Assembly (NCBI RefSeq): GCF_037975245.1
Contig: NC_092568.1
Location: 41,963,631 to 42,027,630 of the forward strand
Reading direction: 5' to 3'
Length of the DNA: 64,000 nucleotides
DNA from: Apostichopus japonicus
Lineage: Eukaryota; Echinodermata; Holothuroidea; Aspidochirotida; Stichopodidae
Part shown: piece after piece, positions 1 through 64,000 of the stretch
Numbering within the stretch: position 1 is the first letter of the stretch
Layout of the letters: the number at the start of each line of letters is the position of its first letter
Notes under the pieces: generated by a model
The model's input: only the letters and a program-made list of their open reading frames with translations
Told to the model about the DNA's origin: nothing
Databases searched by the model: none
Program-made: the position numbers and the translations under genes

Positions 1-3000
1 GTGTCTATAGATGTCTAGTACGGTTACACAGTTAGCCAGATACCATACCTACTTTCGTATTTTAGCAAGAGCACTGTACGTCATCATTAATTTAAATTCA
101 TGCTATCCTACCGAACTCCACACACTCCTCAGCTGGTATTGCATTTATCAACCATGAATCACCTATTGTCTTCCTACTACAGACATCATGGTATTTCAAA
201 GAAGAGTACTGCTGGTCACACTGATTTATGGTCGTTAATTTGTAACATGCTTATAATGTCTTGAAAATCTTTTGTACACTATGAAGAGTCCTTAAAACTA
301 AATTATTTAATACATACCGACTGTTCTGTGGAAGATTCTTGACGACCTTAAGTTTCTTTCCATCTGTATCTGCTCCTAGAAAGAAATTCAGAGTTTGATA
401 ATTAACTCTACTTTAATTTGTCAGAAGAAAACCTAGTATTTAAATACACCAATACAAAACATTGCAGTTTTACCCTACAGATATCAGTGCACAGTAAACA
501 AAGTTTCATAACAACGTTTCATTTTAATGTACCTGTTTATATATCTCCAATAAAAGTATCATTTCCTAGTTACATTAACAACTTTTCCAAAATAGCAACT
601 ACGTTATGCCAGCAACATTTCTTAAAATCAGTTTGATTCTATGTCTCCCTAGCATGCTCAACCAATATTTCTATACATATACTGGGGTTTGTACATCATA
701 AGTACAATATAGTCCTGTATCCCCCAAATATATCAAATTATCGCATACATATATATGTAACTTGTGTTATATAGCAAAAACTAAGTGTAAGCATTGTTCC
801 ACTAGAAAGTGAAATCAGGTTGATGATGTGTGCAGGAAGTGTACTCTCCCAAAGTTTCCAGACAAACAGTAAGGAAACAGTTAGAGCAATGTGACTATAT
901 CTACATGACAGCTAAATTCCACTAGATATGCAAACATCTCAATATATTTCTTTGATTGCATGTCTAAAATATGTGGCTTTTGGAAGTGCGTGTACATAAA
1001 TACTGTAGGTTGTACAGTAAGACGACACAGTTCAGGTTGAGCAATCTGGCCATGGGAATTGGGAGACATGGGAATTGGGTGAAATTAAATACCTCTATAC
1101 ACTATTGTTATTTAAAATATACAGTAAACAAACCTACATACTGCAACTGGTGTTAGGTTCTGAAGAATGACAATTTGGAACCTAATGTATTTGGTGTACG
1201 TTCTGCTCAAGTATGACGTCAGAGAATCAGCTATGGTAAGTCTGTAAATTATTGCTACTGTTGTTTTGCTTTAAAGGAAGATAATTGTGATATATGGACT
1301 ACCATTCCCACACTCGAGCAAATAACCAGTTTGCAACATTAATTGGTGAATTTACCAAGTCACAACTCAGGTTTTGAAGGTTTGTTCACCAAATAAATGT
1401 AAGTAACCTTAGGCCACTACCGCAGACCTACTGGCTAATCAAAGACTTTGCCACTGCAGTTATAGCTGTTTCATTTCTCTTGCTTTAGCAAGGAATCAAA
1501 AGAATAGTAATGTGTATGCAATGATGAACTATATTCTATTGTTTGCAATCTGCTACCGTCATAGTAAGATACTTCTCCCATGCTCAACTGTGGAGTAAAA
1601 TTCACAATTGTAAACAAAAAACAAATGCAAACATACAATCTTATAGTTTTTGCAATAAAACGAAAACGATGCTATTCTGATTCTGCTAAATAAGTCACAA
1701 GGCTTAACTTTTTTAGTCTAATTAAGACCATATTATGGCAGCATTGTTACGAACGCAGGACTCTGCGTCCGGGACGCAATGATTTGGCTAGGGACTCAAA
1801 AGCTTGAAATGGCTTGCGTCCAGCGGATACAAACTTTTTTTGAGAAACAAACCCTAAGTACACACTCACAACTTGGTCAATGGAAAACATAACGAAACTT
1901 ATTTTGAAGGAACATCTTTCATTCTTCTTTTCAAAAAACCAGAACTTCTTCTGATAAGAACCAACATTTATCCCAATCCTACAGATCATTGAATTCAGTT
2001 GAAAAAATATATATCATAACATTCAACCGCAAGGTACAGGGTTAACAACACTCCATTACAGAGATTTTTATGCTAACATAAGACAATGATGCTACTCCAA
2101 AATTCCTGTGGTTTGATTGGCTACTAGTGCCTATCCATTGTCTGGAAACATTCTTGTATCTGTAGTGCTCAATGAACACGCAGTATGTTGTTTAACAACA
2201 ATTGATTGCAACGTTACTTTCCCCTGTGTAGAGATAACGTTTGTGGTATAGGCTATCAAATGTGTGCACTCAAATATCCAAACTTTCTAAAGGCCTGTTT
2301 TGTCACAAAGCGTACATAACTTTTGACAACAATTCACTCCTGGTACACAAATGCACTTCAATTGTTTCTGAGACTATCACGTAATATTTGAATCATTGTT
2401 TTGATCAGGAAATGTTATTAGTTGAAACAATCTATGAATTTTGTGGGAAGTTAACATCTCTGATCCTGAAAAGGATATTTCATCTCACAGTATGTTTCTT
2501 CTCTCTGCATTTAGAGTTGCTAATGTAAAATGTGCATTCATACCACAGTAGTTTCTGTTACAAATTTTGTTTGCAGTGCTTTATAAAACTGTTTGGTGCA
2601 ACGTTCGTGTGTAACTACGAAGTTGGCGAGTAGGGAAGTACATGGCGGATAAGGGGGGTTTTAACAATTGGTTGAAACGGCAAGGTGGGCAAAGCTAGTG
2701 CACTGAGCCATCTGCTCTTTATATCGTGTATAACATTCACAAAGTATAGGCAGTGATACGATCGCATCTTTACAACTACAGTAGTAAAAGTTGGCCATAC
2801 AATAATCGATATTGCTGTCCATTAGAAGCAAACTTTTTTTCTCTTACAACATTACTGTTATGGGTGAAATTGAATGAATTGGTTTGTACACAAAGCAATG
2901 GTAGGATCTATTTATATTTAGCACAGATGTGACATTAAGAGCTAGTACTTCTTAATTGAAACACAGGAAAACATATTTTCCCCATGCTTTAAGTTCATTT

Positions 3001-3019
3001 CTTTAAGTACAGTACTACA
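1..3019. other. Upstream non-coding DNA, nothing recognised
   Basis: AT-rich sequence with only short open frames lacking coding character. No splice-compatible exons, RNA genes or element termini were identified by eye. Confidence 0.4.
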
Positions 3020-4033
3020 ACATGCATGACAATACACATATAAACTAGATACATTTGGGATCTACTGTACATTCTTCTGTACTTTTCAAGTAGACTAGGG
3101 TGTAATAGGACTAAGCTACAATAGACTTCAGTTTGGCTAGGTCTTGTTACTATAGGTCACTGTTAAATCCCTAGAACAAATGTTGAAAAAAAGAAGTAAT
3201 GTAGACCAAGGCCTAGTAGCAACATGCATGACAAGTACACATATAAACTAGATACACTTGGGATCTACTGTACATTCTTCTGTACTTTTCAAGTAGACTA
3301 GGGTGTAATAGGACTAAGCTACAATAGACTTCAGTTTGGCTAGGTCATGTTACTATAGGTCACTGTTAAATCCCTAGAACAAATGTTGAAAAAAAGAAGT
3401 AATGTAGACCAAGGCCTAGTAGCAACATGCATGACAAGTACACATATAAACTAGATACACTTGGGATCTACTGTACATTCTTCTGTACTTTTCAAGTAGA
3501 CTAGGGTGTAATAGGACTAAGCTACAATAGACTTCAGTTTGGCTAGGTCATGTTACTATAGGTCACTGTTAAATCCCTAGAACAAATGTTGAAAAAAAGA
3601 AGTAATGTAGACCAAGGCCTAGTAGCAACATGCATGACAAGTACACATATAAACTAGATACACTTGGGATCTACTGTACATTCTTCTGTACTTTTCAAGT
3701 AGACTAGGGTGTAATAGGACTAAGCTACAATAGACTTCAGTTTGGCTAGGTCATGTTACTATAGGTCACTGTTAAATCCCTAGAACAAATGTTGAAAAAA
3801 AGAAGTAATGTAGACCAAGGCCTAGTAGCAACATGCATGACAAGTACACATATAAACTAGATACACTTGGGATCTACTGCACATTCTTCTGTACTTTTCA
3901 AGTAGACTAGGGTGTAATAGGACTAAGCTACAATAGACTTCAGTTTTGCTAGGCCATGTTATTATAGGTCACTGTTAAATCCCTAGAAAAAAATGTTGGA
4001 AAAAGAAGTAATGTAGACCAAGGCCTAGTAGCA
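3020..4033. repeat. 203-bp tandem repeat, five copies
   Basis: The unit starting ACATGCATGACA begins at 3020, 3222, 3425, 3628 and 3831, a period of 202-203 bp. Copies 2-4 look nearly identical and the outer copies carry more substitutions, which fits recent expansion. No coding potential was seen. Confidence 0.93.
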
Positions 4034-6249
4034 GCTTGAAAGTCTGAATTAGCAATTCATAAACACGACCTAACAGATACTGAAACTGTCATGAAACCTT
4101 TAACGATCTCTTTCAGTTCTTAGCTACTGGATATGTTCATGTTGCCTAGACTATACAATCACATTATCATGACAAGTTAACTATATTCCCAGATTGTGGC
4201 TATTTATCAAAAAGATAGAACAGAATAAATTTAAAGGCCAACACATTGGGTTGCCCATTGAATTGTTCCATAGTTTCAGCCTGCTGTCTAACCAGTACTA
4301 AAATAGTGCTCACACGGCACTCGCAAGTCCGTTTCGAATCCAACGGCCGAATAGGATAATGAACGTTAACAAAACAGTGGATAACCAATGTTTGGGCCTT
4401 CAAATTAAGCCTTGTCAATCTTTTTGAAACAACCGCAATGAGGGGGAAGTCTGCTTCAGTATATCATGGTGATGTCTCGGTAGGCTAGCTATCAGTACCA
4501 ATATGGAGGGCTTCTACTTGTACAGTACTGCTGAACATAAAAACATGTTGTAGAAAACACAAGATTCTTAAATTGAAAACAAAAGATCTCTTCTTCAAAA
4601 CTCGTTTCCTAGCCTATAGTGTACTAGCATAGTACTATTAGTACCAGATTTTGGAGTATGCTGTGGTTCGACCTCAAGGAATTATAAAATAAGCATATTC
4701 TGAACAGAGAGCATTGCTTCAAACTTGGCTTAATTATCACACAGTTTTGGAATTTGGCAATTTGTCACCACTGTGGCATGTTCTTGATTTTTGAGGTTTG
4801 ATTTCTCAGCAGTTAAACATCTTACTACCTTCCCATTCCAGATTTATATCCCATAAAATGGGAAATAAACAATTTAGGTACAAAAATATTGTCTTGTAGA
4901 GTCACCTTAAAAGTGCCAAAATATTCAATTTTGGTATTTTTCACTTTAAAATGTGCCATTTTTAGTGATGTATTGCTCCTGAACTATGGCTTCAAGATAC
5001 TTAATTCCTTCAGAAGTTATAATCTCTAGTCCATTAAACACAGCAACAACAACACAAAATAATGATGACAATGATTTCCTGTATATATTTTTAAGCTATG
5101 CATGCTCTAAAGTTGCTAATTCATGCTGCGATTCAGCATGAGGAAGAGTTTTTATGCCGATTTTTTACCACTTAATCATGTTTTCCGTGATTTGACACGG
5201 AATGACCCAATTACATGGTTGGCTCATTATTGACGCACTTCAGGATTTGAGATCACTCAACTGTATTCGTTATCATATGTGTAGTTCTCAGAAATGTAAT
5301 GATCTCAAAATATTTATTGTTCTGTGCCAATATGCAACGTACAATTGAGCAGAATTTGACCACAAAACGTCTGCCATGTCAAGTTCTTTCATACCCCTAA
5401 ATTGACACATTCGTCAATAAGCTAAATGTACTGTAGGTCTAAGAATGCATCTATGGACTTTGGATGCTGCTTGCTATGCTCTGAGCCTCTAAGCCCAGCC
5501 AGGTCAGGTCCCAGAGAGTAGTGGTATTATATTGAGGTAATTTTGGTTATTTTTAGAGAGTACGCTTTCGAAATGCCAACAAAATTCTGCAAAACCGGGG
5601 GAGGGTGTAAAAAGCTAAAAAAATATGCAATTTGATCAGCATATACCAGAAATGGATTAAAACTAATCAAATATGTAATAGACTGCAAAAAGGTTAGGTT
5701 GCCTGCTGTATCGTTGCTAGTTATATTTTGAAGGTGCATCAATTAAGAAGGTGCGTCAATTATGAAGCCTTTTCTAAACTACAACTAGTAATATGGCCTC
5801 GGCTTTTATCTATTATGACGGGGAAAAAAGAAAGGATTCATACAGTCAGTGATCAACAGCAGTGGACCCTCCATGCAAATAATAAAAAAGTGTAGCCTAA
5901 ATTAAAATAAGGACCTAGCCTCATGTAGCCCAGGATGAGTATATAGGCCAATAGGCTAGGTGTAAGGCTAAGCCTGAAATTAAAATTATTTAGTTAAACT
6001 AGGCCTATGGCCTCTCCTGCTACGCCTAGGCTACAGTAGTCTGACTTGCCTCGGCCAGGCTAATTCCAAATATTTCTAGGGGATTAACGAATGCATCCAT
6101 AATGGTATATTGGCCTAAGTATTATACCATATAAATAGGTTTAGGCTAAGCCGAGTCCGAGCCGTTGCAAGCTACCACCCACCGCTTAGGACTAGACTAT
6201 TGACACGCCACCATACGTAAGCCTATAATGTACAACAGGTGGACTCAAC
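4034..6249. other. Non-coding DNA, nothing recognised
   Basis: Short open frames only. The part from about 5900 to 6060 is rich in CCTAGGC-like words without a clear period. No gene or element called. Confidence 0.35.
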
Positions 6250-7095
6250 GTTATCAGAAGAAAACAAACTAACAAGAAACCTACTGGAAAAAACCATAGC
6301 CATGGCAAAAGAGTACACATGCATCTTCAAAAAGACACCCAAATGATCATGCACTCTGGGAAGTCACTCTTATTCGACAAAGGCACACCTCGGATGAAGA
6401 AAATGGAACAACGACCTCTTTGATCTCACTATTGGCAGCTACGATGGGGCCGAGGTATGCGAGCATGTAGGACTCTATATCCTGAACACTCTAGCAAAGG
6501 AATACGGAAAGGAGCACATTGGACTATACAGAGACGACGGCCTAGCAGGATTAATAAAACGCCAGCGGCAGTAAAGCAGACAGCATAAGAAAAAACCTGA
6601 CCAAGATATTCAAATAACTTGGGCTCAGCATTACCATCGACTGCAACCTGAAGATCGCCAACTTTCTCGACGTCACCTTCAACCCGAGCACCGGCAAATA
6701 CTACCCCTGCAGGAAACCCAACGATCGCCCAATGAACATCCACAGACAGTCCAACCACCCTACCAGCATCATCAGGAACCTATATACCAGCCTCGATAAG
6801 CAAGCGTATCTCCGCCATCTCACACGACGAAAAAATCTTCAAGAAAGCCTCACCAGTTTACGAGGAAGCGCTAAAATCAAGTAGCTTCACTGGGGGTCTA
6901 CATCGCCAACAAATCAACCAAGAACAACCGTAACAGGGCGCGCAACATCATTTGATTCACCCCCCTGTCAGCAGCAAAGTAGCCACGAACATAGGTTCCA
7001 GAAATTTGTCATCAAACTCGTCAACAAACGTTTCCCGAAGAAATCAAAATTGAAAAAGATGTTCATCAGAAACAACGTGAAAGTCAGCTATAGCT
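6250..7095 (+). pseudogene. Decayed reverse transcriptase of a Penelope-like or related retroelement
   Basis: Pieces of a reverse transcriptase are readable in order across several frames: MIMHSGKSLLF (about 6343), [17 protein letters not shown], the catalytic-type box [10 protein letters not shown] (about 6520-6548), NFLDVTFNPSTGKYY, RPMNIHRQSNHP, and a C-terminal stretch KRFPKKSKLKK followed by NVKVSYS. Frameshifts and stops interrupt it; one TGA replaces the Trp expected after NII (near 6950). Motif order matches retroelement polymerases common in invertebrates. Placement within Penelope-like elements is probable, not proven. It ends about 370 bp before the gene A start codon. Confidence 0.7.
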
Positions 7096-7464
7096 AACAT
7101 TTAGCTTTCATTTAATGACTCGTTCTAAGGAAAACCAATCTAGGTCTATTAAATGTGTGATTGTTTCCAAATGTTATTTTACTAAGACTAAAATACTTGT
7201 TGAAGAAACACAAAAGTCAATCATTCTACGAAATTCGCAGTAGTTAAGAATGGCCACTGACACATTCCTATGCCGACAGTACAACAGATGCATTCTGTAG
7301 GTCAGGTGCCAGTCAATATTAATTTAAGCCAATGAATAATTTAAAGCTACCTTCAGTGAGAAATAGATTTTCTCATTCGTAGTTTAATAAGTACATTTAT
7401 CACAATTCATGGTTTCAGTCCTGAAAATGTGGTCTTAGCAGAAAGAAAACCTTTATGCTTCAAA
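7096..7464 (+). promoter_or_regulatory. Presumed 5' flank / 5' UTR of gene A
   Basis: AT-rich stretch between the decayed retroelement and the gene A ATG. No convincing TATA box, initiator or CpG island was recognised, and the transcription start cannot be placed. Confidence 0.25.
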
Positions 7465-7713
7465 ATGCGGCGACTCTACGTAGTGTTTATTTTTATTTAC
7501 TTCGTGTATGGCCGGTCCGTAAGAGGAGACCCCTCGTCCATGGAGGCAGACCCTGCTAGAATCCCTCTTTACATCGGAGGTATGTTTTCGTTGTCTGGGG
7601 GTTGGGATGGATCTGGGTGTCTGGTATCAGCTGAACTAGCCCTGGACCAGATCAACAACAGATCAGATATTCTACCGGATTATGAGCTCAAGATGATTTG
7701 GAATGATACAAAG
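7465..7713 (+). CDS. Gene A exon 1: signal peptide and first VFT strand
   Basis: Encodes 83 residues. A basic start (MRRLY) and a hydrophobic run of about 12 residues form a signal peptide. YIGGMFSLSGGWDGSG follows, the first strand of a GABA-B Venus flytrap, and then LALDQINNRSDILPDYELK. The Trp of SGGW matches the GABBR1 ligand-contact Trp (W65 in human numbering). An NRS sequon lies in this exon. The exon ends in phase 0 at a GTGAGT donor. Intron 1 is 2.1 kb and contains a 55-bp repeat array. Confidence 0.88.
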
Positions 7714-10700
7714 GTGAGTTTGCAAATGAGCAGATATCATTTCTAGATTTTCCATCATCGTATCTTTTTGTTTTCCAAAAGTTAGCTCCTATCTTCCAGT
7801 CTCTTTAATCTTCTTAATCAACATTGTATTATGTTGGGTAAGCCTTATTTTTTTCTTTCTTTCCTTACCAAATTTCATTATTTTTTGAGGTTGTTGCAAT
7901 TAGGGGCAGCGCTGTTGTACTACCTTGTATTTGTTAAGATACCTCCTTATACCCACGACGAATAAAACATGAAATATTGTACGTTTGTTCACACCGCTGA
8001 GTCGAAACTAAGCAGTTTATGTTACTTTCCATTCCATATACTACCTACACCTATGATAGATTCCATTTTGTAATTCAATTCAGTTGAACTTGATTTCGAC
8101 CAACAATGTTTAAAGAACTTGCAGTGATGTCTTCAGACAATAGACTTAAAACATGATAAAAGGTTGAGGAGATTACCCAAGGAAGCTACTGAAATGCTTG
8201 TGGAATTTGAATCTCTTTTACAGAGAAAAAAGAAAACATCATTACTGTTACTAGTGTATGTTACATACTATTAATTTAATCTACGCCTCTGATAGATCCT
8301 GTTACTAATATATGTTAAATACTATTTCATGTAATCTACGCCGCTCATAGATCCTGTTACTAATATATGTTACATACTATTTCATGTAATCTACGCCGCC
8401 GATAGATCCTGTTACTAGTACATGTTACATACTATTTCATGTAATCTACGCCGCTGATAGATCTTGTTACTAGTATATTTTACATACTATTCATGTAATC
8501 TACGCCGCTGATAGATCCTGTTACTAGTATATGTTACATACTATTTTATGTAATCTACGCCGCTGATAGATCCTGTTACTAATATATGTTACATACTATT
8601 TTATGTAATCTACGCCGCTGATAGATCCTGTTACTTGTATATGTTACATACTATTTCATGTTAGCTACACCGCTGATAGATCCTGTTACTAGTATATTTT
8701 ACATACTATTCATGTTAGCTACACCGCTGATAGATCCTGTTACTAGTATATTTTAAGTTACACCAGTAACTAGAATTTAAAGATGATTTTGTTACTTAGC
8801 TTTTCCAAGGTAGCTGTAACACTTATTATAATCCGTCAACTTTTAACTTTCTGTTCTTGGCTACACCGCTGAAGAGATTTTACAAATTATGTCCATGGTA
8901 GTTTGTGTTCAATAATGGAAAGAATGGAATCTGGTCTACGAACAATTTAAAAATATATTTATTGATATTCATTTCTTTGCTATACCGCTGAAGAGAACCA
9001 AGAACAGATTATGTTTATTTTATCCATAGTTGTTATAACAATGAATATAATCTAGCTTATAAAAAGTTAGAATGTTAATTTTCACTTCTATGGCTACAAC
9101 AGCTGAACAGAATCTAAAACAATTCCATATGTTACTTTGATTTCCATATTTGTTATACCATTGATGGCACCGCAATCTATCAAACAAACAATTTACATTT
9201 CATTGGTTTTTATGATAAAAGCGAGTTGTGTTATTATGCTTTCCATATTTGTTATAATGATCAATATAATTTAGTTTAAGAACAATTTTAATTTTAATAG
9301 AATAGAATAGAAAACTAAGACACATCATGTTACTGTGTTTCCATAATTGAGGTACAAAAATAGAGAATTTAGCATACCAACAAGTCTGTGTTAATTTCCA
9401 TTGGTTCTGCAGTCTTAGCTACACCGCTGAATAGAATCTAAAGCAGGCTATGTTCCTTATGTTCCAGAAATAAGAATATCTTATGATATTATTTTCTTTC
9501 TCCTCTATTACATATAACTCTCACAGTTTCATAAGAATAAGTTTTCAGTCGATAACATATGGCCCTGGCTATTAACAATCTTATTGTTTGGTGTTAATTT
9601 ATTCATTTATTCATTTATTCCACATGTGAATACATACTGTTCATTGGAGTATTCCTAAGGCTCCCTAAAACAATTTCATTTACTTTTGTCGAAAGCTGTT
9701 ACTGTAGGTAGCATAATTTAATTTCCAAATATTTTTACTGGACAACTTATCAAAAAAGGAACTAGCCTCTGGAATAACTGATGCCTGAAGTGTGCACGAC
9801 AGTTTGCTACTCGGGTACTGTATAACCACATCGTGGAAGAACCCAGAAAGATAATCCTGCTAGGACCAGCTTGCTCCTCAGGGGCTGAGTTGGTTTCTGA
9901 GACAGCTCGCTTTTGGAATCTCATTATGGTTTGTATGATAGTTAGCGAAATACAAAATTGATGAGATAATATAAGAACTATAGATAACAAAATACATTTA
10001 AATGATTTGCTCTCATTATGTGTGCCACATATGTCTTATCTTTCATAGGCGTGCTGTGTTTTAAGGATGTTCCCTCATTAGGTATACCACATATGACTTA
10101 TCTTTGATAGGCGTGTTGTGTTTGTTTAATGATTCATTTTCTTTACAATATGTTATATTTTTGTGGGTTTTTTTTCCTGAAAAAAAATATATTAAAAACC
10201 ATGATAATGTTTTATCGACGCACATATCACAATCTACTTCTATTGAATTAAGTAAATTAAATTTAGCATTTAATAAATAAATTAATAGATAAATAATTAA
10301 AGTTCATACATTATGAGCTCAGAACGTCTCAAATGTTGTATATCACTCGACCAGTTACGATCATAAAATGGCGAGTAAATCTGACCAAATTTTGTCTGCA
10401 AAGCACAATGTATGCATGAACTTTCCAAGAAGCTTTTAAGTGGTTAGTGCATGTCACTTTGCAATATTGTGTTGTTGATGTTTGTTTCAGGTTTTAGTTT
10501 CAGCCGGTTCTCCAAATCTTTCTGACCGGTCTAAGTTCCCTAATGTATTCCGTACAGTCCCGAGTTCGTCGAACATCTACGGCGACCCTCTGATCTGGTT
10601 TATGAAGCAATATGGTTGGACGCAAATAGGATATCTTTCTGACAGTGATAATGGATTCTCTGCGGTAAGTGTATACCCTTAATATATATGTAAATTACTG

Positions 10701-12724
10701 TGTGGCTGATATAAATACCACAAAATCATACATAACTATATGAAGAAGTGTCAAAGATGATGGAGAGAAGAATGCAATATACATACAAACAAAAATCGGC
10801 AAGAAAGGAAAAAAGAAATAAAATAAACATATTTTCACTATGGACAATTTAGAGACAGAATCGTTCATCTCGAGGATTTCCAACCAATTATTGAAGATGA
10901 TTTCATCACCCTGATGTCTAGTTTGATTCAACAACCATAATGTTTGTATTTTGATTCAATCACAATAATGTTTAGTTTTCTTCAATCACACTAATGTTCA
11001 GCTTATTTGTTGATACCTCAACAGAGAGAGACTTCATTTATTGTTTCCATGGAAACGATTGATTAAGTTTAGTCCTTCTCGTTTTTTCTTTTCTTTTTTC
11101 TTGTTTGTGCTTACGTGACAGGTACAGATGGAGTTTGTGGAGCGTGCCTCTAACATGGGATTTACTGTAATAGCGGATTTAAGTTTAGATGTTGCCAGAA
11201 ATCAAGTTGAAAACTTGAAGGCACGTAAAAATCATATCAATAAATCTTCTTTTATTTGTTACGTCAACCATGCTCGTATAGCCTTGATCCTCAAAGATGT
11301 AGGATAACCTAAAGGGTTCATCTCTTTGGCTGTAATAAAACGCAAGGCTAGAAATATTATAGAATCAACCTTGTTTTTGTAGCAGAACTTAGGATGAGTA
11401 CAAGGATATAAGATATGAAAAGTATAACTCTGCCCCCCCGCCTTCTTATGTCTCATTGTCCCTCTAAGATAAGATATAAGTTTTATTTCCGCCTGTTAGG
11501 AGACGCAGGTGCACCACAGTACTTAATCGTGATCACTTGATGAAAATAATCCATCGTAACTATTTGAAGATCATTATAAGAATGTCAATTTGTAATATAT
11601 AACTCGTTACCAAGGTGACGTGATTTTTTTCAAGTGTAAGAGGCCGTAGATTTGGATGCAGCAAATGTCACTGGTCTAATGAGATAAATTACTGTTCGAA
11701 TACAATCTGTTACAAATCGATAGCTTAAGAATAGTAAATTCATAGTCTAGTCTTCAAAGTTACATTTTCTAAACTTTCAAATTACGCAGTGCTTTTTTCC
11801 AAGACAAAGTGTCTAAGACGAAGAGGGATGAAGATCAGGCAACAGATGGGGAGACGATGGGGGCGGGGAGGGGTGAACGTGGGTAGATAAAGCCTCCTCG
11901 GTGCTTTGACTTTGGCATTGAGCTTTGCCGAGGCTCTAAGTCCGTAATAGGTCCAACATTTTGTAACATCCAGCGCTCCTTTAGGTTGGTCTACCGGACA
12001 TGCATGTGTTTTAAAGCAACTGTTTCATGGTCTGTCCCTTATTCGGATTTAGGATCTGATTGTTTCTATTCTTTCTGAATAATCTACCTCTTATGATTGA
12101 ATACAAGTTGAAATTTCGTTTTGACAAAATTCATCTGACATTACAACAGCACAAAATGAACCCCGGGCTGATGTGTCTTACTTACGTATATGTGGTAATA
12201 TTTTATTTGTAGAAAAGTTTTGTGTTTTATTCTTCGTACTGATCGTCTTGACATTATTCATTCAGAATATAAAATTAGTTATAGGTTTAAGTTTAGTCTC
12301 TTTTTTGCATATGTTTAAAGATGCGACATCCATTTACTGTGATTAATTTATTTATTTGAAGCTGAAGCAGTAAGAGTCAAAAATTGTTTCCTCTGTTAAT
12401 TGATATACACAGAGCCGTGGAATTCGAATTGTTTTCATTTACTGTCTGGAGGCGAAAGCTCGACTTGTTTTCTGTGAGGTATGGTTCATTACTTGTCTTC
12501 TGTGAGGTATGGTTCATTACTTGTATTCTGTCAGATGTGGTTTCATTACTTGTATTCTATGAGGTAGGTTTCATTACTTAGAAATGACCTTAATAACAAT
12601 AAGATACATATAATGGTGTCGGCTTATGAGCAAACTAGAACGAATAAGCGGCTCCTTTCTAATGACGACACCAGTTAGATAGTCCCAATCATTGAGGATG
12701 TCAATATGATGCTATTCAAAACAT

Positions 12725-12793
<69 letters not shown>

Positions 12794-13420
12794 TATATTT
12801 ATATATATTAAAAAAATTGAAAACACCACAGACTTTAACTTATACATCTATTTACCAAAATTAATACAAAAAGAACGACATGTTTCGAAAGTAGCGACTT
12901 TCATCATCAGGTTACAGACGCAAAATGAACAAGTAATAGCAGACAAATGTACACTAGCAATAACACACAAGGACAAGTAGATTAACTCAACAAAGATAAC
13001 ACTGGACAGTCAAGCTGTTTGTTGAGATTGGGTTTATCCCAATTGATATGTAGGCTTTCTTTGATCCTATGCTGGAGTTAGGTGGGAGCTGAGTCGATAA
13101 TTTTGAATGAGTTATTGTCACATAGCCGCTTACAGTTGGGAAATTTAGCTAAGTGTTTGTAAATATGTGAATTCTTATCGGTTTTTAGATGCTCAGAAAT
13201 CCGTGTAGAAAGGTGACTATGGGTTTCCCCTATATAACAAGCATTACAGCTTGTGCAGATGAATTTATAGACCACACGAGATTTAAGGTATGATGGATTA
13301 ATGTCTTTTACTACACACATATTTCGAACTTTAAATGAGATAAGCTCATTCAAAATTATCGACTCAGCTCCCACTAAACGCCAGCTTAGGATCAAAGAAA
13401 GCCTACATATCTCATATATA

Positions 13421-13492
<72 letters not shown>

Positions 13493-16400
13493 GAATTAAT
13501 CGTAGTGAGTTGGAAAACCAGAAAAACAGTGAAGAAACTTCCAGCATCCAAATGGATTCGAACCCGGGCCCCCGCTTTATATGCGGACACCCTAACCAAT
13601 TGACTATGAACGCTGATTGTATGTCCGGAGGTTCGAAACCGGTAAGGAAGGTCGTAATTCCACTGAATGCGTTTTGCACCTGTATCGAACAATACTAGTT
13701 ATGTTTTGGTGACATATTTGCCTTATACTCTAGAGATCAAACATGATGCTAACCAACTCGATTCCTAAAGCCGGATCTATATATTCTTAAAGCCGGATAT
13801 ATATATATATATATATATAAGGTTTACGTATCGACATTACCATCAAACCTTTTTGGTCTTAAGTAGGACGTGAATCCCTTTTCGATGACCTAATATAGCA
13901 TGGTTAAGAAGCTCTAGAAATCCGCCCTACTTTTTTCCATTAAAGAAAATATATATTTGCGGGCTTGTTGCTTGTTTTTTCTTTCTTTTTTGCGCCTTAA
14001 AATCAATGAAGCATTATACTGTACGTTACGAGTGTTAACTTATACAACGACATATATCATCATTATTCGTCAGGCGTACAAAATTGGCTTTTACGGTTCA
14101 GATGTGTTTTGGATTATTACATCCTGGTACAACAAGAATTGGTGGATGGCGCCAGATGATAAAATTGATTGTTCTCCGGAGGAAATGTCGGAGATCGTAG
14201 AAGCTTCTTTAATGCTTGGTATAGATGTACAACCAATTAGTACAGAGGATAAACCCACTGTGGCAGGAAATGTAAGTATATGAAATTAATATTAAGATTA
14301 ATGCTAATTAATGTTATGAAACTATTATCAATTAAGTCTGCTAGACAGGAAGTATGATAGGGGTTCGTATACTAAAGTACTCCTTCAGAGAATACAAACA
14401 AATAAGTTTGAGTGTTGAAGGATTCACCTCTATTTTAAATAATCCTTCAAAGAATACAAACAAGTCAATTTAAGGGTTTTTAATGATTCACCTTAAGTTT
14501 AAATATTTTCCCTTTCTTCATTTCTTTTGAATAATTATTTCTACTAATTGCAAAATATAATTATACTTCTGCATAATAAACGTCTGTCAGTTACACCTGG
14601 AATACGGATAGAAAATTACGATGATGAAATTTTCATGTTAGCTGAAAGCTAAAACATTTTAAGACTGGTTCAGAATTTATGTTGATTGAAGCTATGCAGA
14701 GAGAGAGTACTGACTAATTCACAGGTAAGACTCATATTCGAATCTTGGCTGGTGTGTCTGTTATCAAACATGGAGGCAGGTTATATTTTCTGTCCAGGGC
14801 TCCAGAAAACAATCGCGGTTACCTCATAAAGACTTTGGCACAATTTATCTCAAGATGAAGTTTTCGTGATTTGGCAATAGTATTGCAGACTTTGTCATCG
14901 GAAACATTGAAACAACCCCCCCACCCCCTTCCCCATTAACCCAATACTGACGGTATTTATCATGCTTCTTTGTATCCTCAGACTCCTGCTGACTTTTTAG
15001 ATGAGGTAACCAATAGATTGAATTGGAAAAGGTATGAGACTTACACTGTTAATAACTATATGGCCTATACCTTTGATGCTGTATGGTCGATTGCACTGAT
15101 GTTAAATCGCACCCTGCAATCAGGAGGAATTCGTTCTGCAGCGACGAGAGGAATGACGAGTTTGGATGTCGACAGTGAAACATTACATCAACTATTTTTC
15201 GATGGACTTGCTGAAACCAATTTCTTCGGAGCTTCTGTAAGAAATGTCAGTGGGAAAGTTCGGGGGGTGGGGACAAAATATAAACATTTAAGTAGAGGAT
15301 ATCTTCCAATTATAGGAGTTAAATTCTTCTGTACGTCTCTTCTCTTTTCATATGTTCATGTCCAGTCTACTACTGTATGAAGCATCCCATGGCTTACTTG
15401 CTCTTCTGCAACACCCTGGTTACCCTGTTCATACGATGTCCCGCATCAAAGATATCCCTTTCCTTAGATAACCTAATCCATCATCAACACTAGTATATAC
15501 CTTGTTATTTACCCCACAAAGAGAGTGACTAAGAAACAATGAATTTCAGAATATTTTAGGGTGGAATCGGGAAGAGTGGTTAAGTGCAAGCCAGCAAATT
15601 GGTTAAGTGAAGTGAATTCAATTCTCACTCACTAAATTAGTTGATCACTTATTATTTATTTTTTAAATAACCTTGTACCATTTCTATTATTTGTCCGAAT
15701 GAGCCCCATCTGACTCATATTTTACCACCTTCACATCATTCCCTTACTGTTACCTTATATTCAACATCTTAATAACCTCTTCTTTCTGCTAAATTACATT
15801 TTTAGTATGCTTGTAGCAGTACTGCCTACGTATTACCTCACTCGTGTTACCTTCTTACGTTACTACTTGCACATACCAATTGCCACACTAAATCCAACCC
15901 GAAGATTACCGATCTAAGATCTAACCGATCTAATCCAACCGATCTAAGACTGTACACTTTTGAAATTCCCAGGGAGATGTTAGCTTCATGAGAGGAGAGC
16001 GACTCGGAAGCTCGGCTATAACTCAATTAAGAGGTAAATTCATGATTCTACAGAGTGAATCAAGTGTCGTTATTAATCACACAACAAATGACCTATATCT
16101 ACTGATTTAACATAGTGAAGATATTGACGTTTTTATTCATACAGCAAATTATCTATATCTACTGATATTTCTTATTGTCAGCGAATAATTCATTATATCA
16201 TTAATACATTAGTAACATAACATCACTAAAACCCTATTGTATAATTGATTTTCAAGCGAGTTATAGTTCGTTGTTTGGCATAGGACAGACCGTTGGCAAA
16301 CTATCATTATAGCTGTCACTACAGAAACACCGTTTGAGTGTTTAAAATTATGAAATAATGTGTACTTGTCTCCCTATTTACACAATAGTCATATTAGTCA

Positions 16401-19045
16401 GTTTTGATCATAGGAATCAGGAGAACGTTCTTGCTCCTCCCCCCACCACAAATACCTTTACTGCTATATCTACAGAACTCCTTAAACTGTTATTTTAATC
16501 GCTCGTTATATACAGGGTGGACCAGAGGAAGCATTGGAAAAGCAATAAGAAAGATTGTTTTAGTTGCAATTTAGACTTTTTAGCTGGACCTGTCGAAAAT
16601 TTATTTCAAAATATTCTCGTAATTTCGACCCAATCTTTTTTTTATGGTGTTACTGTAGCGTCACTTTATGCCATCGTAACACCAAGAGAAATAACATTCC
16701 GGGGAATTTCTCCCTAAAACCCTATCGACACCCACTTTTAGAAAGTTGCCTTTACGCTGCTCATCAGATAAAAGGTGCGTATGTTACAATGTTAAATCTC
16801 AAGCTTACCTTCAATCAATTTTCAGGTACTTGCAAACAGGATTGGACTCTAACGAACAGGTATTGTTACTTTAGTTTCCATCAACACTGGAAGACTTGGT
16901 TCCAGGCTCTCGCATCGTGCGCACGCGTAAACGCTTATCTTGCGGACTTCAACAATGGTGATACATTTATGATGATAAACGGGTCATGGACTAACAACGA
17001 AATCAACATATTGTAAGCAAAGCTTACTTTATCTTCTTTCAGAAATTAGTTCATGAATATTAAAGTGTCACCAAAGCCATTTGCATGTATATATTCTTGT
17101 ATAATTTCAGTGAATATATAAACAGTGGGGGAGGCTAAAGAGTTTGTTTACACGTTTTGTGGCATTGTCTTAATGAGCAGAACTGATTGTTACATTCCCT
17201 GACCCTACTATTTAGCTTACTACACCTCCCCCTCATCACACGCTACATTGCATCTTTAGATCGCAGGTGTGTATCTCTCACAAATATCGTGATCCAGCCA
17301 CCATTTTTCACAATATAAATATGTAAACGTGATTAATTTGTATCCTTACAGGCCTTCTAACCTTGACATGGAAAACACCAATGAGAATGCTAGTTGCCTC
17401 TTCTTTGATGGAACGCGACTAGTTACTTCAGAAAATTGTGCAGAGAAGAGACCTTACCTCTGCAAACAGAAAGCAGGTGTGTACATTTTAAAAAATCAAG
17501 GAAATGCTGATCTGACCAGGAAGTTGTTAGATGTCTTTGCTCTGACAGAAATAGTAGTATTTCCCTAGTCAAATTGCAAGGCTGCCGTTCAAACTATTAA
17601 AACTATTTGGCAGAAGGAATCCTTCTAATCTATGAAGGGGAGGTGGGCTTGATTCTGTAGTGTATAGATGGTGGGGGAGGATCGGGTTTTTGTGGAGGGA
17701 GCGGATACGGTAGGGTTATTCCGCTCAGGAAGGGGGAGAGATTCTTTGCGCATATCTATGACGTGAGGCGCTGGTATAGTTGTGGGTATTGCGAATGGGA
17801 GTGACCAAACTGCCTTGTGTGTTGGGAGAGGACATACCAACGAATAATCATAACCTAAACATATAGAAAGGCTCATGGAGCAACCGAATAAGCAAAGATC
17901 ATTTTTCTTCAAGTTTGGCCGGTCGGAATGTGAGTATGTATGTTCAGTACATAAGTCAATAGTTATAACTAATGATCTAAATTCGTTTTACATTTGGTTA
18001 TTTGCTATGGGTATACGTGTGGATTCTACTCCTTGCAATTTTTGTATCTATTTACTTGCTGTTACATATTTTTTATTTAATTGATATCACTATTAATATC
18101 AATTTATTTTTTAAAGAGTAGTGAAAATTTCTCCCAGAACAGAATCAGATCCAATGACCTAGATTCCATCCCATCTAGCCCATGGATAGATTTTCGCGTT
18201 TCCATCGGCCGATTGGCCCTATTACGATATGGCCACATTAGAAATGTTAAGAGTTAACATGCAACTGTAATTGCAGATCAAATCTGTTACCCTAACTATA
18301 TAACATCATGAACCATTAACACTACATTATAGCAACACTGTTTGGTATATGAACGACTCCTTCTCTGAGCTATTACGCAACAGATTTATGATTCCATGGT
18401 TCATTGCTAGTCATGTCATTTTACTGATTCTGAGATATTAACCTGTGTTAATGGCAATGCTCACGTCCTTACTATGTATGTTCGGTGTGTTTAATATTAT
18501 TATTTGACCGTTCAAAGAAAAAAGGTAAATATACTTTCTCATCGTTAGGACATTTCTTCAAATTTATCAATATAATACTTTTCAGATTAAATCCAACTTT
18601 TGTTGTTACGTTAAATCTATAGAACAAATACTAAGGAAATACCTGCTAAAAGGGTAATATCTAAGTCTTTTGTCGGGTTTCTGCAACAAATTTGACGTAT
18701 TTGTTTTTATTCCGATATGTTTTTCACTTTGCAGAATTTTCTCAACTCCCAGTGGCAGTTTACTCTTCCTTCAGAGATGAAATGAATTGGAAGGACGAGA
18801 TTATGTGGCCAGGTTTGAAATAATACGTCATTATTGACAGACATTACTAGAAATAAGTCTGACTTACGCCAAGTTACGGTATTTATCTTAAACTATCTAG
18901 TCATGGTCACTTAGGATCAGATTTTTGAATTATTACCAAATCAATGTTTGACTTATTGTTAGTCCTTATATGACAATACTTAATTCAATATTAGCTCATC
19001 AATCAACTTCATAGAAAGTCTTACATTCTAATCAAAAGCAGAACC

Positions 19046-19142
<97 letters not shown>

Positions 19143-22100
19143 CAATTCCACAATTTGCTGCAACACGCCGAAATATGTGTCTCCGTGTGTTCTAAGAAAT
19201 TTATAATATTTTTAGCATCGAAATTTGAGTCAGTCGTTATCCGTGTTCTCTCACGTAAGAAAAAGGTCGTTGTATGTAAATGATAAAAATTGTCTGAGTC
19301 CAAAGAGAACAGTTTATTCGTCAAATTCTGCGGTAAGCACGTCAACATTTCAAAGTTTTGATGAAATTTTTAGCTGTAACATCACTTTTACTCGTTTGCA
19401 TTGCATTACCCTGCACCAACCAGATGGATTGTCAATTCACCTATAAAGGTAACTCAACAATAATATTAAAAATATTTATATTAAAAAAAGGTATGGTATT
19501 CTATCTCTTATCGGCATTCATCGCACTTTTTCTCTTTTAAATTTCATGTAAATGAGTAGAGAAATGTAAATTTGTAAGTGGGTATTATTCAGCGCTCGGC
19601 AAATAATGTGTCAATGTCGTCGTGAATTTAAAACGCGACAAATGAGCATATTAGCCAATGACTGTTGAAGTACGCCTGGGTTTTCTATGACACATATCTG
19701 ACGTAAAAGCAGAAATTCCCGTAATGGCGATATTGTCTTCTATAAGTGATGTATATGAATATTCCAAAATAAATAAATAAAAAGATTCCGGTAATACTTA
19801 AACTTTCTTTATGGAAAATAACCCATATTAATTTTTGTATGTCAATATTTCGGTTGAAACTAACCTCTCAGAAACAACAAAATAACCAACAATAAATGAA
19901 ATTAAAAATATCGATCTCATCTCGTCATTGACAGTCATGAGGCAGAGATTGTGTAGAAATTTGTTTATGTATCGTTTATATAGGCCTATACACATTTGTG
20001 TTCTTACAGCTGTATCTTTCGCGTAATGTCCCTGGTTCGATTTTGGTGTGCAATGTGCGGTATCATATTATGTTCACAAGCACCTTATTTGTCCTATAGT
20101 GGTCAAGTACAATACACCCGTAGTTTGATATTTCGTTATACCACAACATGTTGTGTACTAACATTACCGTAGTTAAACCGATATGTTTTGTTATATTTCT
20201 CTGTTTATCAAATAACACTGACCCTGGTGAATGTGATCTCTATTCGCGATAACTTCAATATGTTTTTTCCCCTATTAATATTATGTTCTTCTGTGGAATT
20301 GAATATGATAAGGAAAAAAACCAGCAGCAGTTTAGTTCAATTATCATGTTGGCATCGTTACTGTTCTTTGACAAAAACCAAACAAAAGATGCCTCTGGTT
20401 TGGTTTAATCTGGAGGGATCTACAGTCAATTTTTTATTTCTTCAACTGTTAAAGCATAGCGTTTATCGTATAACGGTATAGGCTGTCAATGTAGCGTACG
20501 ATCAGCTATGGTAGGCTAATGATTAATCTCAACTACCATTGCAACTTTTGAATGCAATGTACAAAACCGGAGAAACAGAATATAAATGAGTCAATCGTGG
20601 CTGAAATATTTTTTGCTCAACTAAACATGCAAGAAAACTTGATTATAAAATCACAACTGTCTTCCTTTGCAATATCAAAAAGCTCTTGAATAGGAGAATG
20701 TTTTGTAACTTGAAGAATTCTCTTAGATCAAAACATTGCATTACTGATTGTAAATCAGTACAGTACAACGTATTCGACTCTTTCAAAGAAGAAGACCTTT
20801 TGACCAAATATGAAACCTCGAACACAAGGAGATTAAAATGTTTTGTTAAGTGTTGTCATTCAACAACTCTCTAGAAGGCTATTTTCCTGATTTCATGATG
20901 TACCTATTGAGTTGTATTCACCAATAGCATGACCTTTTCGTTTCTTCTAACGACGTAAATTATACTCAAACCTATTCACGACTCATATGACTTGCAACGA
21001 TATCAACTTTGAGCATTATTTCCGTTTTGCCAGTTTGGTTCTCGTAAAATGACCAAAATGCTGTGTTTGGTTTTATTTTCTCTTTTGAATATTGAAGCTA
21101 TGACGTCACGGAGGCGCTGCGATTATCATGCCAAACATGGGTATAGCGTCAAGTTTGAAGGTCATTTGTGTACCTGCTGTGGGGTTTCTAAAATTTTACA
21201 TATATATATATATTTATATATTCATTGGGGAATAAAATTATTGTAAAGGATGAAGAGCAAAATAACTCTACTTGACAACCAAAAGATTGTAAAGAGAGGC
21301 TAAGCCAGGAATAATATTATCGCTGTTTTTTTTCTCCTAATCTTCAGTTACGCACAATCTTTGAAACTTGCAAGGTTGTTTAATACGTCCTTAGTTATTT
21401 TTTATAAATATAGCTTAAAAATTTGCTTTATGTCGGTTCTTAAAAGTTAATGACTACTTAATCGTAGTACATATGACAGAGATTATGCAGTAGATATTTA
21501 CAAGCCGTTGATAACGAAGGACATGTTGGAGTCCTTGGATTCCTCTCTCCGTCTCTCCTTTCTCGTCAAGCATCTTTCCGTTATTACACAAGTGTTGATT
21601 TAACGACCAACTAAAGATTCTGTTCAGTTCTTAATTTTCGTCGCCAGGATATGTGATATGTTACTATGTATAGCATGTAAATACACATGTATGACGGTAA
21701 CCGTACAAAACCTCAATAGACTTTAACTACATTATTTGAAATGACATTTTCCTTGTAAGCTCATTTATTGATATGAGAATTTGTTCTCCAATAGCATCGG
21801 TATATTGATCAAAATCAACTACAAAGATTGCTTTTACTCTTGTGTCAACATATCCAAAAAGAAATTGTTCTCGACAATGAACTACTAAAACAGACGACAG
21901 GGCATTTTGGAAATGTCGTCATTTCAAAACTTGGCCAGTAGTATTTCTTATATGATTAGAATAATGTTTCTGTTGCGACGATATTATACTCTGTTGTAAA
22001 ACAAAATGTAGCTTCCCTGCTGTACCAAGCAATGACAGATCTCCAATATGTCTAAAATTGAATCATAATTCTCTGTTGTAGTTTAATATAGTTCTCTGTC

Positions 22101-25100
22101 GAGACAAATAAAGATAGTTCCATGTTGAGATCTGTACCTGAATCATAATCCTCTGTTGTAGTTTAATGTTTGTAAAAGAGCTACTCGTCAAAAGAATGTT
22201 GGTAATGAAAACCTCAAAATAGCATCTTATTAGTCGTAAAAGTTTATCGGAAATGTCTGATCATGCTTCCCCTTCAAAACTAACAGTTAACATTACATAA
22301 TCCAACACATCCACACAATGTAGTTCTTTAAAAGGATAGGCTTAATATAGCCAGACGCACTCAGTCATTATGTATTATCGTTTTGCTGGCACCACATATG
22401 TTATTAAAATAAACTCACGTTAAACAAGAAGAATTGTTGAAGTCAGTCCTCGTCGATCGACGGCTGCTTCGTGCTCCGCATATGTGATTATCTCATTTAG
22501 ATTCGCGTATCAACATTCACAGTGACAAGCAGATAGACTTGCTGCCATACATGCGTAATGTTCTCTGCAGTATTACACTCAATCATGTTATGAACCTTCA
22601 GAATAACGTCAACTAAGATTCTAAGTGTGTAAAATATCCATTCTTACGACAAGTTCATATAAGGGACAGAGTAAAGGAGGTATACAATTCAAGTATTATA
22701 TGGAAATTTTATTCAATTCGTAAAGTGATTCAATATGTGTTGTGTTCTGATTTTAAATATTAGTGTCTCTGAAAAGAACAACTTATGTTAACTACTTTTT
22801 TTTTATTGCAAAGCTATGTTCAATGTGATAAGAAAAAACAGATGAGAGAAAGAGATGAGAATCGGAAGTAAAGGCAAACGCAAAAGATCGCACTGATAAA
22901 CAGGTAGTTTCAATGCTTCCTCCATGCAACAGAATTACTGTAGCGAGGAGGTTAAGATAGGGTTTCTTTACTACGTAACTAACAGAATTAAGACACAACA
23001 AAATTATGTAGGTTGCTTGCAGTGTATTAGCAAGCTGTAAACCTGACATGCTTCCTTGCACCCAAAATTAGATAAGTCACGTACAAATATAATGAAAATG
23101 GGTTATTTTAACATTAAGGACTAAACATAATTCACTCCTTATAGAGTAAAACTATAGCATTTAACAAGAGTATACAACACATTGTTGATTAAAAACCATA
23201 TATCAATAAGGGGCGTGATCTATGGTAGCCTAAGTGACTACTTTTCAATAGGTCTAGTGAAATACTCGAAGGGTCAACTTCGAACTTGAAATATCCAAAG
23301 AAACGTAATGACATGTTGCAGCAAATGTATGTAAAATCCCCATACGTGAACATCACTGAAAAAATAAACTAGTCAATATTGCCACAGACTAACGTTAAAT
23401 TAGTCTTTAACGTTAGTCAATGCACCAGGACTAGCAAAAATCTTCGTTTCATCGCTGCTTCTTAGTTAGTTTACACTGACTAAGGAAAATATAATCGCAG
23501 CTTAGTCGGTGGCGACGGACTAAGGTATTTTAACCCATGGACTAAGAACGATACGGACACCCGATTTACGCCATAATCGTAGCTTAGTCGGTGTCGACGG
23601 ACTAATGTATTTTAACCCAATTCGATTCACTTCAATTTGGAAACCGAGAGGCAACGGCAGCTTGCTGGGCTTGGCATAGTTTCATACGATCACTCTAAGC
23701 AACTTTCAACCGTAAATCACCCAAGAAGGTCTTTAGAAGAATGGAGGTATTAACTGCATCATCGGCCTACCTGTTATTCCTTTAACTAGAAGGTAAAATT
23801 AAAGTTAATTGTTAGGCCACTGGCACTAGTACTGTATTATGGTTAGTGTAACGCTACCGTTGTCACGTTGGCGTTTCGCAATACACAAGTGCAATGACAG
23901 TGAGTAGCCTATAGGCTTCTACTGGGTACTGCAGTGCATTCTCAACACTAAAGTGTGCATTCTAAACACCAATTAACAATGTGTTATGTGTGTATTGGGC
24001 TAGATTGAACAGTGGCACATAATCTTCTAATTTATTCCCAAACAAATGCTGGAACTATAAGGCTCAATAGTTTATTTGAAGTCTACACTCATTTGGTAAA
24101 GATTTCCTGTAATTTCCCATGTGAATCTAAAATGGGTAGGCTTTGTGATATTGAATAAGCAAGGCTAGACCTTCAAACGTACAGTCACAGTCGGCTGAAC
24201 ACATGTTGGCTAGTCAACGGTATTATGTTGCGAGCAGTCAGGATGCACGCTTCAGTTCTATTTAACCTTTTCATTTATCATTGTTTAGTATTTAATTTCC
24301 GGTCACGCCCAGGAAACAATTGCGACATTCCTTCACGGTCGACTTGCTTACTGTAAGAAGTATTAACCGTTTTTTTCTCAGGAAAGCTTGATAGTCTGAA
24401 GTTATTATAACATGTGCTTTTAGTATACTGCCAAAAGAGTAAGTTGCTGTATTTGTATTGATATTTTATGTAGAAGTAACGGAAAATTTAGTATGTTTAG
24501 TTTGGTCTAATTGCACGTTTTTTTACTGTCCAATGTAGTGCAGGGTTCACTTGCGCGAATTCAAATTATTCTGTTTATGTGTATGCATCGATTCTTAGAT
24601 TATGATGTTTTTTTGACATGTATTTGTAATTCAAGCATCTGTTTAGTAGCAAAGTTTAAAGGTTAAGATTAATTAGTTTTCTCTTTTTTATCCTAGATTG
24701 AATGAAACTCATTGGCGTAAATAATAGATCAGATGATACAGTTTAACGCAGTTGCTAAAACTCTGGGTATTCTCTAGTCTTCGCCGGTCCATTATATACT
24801 TTAGTACTACTAGTAAGACTAAATCAAAACGACCGTAGACAAACTTAGTGTAACAAAGTACTGATTCTCCTCTAGCCTAGGTCTAAACAGGCTTGTTATG
24901 TGAGCAAGCAAAATAACAACTAAAAACGATTAGGCCTATAAATAAGTTGGCTCAGTGCATTTCTGTTTCTAAAATTTTATATTTTTAAAGATCATAAAAA
25001 CAAACAAAGATTTAGCCCATGTTTTATTATCTCTGTATTCTGGGCATTTGATTCTGGTTGCAATGGTGATGACACTCTCGTTCAAATTTTCAGCTTTATA

Positions 25101-28100
25101 CAGTCTGCTTCAAACTTTGGGATTGTTTTTTTGAGACTATAGTGGAAGCAAATCTCACATAACTTTGTGGTGACATCTTTATTTTTTTTTTTTTTCAAAT
25201 GATGAATACTTTGCTGTTTCTTTTTTCCAGCAGGAATTGAAATGCCAAATATCTAAGTCAAGGGTGAGCTTTCCTGTGATGTACGACACCAGTGTGGAGG
25301 CAACAACAGAAGAGGAGAACTGTGTTATATATGGCTTAAAGACATGTTTTAAGATGATATATTGGTACCCTTCGCAGAACAAAAGAGTTTATCCAAGAGT
25401 CCAAAAAGCAAAGGAACAAGTACCATAGAGAAAAAAGATGGAAGAGTGAGTTTAACTATTGTACCCAACTGTTTAATGATATATAAGATATTTTCATAAC
25501 CTGTTTTAAAAAAAAAAAAACAGTCTAGTTTATCATTTACGTGCAAGCTTCATAAGTTTGGTCAAATTTTCACTGATCTGTAGAGCGGGAGTCCAGAGGG
25601 TTTGGTTAGCTGGGAAGGTAACCAATTGCCTGGTACATCACAATGTTCACAATGCATTCCTGTATATGAAACCTGACGACTGGCAAACCGACTGTGGTGG
25701 ATGTGGCTGGGAGAGCAATTTTAAAGTCACCTAATAGCTAACCTAGAGCAGCTTTCATGGTAACCACATCAAAGTAAGAACAATGTGTCAGGTATGGCCC
25801 CAAGAGCAACAAATGGCCATTGCCAGTAATTATTGGTGGTGGGGTACCCCTGCCAGTGATCTATAATTGACCCCTCACGGCTGACCTAGGTCAGCTCATG
25901 AGGTAACCACTTGAAACCTACTGGAAAATGTTGGTTAGGACTTCAGATACAAGGGATGGGCATTGCCAGTAATTTTTATTGGTGGGGTACCCCTGCCAGT
26001 AGACCCTTCATATGTAAGGATGGGCATTTCCAGTATTTTATATTGGTGGGCCACCACTGCCAGAGTCCGCCCATCCCTTACATATAGAATCCTGTTAATA
26101 ATTTTCCAGTAGTTTTCAACTGGTTAAATCATGAGCTGACCTAGATCAATGAGGGGGGGGGGGCTTTTTGGGGGTCTACTGGCAGGGGTACCCCTCTAAT
26201 ATAAATTACTGGAAATGCCCATCCCTTACATATATATAGAGTCCTGCCAATCATTTTACAGTAGTTTTCAACTGGTTACCTCATGAGCTAATCTAGGTCA
26301 ATGGGGGATGGGCATTTTGGGGGTCTACTGGCAGGGGTACCCCACTAATATACATTACTGGAAATGCCCATCCCTTACATATATATAGAGTCCTGCCAAT
26401 CATTTTACAGTAGTTTTCAACTGGTTACCTCATGAGCTAATCTAGGTCAATGGGGGATGGGCATTTTGGGGGTCTACTGGCAGGGTTACCCCACCAATGT
26501 AAATGACTGGAAATGCCCATCCCTTACATATGAAGTGATACCTATCATTTTCCAGTAATTTTTCAACTGGTTATCTCATGAGCTGACCTAGGTCAATGAG
26601 GGAATGGGCATTTTGGGGGTCTACTGGCAGGGGTACCCCCCCCCCAATATAAATTACTGGAAATTCCCATCCCTTACATATGAAGTGATACCATTTTCCA
26701 GTAGTTTTCAACTGGTTACATCATGAGCTCATCTAGGTCAATTGGGGATGGGCATTTTGGGGGTCTACTGGCAGGGGTACCCCACCAATAAAAATTACTG
26801 GCAATGCCCATCAGTTGTATCTGAAGCCCTAACCAACATTTTCCAGTAGGTTTCAAGTGGTTACCTCATGAGCTGACCTAGGTCAGCCTTGAGGGGTCAA
26901 ATATAGATCACTGGCAGGGGTACCCCACCACCAATAATTACTGGCAATGGCCATTTGTTGCTCTTGGGGCCATACCTGACATATTGTACTTACTTTGATG
27001 TGTTACCATGAAAACTGATCTAGGTTAGCTATCAGGTGACTTTAAAATTGCTCTCCCAGCCACACCCACCACAGTCGGTTTGCCCGTCGTCTGGTTTCAT
27101 ATACAGGAATGCACTGTGAACATTGTGATGTACAAGGCAATTGGTTACCTTCCCAGCTAACCAAACCCTCTGGGATCCCGGTCTATTGGGATCATTATTA
27201 ACATGATTAACATAATTATTAAGTTTTGAGAAATATCTTGGTGTTATGCTGTGCAAAGCTAATAATAATTTGGTAAAGCTGCTATTCCTGGCTTATAATT
27301 TGAGGGACCTAGATTTAAATGTATACCTCCCAATATGTTATAAAATTTTAATGTAAATGTATGTTTATGATAATGTGAGTTATCATGTGCTATATCTGTA
27401 TCTGTGCTTACACGTATATCATATTTTCTGTTCACAGGTCAATAATGGTGCAGATTTTGGCTTCCTGAAGACAAGTGGGAGGTCATTTGTAGTTAAGAGA
27501 AACACTCTTTGTTCGTGAAGACTTAACTGGTGTCGATTTGGGGTACCACTTTAAAAGGAAAGTCATGAGGAACCCTTGCCCAAGATCCAACTTTGCATTA
27601 TTGTGCAGTGCTATACTTTTGCGATTCATGTTTGATCCATTAACTTGTCTTAACTTTGTTGGAAAAAAATCAGATTTTCAGATTTTATTTACAGTGATTT
27701 CTTCTCTATCTGTCGAAAGTCAGCCTTTTGTAGACATCAGAAGTTTTATCAGAAATAAATACTGCCAACGTACACATTATTTGTGTTTCTTCTTCTCTCT
27801 TTTCTTTCAGTGATGCTAGTCAGTGAAACTAGTCGGGTTTAATTCTTTCAGTGAATCTAGTCGGTGCAACTAGTCAGTCGATACGGACTAAGAAAGGTTA
27901 GTCGGGAGAGGCACCATCCTGACTAATGTAAAACCTGCTATAAACTAGTCGGTGGCTCATATAAATTAGTCGGTAAAGACCGACTAATGTCACCAACTAA
28001 TGTAACTGACTAATATACATTTACCGACTAAGAAATTGTTGATCGACTAAGCTGACGGACTAAGATGACCGACTAAGAAATCCAACTGACTAAGGAATAA

Positions 28101-31100
28101 ATTAGTCGGTATAGCAACTGACCAAGGCTATGTTAGTCGGGAGAGGCACCAGATGGACTAACGTTATGTTAGTCGGTGAACCAATTTAAGTTTTCAGTGA
28201 TGACACATACGGTACGCAGGCCTACGTATACGGGGCTAAAGATACGTACGTGTATGGTAGGCCCCATGGGACAAAATATAATATATTATATACGCGTATA
28301 TATTCGAATTAATATATGTATATATTCGAATTTATATATTCCTGCTAATGTGATTGGCTGATTTAATACGTGTATAAATTCGAATCAATACTTGTATATA
28401 TATATTCGAATTAAGACGCGTATATATATATATTCCAATTAATACGAATATTTATTCCTACTAATGTGATTGGCTGATTTAATACGTATATATATTCGAA
28501 TTAATACACGTATATGGTCGAATTAATTCGCTTATATATATGTTCGATTTAATACGTGTATATATTCGATTTAATATGTATGTATATTCGATTTAATACG
28601 TTTATATATTCGAATTAATACGCGTAGATATTCGAATTAATATTATATGGTACATTTACGTGCGGATGAGATGATATGCACGTATTTGGACCCGCTCGTA
28701 TGTAAGCATTGTCAGATTACGCACCACTCTTAAACGGATATTCCATACGTGTGAATGGTGCATACATTACATACATATGTATGACAGTGAGTGTGTATAG
28801 TGTGTAGTCTGATTGAACTGGGCGAATCCCAGCTCCTGTAGAATTTGGAAATGTATATATTTATACAACAATATGTATATATGCACATATGGGTCGGGTT
28901 AAAACAGTAATGTAGAGGTCGCACTATAAGTATGTCTACCAGAGAGCTTCTACGTGCTTTTAAAATTCACATGCATGTTCGTATGAAGTTATGTTGTTCC
29001 CTTGGAAAGTTAAATCTATAATCATCTTTAGCAGAAACAAATGCTGTAACGCTTACACATATGAGACGTTGCAATAAAGACTGGGTTTGCTTTCTTCTAA
29101 CTTCACAAGCTAAAATTTCGACTGTCTCTCCTACTTCGGATTTTCTCAAAGTGGTAGGCTTATTGGCGGTCAAAACACCGTACATTTCTGATGGATATCT
29201 ACAGAGGTTCATGCAAATCTTTATGTCATTTAAACATCGACAAGACCAATATCTGTATTCCATCCTCGTGTTTTATACATTTTATACATTTGTGATTAGG
29301 TGGTGAAGTTCCTCTGGATAGACCAACCGCTGTGGCCATCACAACTGAAAGACTAGAGATGTTAATACCAGCCAGATTGTATATTATAGTGGTGTCTTTC
29401 TCATTGCTTGGAACAATTCTGACCATTTCTTTTGGTTTGCTGCTTATTTTGATGTCGAAGTGCAGGTAAGTAATAAACACTTTAGTTGAAAACAAAATAC
29501 CTGTGAAGATGAATGATGTTATTGCATGTCCTCAGACAATGATGTATGTGCATGCTCCTTACTTGAAATTTAACTGTTCTTTTTTATCTCTCTAAATTGT
29601 ACACATCTCCCGAAAGTGCAATATTTACTAATATAGATTGAGAAGGTCTTCGATCAAAATAAAAAAATATATAACAAACAAACCGTTTTGACAATATTAA
29701 TTCCTGTATACAAATAAAGAATTATATCTTCTCGATCCGTACCATTTCCATTGCTGATAGGTCTACACCATTCCCTATGGTTGACTGCATCATCTACTTC
29801 AGCTGTATTCTGATGTATTGCTCAATTGCCTTTGTAAAGTCACAGATGTTTCGGCCACTTTCAGACCAAGAATACATTTGGCTTTGTAAGGTATGCAATC
29901 TTAAATAATATTACCATAATCAACATTATACCAATCTGTCCCCCCCCCCACCCTCCCCATCCATACCTATCAAGCCCATCTGAATCTGGTTCTGTGTTCG
30001 TTCTGTGCGTCGTTCGGATTAAGCCGTGGGATATTGACCATCCTGCCAATATACCTTGTTAAATAATCGTAGGTGTGGTTATACACTTCTGGTCAATTTG
30101 GTTGCTCAGTCCCTGCATTAGAGAGGTTTGTGTCTCATATAACACACATATACGTCACTTATTGACCTTCGATTGTAAACCTCCGAATGTCACAATTTTA
30201 ACTTCCATGGTGCGTTTTTGGTGACGACAGTAAGTTATTATATTTTGGTGGTATTTTGTCTAACCTTTAAGTCGGTCTTGTTTATATGATCATAAGATAT
30301 TGAGCCAGGAATTTTAATTGGATTACAAGGGTTTTGATCTTTCATTTTAATTTACTTTCTCTCCTTTACTTTCAGATCAAATTCTCACTTTTTTCAGTTG
30401 GACTCACGGTTGGCTTGTCCGCAATGGTTGGTTTGACCTGGGCTACTTACCAAGCCTCCATTCATGTTGGATCACGTGATAAGGTAAACCTCCAAGCTAA
30501 ACACAATCTTAGATTTGATAAACTGTGGCAATAACCCTCATTATTGATTGCTCTTGTTTATGAACACTTTACACTACTAACATCACACGGCATAGCAAGT
30601 ATCATGTAAAACCAAAATAGATTGTATTTCTGGGTATTAACGCAACACTGTCCTCTAATAACCTTCTACCTTACCTTACATAATCCAAGTCTTACAAATC
30701 TTACATTTCTTCACAACGTTAAGCTTCTTTCCCTCAGCCTACCAGTAGTAGAAAACTGTATCTAATCATTGCTGGCTTTGCTGCAATCGACGTGATAATG
30801 CTGGCCCTGCTAAATCACTTCTATCCATTGTATATACGGATTCATCCACTACAGACTGAGGTAAATCAAAATGTCTTTAATCTACAGATTGTTCATCCTT
30901 CATCATCCTTACAATGTGTAATATATACTTTTCTTATTACATATACTGACTATTCAAGGTGTCATTTCACATTTAACACAAATATCTTAAAGTTAATATT
31001 TATGTACAAGGTATTTACATGAACATATAATATAGGAACTGTTTATATAGAAGATTTTTTTCAGAACTATGTGCAGTCTTTCATTATCCACGATACTACA

Positions 31101-33535
31101 ATATATGTCATATTTTGTTTATCGCTGAAAGTATGGATTAATCAAATTAGATAACATATTATATTATATTATATATTGTATACTATATATTTTATAATGA
31201 TATATTATATATTATACATTATATACTGTATATGGTATATCGAATGTTGTATATGGGATATTGTATGCATTTATAATTGCAGGTCGATCCCAATAATCCT
31301 AACCATGTGTTAGAGTACTACGCAACTGTGTGCTCCTCAAGTGGTGACGTCATACCCTATGTCATATTCTTAGCTGATAAAGTTTTGTTGATGTTGGTGG
31401 GATCCTTTGTGTCGTTGGATATATTGCTAGTAAGTAAACATTTAATTGTAAGACTTTAATTTATAATATTTTAATAAATTGTAAGAAATGTTATAAATAG
31501 TTATTAATGCAGATAATAAATAATTTTAACTTGGTGACAGTTCATTTGCATTTTGACGTCAAGTTAGTTACATAGTAGACGCACTGTTGGTGATGTCGTG
31601 TGACCGATGCAGCGTAGGTCCTGCTTACAATTCGGCAATTTTATTTTATTTTCGAAGCAACTAGATTGTTTAACACAGTTCCCTATCCCTGTGATATGAC
31701 CGCTAACAGTAAAAAGGTAGGTTATGTTAAGTTTTAACTTCAAATCTCTTGATTTTCTAGACATAATATATTTATGCCAATCAAATGGTGGCATGGGTTA
31801 CTCAGAAAATACAATAAAAAGGAAATACATACGTGATATGTACATTGATAAGTAATGTTATGATATAAATGATGTCAGCCTCAACGTGTGAATATAATGT
31901 TGGTATGTTGTTATCATTTTTATTAGGGAAATACGACTGTATTGCTCGGACACAGCAAGCACGCAGCTATCTCTATCTATAATGTCATCTTATTCTTCTG
32001 TTGCGCTCTGACTTTGATGTTCATCCTTGAGGAAATGCCCATATATATATTCCTCTTTACCTCCGCTCTCATCATCTGTTGCACAACTGTCACCGTCTTG
32101 ATGTTATTTTTGGCCATGGTAGGATATATTGGACTCATCAGTATAGCTTAACATTATTGTCTATAGTGCCATTATTATGTTGAAACTACACACTAGACAC
32201 AGTAAATCACTTTCTTCAAGAAATATTTAATAACTTGACTGAATGTCATATTTTATCGCTTGATGCCATTAATATAGTCAGTATATATGTAGATACCTTG
32301 CGTAAACCCTGGCCACATACGCCCCCCCCCCCCACCCCCTCCTCAACCTAACAGATGTATAACCGAGGCGATGAACATCGTCATCTTAGCGTGCACGGAA
32401 CTTCGAGAGGACCGATCGAGCTGATATTTTAGCTTATAGGTTGAAAACATTTTCCTTCCCTCTGCCCTGTTCACTGTTCTGTTGTTAAGATTCAGCCTAA
32501 CACAAACTGAAAATTTAACGTACCAGTATCCAATGGTCAACGGCTATTTTACAAACTCTATAGAAAGACATCATGCTACCCTAACGTTACAGAACAGACA
32601 CATTGAAACAAAGGTGTATGAACAGTTTGTCACAGTTAAGCTAAACAAAAGGCATAGACAAAAACAAAGTATAAATTATTCAATTTTGCGGAGCTTTACT
32701 GAATTATCGTAAACTATATCGAGGTATCATATCGTCTAAAATTTGATATTTTCTCTTTCCTCTAGCTTCGGGAATCTAATTCTACGACCAACAGGATGCC
32801 ACCATCTGCAAATCGAGAACCATTGATACTTCAAGAAGAAAACTCTATTTTAAAGAAACGTCTGGCGAAGGTAACAAAATATTAACATCGATCTGCTTCC
32901 ATTTGGCTTATAATTCTGGATCTTATAATTCGTCAATTGAAGTCATTTTTGGAGAATGTGATGGGAAAAGAGATTGAGATATGGGACTCACTGTAAACTT
33001 ACAATATTTGTGTTTATGGAACCCAAAAATATTGACAATTTACCACTATATGTGAAGAGACATAGATGTCGACACTCGTACACCATTCTATTTTATATAT
33101 ACTTGTTTGCTTGTAGATAAATATTACTGTTGATACTATACCATTCACGTACCCAGCAAAATTCCAAAGGCGGCAAGCAAACTTTGGCGCGTTTCCAGTA
33201 ACCGGTTAACTGTCAAAACCGGTCAACGATCAAATTGAAGTAACCAATTAATCGGTTAATTTTGAAAATTGAACCGTTGGACCCTACTTTAAAGAAAAGT
33301 TTTTGGTTCTTTTTGTTCTACTTTAATTTACCAAGGGAAATTGCCCCGACACCTCTCCCCCTTGACCCCCTCAGATGCCCGTGGGTACTATTTATCCAAC
33401 AATAATCTATCCATCAATTTTAAATATTGTTTTCTACAAACATAGCTAACCGATCTGGTACAGAGACAACTTGAGACGGACCGGAGAGTTGTAGAACGGG
33501 AAGAAACAGATCGCAATTCTCCCAAAAGAAATTAG
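7465..33535 (+). CDS. Gene A: GABA-B-like class C GPCR with an inserted C-type lectin domain (complete, 19 coding exons)
   Basis: Predicted plasma-membrane receptor of 896 residues. Coding exons: 7465-7713, 9791-9928, 10491-10664, 11122-11220, 12413-12478, 14074-14271, 14982-15236, 15973-16033, 16826-17012, 17352-17476, 18735-18812, 29300-29465, 29761-29890, 30376-30483, 30738-30860, 31283-31429, 31927-32118, 32766-32870, 33446-33535. The joined frame is open to TAG at 33533-33535, and phases agree at every junction. Order: signal peptide, Venus flytrap (about 25-413 and 518-543), CTLD (about 414-517), seven helices (about 565-832), coiled-coil tail (833-896). The family normally forms obligate heterodimers that couple to Gi/o. 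Motifs mix GABBR1-like (SGGW, ILPDYELK) and GABBR2-like (ETNFFG, GERLG, LQEEN tail) features. Intron 4 has a GC donor. Start ATG at 7465 was chosen because a signal peptide follows at once; the frame is open further upstream but begins only at a GTG. Family assignment is firm; ligand and function are unknown. Confidence 0.9.
8235..8755. repeat. 55-bp tandem repeat in gene A intron 1
   Basis: About nine copies of a unit containing GATAGATCCTGTTACTA and ATCTACGCCGCT, starting near 8291, 8346, 8401, 8456, 8510, 8565, 8620, 8674 and 8727. Isolated CTACACCGCTGAA fragments near 8863, 8982, 9092 and 9419 look like older decayed units, so the array once extended further. Confidence 0.88.
9791..16033 (+). 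CDS. Gene A exons 2-8: body of the Venus flytrap ligand-binding domain
   Basis: Exons 9791-9928, 10491-10664, 11122-11220, 12413-12478, 14074-14271, 14982-15236 and 15973-16033. Landmarks in order are GPACSSGAELV, FRTVPSSSN, MKQYGWTQIGY, ARLVFCE, TSWYNKNWW, YTFDAVW and ETNFFGAS followed by GERLGSSAITQLR. The order and spacing match bacterial-PBP-type GABA-B ectodomains. The GABBR1 His of FRTHP is Val here, and the Tyr before the FCE motif aligns with Leu. Exon 2 uses a weak GTTTGT donor. Exon 4 ends AAG before GCACGT, a GC donor; its 99-bp length equals gene B's exon 4, which has a normal GT donor. Exon 8 ends in phase 1, where the lectin cassette starts. Confidence 0.88.
10015..10125. repeat. 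Tandem duplication of about 60 bp in gene A intron 2
   Basis: Two adjacent copies share CTCATTA, CCACATATG(T/A)CTTATCTTT and ATAGGCGTG(C/T)TGTGTTT. No function apparent. Confidence 0.65.
11221..12412. other. Gene A intron 4 (GC donor), otherwise featureless
   Basis: Starts GCACGT and ends ACACAG. No further element was recognised apart from a purine-rich stretch near 11815-11890. Confidence 0.5.
12458..12583. repeat. About 30-bp tandem repeat straddling the gene A exon 5 donor
   Basis: Four units begin with CTTGT(T/C/A)TTCT and continue to GAGGTATGGTTCATTA. The first unit contains the end of exon 5 and its GTATGG donor. The second repeats the donor exactly; the third and fourth carry variants. 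Confidence 0.8.
12729..12812. repeat. (TA)n tract
   Basis: About 60 bp of pure AT dinucleotide, then imperfect TATATTTAT. It forms the low-coordinate border of a Penelope-like element fragment. Confidence 0.95.
12813..13422 (-). mobile_element. Penelope-like element fragment with GIY-YIG endonuclease end
   Basis: Read on the minus strand, 13330-13078 encodes VVYKFICTSCNACYIGETHS followed by LSTRISEHL and KHLAKFPNCKRL, a GIY-YIG endonuclease domain of the Penelope class. The reverse transcriptase is absent, so the copy is 5' truncated. Further along (12881-12910, minus) lies a hammerhead-like core. A piece of the same C-terminal sequence also occurs in inverted orientation at about 13348-13410 (+ strand, FKIIDSAPT then RIKESLHIS), so the high-coordinate end is an inverted duplication. 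The fragment lies between two (TA)n tracts. Confidence 0.8.
12881..12910 (-). ncRNA. Hammerhead-ribozyme-like core of the Penelope-like fragment
   Basis: On the minus strand: CTGATGA, then a hairpin GAAAGT-CGCT-ACTTTC, then GAAAC. This matches the conserved hammerhead core CUGANGA / stem II / GAAA. Penelope-like elements are known to carry hammerhead motifs. Stems I and III and the cleavage site were not established. Confidence 0.55.
13423..13489. repeat. (TA)n tract
   Basis: About 66 bp of TA dinucleotide between the Penelope-like fragment and a tRNA-derived SINE-like sequence. Confidence 0.95.
13490..13700 (-). mobile_element. tRNA-derived SINE-like element
   Basis: The minus strand carries an A-box-like TAGTCAATTGG (about 13597-13607) and a perfect B-box-type GGTTCGAATCC (about 13554-13564), spaced as in a tRNA promoter. 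The anticodon arm does not fold well, so this is not a working tRNA. The minus-strand 3' side runs into the (TA)n tract, which may be its tail. Confidence 0.5.
16034..16825. other. Gene A intron 8, entry point of the lectin cassette
   Basis: Phase-1 intron of 792 bp. It contains only short spurious frames and a C-rich run near 16440. No element termini recognised. Confidence 0.5.
16826..17476 (+). CDS. Gene A exons 9-10: inserted C-type lectin-like domain, shortened
   Basis: Exons 16826-17012 and 17352-17476 encode about 104 residues with the six cysteines of a long-form CTLD: TCKQDW, RYCYF, ASCARV, ASCLFF, ENCAEK and YLCKQ. The tryptophans of exon 9 and the final PYLCK fit the fold. The part that should hold WIGL and the carbohydrate-binding long loop is missing, since exon 10 is 125 bp against 209 bp in gene B. 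There is no EPN, QPD or WND motif, so calcium-dependent sugar binding is unlikely. The cassette enters and leaves in phase 1, with one internal phase-2 intron, the pattern expected of a shuffled module. No rescued middle exon is visible in the 339-bp intron between the two exons. Confidence 0.82.
18735..18812 (+). CDS. Gene A exon 11: last VFT strand after the lectin insertion
   Basis: Encodes EFSQLPVAVYSSFRDEMNW followed by a WPG end. This is the counterpart of the GABA-B strand that reads KVG(E/Y)Y and leads into the short stalk before TM1. The CTLD therefore interrupts the VFT and does not follow it. Phase 1 at both ends. A 10,487-bp intron follows. Confidence 0.82.
19049..19139. repeat. 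(TA)n tract in gene A intron 11
   Basis: About 90 bp of pure TA dinucleotide. No retroelement fragment was recognised beside this one. Confidence 0.95.
19361..19448 (+). CDS. Candidate signal-peptide exon of an unknown secreted protein, nested in gene A intron 11
   Basis: ATG opens MKFLAVTSLLLVCIALPC, a textbook signal peptide. TNQMDCQFTYK follows, and the exon would end in phase 1 at a good AAG/GTAACT donor. Phase-1 exit after a signal peptide is typical of modular secreted proteins. No following exon was found. It could be a relic, or the first exon of a small gene nested in the intron. Family not recognised. Confidence 0.3.
21049..21160 (+). CDS. Second candidate signal-peptide exon in gene A intron 11
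   Basis: ATG opens MTKMLCLVLFSLLNIEAM, then TSRRRCDYHAKHGYSVKFE. It would end in phase 1 before GTCATT, a weak donor. The frame continues through LCTCCG if unspliced. Its layout resembles the exon at 19361, which suggests two related first exons. Downstream exons were not found and the family is not recognised. Confidence 0.22.
25231..25445 (+). other. Possible exon inside the TTAGTCGGT element
   Basis: A pyrimidine-rich acceptor (TTTTTTCCAG) precedes an open frame including KCQISKSRVSFPVMYDTS and EEENCVIYGLK, with a stop at about 25426 and a GTGAGT donor nearby. Codon use and content do not identify a family. It could be a remnant of an element-encoded gene. Confidence 0.15.
25586..27181. 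mobile_element. Palindromic foldback element with 420-bp arms around a 150-bp tandem repeat
   Basis: Left arm (about 25586-26008) and right arm (about 26759-27181) are near-perfect reverse complements, both reading CCAGAGGGTTTGGTTAGCTG from the outside. The centre holds about five copies of a 143-150-bp unit marked by GGGTCTACTGGCAGGG, at about 26171, 26321, 26471, 26612 and 26761. No coding capacity. The structure resembles foldback/MITE-type DNA elements. Confidence 0.8.
28255..28650. repeat. AT-rich repeat with ATTCGAAT palindromes
   Basis: About a dozen imperfect 20-30-bp units of the type CGTATATATATTCGAATTAA. A longer segment, CTAATGTGATTGGCTGATTT, occurs twice (about 28346 and 28457). 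Lies just right of the TTAGTCGGT element. Confidence 0.8.
29300..32118 (+). CDS. Gene A exons 12-17: seven-transmembrane domain
   Basis: Exons 29300-29465 (stalk GGEVPLDRP and TM1), 29761-29890 (TM2), 30376-30483 (TM3), 30738-30860 (TM4), 31283-31429 (extracellular loop 2 and TM5) and 31927-32118 (TM6-TM7). The extracellular Cys pair (WLCK before TM3, TVCSSS in loop 2) is present, as are IYNV in TM6 and the class C TM7 core. At the TM3 site where GABA-B receptors read FAKTW or FTKIW, this protein reads VGLTW, so K3.50 is Leu. At the TM6 start the usual NDSK or NDHR site reads GHSK, so D6.35 is His. Both halves of the class C ionic lock are changed, which bears on G-protein coupling. The alignment was made by eye. 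Confidence 0.88.
31130..31270. repeat. AT-rich ATATTATAT low-complexity sequence in gene A intron 15
   Basis: Imperfect ATATTATATT repeats immediately before the exon 16 acceptor region. Confidence 0.75.
32766..33535 (+). CDS. Gene A exons 18-19: cytoplasmic tail with GABBR2-like leucine zipper
   Basis: Exons 32766-32870 and 33446-33535 encode a 64-residue tail. It contains LILQEENSILKKRLAKL, then TDLVQRQLETDRR, and ends SPKRN-stop. The LQxEN..L...L..L spacing matches the coiled coil of GABBR2 (LQSENHRLRMKI). That segment pairs with the GABBR1 coil and masks its ER-retention signal. Leu/Val fill most a and d positions, with one buried Asn. This supports obligate dimerisation, though the partner is unknown. 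The tail is much shorter than that of vertebrate GABBR2. Confidence 0.82.
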
Positions 33536-34036
33536 TAGTAACATGTACGGAAAGCAATATCCTATATGGAATACCAGGATCATGTATGGAATGACGTTAA
33601 ACCCTGCAACGAACATGGACACTCTCTGAGCGATAGCAGTGCCCTGCGAAGAAATAACAATACCCTGTTCATGGACTAACCACGCCCTGCAGAGAAATAT
33701 CAATACCCTATGGATGGACTAACCACGCCCTCAATACATAATAATTTACCCTATACAAAGAATATATATGCCTCGCTCGGAAATACAATGCTCTCTATGG
33801 AATTAATATGCCTTGCCCTGAACTTTATGCAACACCATCATCTTAGTTCATCATCTTCCTTCAGCAAAATCATCTTTGTCCGGTAATGGTGAATGATAAC
33901 CTGATTAAAACATTTACATATATTACTGTTGCTTCGTAATTCTTCATAATTTTGAGGATTTAAAATATCCATAATAGGTCCTATGAATTCAGTGAAATTT
34001 TGCAATAATTTCTTTTAAACGTTTGTTGTTACTTTC

Positions 34037-34042
34037 AATAAA
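34037..34042 (+). terminator. Candidate poly(A) signal AATAAA of gene A
   Basis: AATAAA lies 502 bp after the gene A stop codon. The intervening 3' UTR (33536-34036) contains imperfect repeats of a CTAACCACGCCC-type unit around 33600-33730. No earlier canonical hexamer was noticed. Confidence 0.5.
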
Positions 34043-34327
34043 GGAAATGGAATAGGTCGATGTGTTGGCAATATGTATAACAATAAAACCGTAGTTATAA
34101 ATAGCAGTGTATTTTGGTTATTTACATTTGTATTGTCTGACAATTGTCATTCTTATTACCTGCAGTTACAAGGTTGGATTGCACGGATAGATATTACCCC
34201 ACCTATAATAAAATCACGCACATGTAGTTACGATCAACAGCAACCCACCCCCCCCCCCCACCACACCTCCCCCCCCTAATGCAACCCTCAAACCAAAATA
34301 ATAAATTATTTAATTTATATAAATTAT

Positions 34328-34371
<44 letters not shown>

Positions 34372-35639
34372 GTATGTTGCTTACATGTATTTCCCCAAAC
34401 TAAATGTCTAAGCCATGAGAACTAAAACTTAAGGAAGTTTGGGAGCATCATTGGGTCTGGGAAGTGTTATTTCCGGCGATCTGGGAGGTATATTTGCCCC
34501 AAAAAAAGTATTGTACGCTACGCGCGAACCCATGATCGCGCTCCGCTTAGATAGTATCAGAGAATAGACACGCGTCCCCACCATTATCCAAGACTGATCT
34601 GCGCCCAGGATTCTCTTTACGGGCTGTACCCTGTGAACCACTTTTCTGTCCGTCTGTCCGGAGAGAGAATTTGAGTTAAGTCTAGTTAGCAAATTCGTAG
34701 TTCTCAAGTACTTACTTGTACTCAAGATATTGTACTTAAACTGCTAGCCTGGTCCTTATCAGAGAACCGAGCTACTAAGTCAAGACGATCGTCTAAACTG
34801 TAAGCACCATTGCGATACTTATTTTCACGATGTTCGATTGAGCGCCCCTCCTGTTTTCTATGATGATCAGGCCAATTCGCCTTACAGCTTGTTACTAATG
34901 CTTTTTAATGTGCTTGAAATAGTGGGCGAGTTCATTCTGCTGTCCAATTCGATTGAAACCTTGCAAGCAGCTTTCAAGAAGGTTCTTTCCTGAATCAGAT
35001 TTTAAAGCACAATGACAGGAAACAAGGCGCATCTTCGGAAAAGCTATTTAAACGTATTGTAATCGTCATCTTGACCTAATCACTAACCGACACTAATTAG
35101 CAGAGAGATATTAAAACGCAGTAATTATCAAATATAATAGATTTGAAAACGCCAGTTTCAAAATATTGTTCTTATGTCACAAAGTGCTTGTTTGAGACTA
35201 ATGAATTTCTCCAGGGACAGTAATTATATTATTTGGTGTTATCAAGTGAATTGTCTTGCAAATCTTTTGTTCCTTTTATTATTGCTTGTTTTCCTTCCAA
35301 AATTAGTCTTTATATTTCTCATTGTACCAACGTAAAGGCTTCCTAATCCCAGGGGATGAATGGCGTTTGCGTTGTATGAAAGGAAGAGTTGCTTCCTTTA
35401 AATTTAATATCTAGCAGATTCTCTTATTTTGATCGATCGTCATCATACTCTGTGTAATTCTTGGTAAACTTGGCAAAGCTGTCTTACAAATACATAAAAA
35501 ACAGCTCCAAAGATGGAATCATGGATAGCTCAAGTTCTCTCATAAACATACACAATGAGGATAGTGCCAAACAGATACAATCAGTATTCATATAAAAGAC
35601 ACTCTGCATGTTCAGTAACAGGATACTTGTTACATGTCA

Positions 35640-35920
35640 CACGATACAATACAATACCGTGCCATGTCATACCATACCATGCCATACCGTACAATACCGT
35701 ACATAACGTACAATACCATACCGTACCATACAATACAATACAATACAATACCGTAAAAAAACCGTAGCATACCGTATCATACCGTATCATACCATACCAT
35801 ACCATTCCACACCGTAACGTACAATACCGTACAGTACCGTATAATACCATATCATACCGTACCATACCGTACCTTACCGTACAGTACCGTATAATACCGT
35901 ACCGTACCGTAAACTATACC
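35640..35920. repeat. ATACCGTACC-type pentamer/decamer microsatellite
   Basis: About 280 bp of ATACC, GTACC, ATACA and GTACA pentamers in irregular order. The open frames across it are by-products of the repeat. Confidence 0.92.
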
Positions 35921-36435
35921 ATGTCATCCTCTTCTGTATTATACTTTACTGTAATGCACTGTGCTGTACTTAACATAACAATGACACCACTTTGCTTTTG
36001 TATTTTTCAAATATTACCAGTCTTTACCATCTCCATTAGGATATTAACAGAGTATACTGAAGCAGAAACTGATAATGGCATTATTCTATATTAGGTCTAT
36101 TCTTTGCTGTTCAATTCAAGGATGCATGCTCAAGCAAAAGATAAAACTTTTGTTGCTAGTAATTATCTCTAGCTATTCCGATTCTCAGGATATTCAGATA
36201 GATCTCTTGAATGCTCTGTTAATGCTAAATTGATGGTGAAGTTGGCTCCTCACTGAATGGTTAATGTTAATAATACGCCTTTTTTTATAATTCTAATCAC
36301 TCAACCAAATAGATCTTTGAACTTCATGCAAACAACACAGCATCATTGTGTGAAATTCAAGTCAGTTGTCCTTGAAAATCTTCCGACACATCGTAAGCTT
36401 GTCACCTGATTTCATAAATTCTTTTGTTTTCCTAA

Positions 36436-36622
36436 TGAGTTTTATGTTTCATCTGAGGAGCTAAACCTAATGGTCCGTGTATTAGACTATACGGTATAGT
36501 CTAGCCACTTTAATCGATGAACCTAAGCTGAGTTTTATGTTTCATCTGAGGAACTAAACCTAATGGTCCGTGCATTAGACTATACGGTATAGTCTAGCCA
36601 CTTTAATCGATGAACCTAAGCC
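36436..36622. repeat. 92-bp tandem duplication with a near-palindrome
   Basis: Two copies of a unit running from GAGTTTTATGTTTCATCTGA to GATGAACCTAAGC. Each contains TAGACTATACGGTATAGTCTA, an almost perfect palindrome. Confidence 0.85.
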
Positions 36623-37057
36623 GTTTAAATGGTCATGTCTCATAAATTAAAACTATCATAGACAGTGCAACGTGCGGATAGTAGCTTTTATCTAACGGCT
36701 TACACCATTTAACCTTGTTGCCAAACCTCCTCCATAAAAAAAAATCGATAAGAAGTTAGCTTTTCTTTCATTATTTTTGTCATGAAAAATGATTTGTCAA
36801 ATGAAACGAGAGACACCAATGATGTTTGTTTCATATGAGATTACGAGTAAAATGAGTTTGTCAGTAAAAATGGGGTTTACATCCTCAACCGTGCTTCAAG
36901 AGTTTCAAGGCATCCGTAGGTAAAGTACTTGGTAAACGCTACCCAAGTCTTCCGTAGCCCTGACAACACGGAAGTATTTTTAACTCTGGGTTTGCATTTA
37001 TATGTGGATGTATGACACAAATAGAACTGATTTGTGTTCCAGCGGGTCGTATCGATA

Positions 37058-37139
37058 ACGGAAAAAAATCGAAATTTATCGAAGACGAACAAATATTTAT
37101 CGAAGACGAAAAAAATAGAAATTTATCGAAGACGAAAAA
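37058..37139 (+). repeat. Short repeat abutting the gene B start codon
   Basis: Imperfect copies of AAATTTATCGAAGACGAA run up to the gene B ATG, so they form the end of its 5' UTR if transcription starts upstream. Confidence 0.75.
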
Positions 37140-37412
37140 ATGAAAATTATATATTTATTTGGAATTGTAAGGAGAGAATTCATCCTTTTAATGTTACTCG
37201 CATCTCAAATGGTGACGAGTGAAGTCAACATCACATCATCCAACATGGAGGAAGAGAAAGTGCCACTGTATATAGGAGGAATGTTTTCAATGACAGGAGG
37301 ATGGGATGGTTCTGGATGTTTGATGGCAGCAGAACTAGCCCTGGAACAGATCAACAATAGGACGGATATACTACCAGACTATGAGCTCAAGATGGTTTGG
37401 GGTGATACTCAG
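37140..37412 (+). CDS. Gene B exon 1: signal peptide and first VFT strand
   Basis: ATG at 37140 opens MKIIYLFGIVRREFILLMLLASQ, a signal peptide or signal anchor with two hydrophobic stretches. A later Met at codon 18 would give a simpler signal peptide. VPLYIGGMFSMTGGWDGSG and NRTDILPDYELKMVW follow, closely matching gene A exon 1. Sequons NITS and NRTD are present. The exon ends in phase 0 at GTAAGA. Intron 1 is 10.65 kb and packed with mobile elements. Confidence 0.88.
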
Positions 37413-40193
37413 GTAAGAAATGAAAATATTACATCAATTGTAAAGCTTGTCATTAATGGAGCAAATAGCTAATATAAAAAAAGTCGCTAAGTTGTTTTGT
37501 CATCATTACAAAAGTAAGTGTCACATAAACATAAAATATAGTTGATTTAACACTTCAATGAGAGCTTAAACTGCCTTGATTATCAACACTGTTATTATTA
37601 TTGTTGTCTTTACTATTTCCGATCTTTGTCTTCATCTTCTTATTGTGTTTCTTTGTTTCTGACAAATTGACTCCAAGTGCATACATAGCTTATGAGTATT
37701 TATTTTCGGAATCAAAAAGTTCTACACAAATACCGTAAACAATAAAAGAATGAATTATTATCGGTGAAGTTATGGGGATATATAATTTATAAATTTATAA
37801 GATCATAGTAAAAATAATTATAAATTGCAGGTTGAATGAAATTCTGCCAAAATGTAACGAGTTCTTTTACAAAATGAAATTCATTCTATTTTATATATAT
37901 TATTGTCATCTTAAATGATGGTAGTCCTGCTCAGTGCAGAAGCAGGCTTTCCAGAGCCCTCAATACAAAATACATATACAATATTATGCAGTAGAAAAAC
38001 GGTTAACATCCAAAAGCACAAAAAGGACGGCAAAAAGATAGACAAACAAATATCAGACATCAAAACAAAATATATAAGTTTTCATATTGCGTTTAAAAGT
38101 ATTAAAATTTGGCAAGCATTTCAAATGTGGGGGAAGACAGTTCCACGACCTGCCTCCAGAAACTTTAAAGGACCTTTTACCATTCCCAGATCTAACAGGA
38201 GCAAGTAAAACATGATTAGAGCAGCTAGATCTAGTTCTGTACGAATGGCTATCTCTCAGTAGAATAGTATCATCAGTAAGGTAAAGTAACGTTAGCCACA
38301 TCACCAGCTAATTCGGTTACGACGTGGGTCCTGTCGTAGTAGTACGAGACATTTAAAATATACGTACACAACTAAACACGAAACTGAGACGGCGTGGAAC
38401 TCTTTCTAATATGTATTAACTATATACGACAATGTGCGTTGGCTGAGACCCAATCCAGACTACTCGAGCCTCAGCTCTTTACAATATATATCGAAGACAC
38501 AACACACAATTACACTTACCAATTACCAACATAACTGAGACGTATACAACTACAACAACACGTGCAAATTAACATATACAAAAAAAGTAACAATACGAAG
38601 GTATGCCAACATCGTGTGACAATAACGATAACATTAAAACCCAAAAGAATGGTGTGCAATCTTACTCTTACATCACCCCCCCCCCCCCCCCATTGAGAAA
38701 ATGTCCTCATTTTCAAATATATCATGCCATTATTATTATTTATAAAATATATTTTTCTTATAGTCTTTACACATAACATAATGGTGACCAAGGGCGTAGG
38801 AACCGGGGGGCTGGCGCCCCCAGCCCCCCCCCGTGAAAAATGTGGAGGGGCGGAAGTATCATTCCGCCCCCCGCTTCGCAAGTCAGAAAACCCCTTTTTC
38901 ATTTCCAAATGAGAAAAAAAATCTCATTTGGAGCACCAAATTGTATCTAAGGCCTGGTGAAAATACAAAATTAAGTTTACAAAATGGAGTGGGTGTTGAA
39001 GTGTGCTATATTGCACCAAATTGCATATGAGGCTACCTGGAAATGCAAAAAATACCAAAGGGGAGGGGGACACCCCCTCCCCTTAGACCCCTCCCCCAGG
39101 CCGGCCATCAGTCTTCAGCCCCCCCCCCACTCAAAAGTACCTTCCTACGCCACTGATGGTGACAATAAGCCGCTGTAATACTTTCCACCTTCATGTCTAG
39201 CAGGAAGGAATTACTGCTAGTTAATCTATAAAGTTAATGCACACTGTATAAACAAATATCTTCTAAAATTATCAACTGAGATTATTCCGAGATATTATCT
39301 ACTGAGATTATCAGTCTGAGACTGAAATAAAACATATGGAAACAGAGACTTGTACAAGTTTCCATAGCGACATGTAAATGTAAAAGTATGATTTTCACAA
39401 AGAGGACAGATTTACAATTCAAGGTAAAAAAAATGAAAAGTTGCCAATGGGCAATAAATTTAAATATTACTATTAATGTAAGTTTGAAACGTGGCTAAAC
39501 GTATTGCTGCATCCCTAACATACAGTAACCTATAGGTGCATCTCTAACATACAGTACCGTAACGTATGGCTGCATCTCTAACATACAGTAACGTATCGCT
39601 GCATCCCTAACATACAGTAACGTATGGCTGCATCCCTAACATACAGTAACATATGGCTGCATCCCAAACATACAGTAACATATGGCTGCATCCCAAACAT
39701 ACAGTAACGTATTTTGAGGTCCTACAAATTTGATGTTGACCCATTTAACTTACGGTGCCAAGACAAATTACTGACGATAACAGAAATGTCAACATACAAA
39801 AAAAATGATTTTCGATGTAAACAATATAAATGGCCAATTTACGATATTTTGTATTACAATAAAAAAAGAAGTAAGAAAACACAAAAAATTGATGAAAAGG
39901 TTCTTTAACACAAGAACTAAAAATACAAAAAGTTCATCCATCTCGCAAACATTATAAGAGATCCAAAAAGAATCGTCCTGCGCTGATACCAAATCGACTC
40001 TTGCCAGGACTTAAATGGCACATGATGATTTTAACGTATTGCTGCTGCATCTCAAACATACATTTATAGCATTTAACAATTGCAAGCATAGTTTCTTCAT
40101 TTTTTGTTTGGATGAATACCAACATCTTTTTACATATTTACAGATCTTTTCCAAAGTTATACAACATTGCACCATACACATTTTTTTAAAATT

Positions 40194-40242
<49 letters not shown>

Positions 40243-43074
40243 AATAACGGAAAAACTGTTAAACAACTATGCTGCATTAAGAGAAAGGCTGGATCTCGAG
40301 TGAGATACAATAATTGAATTAGGTAAGTGATTGGAAGTAAAACAGCCAATGTTTGGTTTTTGCAGAGCTTTCGAGCAAAACTAGCTCTTCTTCAGTGCAT
40401 GATCACCGAAAGTGACAAGGAGTAGCAGGAATTGAAACTGTTTTATAGAGGAGATGTCGGCATGGTTGTAAGGGCAAAGCGACTTACTGATTTCTGCTGA
40501 ATTGAGCAGAAGTTTTAGAAATTCGGATTATTATTTTAATCCGCGTCGGATTATTTTAATCCGATTCCGTCGTAATTGTAAAGGAATTGTTTTGGTTTAT
40601 CTGGGACGGCAAATCGTTTCTGATGTTTAAACCGAATGGTGCCGTGGTCTTTAGGTTTAGTTCCCAGAAATTTTCTTTCGCTTTCCTAGATTTATCTGTC
40701 CCAGAATCGTTCTGGTCAATGGCAATAACACGCAAATTCTCAATTGAATGATTTCGGAGATTGAAGTGATTTGCAACAGGTTGGTAGATCTTCTTTGTTT
40801 TGATCGCCGATCTATGTTGTGTCATTCTCATTCTAAGAGTGTTTTTTGACTCTCCAATGTATTGTAAGTTACAAATATTGCAGAAGATGAGGTAAATGAC
40901 ATTTTTGGATAGGCAGTTAATTTTGTGCCGAATTTGGAACGTGCGTTTGGTTTAGTTGCTCTGAAAGGCCCCGGTCGAATCGACAAGTAAGCACGTTTTG
41001 CAATTTTGTGTACAGGGCGATGATCCTGTAGTTTCTGTTTTGCTTTCCCCTAATGGGGTGTCATCCCGAAAGGATGCCCGAACTAAGATATCCCGTAGGT
41101 TGCTGGGTCTTTTAAAAGCGATGACAGGTAATTCTGGGAAAACTGATTTCAGGCGTTCGGTGCCTTGAAGAAGGTGAAAATTCTTCTGAATGATATTAGC
41201 CAGTGGTGGGAGACCAGGGTGGAATTCAGTAACCAATGGTACCCTTTTGGAACTGGTTTGACGAGTTTTGTACGTCAATGTTTCGGTACGGGGTTTGCTT
41301 TTAGCCTTTTTGATGGCATTTTCAATAGTACCCCCGAAAATACTGTCTGTTTAGGAGGTGTTGTGACAGTTCTTTAGTGCGTGAATCAAAATCGACTTCA
41401 GAGAAGCAAATGCGTCGAATGCGCAACGCTTGACTGTACGGAATATTTCTGGTACAGTGACGTGGATGACAACTGCTTGGTAAGAGGTAGTTGTGCTTGT
41501 TCGTGGGTTTATTGAACAAGTCTGTTTTGAGTGAACCATTTTGTAGGGTCACGGTGGTGTCCAGAAAGTGAACGCCAAGTCCAGAAAAATCAGCAGTGAA
41601 TTTGATAGTGTGATGAAACGAGTTTATGTCATCAATGAAGAGTTTTAGATTTGCCTCACCATGGGTCCATATCATAAAGATATCGTCAATGTAACGTAAC
41701 CACGTGTGTGGTTTCAAGTTTTGTCGAGATAAAAATTCTTTCTCGAGGTTTCCCATAAAGATGTTGGCAAAAGACGGTGCCATTTTGGTACCCATTGCGG
41801 TGCCATGAATTTGGAGGTAGTGTTTGTTGCCAAATACCAGATTATTGTTGGTCAAGATAAGTTGCATTAATTCGGCCAATTCTTTCTTCGTGGGGGTTTT
41901 GCCACGTTTCGGTTTAAATGCTTTTGTGCAGGCCGAAATGCCCTCTTCGTTAGGGATATTTGTGTATAACGAAGACACATCCAAGGTAACTAACAGAGAA
42001 GATAAGGGAAGATTTTTTATTTCCCCAATTTTCCGGATGAAATCCGTAGTGTCCTGCACATAGGACGGTAGGGCCGAAACGAGAGGTTGGATGAGGAGAT
42101 CCACGAATTTGGACATTTTTTCAGTCGCTGTGCCATTACCCGATATTATGGGCCTCCCGGGATTGCCTTCCTTTGTGAATTTTAGGCAGAAAATAAAAGC
42201 GACCAGGTTTTGGGTCGTTTTCCAGGAGGTTTTGGCCTAACTTGCGGTCAATGGAACCGTTAGAGACTATCTTTTGGATGACTCTTTTCACGTTTTGTGT
42301 GATTTCTTGAGTAGGATCAGAATCTAGGAGTTTGTAGTGTTGAGGGTTGCCGAGTAGTCTGTTGGCTTCCTCTCTGTAGAATTGTTTGCCCATAGCGACA
42401 ATTGCAGAACCCTTGTCGGCTGGCTTGATGACAATGTCATCGCGCTTCCGGAGTTCATGAATGGCCTGTCTCTCAGTTTTGATGAGATTGTCGCGGAAGT
42501 CTGGGGCGGAGGTGTGTGTTTTAACATCCTCTTCAATGGCCGAAATAAATGATTCAAGAGGCGCACAATGGGCCTTGGGTGGATTCCACGAGCTTTTTGG
42601 CTTATAATTGGAATCCAAGTCGTTGGTTTGTTGCGTGGTGTTATTGCCATTTTCGTCGGCAAAAAATTCACGGAGACGTAAGCGTCGATAGAACAGATTT
42701 AGGTCAAGAGAAAGTTTCTGAGCGTTTACTTGCCGTGGTTTAGGGCAAAAATTTAGACCTTTGGAGAGTAGGTTTGTTTCTCCTGCCGAGAGTTGGCAAT
42801 CAATGGTAACAACTGCACTTTTGGTGGTGTTGCATGCGGTCTGTATCTCTTTCCGACGGAATCTGCGAGACCTGGTTCTTTTTGAGGTTTCAAGTTGGGT
42901 TTCACCAGAAGACTTAACTCTTTGCGTGACATTATCCCTCTTCAATTTGTGACATTGTCTTGAAGCTAGGGTATGTGAGAGGTTCAAGCAAATTTTGGAG
43001 ATGGAGTCAAGCTTTCTTTCGAACTCGTTCTTGGGGAGTTCTTTTTGCAGTTTTCTGGTTTTGGAATCAATTTG

Positions 43075-43142
<68 letters not shown>

Positions 43143-46100
43143 AAGCAGGACACTTCGCCCAACAACCATTTCGCCCAACTGCCATTTCGCCCAACCTTAC
43201 CATTTCGCCCAACCAGCCTGGTCATTTCGCCCAACCAGCCTGGTCATTTCGCCCAACCAGCCTGGTCATTTCGCCCAACCAGCCTGGTCATTTCGCCCAA
43301 CCAGCCTGGTCATTTCGCCCAACCAGTCTGGTCATTTCGCCCAACCTTGATTAAATATGATATTTCAAAAGGAAACGTTCGGGAATTGTTAACGTTACAG
43401 GATACGAACCGAATATTAAGGAAACTTGAGGATTGATCAGTGTGTTAGGGGTTAGGTTTGATAGTAAACGTTCGAATATTAAGGAATATTAAGGAAACTT
43501 GAAGTCCTTTACTTTGTATAACTTTAGTATGGAAACGTTCGGGAATTTTTAACGTTACAGGATACGAACCGAATATTAAGGAAACTTGAGGATTGATCAG
43601 TGTGTTAGGGGTTAGGTTTGATAGTAAACGTTCGAATATTAAGGAATATTAAGGAAACTTGAAGACCTTTACTTTGTATAACTTTAGTAAGGAAACGTTC
43701 GGGAATTTTTAACGTTACAGGATACGAACCGAATATTAAGGAATCTTGAGGATGGATCAGTGTTCAAGGGGTTAGGTTTGATAGGTTTGATATAGTAAAC
43801 GTTCGGGAATTGTTAACGTTACGGGATACGAACCGAGTATTAAGGAAACTTAAAGTCGTGTTTAAATTGATTACATATGTGATTACATATGTGGTTACAT
43901 TGATAAAGTGGATACATTGATTAAATATAGTAATTCAATATTACGGACGGGTTTTATATATATTTTTTTTCAATTTAATAAGGAAACGTTCAGGAATTGT
44001 TAGTCAGTAGGATGGATCAGTGTTTTAGGGGTTAGGTTTGATAGGTTTTTATGAAGACCGATTCCCCTGTGTTTGTATAATAATATAACTTCCATTGTAT
44101 GCGTAAACGCCTAAAGTAGTGTAATCCTCCCATTTTACCCGAAATAACTGCTCAGACTCCGATCGATATCGAGCGGACCTCACTTTTTTATTTACCTATT
44201 ACGAAGTAACCTAAACCAAAATAAGTCAAATTGAACTAGTGGAATAGAAAAAGTAATATTATTCTGACTGAATATTAGTAAAAATAAGGTTGGGCGAAAT
44301 GACCAACACGGTTGGGCGAAATGACCATGCTGGTTGGGCGAAATGACTATGATGGTTGGGCGAAATGACCATGCTGGTTGGGAGAAATGACCAGGCTGGT
44401 TGGGCGAAATGACCAGGCTGGTTGGGCGAAATGGCAGTTGGGCGAAATGGTTGTTGGGCGAAGTGACTAGAAAGCATATATATAATGATTTGGTCGCAGC
44501 ATTCAGACTGGATAGTTTTTTGCTGTGTCTCATACTAATTGATAGCCGGTAACCCTTTAGCAGGCGACCAAGATCATAAGTCAGTTTGACGTAGGTAATG
44601 AAATTCAATTGATTCCTTAGTTCACTTTCTAATTCGGCTACGACGTGGGTCCTGTCGTAGTAATACGAGGCAGTTAAAATATATGTACACAACTAAACAC
44701 GAAACTGAGACGGCGTGGACCTCTTTCTAATATGTATTAACTATCAAAATAAAATAAAGCTGTTAGCAAACTGCTTATCCACTAGAGAGCCTGTGTAATA
44801 GAATGTGTAAAAGTAAGTTGGCCTCACGTTTCGATCCTAGCAGGATCTTCTTCAGAGACTACATGACAAGTAACAGTAACACAAGGGACAAAAACACGCA
44901 CATAATACAAGCAGGTTAATGAGCACGGTGAACACAATGAGATAGATGTAAGGGGATTAGTAGACAATGGATGGAGAGAAGAAAGCAACAGGGGAAGAGG
45001 AGAGGTAGGAGATAAACAGTGGAGGGACAAAGAGAGGGTTAAAGGTAGGGAATAAACTGGAGAAGAAAAAAGACAGAAAGCGGTGTGGAGAAAAAAGGGG
45101 TGGAAGAGAGCTGTGAGAGGAGGAGTGGTGGGGTGGGGGGGGGGGGAGGGAACAAGGAACAAGCCTCTTGTCATTTAGCCTCTGAAGAAGATCCTGCTAG
45201 GATCGAAACGTCAGCCCAACTTACTTTTACACATGTATTAACTATATACAACAATCCAGACTATTCGAGCCTCAGCTCCTTACAATATATATGTAAGACA
45301 CTTAACAAAGAACACACAATTACACTAACACAATTACCAACATAACTGAGATGCATACAACTACAACACCACGTGCAATACAAAGAAAGTAACAATACGA
45401 TGGTATGTCAACATCGCGTGGCTATAACAATAACATTAAAACCCAAAAGAATGGTGTGCAGACTTACTCTTACAGTAATCTGGAGCCAGGCCGTGGACAC
45501 ATCTATAGGCTACGTTAGAATTTTCCTAATATATAATGCACGTTGACGGACGTTTAGCCACTTCAATTCAGCAAAGATATCTGTAACATGCACATCCCGA
45601 AGCCAACACCCCAGGACTAATCTAGCTGCATGATTTTGAAGAACATGAACCCGGTCAACCAACTTGTTCGTCGCCGTAGTCCAAACGGCAGAACAATAAT
45701 CAATATGGGGTACAATTAGAGCGTTATACAGAGTATTACGTGTATGCTGGTCAACACACCAACTAAATGTTTTTAGAATACCCAGTTACTGTGATATTTT
45801 TGCAGTAATTTTGTCAATATGTTTTTTTTTTCCAATTTAAGAAACGGGTCGAACTACATTCCGAGGTATTTGCATACATACACATTTTCCGGAATATTTC
45901 TTAATAATTCTGAAAGTAAAATTTATTCTAAGCCCGACACTCGAAGCAATAATATAAGTAAGTTTAATGTACTAAAGAACTGTTCTGCTCATCTCCCAAG
46001 CCTGTTCAAAAGTTGATCTGTTATTGTTAAATGTTTCGTTGTGTTACCTGGTAGTACTGCGCTCCTACATTGATTCTATTGAATTGGTACCGATTAAAGT

Positions 46101-49100
46101 ATAGTAAGATTGTTAATTAGGAAGCAAGTTATAAATAATTCATATATACTATTGAGATTCCATAACAATGTCCTATCATTGTTGTTATCAGAACTGTAAT
46201 CCAATTATGTACCATTTATATATAATACTCGTGAATAAATTAAATTGGGTGGGGGGGGGGGGGTCATACACAGACTGACGCAAAAACCCAAACACCACCA
46301 CTCTTCAATTTCTTACTATGTTCATTGCTCTGAAAATAAAATATTTAATTTCCAGAAGAATGGATTTTATTCATATTAAAAGCAAGTAATATACATGTCA
46401 GCTTATCACGTGGGACTGGCAGAACAACAGTTTTCCAAAGCAGTTTCCCCGAAAACATCACAAACGTGCCGTAGGAACTGTTATACCTCTCCGTGTGTAA
46501 AGGAAGACCTGCCGGCAACATTTGTCACATACAGTGTTCCCAGGGACGCCAATCATGGTGGACAGGGGGACACGTCCCCCACTTTCTGAAGGGTAGTGGA
46601 CACAATACCAAATACCCCCCCCCCCCCCTGGTTTAGTGACTGACTCGTGTCGTCGCTTGGCCTGACATGCTTATATGTCTTGTGTATCTCATAAAGGGAG
46701 CTCAAATACTTTGCTGCATGCCATGAGTAGTTATTATTGTTTCATTGTCATCTGCTTAACCCCCCCAATGAAAAACAGAAATTTTCAATTGGGTCGAAAT
46801 AAGAATTCCGGATTCATTTATAGCGTAAATTAAATGAGGAACCCCATCCATACACCGCCAAGGCTAGCTGCTAAGCCACCAGATAATGAAAGCGCGCAAC
46901 AATCGCTAATCTCCTTTCCAGTATATTATTTGTTTAAACTTAGTAGTATAGTTGTAGTATGTTGTAGTAGTATGTTGTATTATCACGTACAAGTAATAAA
47001 AAAAACTATATATATGTAAATTATGTTGTTCATTCAGTTTGATTAGCAATGCCACTCGTGACAGTTTTTAAGTTTTTTTAAAGATAGTTACATATTTCAT
47101 AGGAGTACATATACATATGTGGTACTAAGCCTGGGTGCTAAGCTGCTAGTCATGTTGTTGCTGATAATGTTACGCATGTTACGCATATACCTAAGTTCTA
47201 GTTTAGTAAAAATGTACATATATGTTCACAAAATATTTTATTTGTGATTAAGTTAACTGATGCCAAGTACACGGCTGTAGCCTGGGTGTAATGGCATCTG
47301 TCCCTGAGATTTCCACCTTATGAATGAAAGTAGGCCTGAACAGTTTATAGTCTGATATGAAACTACGGTTCTTAAATATTTTTATTACGTCTATATGTTT
47401 TATGCAGGTCCTATATCAGTTTCCTTGTTAGCCCCCTATATCAGTGCCCCAAGGTTTTAACTAAGAATAATGTGTCACAATTCCCTACACGGCCCACCCA
47501 CGCATCTAATTTGTCTCCTGCCCCCCCCCCTCCCACAGCAGGTATCTTTTGACATGTTAAAAAAAAATGATAACACAAACCTTACAATTTATTTACACCT
47601 AAATTCCCCATATGGCGGTTCCCCAGCATATTTACACTACGGCTACCATCATAATGCCCTGGTGTGTTTATATCTTCAATTATCTTCAAGTCCTACTTTT
47701 CTACAAATTGAAGATTTATAGATGGTAGCCGTAGCCGCTCCTGGGCCCCCGTCAATATAGTGGGCGCCCGGACACCACCCGATAGAAGCTTTGTACCAAG
47801 GCGCTACTTCAGTTTTGTTCAGTCATTTCTGCCTACCCCACCCCCCCCACCCCACCCCCCTTCCCTTCACACTTTTCAATTAGGATTGACGCCCATGAGT
47901 GTTACCTATGGTGCTGAAGGAAACGGAGTTTTATATTATAGTAATAGTAATACATTTATGTATTAACCTTTTACATCAGGCTATGCTGTCAATATTCATC
48001 TTCAAATAATAATATCACGTAACTGTCGAGCTCCTGTGATGTTTTCTAATGTTTCTCTTTAGTGCGACCCCGGTAAAGGTTCTCGACTTCTTTTCGACCA
48101 CATCTTCAGCGACACTCGAAAACTGATCCTTGTTGGACCTGCCTGCTCTCGCAGTGCACACCCCGTGGCGGCGGCTGCTCCCTACTGGAACTTTATTACA
48201 GTAAGGACGCCATGTTTGGAACACGTGATCTCTTAGTGTATTTATAAACTTAACAGGAGACCAACTATATTAAGAAGTATTCTAGGTTGAAGTGAGTTAT
48301 ATCATAACGGGACCAGAGGCCGGGTCCTGTCTGTTGGCACTTAAATAATGTAGGTATAAACATATTATTTTGATCGTAGCGTTGTTACACATTGGACAAG
48401 CTTGGCACGCGTGCATACCTGATATTTCGTTCATGTTTTTGACACTACTAAGTCGATACTAACTAAAATGCCCTAGTTATTTCAAGTTCCATGATACTAA
48501 TCCAACCCCATCACGTCTTGTTAGTCTCTACCATTGCTCCTTCGAGAAATCCTAGATCTATCGGGGATATGAAGTCATTACCACTGACGAATAACCGAAT
48601 CTTTTCATCAGGTCTAACTTTCCATGACGTCACTCTTTGGACGGATCATAATGTCTGCCTTACCAAACGATATATGCATGAGTGTTGACATCTCAACATA
48701 TGTACTTACTTTACTGTTTCGCTTTATTGCTAATGTTGCTTTATCCAGGTACTCTACTCAGCTACGTCAGCGTCTCTCTCCAACCGAGAAAAATACCCGT
48801 ATGTTTACAGAAATGTACCAAATGGGGTAAATTTGTACAACGGTCCTTACTTGTGGTTTATAAAGAATTATGGCTGGCGCAGGCTTGCCGTCATTTACGA
48901 TCCAAACGATGCTTTTACAGCTGTGAGTAATAAACATTCATTCTATCAAAATATGAAAGAATTATTAGTCTTACTTACATCCTCGATATATCTTACTTAG
49001 ACTAGCAGCTCCTCGCTTACATCAACAGGAAGGGAAAGGAGGGGAGGGGAGGGGGATCTGATGGGAGGGGAGGGGGATAAGAAGTAGGAGTATTTGGGGA

Positions 49101-52100
49101 GTGAGCGGAAAGAAGACCATGTAATTGTTGATCAAGTTTGGACTTCCAAACGACAAGTTATCAAATAAAGAATGAAACCTAAAACACAAAGACTACTGTA
49201 GTCCTTAGAGCACACGTTATTTGTAGGTGAATTACCGATAAGAACATAATTAGGTTAAATAAATTTACTTCTGATGGCAAACCACCACTTCATCATTACC
49301 TTCATTTTGCTTTATTTACGCCATCAGCGCCTCGAAGACATAAATAAACGCACGGTAGATATCAACACTAACATCATATCGGAAGTAATTGACGGAGAGG
49401 CAAAGAACTTGATTGACAATCTCAAGGTAATTAATTTATCATTAACGTTATGATTTAGGTTACTGCTAGCGATATTTGTATAAAAGGTTAGGAAGAAGTT
49501 CATTATTATGTCACATATTGTTAATCCTTGTCACGTGCTTGTTAATCGTTGTCACGTGTAATAGTTTGATCCGTTTCTTCACCTAACTCCTCTCCCACAG
49601 TTACCATGAAAAAGTATCCACTCAGACAAAGAATATTATTAGTTTTACTCTTAAAATTATTTTATTACAGGATCAAGACATACGAATTATCATCGTTGAT
49701 GCTTTTGAAGACGAAGCCAGACATATTTTCTGTGAGGTACTGAAGGAGTCAAGATGGGGCGGTAGGGGGGTTGCAAAAACCAATACAGACTGCAAAATAA
49801 AATTCCTCTAATGCATGGAGGGGGGTGGGGCAGTCACAGAATAACAAACAATAATGTACCGGTAACAATAATGTAACATTTGCAAGAAAACCAAACGGAA
49901 ATACAGAACTTAACATTAGAACAAACCAGTACGGTAGCTGTAATAGGATGAATAGCTTTCTCAGCGTTGACGTCATTATTACAAGGCGTTATACATCGGG
50001 AACATTGTAATACTTGCAGGGAAACACCTTTGCATTCACATATTATTCGTAATCCGTGGAATACCTCAAATACTGAATAATGAACGACTTATCGTGACAA
50101 TGAATAATATATGTCGAACACGTTAAAACGTACATGGCAAATGGCAAGGTAGTGTGTCTTACAATGTGATGATGACGTCATCATATCGCTAGCTCAGCTG
50201 ACTGGGGATACTCGTTAATTAGTCCTTAATTTGTTTATCGTACGATGCTTTTTTAATTAAATTTTCTGTTTGAGGCAACTTTATACACAAAGAAATGATT
50301 ACACGCTTGATTTCTTGATAAACTGAGTGATTCTATACCAATGAGAGCGAGCGTATATAATATGTATTCCTCTCTATTCACTCCCCGAACAGTCTCCTAA
50401 GTAACAGTTTCATGTGCTTCGTTCTATTTTCAAAGTTCCTATATTGGTGTGAATTTGCGTAAAACCTCTTTCTTCTCAAGGCTTACAAGGCTGGTTTCTA
50501 TGGTCCTGATATGTTTTGGGCGTTGCCGGGCTGGTACAATTCTCGTTGGTGGTGGACAGACAGTGAAGATGTAGATTGTACTCCTGAACAAGTAGCAGAG
50601 GCAGTGGAAATATCTTTACCGATTGGAGTAGATGTGTCGCCATTGAGTCTTCTTAATAACGTAACCATTGCTGGTATTGTAAGTATTTTACGAGTCCTTG
50701 AAGGCATTCAAGTTGTTATTTGCGTGGTGTACCAGTGGTCTATATGCAAATAGGACCGATCAACTGTACGGATACATCTCCAAAGGAAGAGCATCTTTTG
50801 GATGCAATTGCTTGCTTTCTACATCTTCTTTAGGTGGCTAAATCAGGAAAATCAACCAACGTGAAACCAATGGTGGGCTGTATAGTTGTATATTGAGGAC
50901 CAGTAGAAACAGATCGATTCTTCAAAACGAAACACTTCAATCTCCCGCCTCTTAGTTAAGCGTTTATTGCCACTAGTCTATGTATCACATATTGCCTTTT
51001 AGTTTCTCGTCTTAGTATACGAGCTTTCTTTGTTTCTTTCCTTTTTTTGTAGACACCGCAAGAGTTTGAGCAAGAGATGAAATCACGGCTAACTTGGCCC
51101 AAGTATAGAAATATTACGGAAAACGCTTACATGTCCTACTCATTTGATGCTATATGGGCGGTTGGACTAATGCTAAATAATACGGCTAACGCTTTAAGTC
51201 TTCAAAACACATCAACTAAACTAGAAGATTTTTCTTACACGGATCCAGTTCTCTCGCAGTTATTCCTGGAGGAATTTGCGAAAGTTAAATTTTTTGGTGC
51301 TTCGGTGGGTGGTTACTTAGTGGAAAATTATAACTTTACTTTAAATGTTACACATACTATTGATTGGTCTTATACCGGTTATCAATAACAATTATCAGTC
51401 CTATATCAATAATAATGATCAGCACTCTCTGTGATACCAACATATGATCTGTCATATGCCTGGTATCAATAATAATGATAATCGATTCTGTTTGTGATAT
51501 CAATACATGATCGGTCATATACCTGGTATCAATAATAATGATGATTGGTTATGTTTGTGATACCAATACATGATCGGTCATATACCTGGTATCAATAATA
51601 ATGATGATCGGTTCTGTTTGTGATTTCAACAGATGATCGGTCATATACCTGGTATCAATAAAAATGATGATCGGTTCTGTTTGTGATATCAACATATGAT
51701 CGGTCATATATCTAGTATCAATAAAAATGATGATCGGTTCTGTTTGTGATATCAATACATGATCGGTCATATATCTTGTATCAATAAAAATGATGGTCGG
51801 TTATGTTTGTGATATCAATACATGATCGGTCATATATCTAGTATCAATAAAAATGATGATCGGTTCTGTTTGTGATATCAATACATGATCGGTCATATAT
51901 CTTGTATCAATAATAATGATGGTCGGTTATGTTTGTGATACTAATACATGATCGGTCATATGCCTGGTATCAATAATAATGATAATCGATTCTGTTTGTG
52001 ATATCAATACATGATCGGTCATATACCTGGTATCAATAATAATGATGATTGGTTATGTTTGTGATACCAATACATGATCGGTCATATACCTGGTATCAAT

Positions 52101-55100
52101 AATAATGATGATCGGTTCTGTTTGTGATTTCAACAGATGATCGGTCATATACCTGGTATCAATAAAAATGATGATCGGTTCTGTTTGTGATATCAATATA
52201 TGATCGGTCATATATCTGGTATCAATAATAATGATGATCGGTTCTGTTTGTGATACCAATACATGATCGGTCATATACCTGATATCAATAATAATGATGA
52301 TCGGTTCTGTTTGTGATATCAACATATGATCGGTCATATATCTAGTATCAATAAAAATGATGATCGGTTCTGTTTGTGATATCAATACATGATCGGTCAT
52401 ATATCTTGTATCAATAAAAATGATGGTCGGTTATGTTTGTGATATCAATATATGATCGGTCATATATCTAGTATCAATAAAAATGATGATCGGTTCTGTT
52501 TGTGATACCAATACATGATCGGTCATATACCTGGTATCAATAATAATGATGATCGGTTTCGTTTGTGATACTAATACATGATCGGTCATATACCTGATAT
52601 CAATAATAATGATGATCGGTTCTGTTTGTGATATCAACATATGATCGGTCATATATCTAGTATCAATAAAAATGATGATCGGTTCTGTTTGTGATATCAA
52701 TACATGATCGGTCATATATCTTGTATCAATAAAAATGATGGTCGGTTATGTTTGTGATATCAATACATGATCGGTCATATATCTAGTATCAATAAAAATG
52801 ATGATCGGTTCTGTTTGTGATATCAATACATGATCGGTCATATATCTTGTATCAATAATAATGATGGTCGGTTATGTTTGTGATACTAATACATGATCGG
52901 TCATATATCTAGTATCAAAAAAAATGATGATCGGTTCTGTTTGTGATATCAATACATGATCGGTCATATACCTGATATCAATAATAATGATGATCGGTTA
53001 TGTTTGTGATACCAATACATGATCGGTCATATACCTGATATCAATAATAATGATGATCGGTTATGTTTGTGATATCAATACATGATCGGTCATATACCTG
53101 GTATCAATAGTAATGATGATCGGTTATGTTTGTGATATCAATACATGATCGGTCATATATCTTGTATCAATAATAATGATGATCGGTTCTGTTTGTGATA
53201 TCAATACATGGTCGATTTAACACCATGATGATGACGATGACTGTGACGATGACGACGATGATAATGATGATCAATAATAATGGTTAATAATATTTGTAAT
53301 GTCAATTAAGTAGTGCTATGTATTATTTGTGATACCAGTAACAATGATCAACAATGTTGTGATATCATTAATAATATATTATTTATGAGATACGCTTTAA
53401 TGATCAATTTTGCGTATAACTTCAATGACGATGATCAGTACCATTTGTGATAATCAATATTAATAAACCCACATATCACGTAACTGATTTACTGTAATAA
53501 CTGTAAATTAAAACGTATATATATTTCTTTTACAGGGGGACCTGGCTTTCGAGGAAGGAGAAAGACTTGGGTACTCGAAGATTAGTCAGATACAAGGTAT
53601 AACCAAACGGCGCGTGCGTACTAACGTCTGATATAAGCTATAGTCAAGAGTGTACATATCCATCGGTTGAGGTGCAAAATAGTGACAGTGTAAAATCAAA
53701 ACTAAGATTGTTATAATGTATAACCCTAGTCTGAATGTGCACGCTGACATATCTAGGATACAACCTACTCAGGTAGTTATTTTAACTCAGTTAACAATCA
53801 TCGGGGTGTTGAGCAGATGAAAAGAAAACATTAATAACTATTAATCTCATGTAGCACACTATTGTGAGCTCCTTTTATGAGATACACGACTCATTATGAG
53901 CCTGGCAGGTCAAGCCCCGACACCAGTCAGTCACTAAACTTGGGGCACACCACCCTTCAGAAAGTGGGGTGGACATGTCCCCCTGTCACCTACCCAATGA
54001 TTGACGTCCCTGAACCTAGTACATGATCTGGTCCTGATATATTGTATCACCTATAGCCAAGCCTATCAGCACATATACTGGTATAACAGTAAATATAACG
54101 TAACATTATGCTGCATCTATCAAGGCCGGGTAGGCTATAAACACGCATTGTATATGTGGTATAACATTTATATTAACTAAACCTACGCCAATTTAGGTGT
54201 TGTACACAAATATACCTTAATGTATGTTTGAATATCGACCTTTAGCTCTGTTGTTGTCTGTTTCCATAGGACAATGTGACATAGACTGGCATCTCGACAA
54301 AAGGCATTGTTATAGATTTGTAACGGAGAAGGATCGTAATTGGTACCATGGACTGACGTCATGCAGAAGTGATGGCGCTGTACTAGTAGACATACAGTCG
54401 GAGAAGGATATTGAAGTATTAGCCAGGCTATATGATACGTCGGGGTTCTCAGAATCCACTCATTACTGGTAAGTCAAACACACGAATACTAACCTTAGAC
54501 ACCAAAGACACTTGTCACCTGTTTCGCACGTCGTAAGGTAACTGACTAAGGGACCCATCATTCGCGCATGCGTCAAAGTAGAAGTACGATGTCATATTAC
54601 TACAGCTTTATATTCCCAATTCTCGAACGTATGTGATCGTATAATGATATTTAATTTAAAGATTTAACTTTTATCCATTGGTTTCATATAAATGTGGGAT
54701 GTTATTGTTTTGTTCTCTTTTTTTTGCACGCAGGAACATTGGTCTCGAGGTTGTGACTAGCTATGACGGGACCTCTGCACTGCGTGATACCAATAACAAT
54801 ACTGTTATATTAAAGTACCTGGAGACGAGGCAAAGTAGTGCAGGTACACGTGGTTGCATTTATATCGACTTCAAGGATAATGAAACTCTAAAAAGTGGAA
54901 ACTGTGAAGAAACGCGACCATACATATGTAGAAAGAAAGCAGGTTAGTAAACTATCACATGACGAGTGTTCTGTACAAACATGATAATAATATGCTGTGA
55001 TTGAACGAACTATACGGTAAAAACAAACACATGACGAGTGTGATGCAAAATATACCAGTAGCTTATGTTCAGTCCATGGTCATATGCGTCATAGGAAAAA

Positions 55101-58100
55101 ATTCTTCCCGGTGGCTGGGCAGCTGTTCCCTGGAGGATTGCTGTTCTTCCGGAGTTTTACTCACAAGCCCTCTTGGCACCGGGTTCCTAAACTATGGACC
55201 GTTACCATCAGCTCATTTTATACTAGCCTAAACATTGGCTCTAAGTTTACGCGCGCGAGAATGTACTACTTCAAAGAATACCGCCTCTGAGTTGCTGTCA
55301 CCAGTCTTCCGGAGACCGGAAAGCTCAACTCTTCGAACAAAGGCCAGGTGCACGATTGCTTAAGTCATAGTAAACAACTTAAGAGGATAACGGGGATTTC
55401 CCGCCAAAGAATTACAACATTACTTCAAAGCAGCAGTTAATACGAAGTGACGAATAGCTTGCAAAGTTAAGATATTGCGCAAGTCCGGTTACAATATATG
55501 TGAAATATACATATAGGAAATGTTATATCTTACAGTGGTTCATTGGCCTCTTTCTACAACATACTGATTATAAAATCTAATAATTAATTTTTTTGTTTCA
55601 ATAGAGTTCGACTACGTCACTGTTGCCACATACGATTCCGTATCTGATGATATGATATGGACCAATGGTATTGTTTGGCCAGGTAAAAGCAGTAACATCA
55701 CAGTAATAGAGCGGCTAAAATTTAGACCGCTCTGTCAGTCGAGTTTCTCTTTCAAAATCAGTTTAGCTTATCACATTTTCTTTATAGTTATGCTCCACTT
55801 CAAGGTAGTCAGTATAGGCCCCAAATTATAGCACGCTATAATTGCGAGAAGTTTTCAAAACCTATTTTGCCTGGAGGTCTTTACTCTCCAAATTGTTCTC
55901 AGATATTTTTAATGAACACATAAGATGACTGAATGTCTAAGTGAGGACAGTTTCCTCGAAGGTTGTAATACAAACAGTTCAAGAATTTCGACCAAAGTGA
56001 CCATATTTGAATATGTCGCATATATGGGGCCAATACAGCATATATTTTAAGAACAAGAATTCTATCCTGTTTATATATATTCAACTTCAGTGGCGTAGGA
56101 AGGTACTTTTGAGTGGGGGGGGGGCTGAAGACTGATGGACGGCCTGGGGGAGGGGTCTAAGGGGAGGGGGTGTCCCCCTCCCCTTTGGAAGTTTTTGCAT
56201 TTCCAGGTAGCCTCAGATGCAATTTGGTGCAATATAGCACACTTCAACACCCACTCCATTTTGTAAACTTAATTTTGTATTTTCACCAGGCCTTAGATGC
56301 AATTTGGTGCTCCAAATGAGATTTTTTTTCTCATTTGGAAATGAAAAAGGGGTTTTCTGACTTGCGAAGCGGGGGGCGGAATGATACTTCCGCCCCTCCA
56401 CATTTTTCACTGGGGGGCTGGCGCCCCCCAGCCCCCCGGTTCCTACGCCCTTGTTCAACTTTTAATAACAATATACACGTTTTGTAATGATTGTTTCATG
56501 CTTCAAGTGGTGAGGGGTTGATAAAAAAGTCTTTTCATCATTCGATTATTGAATGATTGATTGATGTTATATCCCTAATCTGCGTACCTTAGCCAGAATA
56601 TTAATCCATACATACACTGACCTTAAAATGTGACATTTGACCTCTATACAGGTGGCGATGTTACCAAGGATGGCATCACTGAATTCGTGATAAGTGAAGT
56701 CGAGTCCATGATACCAGCCTATATTTATATCATTACGTCATCAGTTTCTTTCCTTCTTATCATCATGGCGTTGATGACTATTCTGTTCGTGTTTTGGTTT
56801 TCTGATCAAAGGTAATAAAGACAAGATGTATATGAGGGGCGTGGGGGCAGGGAGGTGATTCAGGTTATCAAACAAGGTCATTTTCCCCATGCAGAGTTGC
56901 TCTCTAGTAGTAAGGACGTTGTTATTATCTTATGATGGAGAACGTGAATACGCTCCAACTTGTTTCTCAGTCCACACCTCACACTGTACCGTTAGCCTGG
57001 AACTGCTGACTCTTGTTGTAACGCCCATTGTATTTTATAAAACCTTAGCGTCATTTCTCCCCTTGTGACAGAATGAATTTAACACTTCATTATTACTCTT
57101 ATCAGACCTTCACAACATATCTCTAAACCTTGTGACAGAATGAATTTAACACTTCATTATTATTCTTATGATACCTTCACAACATATCTCTAAACCTTGT
57201 GACAGAATGAATTTAATTTGCACTGCATTATAACACTTATGAGACCTTCACAAAATATCTCTAAACCTTGTGACAGAATAAATTTAACAATGAGACCTTC
57301 ACAACATTTCTCTAAACCTAATGACAGAATAAATGTAACAATGAGACCTTCACAACATATCTCTAAACCTTGTGACAGATTGAATTTAATTTGCACTTCA
57401 TTTTAACTCTTATGAGACCTTCACAACATATCTCTAAACCTTGTGACAGAATAAATTTAACACTTCATTATTACTCTTATGAGGCCTTCACAACATATCT
57501 CTAAACCATACGAACATACCAGTGCACTTTTTAAGTCACTTAACTTTTTAAAATTAAATGACATAGTCAAAGTTAATATTTAACCTTCACCTATCGCTTT
57601 CTGCAACAATCTCTTACTTTTAGGTGTTTCTAATTTATTTGTTCGGAATTCCCTAGTTCACAATTATCACACTCGTCAAACAATCGTCTTCGTCTGACAA
57701 TCGGCCAACTTTTTCGAAGACAAGCTTGCATTATCGAGACATCAGCACCTGGAATTCCATTCCAGAGAATTTAATTTCTAAACATAATGTACACAGTTAA
57801 CCTTCATTTCTTTCTGCTGAGGAAAATCTCTGACAAAATATCAAGATAGTTGATCCATAATAGTATTTAACATTTTTGTTCTTTTGTATCATTCTTATAG
57901 GCCTTTATATCATTATTGTTATAGGCCTTCTTAATTCCATACAGCAAGACAATACTCTGAATATTTCCATAGTGGCTATTATTAACAGGAGCGAAATGAC
58001 TCTTATCGGGGACTAAGCATTTAGACAAAACTATTAAATCATTTTCAGTCTATGAGGATTAAGAGCTTTTCACCTATCCGAAAAGAGGGAAAATTCATTC

Positions 58101-61100
58101 CTCGAAAAATAAAGCTATTATTTTTCGACATTTTCAAGTTAACTTTCTCACTCTTTGAAATGAAGCGTATGTTTGGATTAGTACATAGGTTATTATTCTT
58201 TCCTTGCAGTATCATCATCAGGGCTAATCCATGTGTGTGCTACTTGACGCTAATTGGGATCGTTGCCATGGCTTCATCTGTTTTCTTCAACAAACCTGAA
58301 TTATTTCCAGATCTTGACGACAACCAACATATGATCTTATGTCACGTATGAATTCTTTCCTGCTTACGTCATCTTCAATTCTTCTGTGACTTCATTTCAT
58401 TGTTCTTCAAATTAATATGCCCATGTGTTGTTGTCAATTTCAGAAGCAAAATAGAAAGTAGGGTAAGATTTCTTATTATTATTATTATTTATATAAGTAT
58501 AATATGCACAGTTCATCAAGCATAATGATATTAACATCCGGTCTATTGGTTATATTAATCATACAGGCCCAAAGTACATCTGCGTCGCTTGGGTTTATTT
58601 TGACTATATCAACCTTAGTCTGCAAAATATGGAAATTCTACAAAGACAAGGCGTACGCACAGTCCAAGGTAAGTTATAATGACAGTAATCTCCAACAATG
58701 CTCATTATTGGCATAATTAATTAGTAAGCACCGTATCCATGACAACGTAATACAGATATTGGCATATAAAAAAGGAAGCAACACTGCTTGACGTAGTATT
58801 AACTTCATCATCGTCTCGTGATAATGGTCAATGGATACATTGGTTCCAACCTCCTAGTCCGAGTACATTCTTCTAGCCCTACCGTGGTAATTTAAGTGTA
58901 GAATTCAGGCTAGCATACGCAAAGTACCAATTAGCTTTCATTCGAAGATTTTTTTTTTTGCATTTGTCTGTTATTATTGGTCAATGTTCCTCAAGGAATT
59001 TCTACTGAAAAGAAAACATGTTTAGTTATATTAAGCAATTTTATCTCGGATCAGTTCCTTATTCAAATGACCACAAACTTGTTACATTTCGTATTCATGG
59101 AATTTTCATGTTACGCTTCAGAGAGTTTGTAGGGACAGTATATGAGCAGTGTGAATACATTATTTCTATTAAATTAACGGTGCGGAACTGTTCATACTGT
59201 CACTACAAGAGCTTTCAGTTGAGATATGGAGGTACAGTATAGAGAGGAACAAAGAATTGAAACATTTCCCCACCTGTATGAAAATACAGATATTAATTTA
59301 CTATGTTAGCATCTCTCCATGTGTATATTTGGGGAGAGATGAGTTAGGTGGTACAGATACAGGGTCTAGGGACATGTGAGTCAGGTGGTACAGATACAGG
59401 GTGTGGAGAGATGAGTCAGGTGGTACAGATACAGGGTCTGGAGAGATGAGTCAGGTGGTACAGATACAGGGTGTGGGGAGAGGTGAGTCAGGTGGTACAG
59501 ATACAGGGTCTGGAGAGATGTGAGTCAGGTGGTATAGATACAGGGTGTGGGGAGATGAGTCAGGTGGTACAGATATAGGGTGTGGGGACATGTGAGTCAG
59601 GTGGTATTGATACAGGGTCTGGGGAGAGATGAGTCAGGTGGTACAGATACAGGGTCTGAGGAGAGGTGAGTCAGGTGGTATAGATACAGGGTCTGAGGAG
59701 AGGTGAGTCAGGTGGTATAGATACAAGGTGTGGGGACATGTGAGTCAGGTGGTATTGATACAGGGTCTGGGGAGAGATGAGTCAGGTGGTACAGATACAG
59801 GGTCTGAGGAGAGATAGGTCAGGTGGTACAGATATAGGGTGTGGTCAGAGATGAGTCAGGTGGTACAGATACAGGGTGTGGGGACATGTGAGTCAGGTGG
59901 TACAGATACAGGGTCTGGAGAGATGGGTCAGGTGGTACAGATACAGGGTCTGAGGGACATGTGAGTCAGGTGGTACAGATACAGGGTCTGAGGAGAGGTG
60001 AGTCAGGTGGTATTGATACAGGGTGGGGAGAGATGAGTCAGGTGGTATTGATACAGGGTCTGGAGAGATGGGTCAGGTGGTACAGATATAGGGTCTGAGG
60101 AGAGGTGAGTCAGGTGATATTGATACAGGGTCTGGGGAGAGATGAGTCAGGTGGTACAGATACAGGGTGTGGGGAGATGAGTCAGGTGGTATTGATACAG
60201 GGTCTGGAGAGATGGGTCAGGTGGTACAGATACAGGGTGTGGGGACATGTGAGTCAGGTGGTATTGATACAGGGTCTGGGGAGAGATGAGTCAGGTGGTA
60301 CAGATATAGGGTGTGGGGACATGTGAGTCAGGTGGTATTGATACAGGGTCTGGGGAGAGATGAGTCAGGTGGTACAGATATAGGGTGTGGGGACATGTGA
60401 GTCAGGTGGTATTGATACAGGGTCTGGGGAGAGATGAGTCAGGTGGTACAGATACAGGGTGTGGGGAGATGGGTCAGGTGGTATTGATACAGGGTCTGGA
60501 GAGATGGGTCAGGTGGTACAGATACAGGGTGTGGGGACATGTGAGTCAGGTGGTATTGATACAGGGTCTGGGGAGAGATGAGTCAGGTGGTACAGATACA
60601 GGGTGTGGGGACATGTGAGTCAGGTGGTATTGATACAGGGTCTGGGGAGAGATGAGTCAGGTGGTATAGATACAGGGTCTGAGGAGAGGTGAGTCAGGTG
60701 GTACAGATACAGGGTCTGAGGAGAGATGAGTCAGGTGGTACAGATATGGGTCTGGGGACAGATGAGTTGGGTGGTAAGGATACAGGGTCTGGAGAGATGA
60801 GTCAGGTGGTACAGATACAGGGTCTGGAGAGATGGGTCAGGTGGTACAGATACAGGGTCTGAGGGACATGTGAGTCAGGTGGTACAGATACAGGGTCTGA
60901 GGAGAGGTGAGTCAGGTGGTATAGATACAGGGTGTGGGGAGAGATGAGCCAGGTGGTACAGATACAGTGTCTGTGGAGAGATGAGTCAGGTGGTACAGAT
61001 ATGGGTCTGGGGACAGATGAGTTGGGTGGTAAGGATACAGGGTCTGGAGAGATGAGTCAGGTGGTACAGATACAGGGTGTGGGGAGAGGTGAGTCGGGTG

Positions 61101-63323
61101 GTATTGATACAGGGTCTGGGGAGAGATGAGTCAGGTGGTACAGATACAGGGTACGAGGAGAGACGGGTCAGGTGGTACAGATACAGGATGTGGGGAGAGA
61201 TGAGCCAGGTGGTACAGATACAGTGTCTGTGGAGATAATGAGTCAAATGAAAAGTGTTGAAAGATTGAACGAATCTTTTCGGTTTCATAGCCAATGTAAT
61301 GATAAGATTGGTAGCAAGAATAGAAAACAAATAAAAAACGCAAAAGACATGAAATTTGTTTATTCTGGCAGAAATCTTTTTCTCAATGTGTGTCTTCTTA
61401 GCTGATGCTCATTAAGGGTTGTTCTTTTGTTTCGTAGGTGGTGAGTAATTTGCAGTTATGTACAGCCATCCTCGCATCCTTTGGAGTCGACGTTGGTCTT
61501 CAGTTGCTAATAAAGTTGCTTTATCCTCTTAATGTTACAACGAAGCAAATATCAGAGGAGGTAAGAACTTAGAACAATCCTATGTGTGAATTATGCTTTC
61601 TCTTTAACAGATTGAAACCATTAATAGTCAAACCAAGGCGTGACGGACGGGGGGTGGGGGCGAGCTTGGCGGTGTAGGATTAATTCACTTTCTTCCCTAC
61701 ATGAGTACCTACGACATATGTATTTATGTATGTATTTTAGATCCTCCTGCAAGTAGGAACTCGCGAAGAAGTCATCATTGGCTTATCAAAGCCGCAAGCT
61801 GACTGAAGTCAGTCTCTTAAATTCATATTTAACGTCCATGATTATGAATTGTCAATTGACAACAACTCTGGAACTGGACGAAATACATTAATCTTGGAGT
61901 GACTCGAACTCGGGACCTTATGATTGAAAGGCACTGGCGTTAACCACTGAGCTAACAATCCTTACACTACTTACACTCCTAACACCCCTTACACTCCTTA
62001 CAATCCTTACATATACACATGTTTGCAGTATTAAGTGTAATAATTAGTTGTTATTTGAGAAAGGTTCACAGTGACTGTTTGATCATAGGTGAAATACTTT
62101 AATTCTTTTCGTCAAGGTTGACGTCACTGACCCTAACCACGTGACCGTATATTATGTGAGGATCTGCACTACTGGGGATCAGCTAATCCCCTTAATCATC
62201 ACCGTTGTAGACAAAGCTGTCTTATTGCTGCTTGGTCTATTTTGGACAATCGAAATAAGACAGGTGAGATCCTTTATTTTCTTTTTTCTGTTTGCACTAT
62301 TAATAACAATTCATTATGAAATCGTAAAGGAATCATCTCAGCTTGATATTGATTTGTTATTTAATTTGTTTGCAATGCTATCATTACCACTTCATTCACA
62401 AGTTAACGTTTCACGTCGTGTTCATTAGGCTTATAGACTGGATGAAAACTAAGCTGAAACTATTGTGTGTGGAGGGGGAGGGGGTGTGCATGTCCCGTGG
62501 TGTTTTATTGTTAAGCTTACAAACAGACTCTTCATGAGGATGGTAGCAGTGATTCCACAATTAGCATATTACTTAAGTATTAGAACTGTTACTCGGATCG
62601 GCTGGCTGGCGCTTCTACGAAATTCCATCTTCGATAGAGGGTAAAGTCCTATAACACAATGAATATGCAAATCTAGAGCCTGCGGACGCTTCCAAGCCAG
62701 TGATGATTTTAATAACTTCTTAAGATACTCAGATGTAACAGCCCATTCTTCATTTCAGCGTAAACAAGGGCATTGCTATCATGTACATCTAGTTGTACAT
62801 AGTTGACTATCTATCTAGCTATCTATCTATCTATACATTGAAGCAAAAAGTTATGGATATTGTAAAAACATTTGATTTAATTAACAAACTTTCTCAAAGT
62901 TCTCATGTGGAATCATCCGCCACTTTAAACGTTCATCATCTTGCACCTGCAGCAGGCATCATTTAAAGCTCACGAGGAGGAGCAGTTGATTGCCATTGGC
63001 ATTTACAACGTCTTAATCTTCGCATCTTGCGGTCTCATTCTCTCATTGCTTCTGCAAAACGCTACACCGACAGAGTGGTACGTCATTTCCTCTACGTTGA
63101 TAATTTGCTGCGCCATCTTTACCTGGATAATAATATTTACTCCCAAGGTAAGATTTAACACACTATACCAATGTATTAAAGTATTATGTGAGAAAGTTAG
63201 CATGATATGGATATGGATATGATATTTATTCGGGGGACTGTCAAACTTGACATATTACCAATATTTGAGGTAATTATGAAGAAAACACATAACATAGATA
63301 CAACCATCTTTATACCTGATTAC

Positions 63324-63369
<46 letters not shown>

Positions 63370-63871
63370 TATTATTACTATTATTATTATTTTTATTATT
63401 ATTATTACTATTATTATTATTTTTATTATTATTATTACTATTATTATTACTATTATTTTTTATCTTATTTTTTTCGGGGGGAAAATGTCAGAGCTCCTTA
63501 TATATGCGATCAATCTAACTACTTAGTTTGCATTTATATGAAAAGTTAAACATTTAAACAGTCTTTAATTAAAAGTCTCGAAATGATGGGTTATTTCAGT
63601 ATGTTATAGCTTATGTGGGATGTTGGTACTTATTAAGAGCATTGTGGAAGGGTCCTATTATAATTATAGCTCTATTTTTACATTGTGTTCCTGTACTATA
63701 TGAGAGGATAATATTCTATGTTTAGTCTTTGTGTCACATAATAATTTAGTTTATCACAGCATGTGAGAATTAAAAATATGTTTGATTTCATTTCAGGTTT
63801 TGTACATCCTAAAATCTAGGAATAAGGACACCGAAGACAGGGAAAAGCCGAATTTTGACACAGCCTTGACA
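37140..63871 (+). CDS. Gene B: GABA-B-like class C GPCR with an inserted C-type lectin domain (3' end outside the window)
   Basis: Tandem paralog of gene A, starting 3.6 kb downstream. Coding exons: 37140-37412, 48063-48200, 48749-48922, 49328-49426, 49671-49736, 50481-50678, 51053-51304, 53536-53596, 54270-54468, 54734-54942, 55605-55682, 56652-56811, 58210-58345, 58567-58668, 61438-61560, 62117-62263, 62953-63147, 63797-63871. The joined frame is open for 895 codons and ends in phase 0 at a GTAAGC donor, so the tail continues past the window. Order: signal peptide, VFT (about 28-420 and 557-582), CTLD (421-556), seven helices (about 600-870). Exon phases equal gene A's throughout, and exons 2-6, 8, 11, 15 and 16 also have identical lengths. 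Unlike gene A, it keeps a complete CTLD and the TM3 Lys / TM6 Glu ionic lock. GABA binding is not supported by its contact residues. Confidence 0.9.
38053..38304 (-). pseudogene. C-terminal tail of a LINE (CR1/L2-type) reverse transcriptase
   Basis: Minus strand encodes TRSSCSNHVLLAPVRSG, then KRSFKVSGGRSWNCLPPHLK and FNTFKRNMKTYIF. The SF..SG...WN.LP pattern followed by FK..LK..LF is the usual end of CR1/L2-like polymerases. The remainder is missing here. Confidence 0.7.
38311..38672. repeat. Dispersed repeat, copy 1
   Basis: About 360 bp from ATTCGGTTACGACGTGGGTC to TGGTGTGCAATCTTACTC. A second copy at 44632-45474 has the same ends but is split by an insertion. Both copies sit next to LINE pieces on the same strand. 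Confidence 0.82.
38789..39155 (+). mobile_element. hAT-like MITE, copy 1, with 8-bp target duplication
   Basis: 367 bp with imperfect 14-bp inverted ends (CAAGGGCGTAGGAA / CAGTGGCGTAGGAA), flanked by the direct repeat ATGGTGAC (38781-38788 and 39156-39163). The 8-bp duplication and CAGTGGCG end fit the hAT superfamily. Internally C- and G-rich. Non-coding. Confidence 0.85.
39485..39715. repeat. Roughly 30-bp tandem repeat in gene B intron 1
   Basis: About eight copies of GCTGCATCCCTAACATACAG followed by TAACGTATG, with small length variation. Confidence 0.85.
40199..40241. repeat. (TA)n tract bordering the large Penelope-like element
   Basis: About 42 bp of pure TA, at the 3' side of the minus-strand Penelope-like element. 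Confidence 0.93.
40367..40395 (-). ncRNA. Hammerhead-ribozyme-like core of the large Penelope-like element
   Basis: Minus strand: CTGAAGA, then a stem AGAGC...GCTC, then GAAAGC. This fits CUGANGA / stem II / GAAA, with N = A. It lies downstream of the endonuclease domain, where these elements carry terminal repeats. Full folding was not tested. Confidence 0.45.
41322..42116 (-). pseudogene. Reverse transcriptase core of the Penelope-like element
   Basis: 264 uninterrupted codons. It contains TLDVSSLYTNIPN, MAPSFANIFMG, the YIDD catalytic motif and GVHFLDTTVTL, the standard block order of Penelope-type polymerases. Flanked on both sides by frameshifts that separate it from the N-terminal part and the endonuclease, so it is called part of a broken gene. 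Confidence 0.88.
43078..43140. repeat. (TA)n tract between the Penelope-like element and a foldback element
   Basis: About 62 bp of pure TA. The long Ile-Tyr runs in open frames here come only from this tract. Confidence 0.95.
43151..44465. mobile_element. Foldback element with minisatellite termini (TTTCGCCCAACC)
   Basis: 1,315 bp. The left end begins CACTTCGCCCAACAACCATT and continues with about seven 22-23-bp units of CATTTCGCCCAACCAGCCTG. The right end is the reverse complement, ending GGTTGTTGGGCGAAGTG, with about seven units. The centre (43374-43830) carries about three copies of a 157-bp repeat containing CGTTCGGGAATT and TTAGGGGTTAGG. No transposase or target duplication seen. Immediately adjoins the (TA)n tract. 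Confidence 0.85.
44632..45474. repeat. Dispersed repeat, copy 2, split by a 488-bp insertion
   Basis: 44632-44744 and 45233-45474 align with the two parts of 38311-38672. The gap is filled by the insertion at 44745-45232, whose 13-bp duplication belongs to this repeat. Confidence 0.83.
44745..45232. mobile_element. 488-bp insertion with inverted hammerhead-like ends and 13-bp target duplication
   Basis: Flanked by ATGTATTAACTAT at 44732-44744 and 45233-45245. Its ends carry roughly 50-bp inverted repeats (TGTGTAAAAGTAAGTTGG on the left, its complement on the right). Each includes a hammerhead-like core: minus at 44828-44855, plus at 45182-45209, both CTGAAGA / GATCCT-GC-TAGGATC-type stem / GAAAC. 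The middle is purine-rich and ends in a G run. It is most likely a short derivative of a Penelope-like terminal repeat. Confidence 0.72.
45475..45760 (-). pseudogene. LINE (CR1/L2-type) reverse transcriptase fragment
   Basis: Minus strand reads NTLYNALIVPHIDYCSAVW, then RVHVLQNHAARLVLG and YRCVHGLAPDYC. The PHIDYC.AVW and LQ..A.R motifs are typical of the C-terminal half of CR1/L2-like polymerases. A TAG interrupts it. It runs directly into the dispersed repeat at 45474. Confidence 0.75.
46548..46735 (+). repeat. Dispersed repeat 'AGGGGGACA...CTTTCTGAAGGG', copy 1
   Basis: Shares CTTTCTGAAGGGT, GTTTAGTGACTGACT and GTGTATCTCATAAA with the reverse complement of 53862-54018. Probably a short non-autonomous element. 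Ends not defined. Confidence 0.65.
46736..48062. other. Remainder of gene B intron 1
   Basis: Non-coding, with C-rich runs near 47521 and 47842. No element recognised. Confidence 0.4.
48063..53596 (+). CDS. Gene B exons 2-8: body of the Venus flytrap ligand-binding domain
   Basis: Exons 48063-48200 (CDPGKGSRLLFDHIF, GPACSRSA), 48749-48922 (SLSNREKYP, IKNYGWRRLAVIY), 49328-49426, 49671-49736 (DEARHIFCE), 50481-50678 (PGWYNSRWWW, GVDVSPLS), 51053-51304 (TPQEFEQEM, YSFDAIW, KFFGAS) and 53536-53596 (GERLGYSKISQIQ). The CDPG at the start of exon 2 matches mammalian GABA-B exactly. GVDVSPLS followed by TPQEFEQEM recalls GABBR2 more than GABBR1. The GABBR1 His contact is Val, and the Tyr before FCE is Phe. 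Intron 7 (51305-53535) holds the 63-bp array. Confidence 0.88.
51400..53215. repeat. 63-bp minisatellite with higher-order structure in gene B intron 7
   Basis: About 29 copies of a unit containing GATCGGTTCTGTTTGTGATA and CATGATCGGTCATATA. The array starts about 95 bp after exon 7 and ends about 320 bp before exon 8. Variant units recur as a block: the rare pair ATGCCTGGTATC plus GATAATCGATTCTG appears near 51457 and again near 51961, an offset of 504 bp (8 x 63). Because 63 is divisible by 3, long spurious frames arise on the minus strand. Confidence 0.92.
53862..54018 (-). repeat. Dispersed repeat 'AGGGGGACA...CTTTCTGAAGGG', copy 2 (inverted)
   Basis: Reverse complement of the copy at 46548-46735. 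Lies in gene B intron 8, just before the lectin cassette. Confidence 0.65.
54270..54942 (+). CDS. Gene B exons 9-10: inserted C-type lectin-like domain, full length
   Basis: Exons 54270-54468 and 54734-54942 encode about 136 residues. Six cysteines in long-form order: GQCDIDW, RHCYRF, LTSCRSD, RGCIYI, SGNCEE and PYICRK. The CTLD core motif appears as HYWNIGLEV across the phase-2 intron, in the position of WIGL. Canonical EPN or QPD and WND calcium and sugar motifs are absent, so sugar specificity cannot be read, and protein or calcium-independent binding is possible. As in gene A, the cassette has phase 1 at both outer ends. It lies between the VFT strand GERLGYSKISQIQ and the strand VTVATYDSV. 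Confidence 0.87.
55605..55682 (+). CDS. Gene B exon 11: last VFT strand after the lectin insertion
   Basis: Encodes EFDYVTVATYDSVSDDMIW and ends in WPG. It is 78 bp with phase 1 at both ends, identical in size and phase to gene A exon 11. The YD..(D)D(M/L).W pattern is the GABA-B segment that closes the VFT before the stalk. Confidence 0.84.
56088..56453 (-). mobile_element. hAT-like MITE, copy 2, with 8-bp target duplication
   Basis: 366 bp, inverted relative to the copy at 38789-39155 and highly similar to it. Ends CAGTGGCGTAGGAA and TTCCTACGCCCTTG, flanked by TTCAACTT (56080-56087 and 56454-56461). Lies in gene B intron 11. Confidence 0.87.
56652..63147 (+). CDS. Gene B exons 12-17: seven-transmembrane domain
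   Basis: Exons 56652-56811 (TM1, YIYIITSSVSFLLIIMAL), 58210-58345 (TM2), 58567-58668 (TM3), 61438-61560 (TM4), 62117-62263 (loop 2 and TM5) and 62953-63147 (TM6-TM7). The loop cysteines are present (ILCH before TM3, RICTTG in loop 2). TM3 reads LVCKIWKF, keeping K3.50. The TM6 start reads HEEEQ, with Glu aligned at 6.35. IYNVLIF in TM6 and FTPK at the TM7 end match GABA-B (FVPK). Exon 17 has a CAGCAG acceptor, so its first codon may be Gln or be skipped (62953 or 62956). Intron 14 (58669-61437) contains the 37-bp minisatellite. Confidence 0.88.
57050..57512. repeat. Tandem repeat of about 45-70 bp in gene B intron 12
   Basis: About eight units with CTTCACAACATATCTCTAAA, CCTTGTGACAGAATGAATTT and a variable CATTATTACTCTTATGAG spacer. 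Some units lack the spacer. Confidence 0.85.
59330..61245. repeat. About 37-bp minisatellite with AP-1-like TGAGTCA in each unit, gene B intron 14
   Basis: Roughly 50 imperfect units of the type GATGAGTCAGGTGGTACAGA followed by TACAGGGTCTGGGGAGA. Most contain TGAGTCA, the AP-1/TRE consensus; some are changed to TGGGTCA. About a third of units read GTGAGTCAG, which also looks like a splice donor. No coding function; the open frames come from the repeat. Confidence 0.92.
61892..61965 (-). mobile_element. tRNA-like sequence, probable SINE head
   Basis: Minus strand has TTAGCTCAGTGGTTAAC (A-box region) and GAGTTCGAGTC (B-box region) at tRNA spacing. The acceptor stem does not pair, so a working tRNA is unlikely. 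Followed on the + strand by short CTTACACTCC-type repeats (about 61960-62010). Confidence 0.45.
63327..63472. repeat. (TTA)n trinucleotide repeat in gene B intron 17
   Basis: About 145 bp of TTA with occasional CTA and TTT variants. The poly-Leu frame across it is spurious. Confidence 0.95.
63797..63871 (+). CDS. Gene B exon 18: start of the cytoplasmic tail
   Basis: Encodes VLYILKSRNKDTEDREKP and NFDTALT, directly following the TM7 exon in phase 0. The 25 codons end at a GTAAGC donor, so a coiled-coil exon is expected beyond 64000. Gene A's corresponding exon already contains the zipper; this one does not. Confidence 0.75.
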
Positions 63872-64000
63872 GTAAGCGATGTGATCAGCTCATTAGCATA
63901 TATAGTTTCCCATCAGCTCATTAGCATATATAGTTCCCTTTCGTCTCGATCGTGTATAATTCATACAAAATATACAAATACAATGGATTCAACGCTAATA
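63872..64000. other. Start of gene B intron 18, truncated by the window edge
   Basis: Begins with GTAAGC. A direct repeat of CATCAGCTCATTAGCATAT occurs near 63890 and 63912. No exon is visible before 64000. Confidence 0.5.

Follow-up and report, generated by a model that had tools for sequence, protein, structure and literature searches.

A C-type lectin domain within the Venus flytrap of GABA-B-like receptors in the sea cucumber Apostichopus japonicus and other ambulacrarians

Two genes in the 64,000-nucleotide stretch of Apostichopus japonicus DNA analyzed here (the window) encode class C receptors of the GABA-B-like type, each with a C-type lectin domain (CTLD) inserted between two strands of the Venus flytrap (VFT). 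The first-pass annotation had described this arrangement in one of them, gene A, where it was upheld by the positions of the exons, the open frame and the Pfam domains. The possibility that it was a peculiarity of gene A was considered and rejected, since the insertion is shared by a family of receptors. The features of gene A are as follows:

7465..33535, + strand: gene A, GABA-B-like class C receptor with a CTLD in the VFT (hand-built model, 19 exons, 896 codons)
7465..15236, + strand: exons 1-7, N-terminus and most of the VFT (exon model)
7465-7713, 9791-9928, 10491-10664 and 11122-11220, + strand: exons 1-4 (exon model)
11122..11220, + strand: exon 4, with a GC donor (AAG/gcacgt) (exon model)
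12413-12478, 14074-14271 and 14982-15236, + strand: exons 5-7 (exon model)
15973..16033, + strand: exon 8, VFT strand preceding the insertion, GERLGSSAITQLR, phase 1 out (exon model)
16826..17012, + strand: exon 9, first half of the CTLD, phase 1 in, phase 2 out (exon model, Pfam, CTLD alignment)
17352..17476, + strand: exon 10, second half of the CTLD, phase 2 in, phase 1 out (exon model, Pfam, CTLD alignment)
18735..18812, + strand: exon 11, VFT strand following the insertion, VAVYSSFRDEMNW, phase 1 in and out (exon model)
29300..32118, + strand: exons 12-17, linker and seven-helix (7TM) domain (exon model; 7tm_3 at residues 570-830 by Pfam)
29300-29465, 29761-29890 and 30376-30483, + strand: exons 12-14 (exon model)
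30738-30860, 31283-31429 and 31927-32118, + strand: exons 15-17 (exon model)
32766..33535 (32766-32870 and 33446-33535), + strand: exons 18-19, cytoplasmic tail (exon model)

All acceptors in gene A are AG and all donors are GT, with the exception of exon 4. A single open frame runs from the VFT strand through the two CTLD exons and the next VFT strand to the 7TM domain, with no internal stops, while the two other frames contain 57 and 59 stops. When joined, exons 8-11 read, stop-free, GDVSFMRGERLGSSAITQLRG, a six-cysteine CTLD and EFSQLPVAVYSSFRDEMNW. The cassette is 312 nt long, a multiple of three, and its intron phases are 1-2-1. Pfam matched ANF_receptor (2.4e-39) and 7tm_3 (6.3e-16) in the joined protein, whereas Lectin_C scored 18.6 bits within the whole protein and 26.5 bits when the CTLD was excised, relative to a cut-off of 22.6. 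The CTLD has six cysteines, but is compact (about 100 residues), without the WIGL motif and with the long loop largely missing. No database protein close to 100% identity was found for gene A, although its neighbors are represented; the nearest relative retrieved was P0003, at 44% identity.

Gene B is a tandem paralogue with a CTLD inserted at the same site:

37140..63871, + strand: gene B within the window (exon model)
64454-64549 and 65057-65143 (window numbering), + strand: two further coding pieces of gene B beyond the window
53536..53596, + strand: exon 8, VFT strand preceding the insertion, GERLGYSKISQIQ (exon model)
54270..54468, + strand: exon 9, first half of the CTLD, phase 1 in, phase 2 out (exon model, Pfam)
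54734..54942, + strand: exon 10, second half of the CTLD, phase 2 in, phase 1 out (exon model, Pfam)
55605..55682, + strand: exon 11, VFT strand following the insertion, VTVATYDSVSDDMIW (exon model)

These four exons and their phases match those of gene A, with a cassette of 408 nt. The model is identical over 894 modeled residues to the predicted A. japonicus protein P0001, and ANF_receptor, 7tm_3 and Lectin_C (32.5 bits) are all above the Pfam cut-off. Both gene B protein records that we retrieved, P0001 and P0002, keep the CTLD; P0002, isoform X3, is missing exon 7 instead. Genes A and B share only 30% identity in the 7TM domain. They belong to a tandem array comprising roughly nine copies, four more of which repeat the insertion, and six sea cucumber copies share the 1-2-1 phases. 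(The CTLD exons of genes A and B were not among the places listed by a genome-wide Lectin_C profile search, in which 150 of 392 candidates were scored.)

The relationship to GABA-B receptors is apparent in both sequence and fold. A phmmer search of the PDB with gene B matched GABBR1 at 1.2e-92, and the best matches in a fold search were also GABA-B. The alignment to the GABA-B subunit 1 chain falls into two stretches (query residues 30-421 and 560-875), of which the first ends at chain residue 406 and the second begins at 409. Thus, the two strands are joined almost directly in subunit 1 at the insertion site, as the first-pass annotation had claimed for GABA-B receptors. ANF_receptor and 7tm_3 were both matched in 37/37 relatives and Lectin_C in 29 of the 37 (E ≤ 0.01). 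The NCD3G Cys-rich domain was matched neither in genes A and B nor among the seven families matched by the 37 relatives, and Pfam found no Sushi domains in either gene. The insertion is located in what we take to be the last hairpin of VFT lobe 1. At this hairpin, two lectin-free GABA-B-like genes in the same genome (on C7 and C16) contain a phase-1 intron, which is the likely entry point of the CTLD cassette. The annotation had also proposed phase-1 exon shuffling, which is supported by this receiving intron and by phase 1 on both sides of the cassette.

The architecture of CTLD, VFT and 7tm_3, which the annotation had suggested looking for elsewhere, was found in predicted proteins of other species. 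Among the matches, 12 of 15 ambulacrarian species have a CTLD at the VFT hairpin site. The carriers are sea cucumbers, starfish, sea urchins and brittle stars, representing four echinoderm classes, and acorn worms, which are hemichordates; together with gene B and the cluster copies, these repeats strengthen the original reading. Two crinoid proteins (P0079 and P0084), from protein searches scoring only some 8000 candidates, were without a CTLD. For the first tree of the receptor body, 28 of 94 proteins were dropped (kinase and other distant matches, fragments, the isoform P0002 and redundant GABA-B-like rows), one of them being P0056, a CTLD carrier without a listed 7tm_3; for the second tree, 13 of 67 rows were dropped. 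CTLD rows grouped apart from GB1 rows, and the trees gave three trait changes, corresponding to one gain and two losses in brittle stars, of which branches with support of at least 95 force only two. Nine Amphiura predicted proteins of the CTLD clade lack the CTLD. (Amphiura P0045, entered as lacking a CTLD in both trees, actually carries its second half, with 72 residues and 3 Cys.) The insertion seems to have been gained once, before the echinoderm-hemichordate split, and then kept. That split occurred more than 500 million years ago, and the distribution suggests that CTLD-bearing receptors are an old animal invention.

The CTLDs share the long-form six-cysteine pattern, with six invariant columns in 37/37, and a loose WIGL-type motif is present in 24 of 38. 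An EPN/QPD-type motif and WND, the motif pair of calcium-dependent sugar-binding lectins, did not occur together in any of the 38 by a simple pattern search. The best PDB matches include the phospholipase A2 receptor and NKG2-D, both of which bind proteins. In a comparison of domain identities (39 rows, with P0044 left out), the CTLD diverged faster than the receptor between species with similar VFTs, which suggests that a CTLD on a slowly changing receptor may have acquired lineage-specific partners. In the 389 pairs with VFT identity below 45%, however, the CTLD and the 7TM domain were equally diverged (medians 22-24%). Our own dN/dS counting script gave no sign of recent positive selection acting on the CTLD in the recent copies P0004, P0006 and P0008. 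The CTLD values (0.26, 0.17 and 0.61, respectively) showed no clear excess of change next to those of the VFT (0.21, partial; 0.14; 0.46) and the 7TM domain (0.36; 0.37; 0.44, partial). Consequently, the fast divergence may instead reflect relaxed constraint.

We also compared the VFT pocket with the GABA contacts of GB1 in 40 aligned CTLD rows, counting at each position only those rows that have a residue there. The equivalent of His170 was present in 0/37, that of Glu349 in 1/39 and that of Ser153 in 8/37, while Trp65 (32/35), Ser130 (35/36), Tyr250 (33/39) and Trp278 (38/39) were mostly kept. In GB1-type controls, His170 and Glu349 were present in 6/6. Since two contacts are missing while the acid-side and aromatic residues are mostly present, GABA is probably not the ligand. 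The absence of His170 is not a mark of the CTLD branch, since none of 21 other non-GB1 rows has it (Glu349 was found in 5/20). The missing contacts lower the case for GABA binding, not for membership of the GABA-B-like family.

Predicted models show an intact VFT around a lectin unit. The pTM values of 0.61 and 0.57 make the domain placement uncertain. In the model of P0004, which has a compact CTLD, this domain is located between the two VFT strands, but its later part is poorly modeled, with residues 468-483 below pLDDT 50. A helix is predicted in the cytoplasmic tail.

We consider it fairly probable that genes A and B fall within an ambulacrarian group of GABA-B-like receptors that received a CTLD through the phase-1 hairpin intron, that probably bind a ligand other than GABA and that use the CTLD as a recognition side arm. 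A two-exon CTLD would have inserted into a phase-1 intron already present at the last VFT hairpin of a GABA-B-like receptor. The receptor presumably works like others of the GABA-B type: the VFT would close around a small ligand, and the dimer would move the 7TM domain. The CTLD, lacking the canonical calcium/sugar motif pair, would most likely recognize a protein or a glycan; once bound, it might place the receptor or bias VFT closure, by analogy with partner binding by the Sushi domains of GB1a. More tentatively, and in our view rather unlikely, these may be two-input receptors, in which a conserved pocket would take a small carboxylate other than GABA and a fast-changing CTLD would gate or bias VFT closure from the hairpin. 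Multiplication in sea cucumbers and in one brittle star would then have built a repertoire for chemosensation or immunity. Candidate CTLD partners in such a scheme, whether protein or glycan, include those of a microbe, a gamete, food or a neighboring cell.

Several alternatives concern the genes themselves. One is that the architecture is genuine and ancient, with gene A itself being a silent or degenerating copy that may have lost the ability to fold its lectin. This is somewhat unlikely, but would fit the lack of a near-identical database protein, the GC donor of exon 4, the short CTLD with no WIGL motif and a Lectin_C score under the cut-off in the whole protein, and the low 7TM identity to gene B. 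On the other hand, 896 codons have stayed stop-free despite only 44% identity to P0003, the six cysteines are present, and similarly compact CTLDs occur elsewhere (99 residues in Asterias P0038, 94 in Amphiura P0050), as does the compact P0004 domain that was modeled between VFT strands. We think it unlikely that the CTLD exons are an optional cassette, with many transcripts running from exon 8 to exon 11 to give an ordinary GABA-B-like receptor. Such a join would be in frame in both genes, with cassette lengths that are multiples of three, and the nine Amphiura proteins do lack the domain; however, both gene B records retain it, P0002 losing exon 7 instead, and CTLD dN/dS is below 1 in the recent copies. 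A chance open frame or a false join, with a lectin gene or relic within the intron of an ordinary receptor, was rejected as extremely improbable: frame and phases fit on either side, and the insertion is repeated in gene B, in four more cluster copies and in proteins predicted from other genomes.

The remaining alternatives concern origin and function. A VFT that binds no small ligand, leaving the CTLD as the main sensor, is a doubtful prospect. Ligand binding has not been observed for the VFT of GB2 (PMC7411975), and on that example the VFT may be ligand-free here too, as the near-absence of His170 and Glu349 would allow. Nevertheless, Trp65, Ser130, Tyr250 and Trp278 are mostly kept, compared to Asn and Thr at the Tyr250 and Trp278 positions of the sole GB2-named row (P0066), and no part is better conserved across phyla than the VFT (67% between Amphiura and Ptychodera). 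A classic calcium-dependent sugar lectin, making the receptor a glycan sensor, would account for the CTLD pattern, the six cysteines and the WIGL-type motif, but is quite unlikely and was rejected, since the motif pair is absent from all 38 CTLDs; the best PDB matches also include the two protein binders. Finally, it is very unlikely that the CTLD was gained more than once through the same intron. Any phase-1 cassette would fit there, the CTLDs of distant members are only about 25% identical, so that CTLD sequence cannot prove a single origin, and well-supported branches force just two of the three changes. Still, trees of the receptor body are consistent with a single gain and two losses, the insertion site and six-cysteine spacing agree, and, within sea cucumbers, so do the phases.

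The VFT closes by lobe movement, and a domain of 100-150 residues within a hairpin was unexpected there; the insertion hints that the hairpin tolerates additions. Two recognition modules are here naturally fused on one class C receptor, giving a candidate chemosensory, immune or synaptic-adhesion family. Proteins filed in databases under names such as "GABA type B receptor subunit 1-like" may also include receptors with no affinity for GABA. A class C receptor with a lectin inside the VFT is apparently undescribed so far. No lectin-bearing class C receptor appeared in the portions of PMC7042368, PMC5442662, PMC13228809 and PMC12716839 covered by term searches, and none of the titles and abstract openings listed from open-licence PMC papers described one, with no paper there matching a C-type lectin together with 7tm_3. 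Five GABA-type genes are reported for A. japonicus in the available text of PMC7042368, where the word "lectin" is absent. Lectin_C on a class B receptor is mentioned in an excerpt of one open-licence paper, and a Dictyostelium class C receptor recognizes lipopolysaccharide, according to the part available of PMC5969738.

The closest solved structures, by sequence and by fold, are GABBR1 and GABBR2, which likewise combine a VFT without a Cys-rich domain with 7tm_3. GABA-B receptors have a coiled coil in the tail, which the predicted tail helix of the CTLD receptors resembles. The sea cucumber receptors differ by the CTLD in the last VFT hairpin and, relative to GB1, by their His170 and Glu349 equivalents and their separate clustering. 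The Sushi domains of GB1a are N-terminal add-ons, while the module here is a CTLD, inside the VFT, and no Sushi domain was found. Adhesion GPCRs are not known to have a VFT. GB1a is similar in that an extracellular module for partner binding has been joined to a receptor of the GABA-B type, and its Sushi domains are needed for presynaptic accumulation (PMC4987283, in excerpt). In the sections available of PMC2246102, amphioxus Adhesion GPCRs also carry a C-type lectin domain on a GPCR, but of the Adhesion family and at the N-terminus. Hydra Sweet Tooth (PMC2680970, partial text) resembles the CTLD receptors in placing CTLDs on a signaling receptor, although it is a receptor tyrosine kinase with four CTLDs rather than a GPCR. 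The mGluR, CaSR and T1R receptors share the VFT and 7tm_3, but their extra Cys-rich domain follows the VFT, as far as described in the text available of PMC12716839, whereas the extra domain of the CTLD receptors interrupts it.

A hand-built exon model of gene A, one of two tandem GABA-B-like class C receptor genes in the window, places a C-type lectin-like domain (CTLD) within the Venus flytrap (VFT) ligand-binding module. The VFT strand GERLGSSAITQLR closes exon 8, and the module resumes after two CTLD exons. The features are given in coordinates of the window (C8 41963631-42027630, in a genome of 671,581,487 bases):

7465-33535, gene A, 19 exons, 896 codons
16826-17012 and 17352-17476, gene A exons 9 and 10, coding for the six-cysteine CTLD
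18735-18812, gene A exon 11, where the VFT is picked up again with VAVYSSFRDEMNW
37140 to slightly beyond the window end, gene B, with exons and phases as in gene A

The gene A frame contains no internal stops, against 57 and 59 in the other two frames, and the intron phases around the CTLD exons are 1-2-1. The first-pass annotation had proposed a CTLD spliced between two VFT strands in one open frame, which the exon model and stop counts show to be correct as stated; the phase-1 introns that it placed on both sides of the cassette are likewise borne out. It is virtually certain that the architecture exists as described. The Lectin_C profile scored 18.6 bits in the whole gene A protein and 26.5 bits in the isolated domain (Pfam cut-off 22.6), while the longer and clearer CTLD of gene B scored 32.5 bits. 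A GC donor (AAG/gcacgt) appears to serve gene A exon 4 (window 11218-11225), where the gene B counterpart is GT. The gene B model (894 residues) is a 100% match to a predicted Apostichopus japonicus protein. Among database proteins no close match to gene A (window 7465-33535) was found, though neighbouring copies are annotated; either annotation has missed the gene, or this copy is dead.

Additional receptor copies lie upstream of genes A and B on the same strand, and the first VFT exon was matched at nine sites, those of genes A and B among them, the outermost being C8:41742683 and gene B (42000887). Four more copies, corresponding to predicted proteins P0003, P0004, P0006 and P0008, were traced exon by exon in the 200 kb around the window (P0004 without its first exons), and their CTLD-flanking exons are all phased 1-2-1. 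The insertion is also present in P0005 and P0007, encoded on the same chromosome as the array, and at a separate locus (C8:38.75 Mb) a CTLD exon comes after exon 8. P0008 lacks one exon of the seven-helix domain (7TM), yet the stretch there, some 67 kb upstream of the window, matches P0005 at 92%, reflecting either a model gap or a damaged copy. P0004 and P0006 share 96% identity in the CTLD and 83% in the 7TM, while P0004 and P0005 show the opposite pattern (63% and 85%); CTLD exons may possibly have been swapped or gene-converted within the cluster. Genome-wide Lectin_C matches to the second CTLD half (C8:18489759-18489944 and C8:18749212-18749400) are near other GABA-B-like VFT matches at C8 18.48 and 18.74 Mb, which are probably further CTLD-bearing receptor genes. 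The window also contains repeats and other elements:

3018-4033, upstream of gene A, five repeats of a 203-base unit, 98% match
25581-27185, long intron 11 of gene A, fold-back element with arms of 184 and 242 bases (complementarity 94% and 97%)
40559-42236, minus strand, gene B intron 1, reverse transcriptase (RVT_1) and GIY-YIG frames, a Penelope-like element fragment
51408-53214, gene B intron, large minisatellite, 63-base unit x 28.7
59330-61235, gene B intron, large minisatellite, 37-base unit x 52.2

A profile search yielded 80 proteins among 7991 scored candidates. In these matches, a CTLD lies between the same two VFT strands in 12 species from four of the five echinoderm classes and the enteropneusts: the sea cucumbers Apostichopus japonicus and Holothuria leucospilota; Amphiura filiformis; Patiria miniata, Asterias amurensis, Asterias rubens and Acanthaster planci; Lytechinus variegatus and Diadema antillarum; and Ptychodera flava, Glandiceps talaboti and Saccoglossus kowalevskii. 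Only lectin-free rows were found for Antedon mediterranea, Anneissia japonica and Diadema setosum, among the 15 ambulacrarian species matched, and the CTLD was absent from the cnidarian, protostome and vertebrate rows aligned. For a receptor-body tree, gene A was combined with 66 of 94 proteins into 67 rows, and columns missing in lectin-free reference rows were excluded. The tree united all 40 CTLD rows with ten Amphiura rows labelled CTLD-less in a 50-row clade (SH-aLRT 100), and a mixture-model tree (54 rows) was concordant. Three trait changes suffice on the receptor-body tree, and branches with support of at least 95 force at least two; we interpret the three as a single gain with two losses. 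In one of the ten Amphiura rows, P0045 (Amphiura filiformis), all that survives of the CTLD is its second half, and absence from predicted Amphiura proteins could partly be an annotation effect. The CTLD was very probably gained once, anciently.

In human GB1, the two flanking strands are nearly adjacent (chain residues 406 and 409), which bears out the earlier claim that a short hairpin joins these strands directly in GABA-B receptors. Two CTLD-free GABA-B-like genes of the same genome have a phase-1 intron exactly at this hairpin (slash):

C7, ..TINIEQNR/G-GVEVVIGTYY.., intron of 896 or 897 bases
C16, ..HKQLQ/D-HDEVKVAEYY..

A sensitive tblastn search, run with 15 protein queries, revealed no CTLD exon in these two hairpin introns; the sole overlap, on C16 (P0034 576-624, 25 bits, E 0.049), crosses the acceptor, and its intronic part is cysteine-free. 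Insertion of a symmetrical phase-1 cassette into the hairpin intron is the simplest history.

The six cysteines are invariant in 37/37 aligned relatives and all present in gene A, and Lectin_C was detected at E<=0.01 in 29 of the 37. A pattern search of 38 CTLDs turned up no case in which the two parts of the canonical calcium/sugar motif occur together. The top PDB sequence matches were phospholipase A2 receptor, an IgY receptor, NKG2-D and Ly75. Identities were compared by domain for 39 rows (741 pairs). At VFT identities of at least 65%, the CTLD was less conserved than the 7TM in 28/28 pairs (medians 29% and 62%); the CTLD outpaces the receptor in divergence between species with similar VFTs. 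Amphiura P0009 and Ptychodera P0022 share 67% in the VFT, 61% in the 7TM and 23% in the CTLD. Below 45% VFT identity (389 pairs), by contrast, CTLD and 7TM have diverged alike (medians 22-24%), and recent copies within species showed no consistent excess of CTLD divergence in the 39-row comparison. For recent cluster copies, dN/dS was 0.17-0.61 in the CTLD, slightly above the VFT (0.14-0.46) and near the 7TM (0.36-0.44). The CTLD is under constraint, yet free to change over long periods, a pattern to be expected of a domain used for recognition and equally of one under loose constraint.

For GB1b, the reported ligand residues are Trp65, Ser130, Ser153, His170, Tyr250 and Trp278 (PMC7411975). 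Glu349 is a further GB1 ligand residue. In the 40 CTLD rows, counted over rows with a residue, Trp65 (32/35), Ser130 (35/36), Tyr250 (33/39; Leu in gene A, Phe in gene B) and Trp278 (38/39) are mostly kept, and Ser153 (8/37), His170 (0/37) and Glu349 (1/39, in a less certainly aligned column) are mostly missing. GB1-type controls have both His170 and Glu349 (6/6 each). In 21 other rows (GB2-like, GB3-like, crinoid, lectin-free Amphiura and others), His170 occurs in 0/21 and Glu349 in 5/20; therefore, absence of His170 marks everything outside GB1 rather than the CTLD branch. The kept residues form the acid side and aromatic clamp of the pocket and the missing ones the amine side, which makes GABA an unlikely ligand of the CTLD-bearing receptors. 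We think it probable that GABA is not the ligand; another small carboxylate is possible, as is a VFT without any ligand.

These proteins are best read as orphan class C receptors in which the VFT would sense a conserved small ligand and the CTLD, as a side arm, would bind a lineage-specific partner. Once bound, that partner would position the receptor or bias lobe closure. We give a partner-binding role even chances. The VFT/CTLD/7TM combination is already visible in the automatic Pfam annotation of database proteins, and no published account of a lectin-bearing class C receptor of this kind was found in the open-licence papers searched. Published work describes C-type lectin domains on amphioxus Adhesion GPCRs (PMC2246102) and lectin domains on Hydra Sweet Tooth (PMC2680970), but these are other receptor types than class C.
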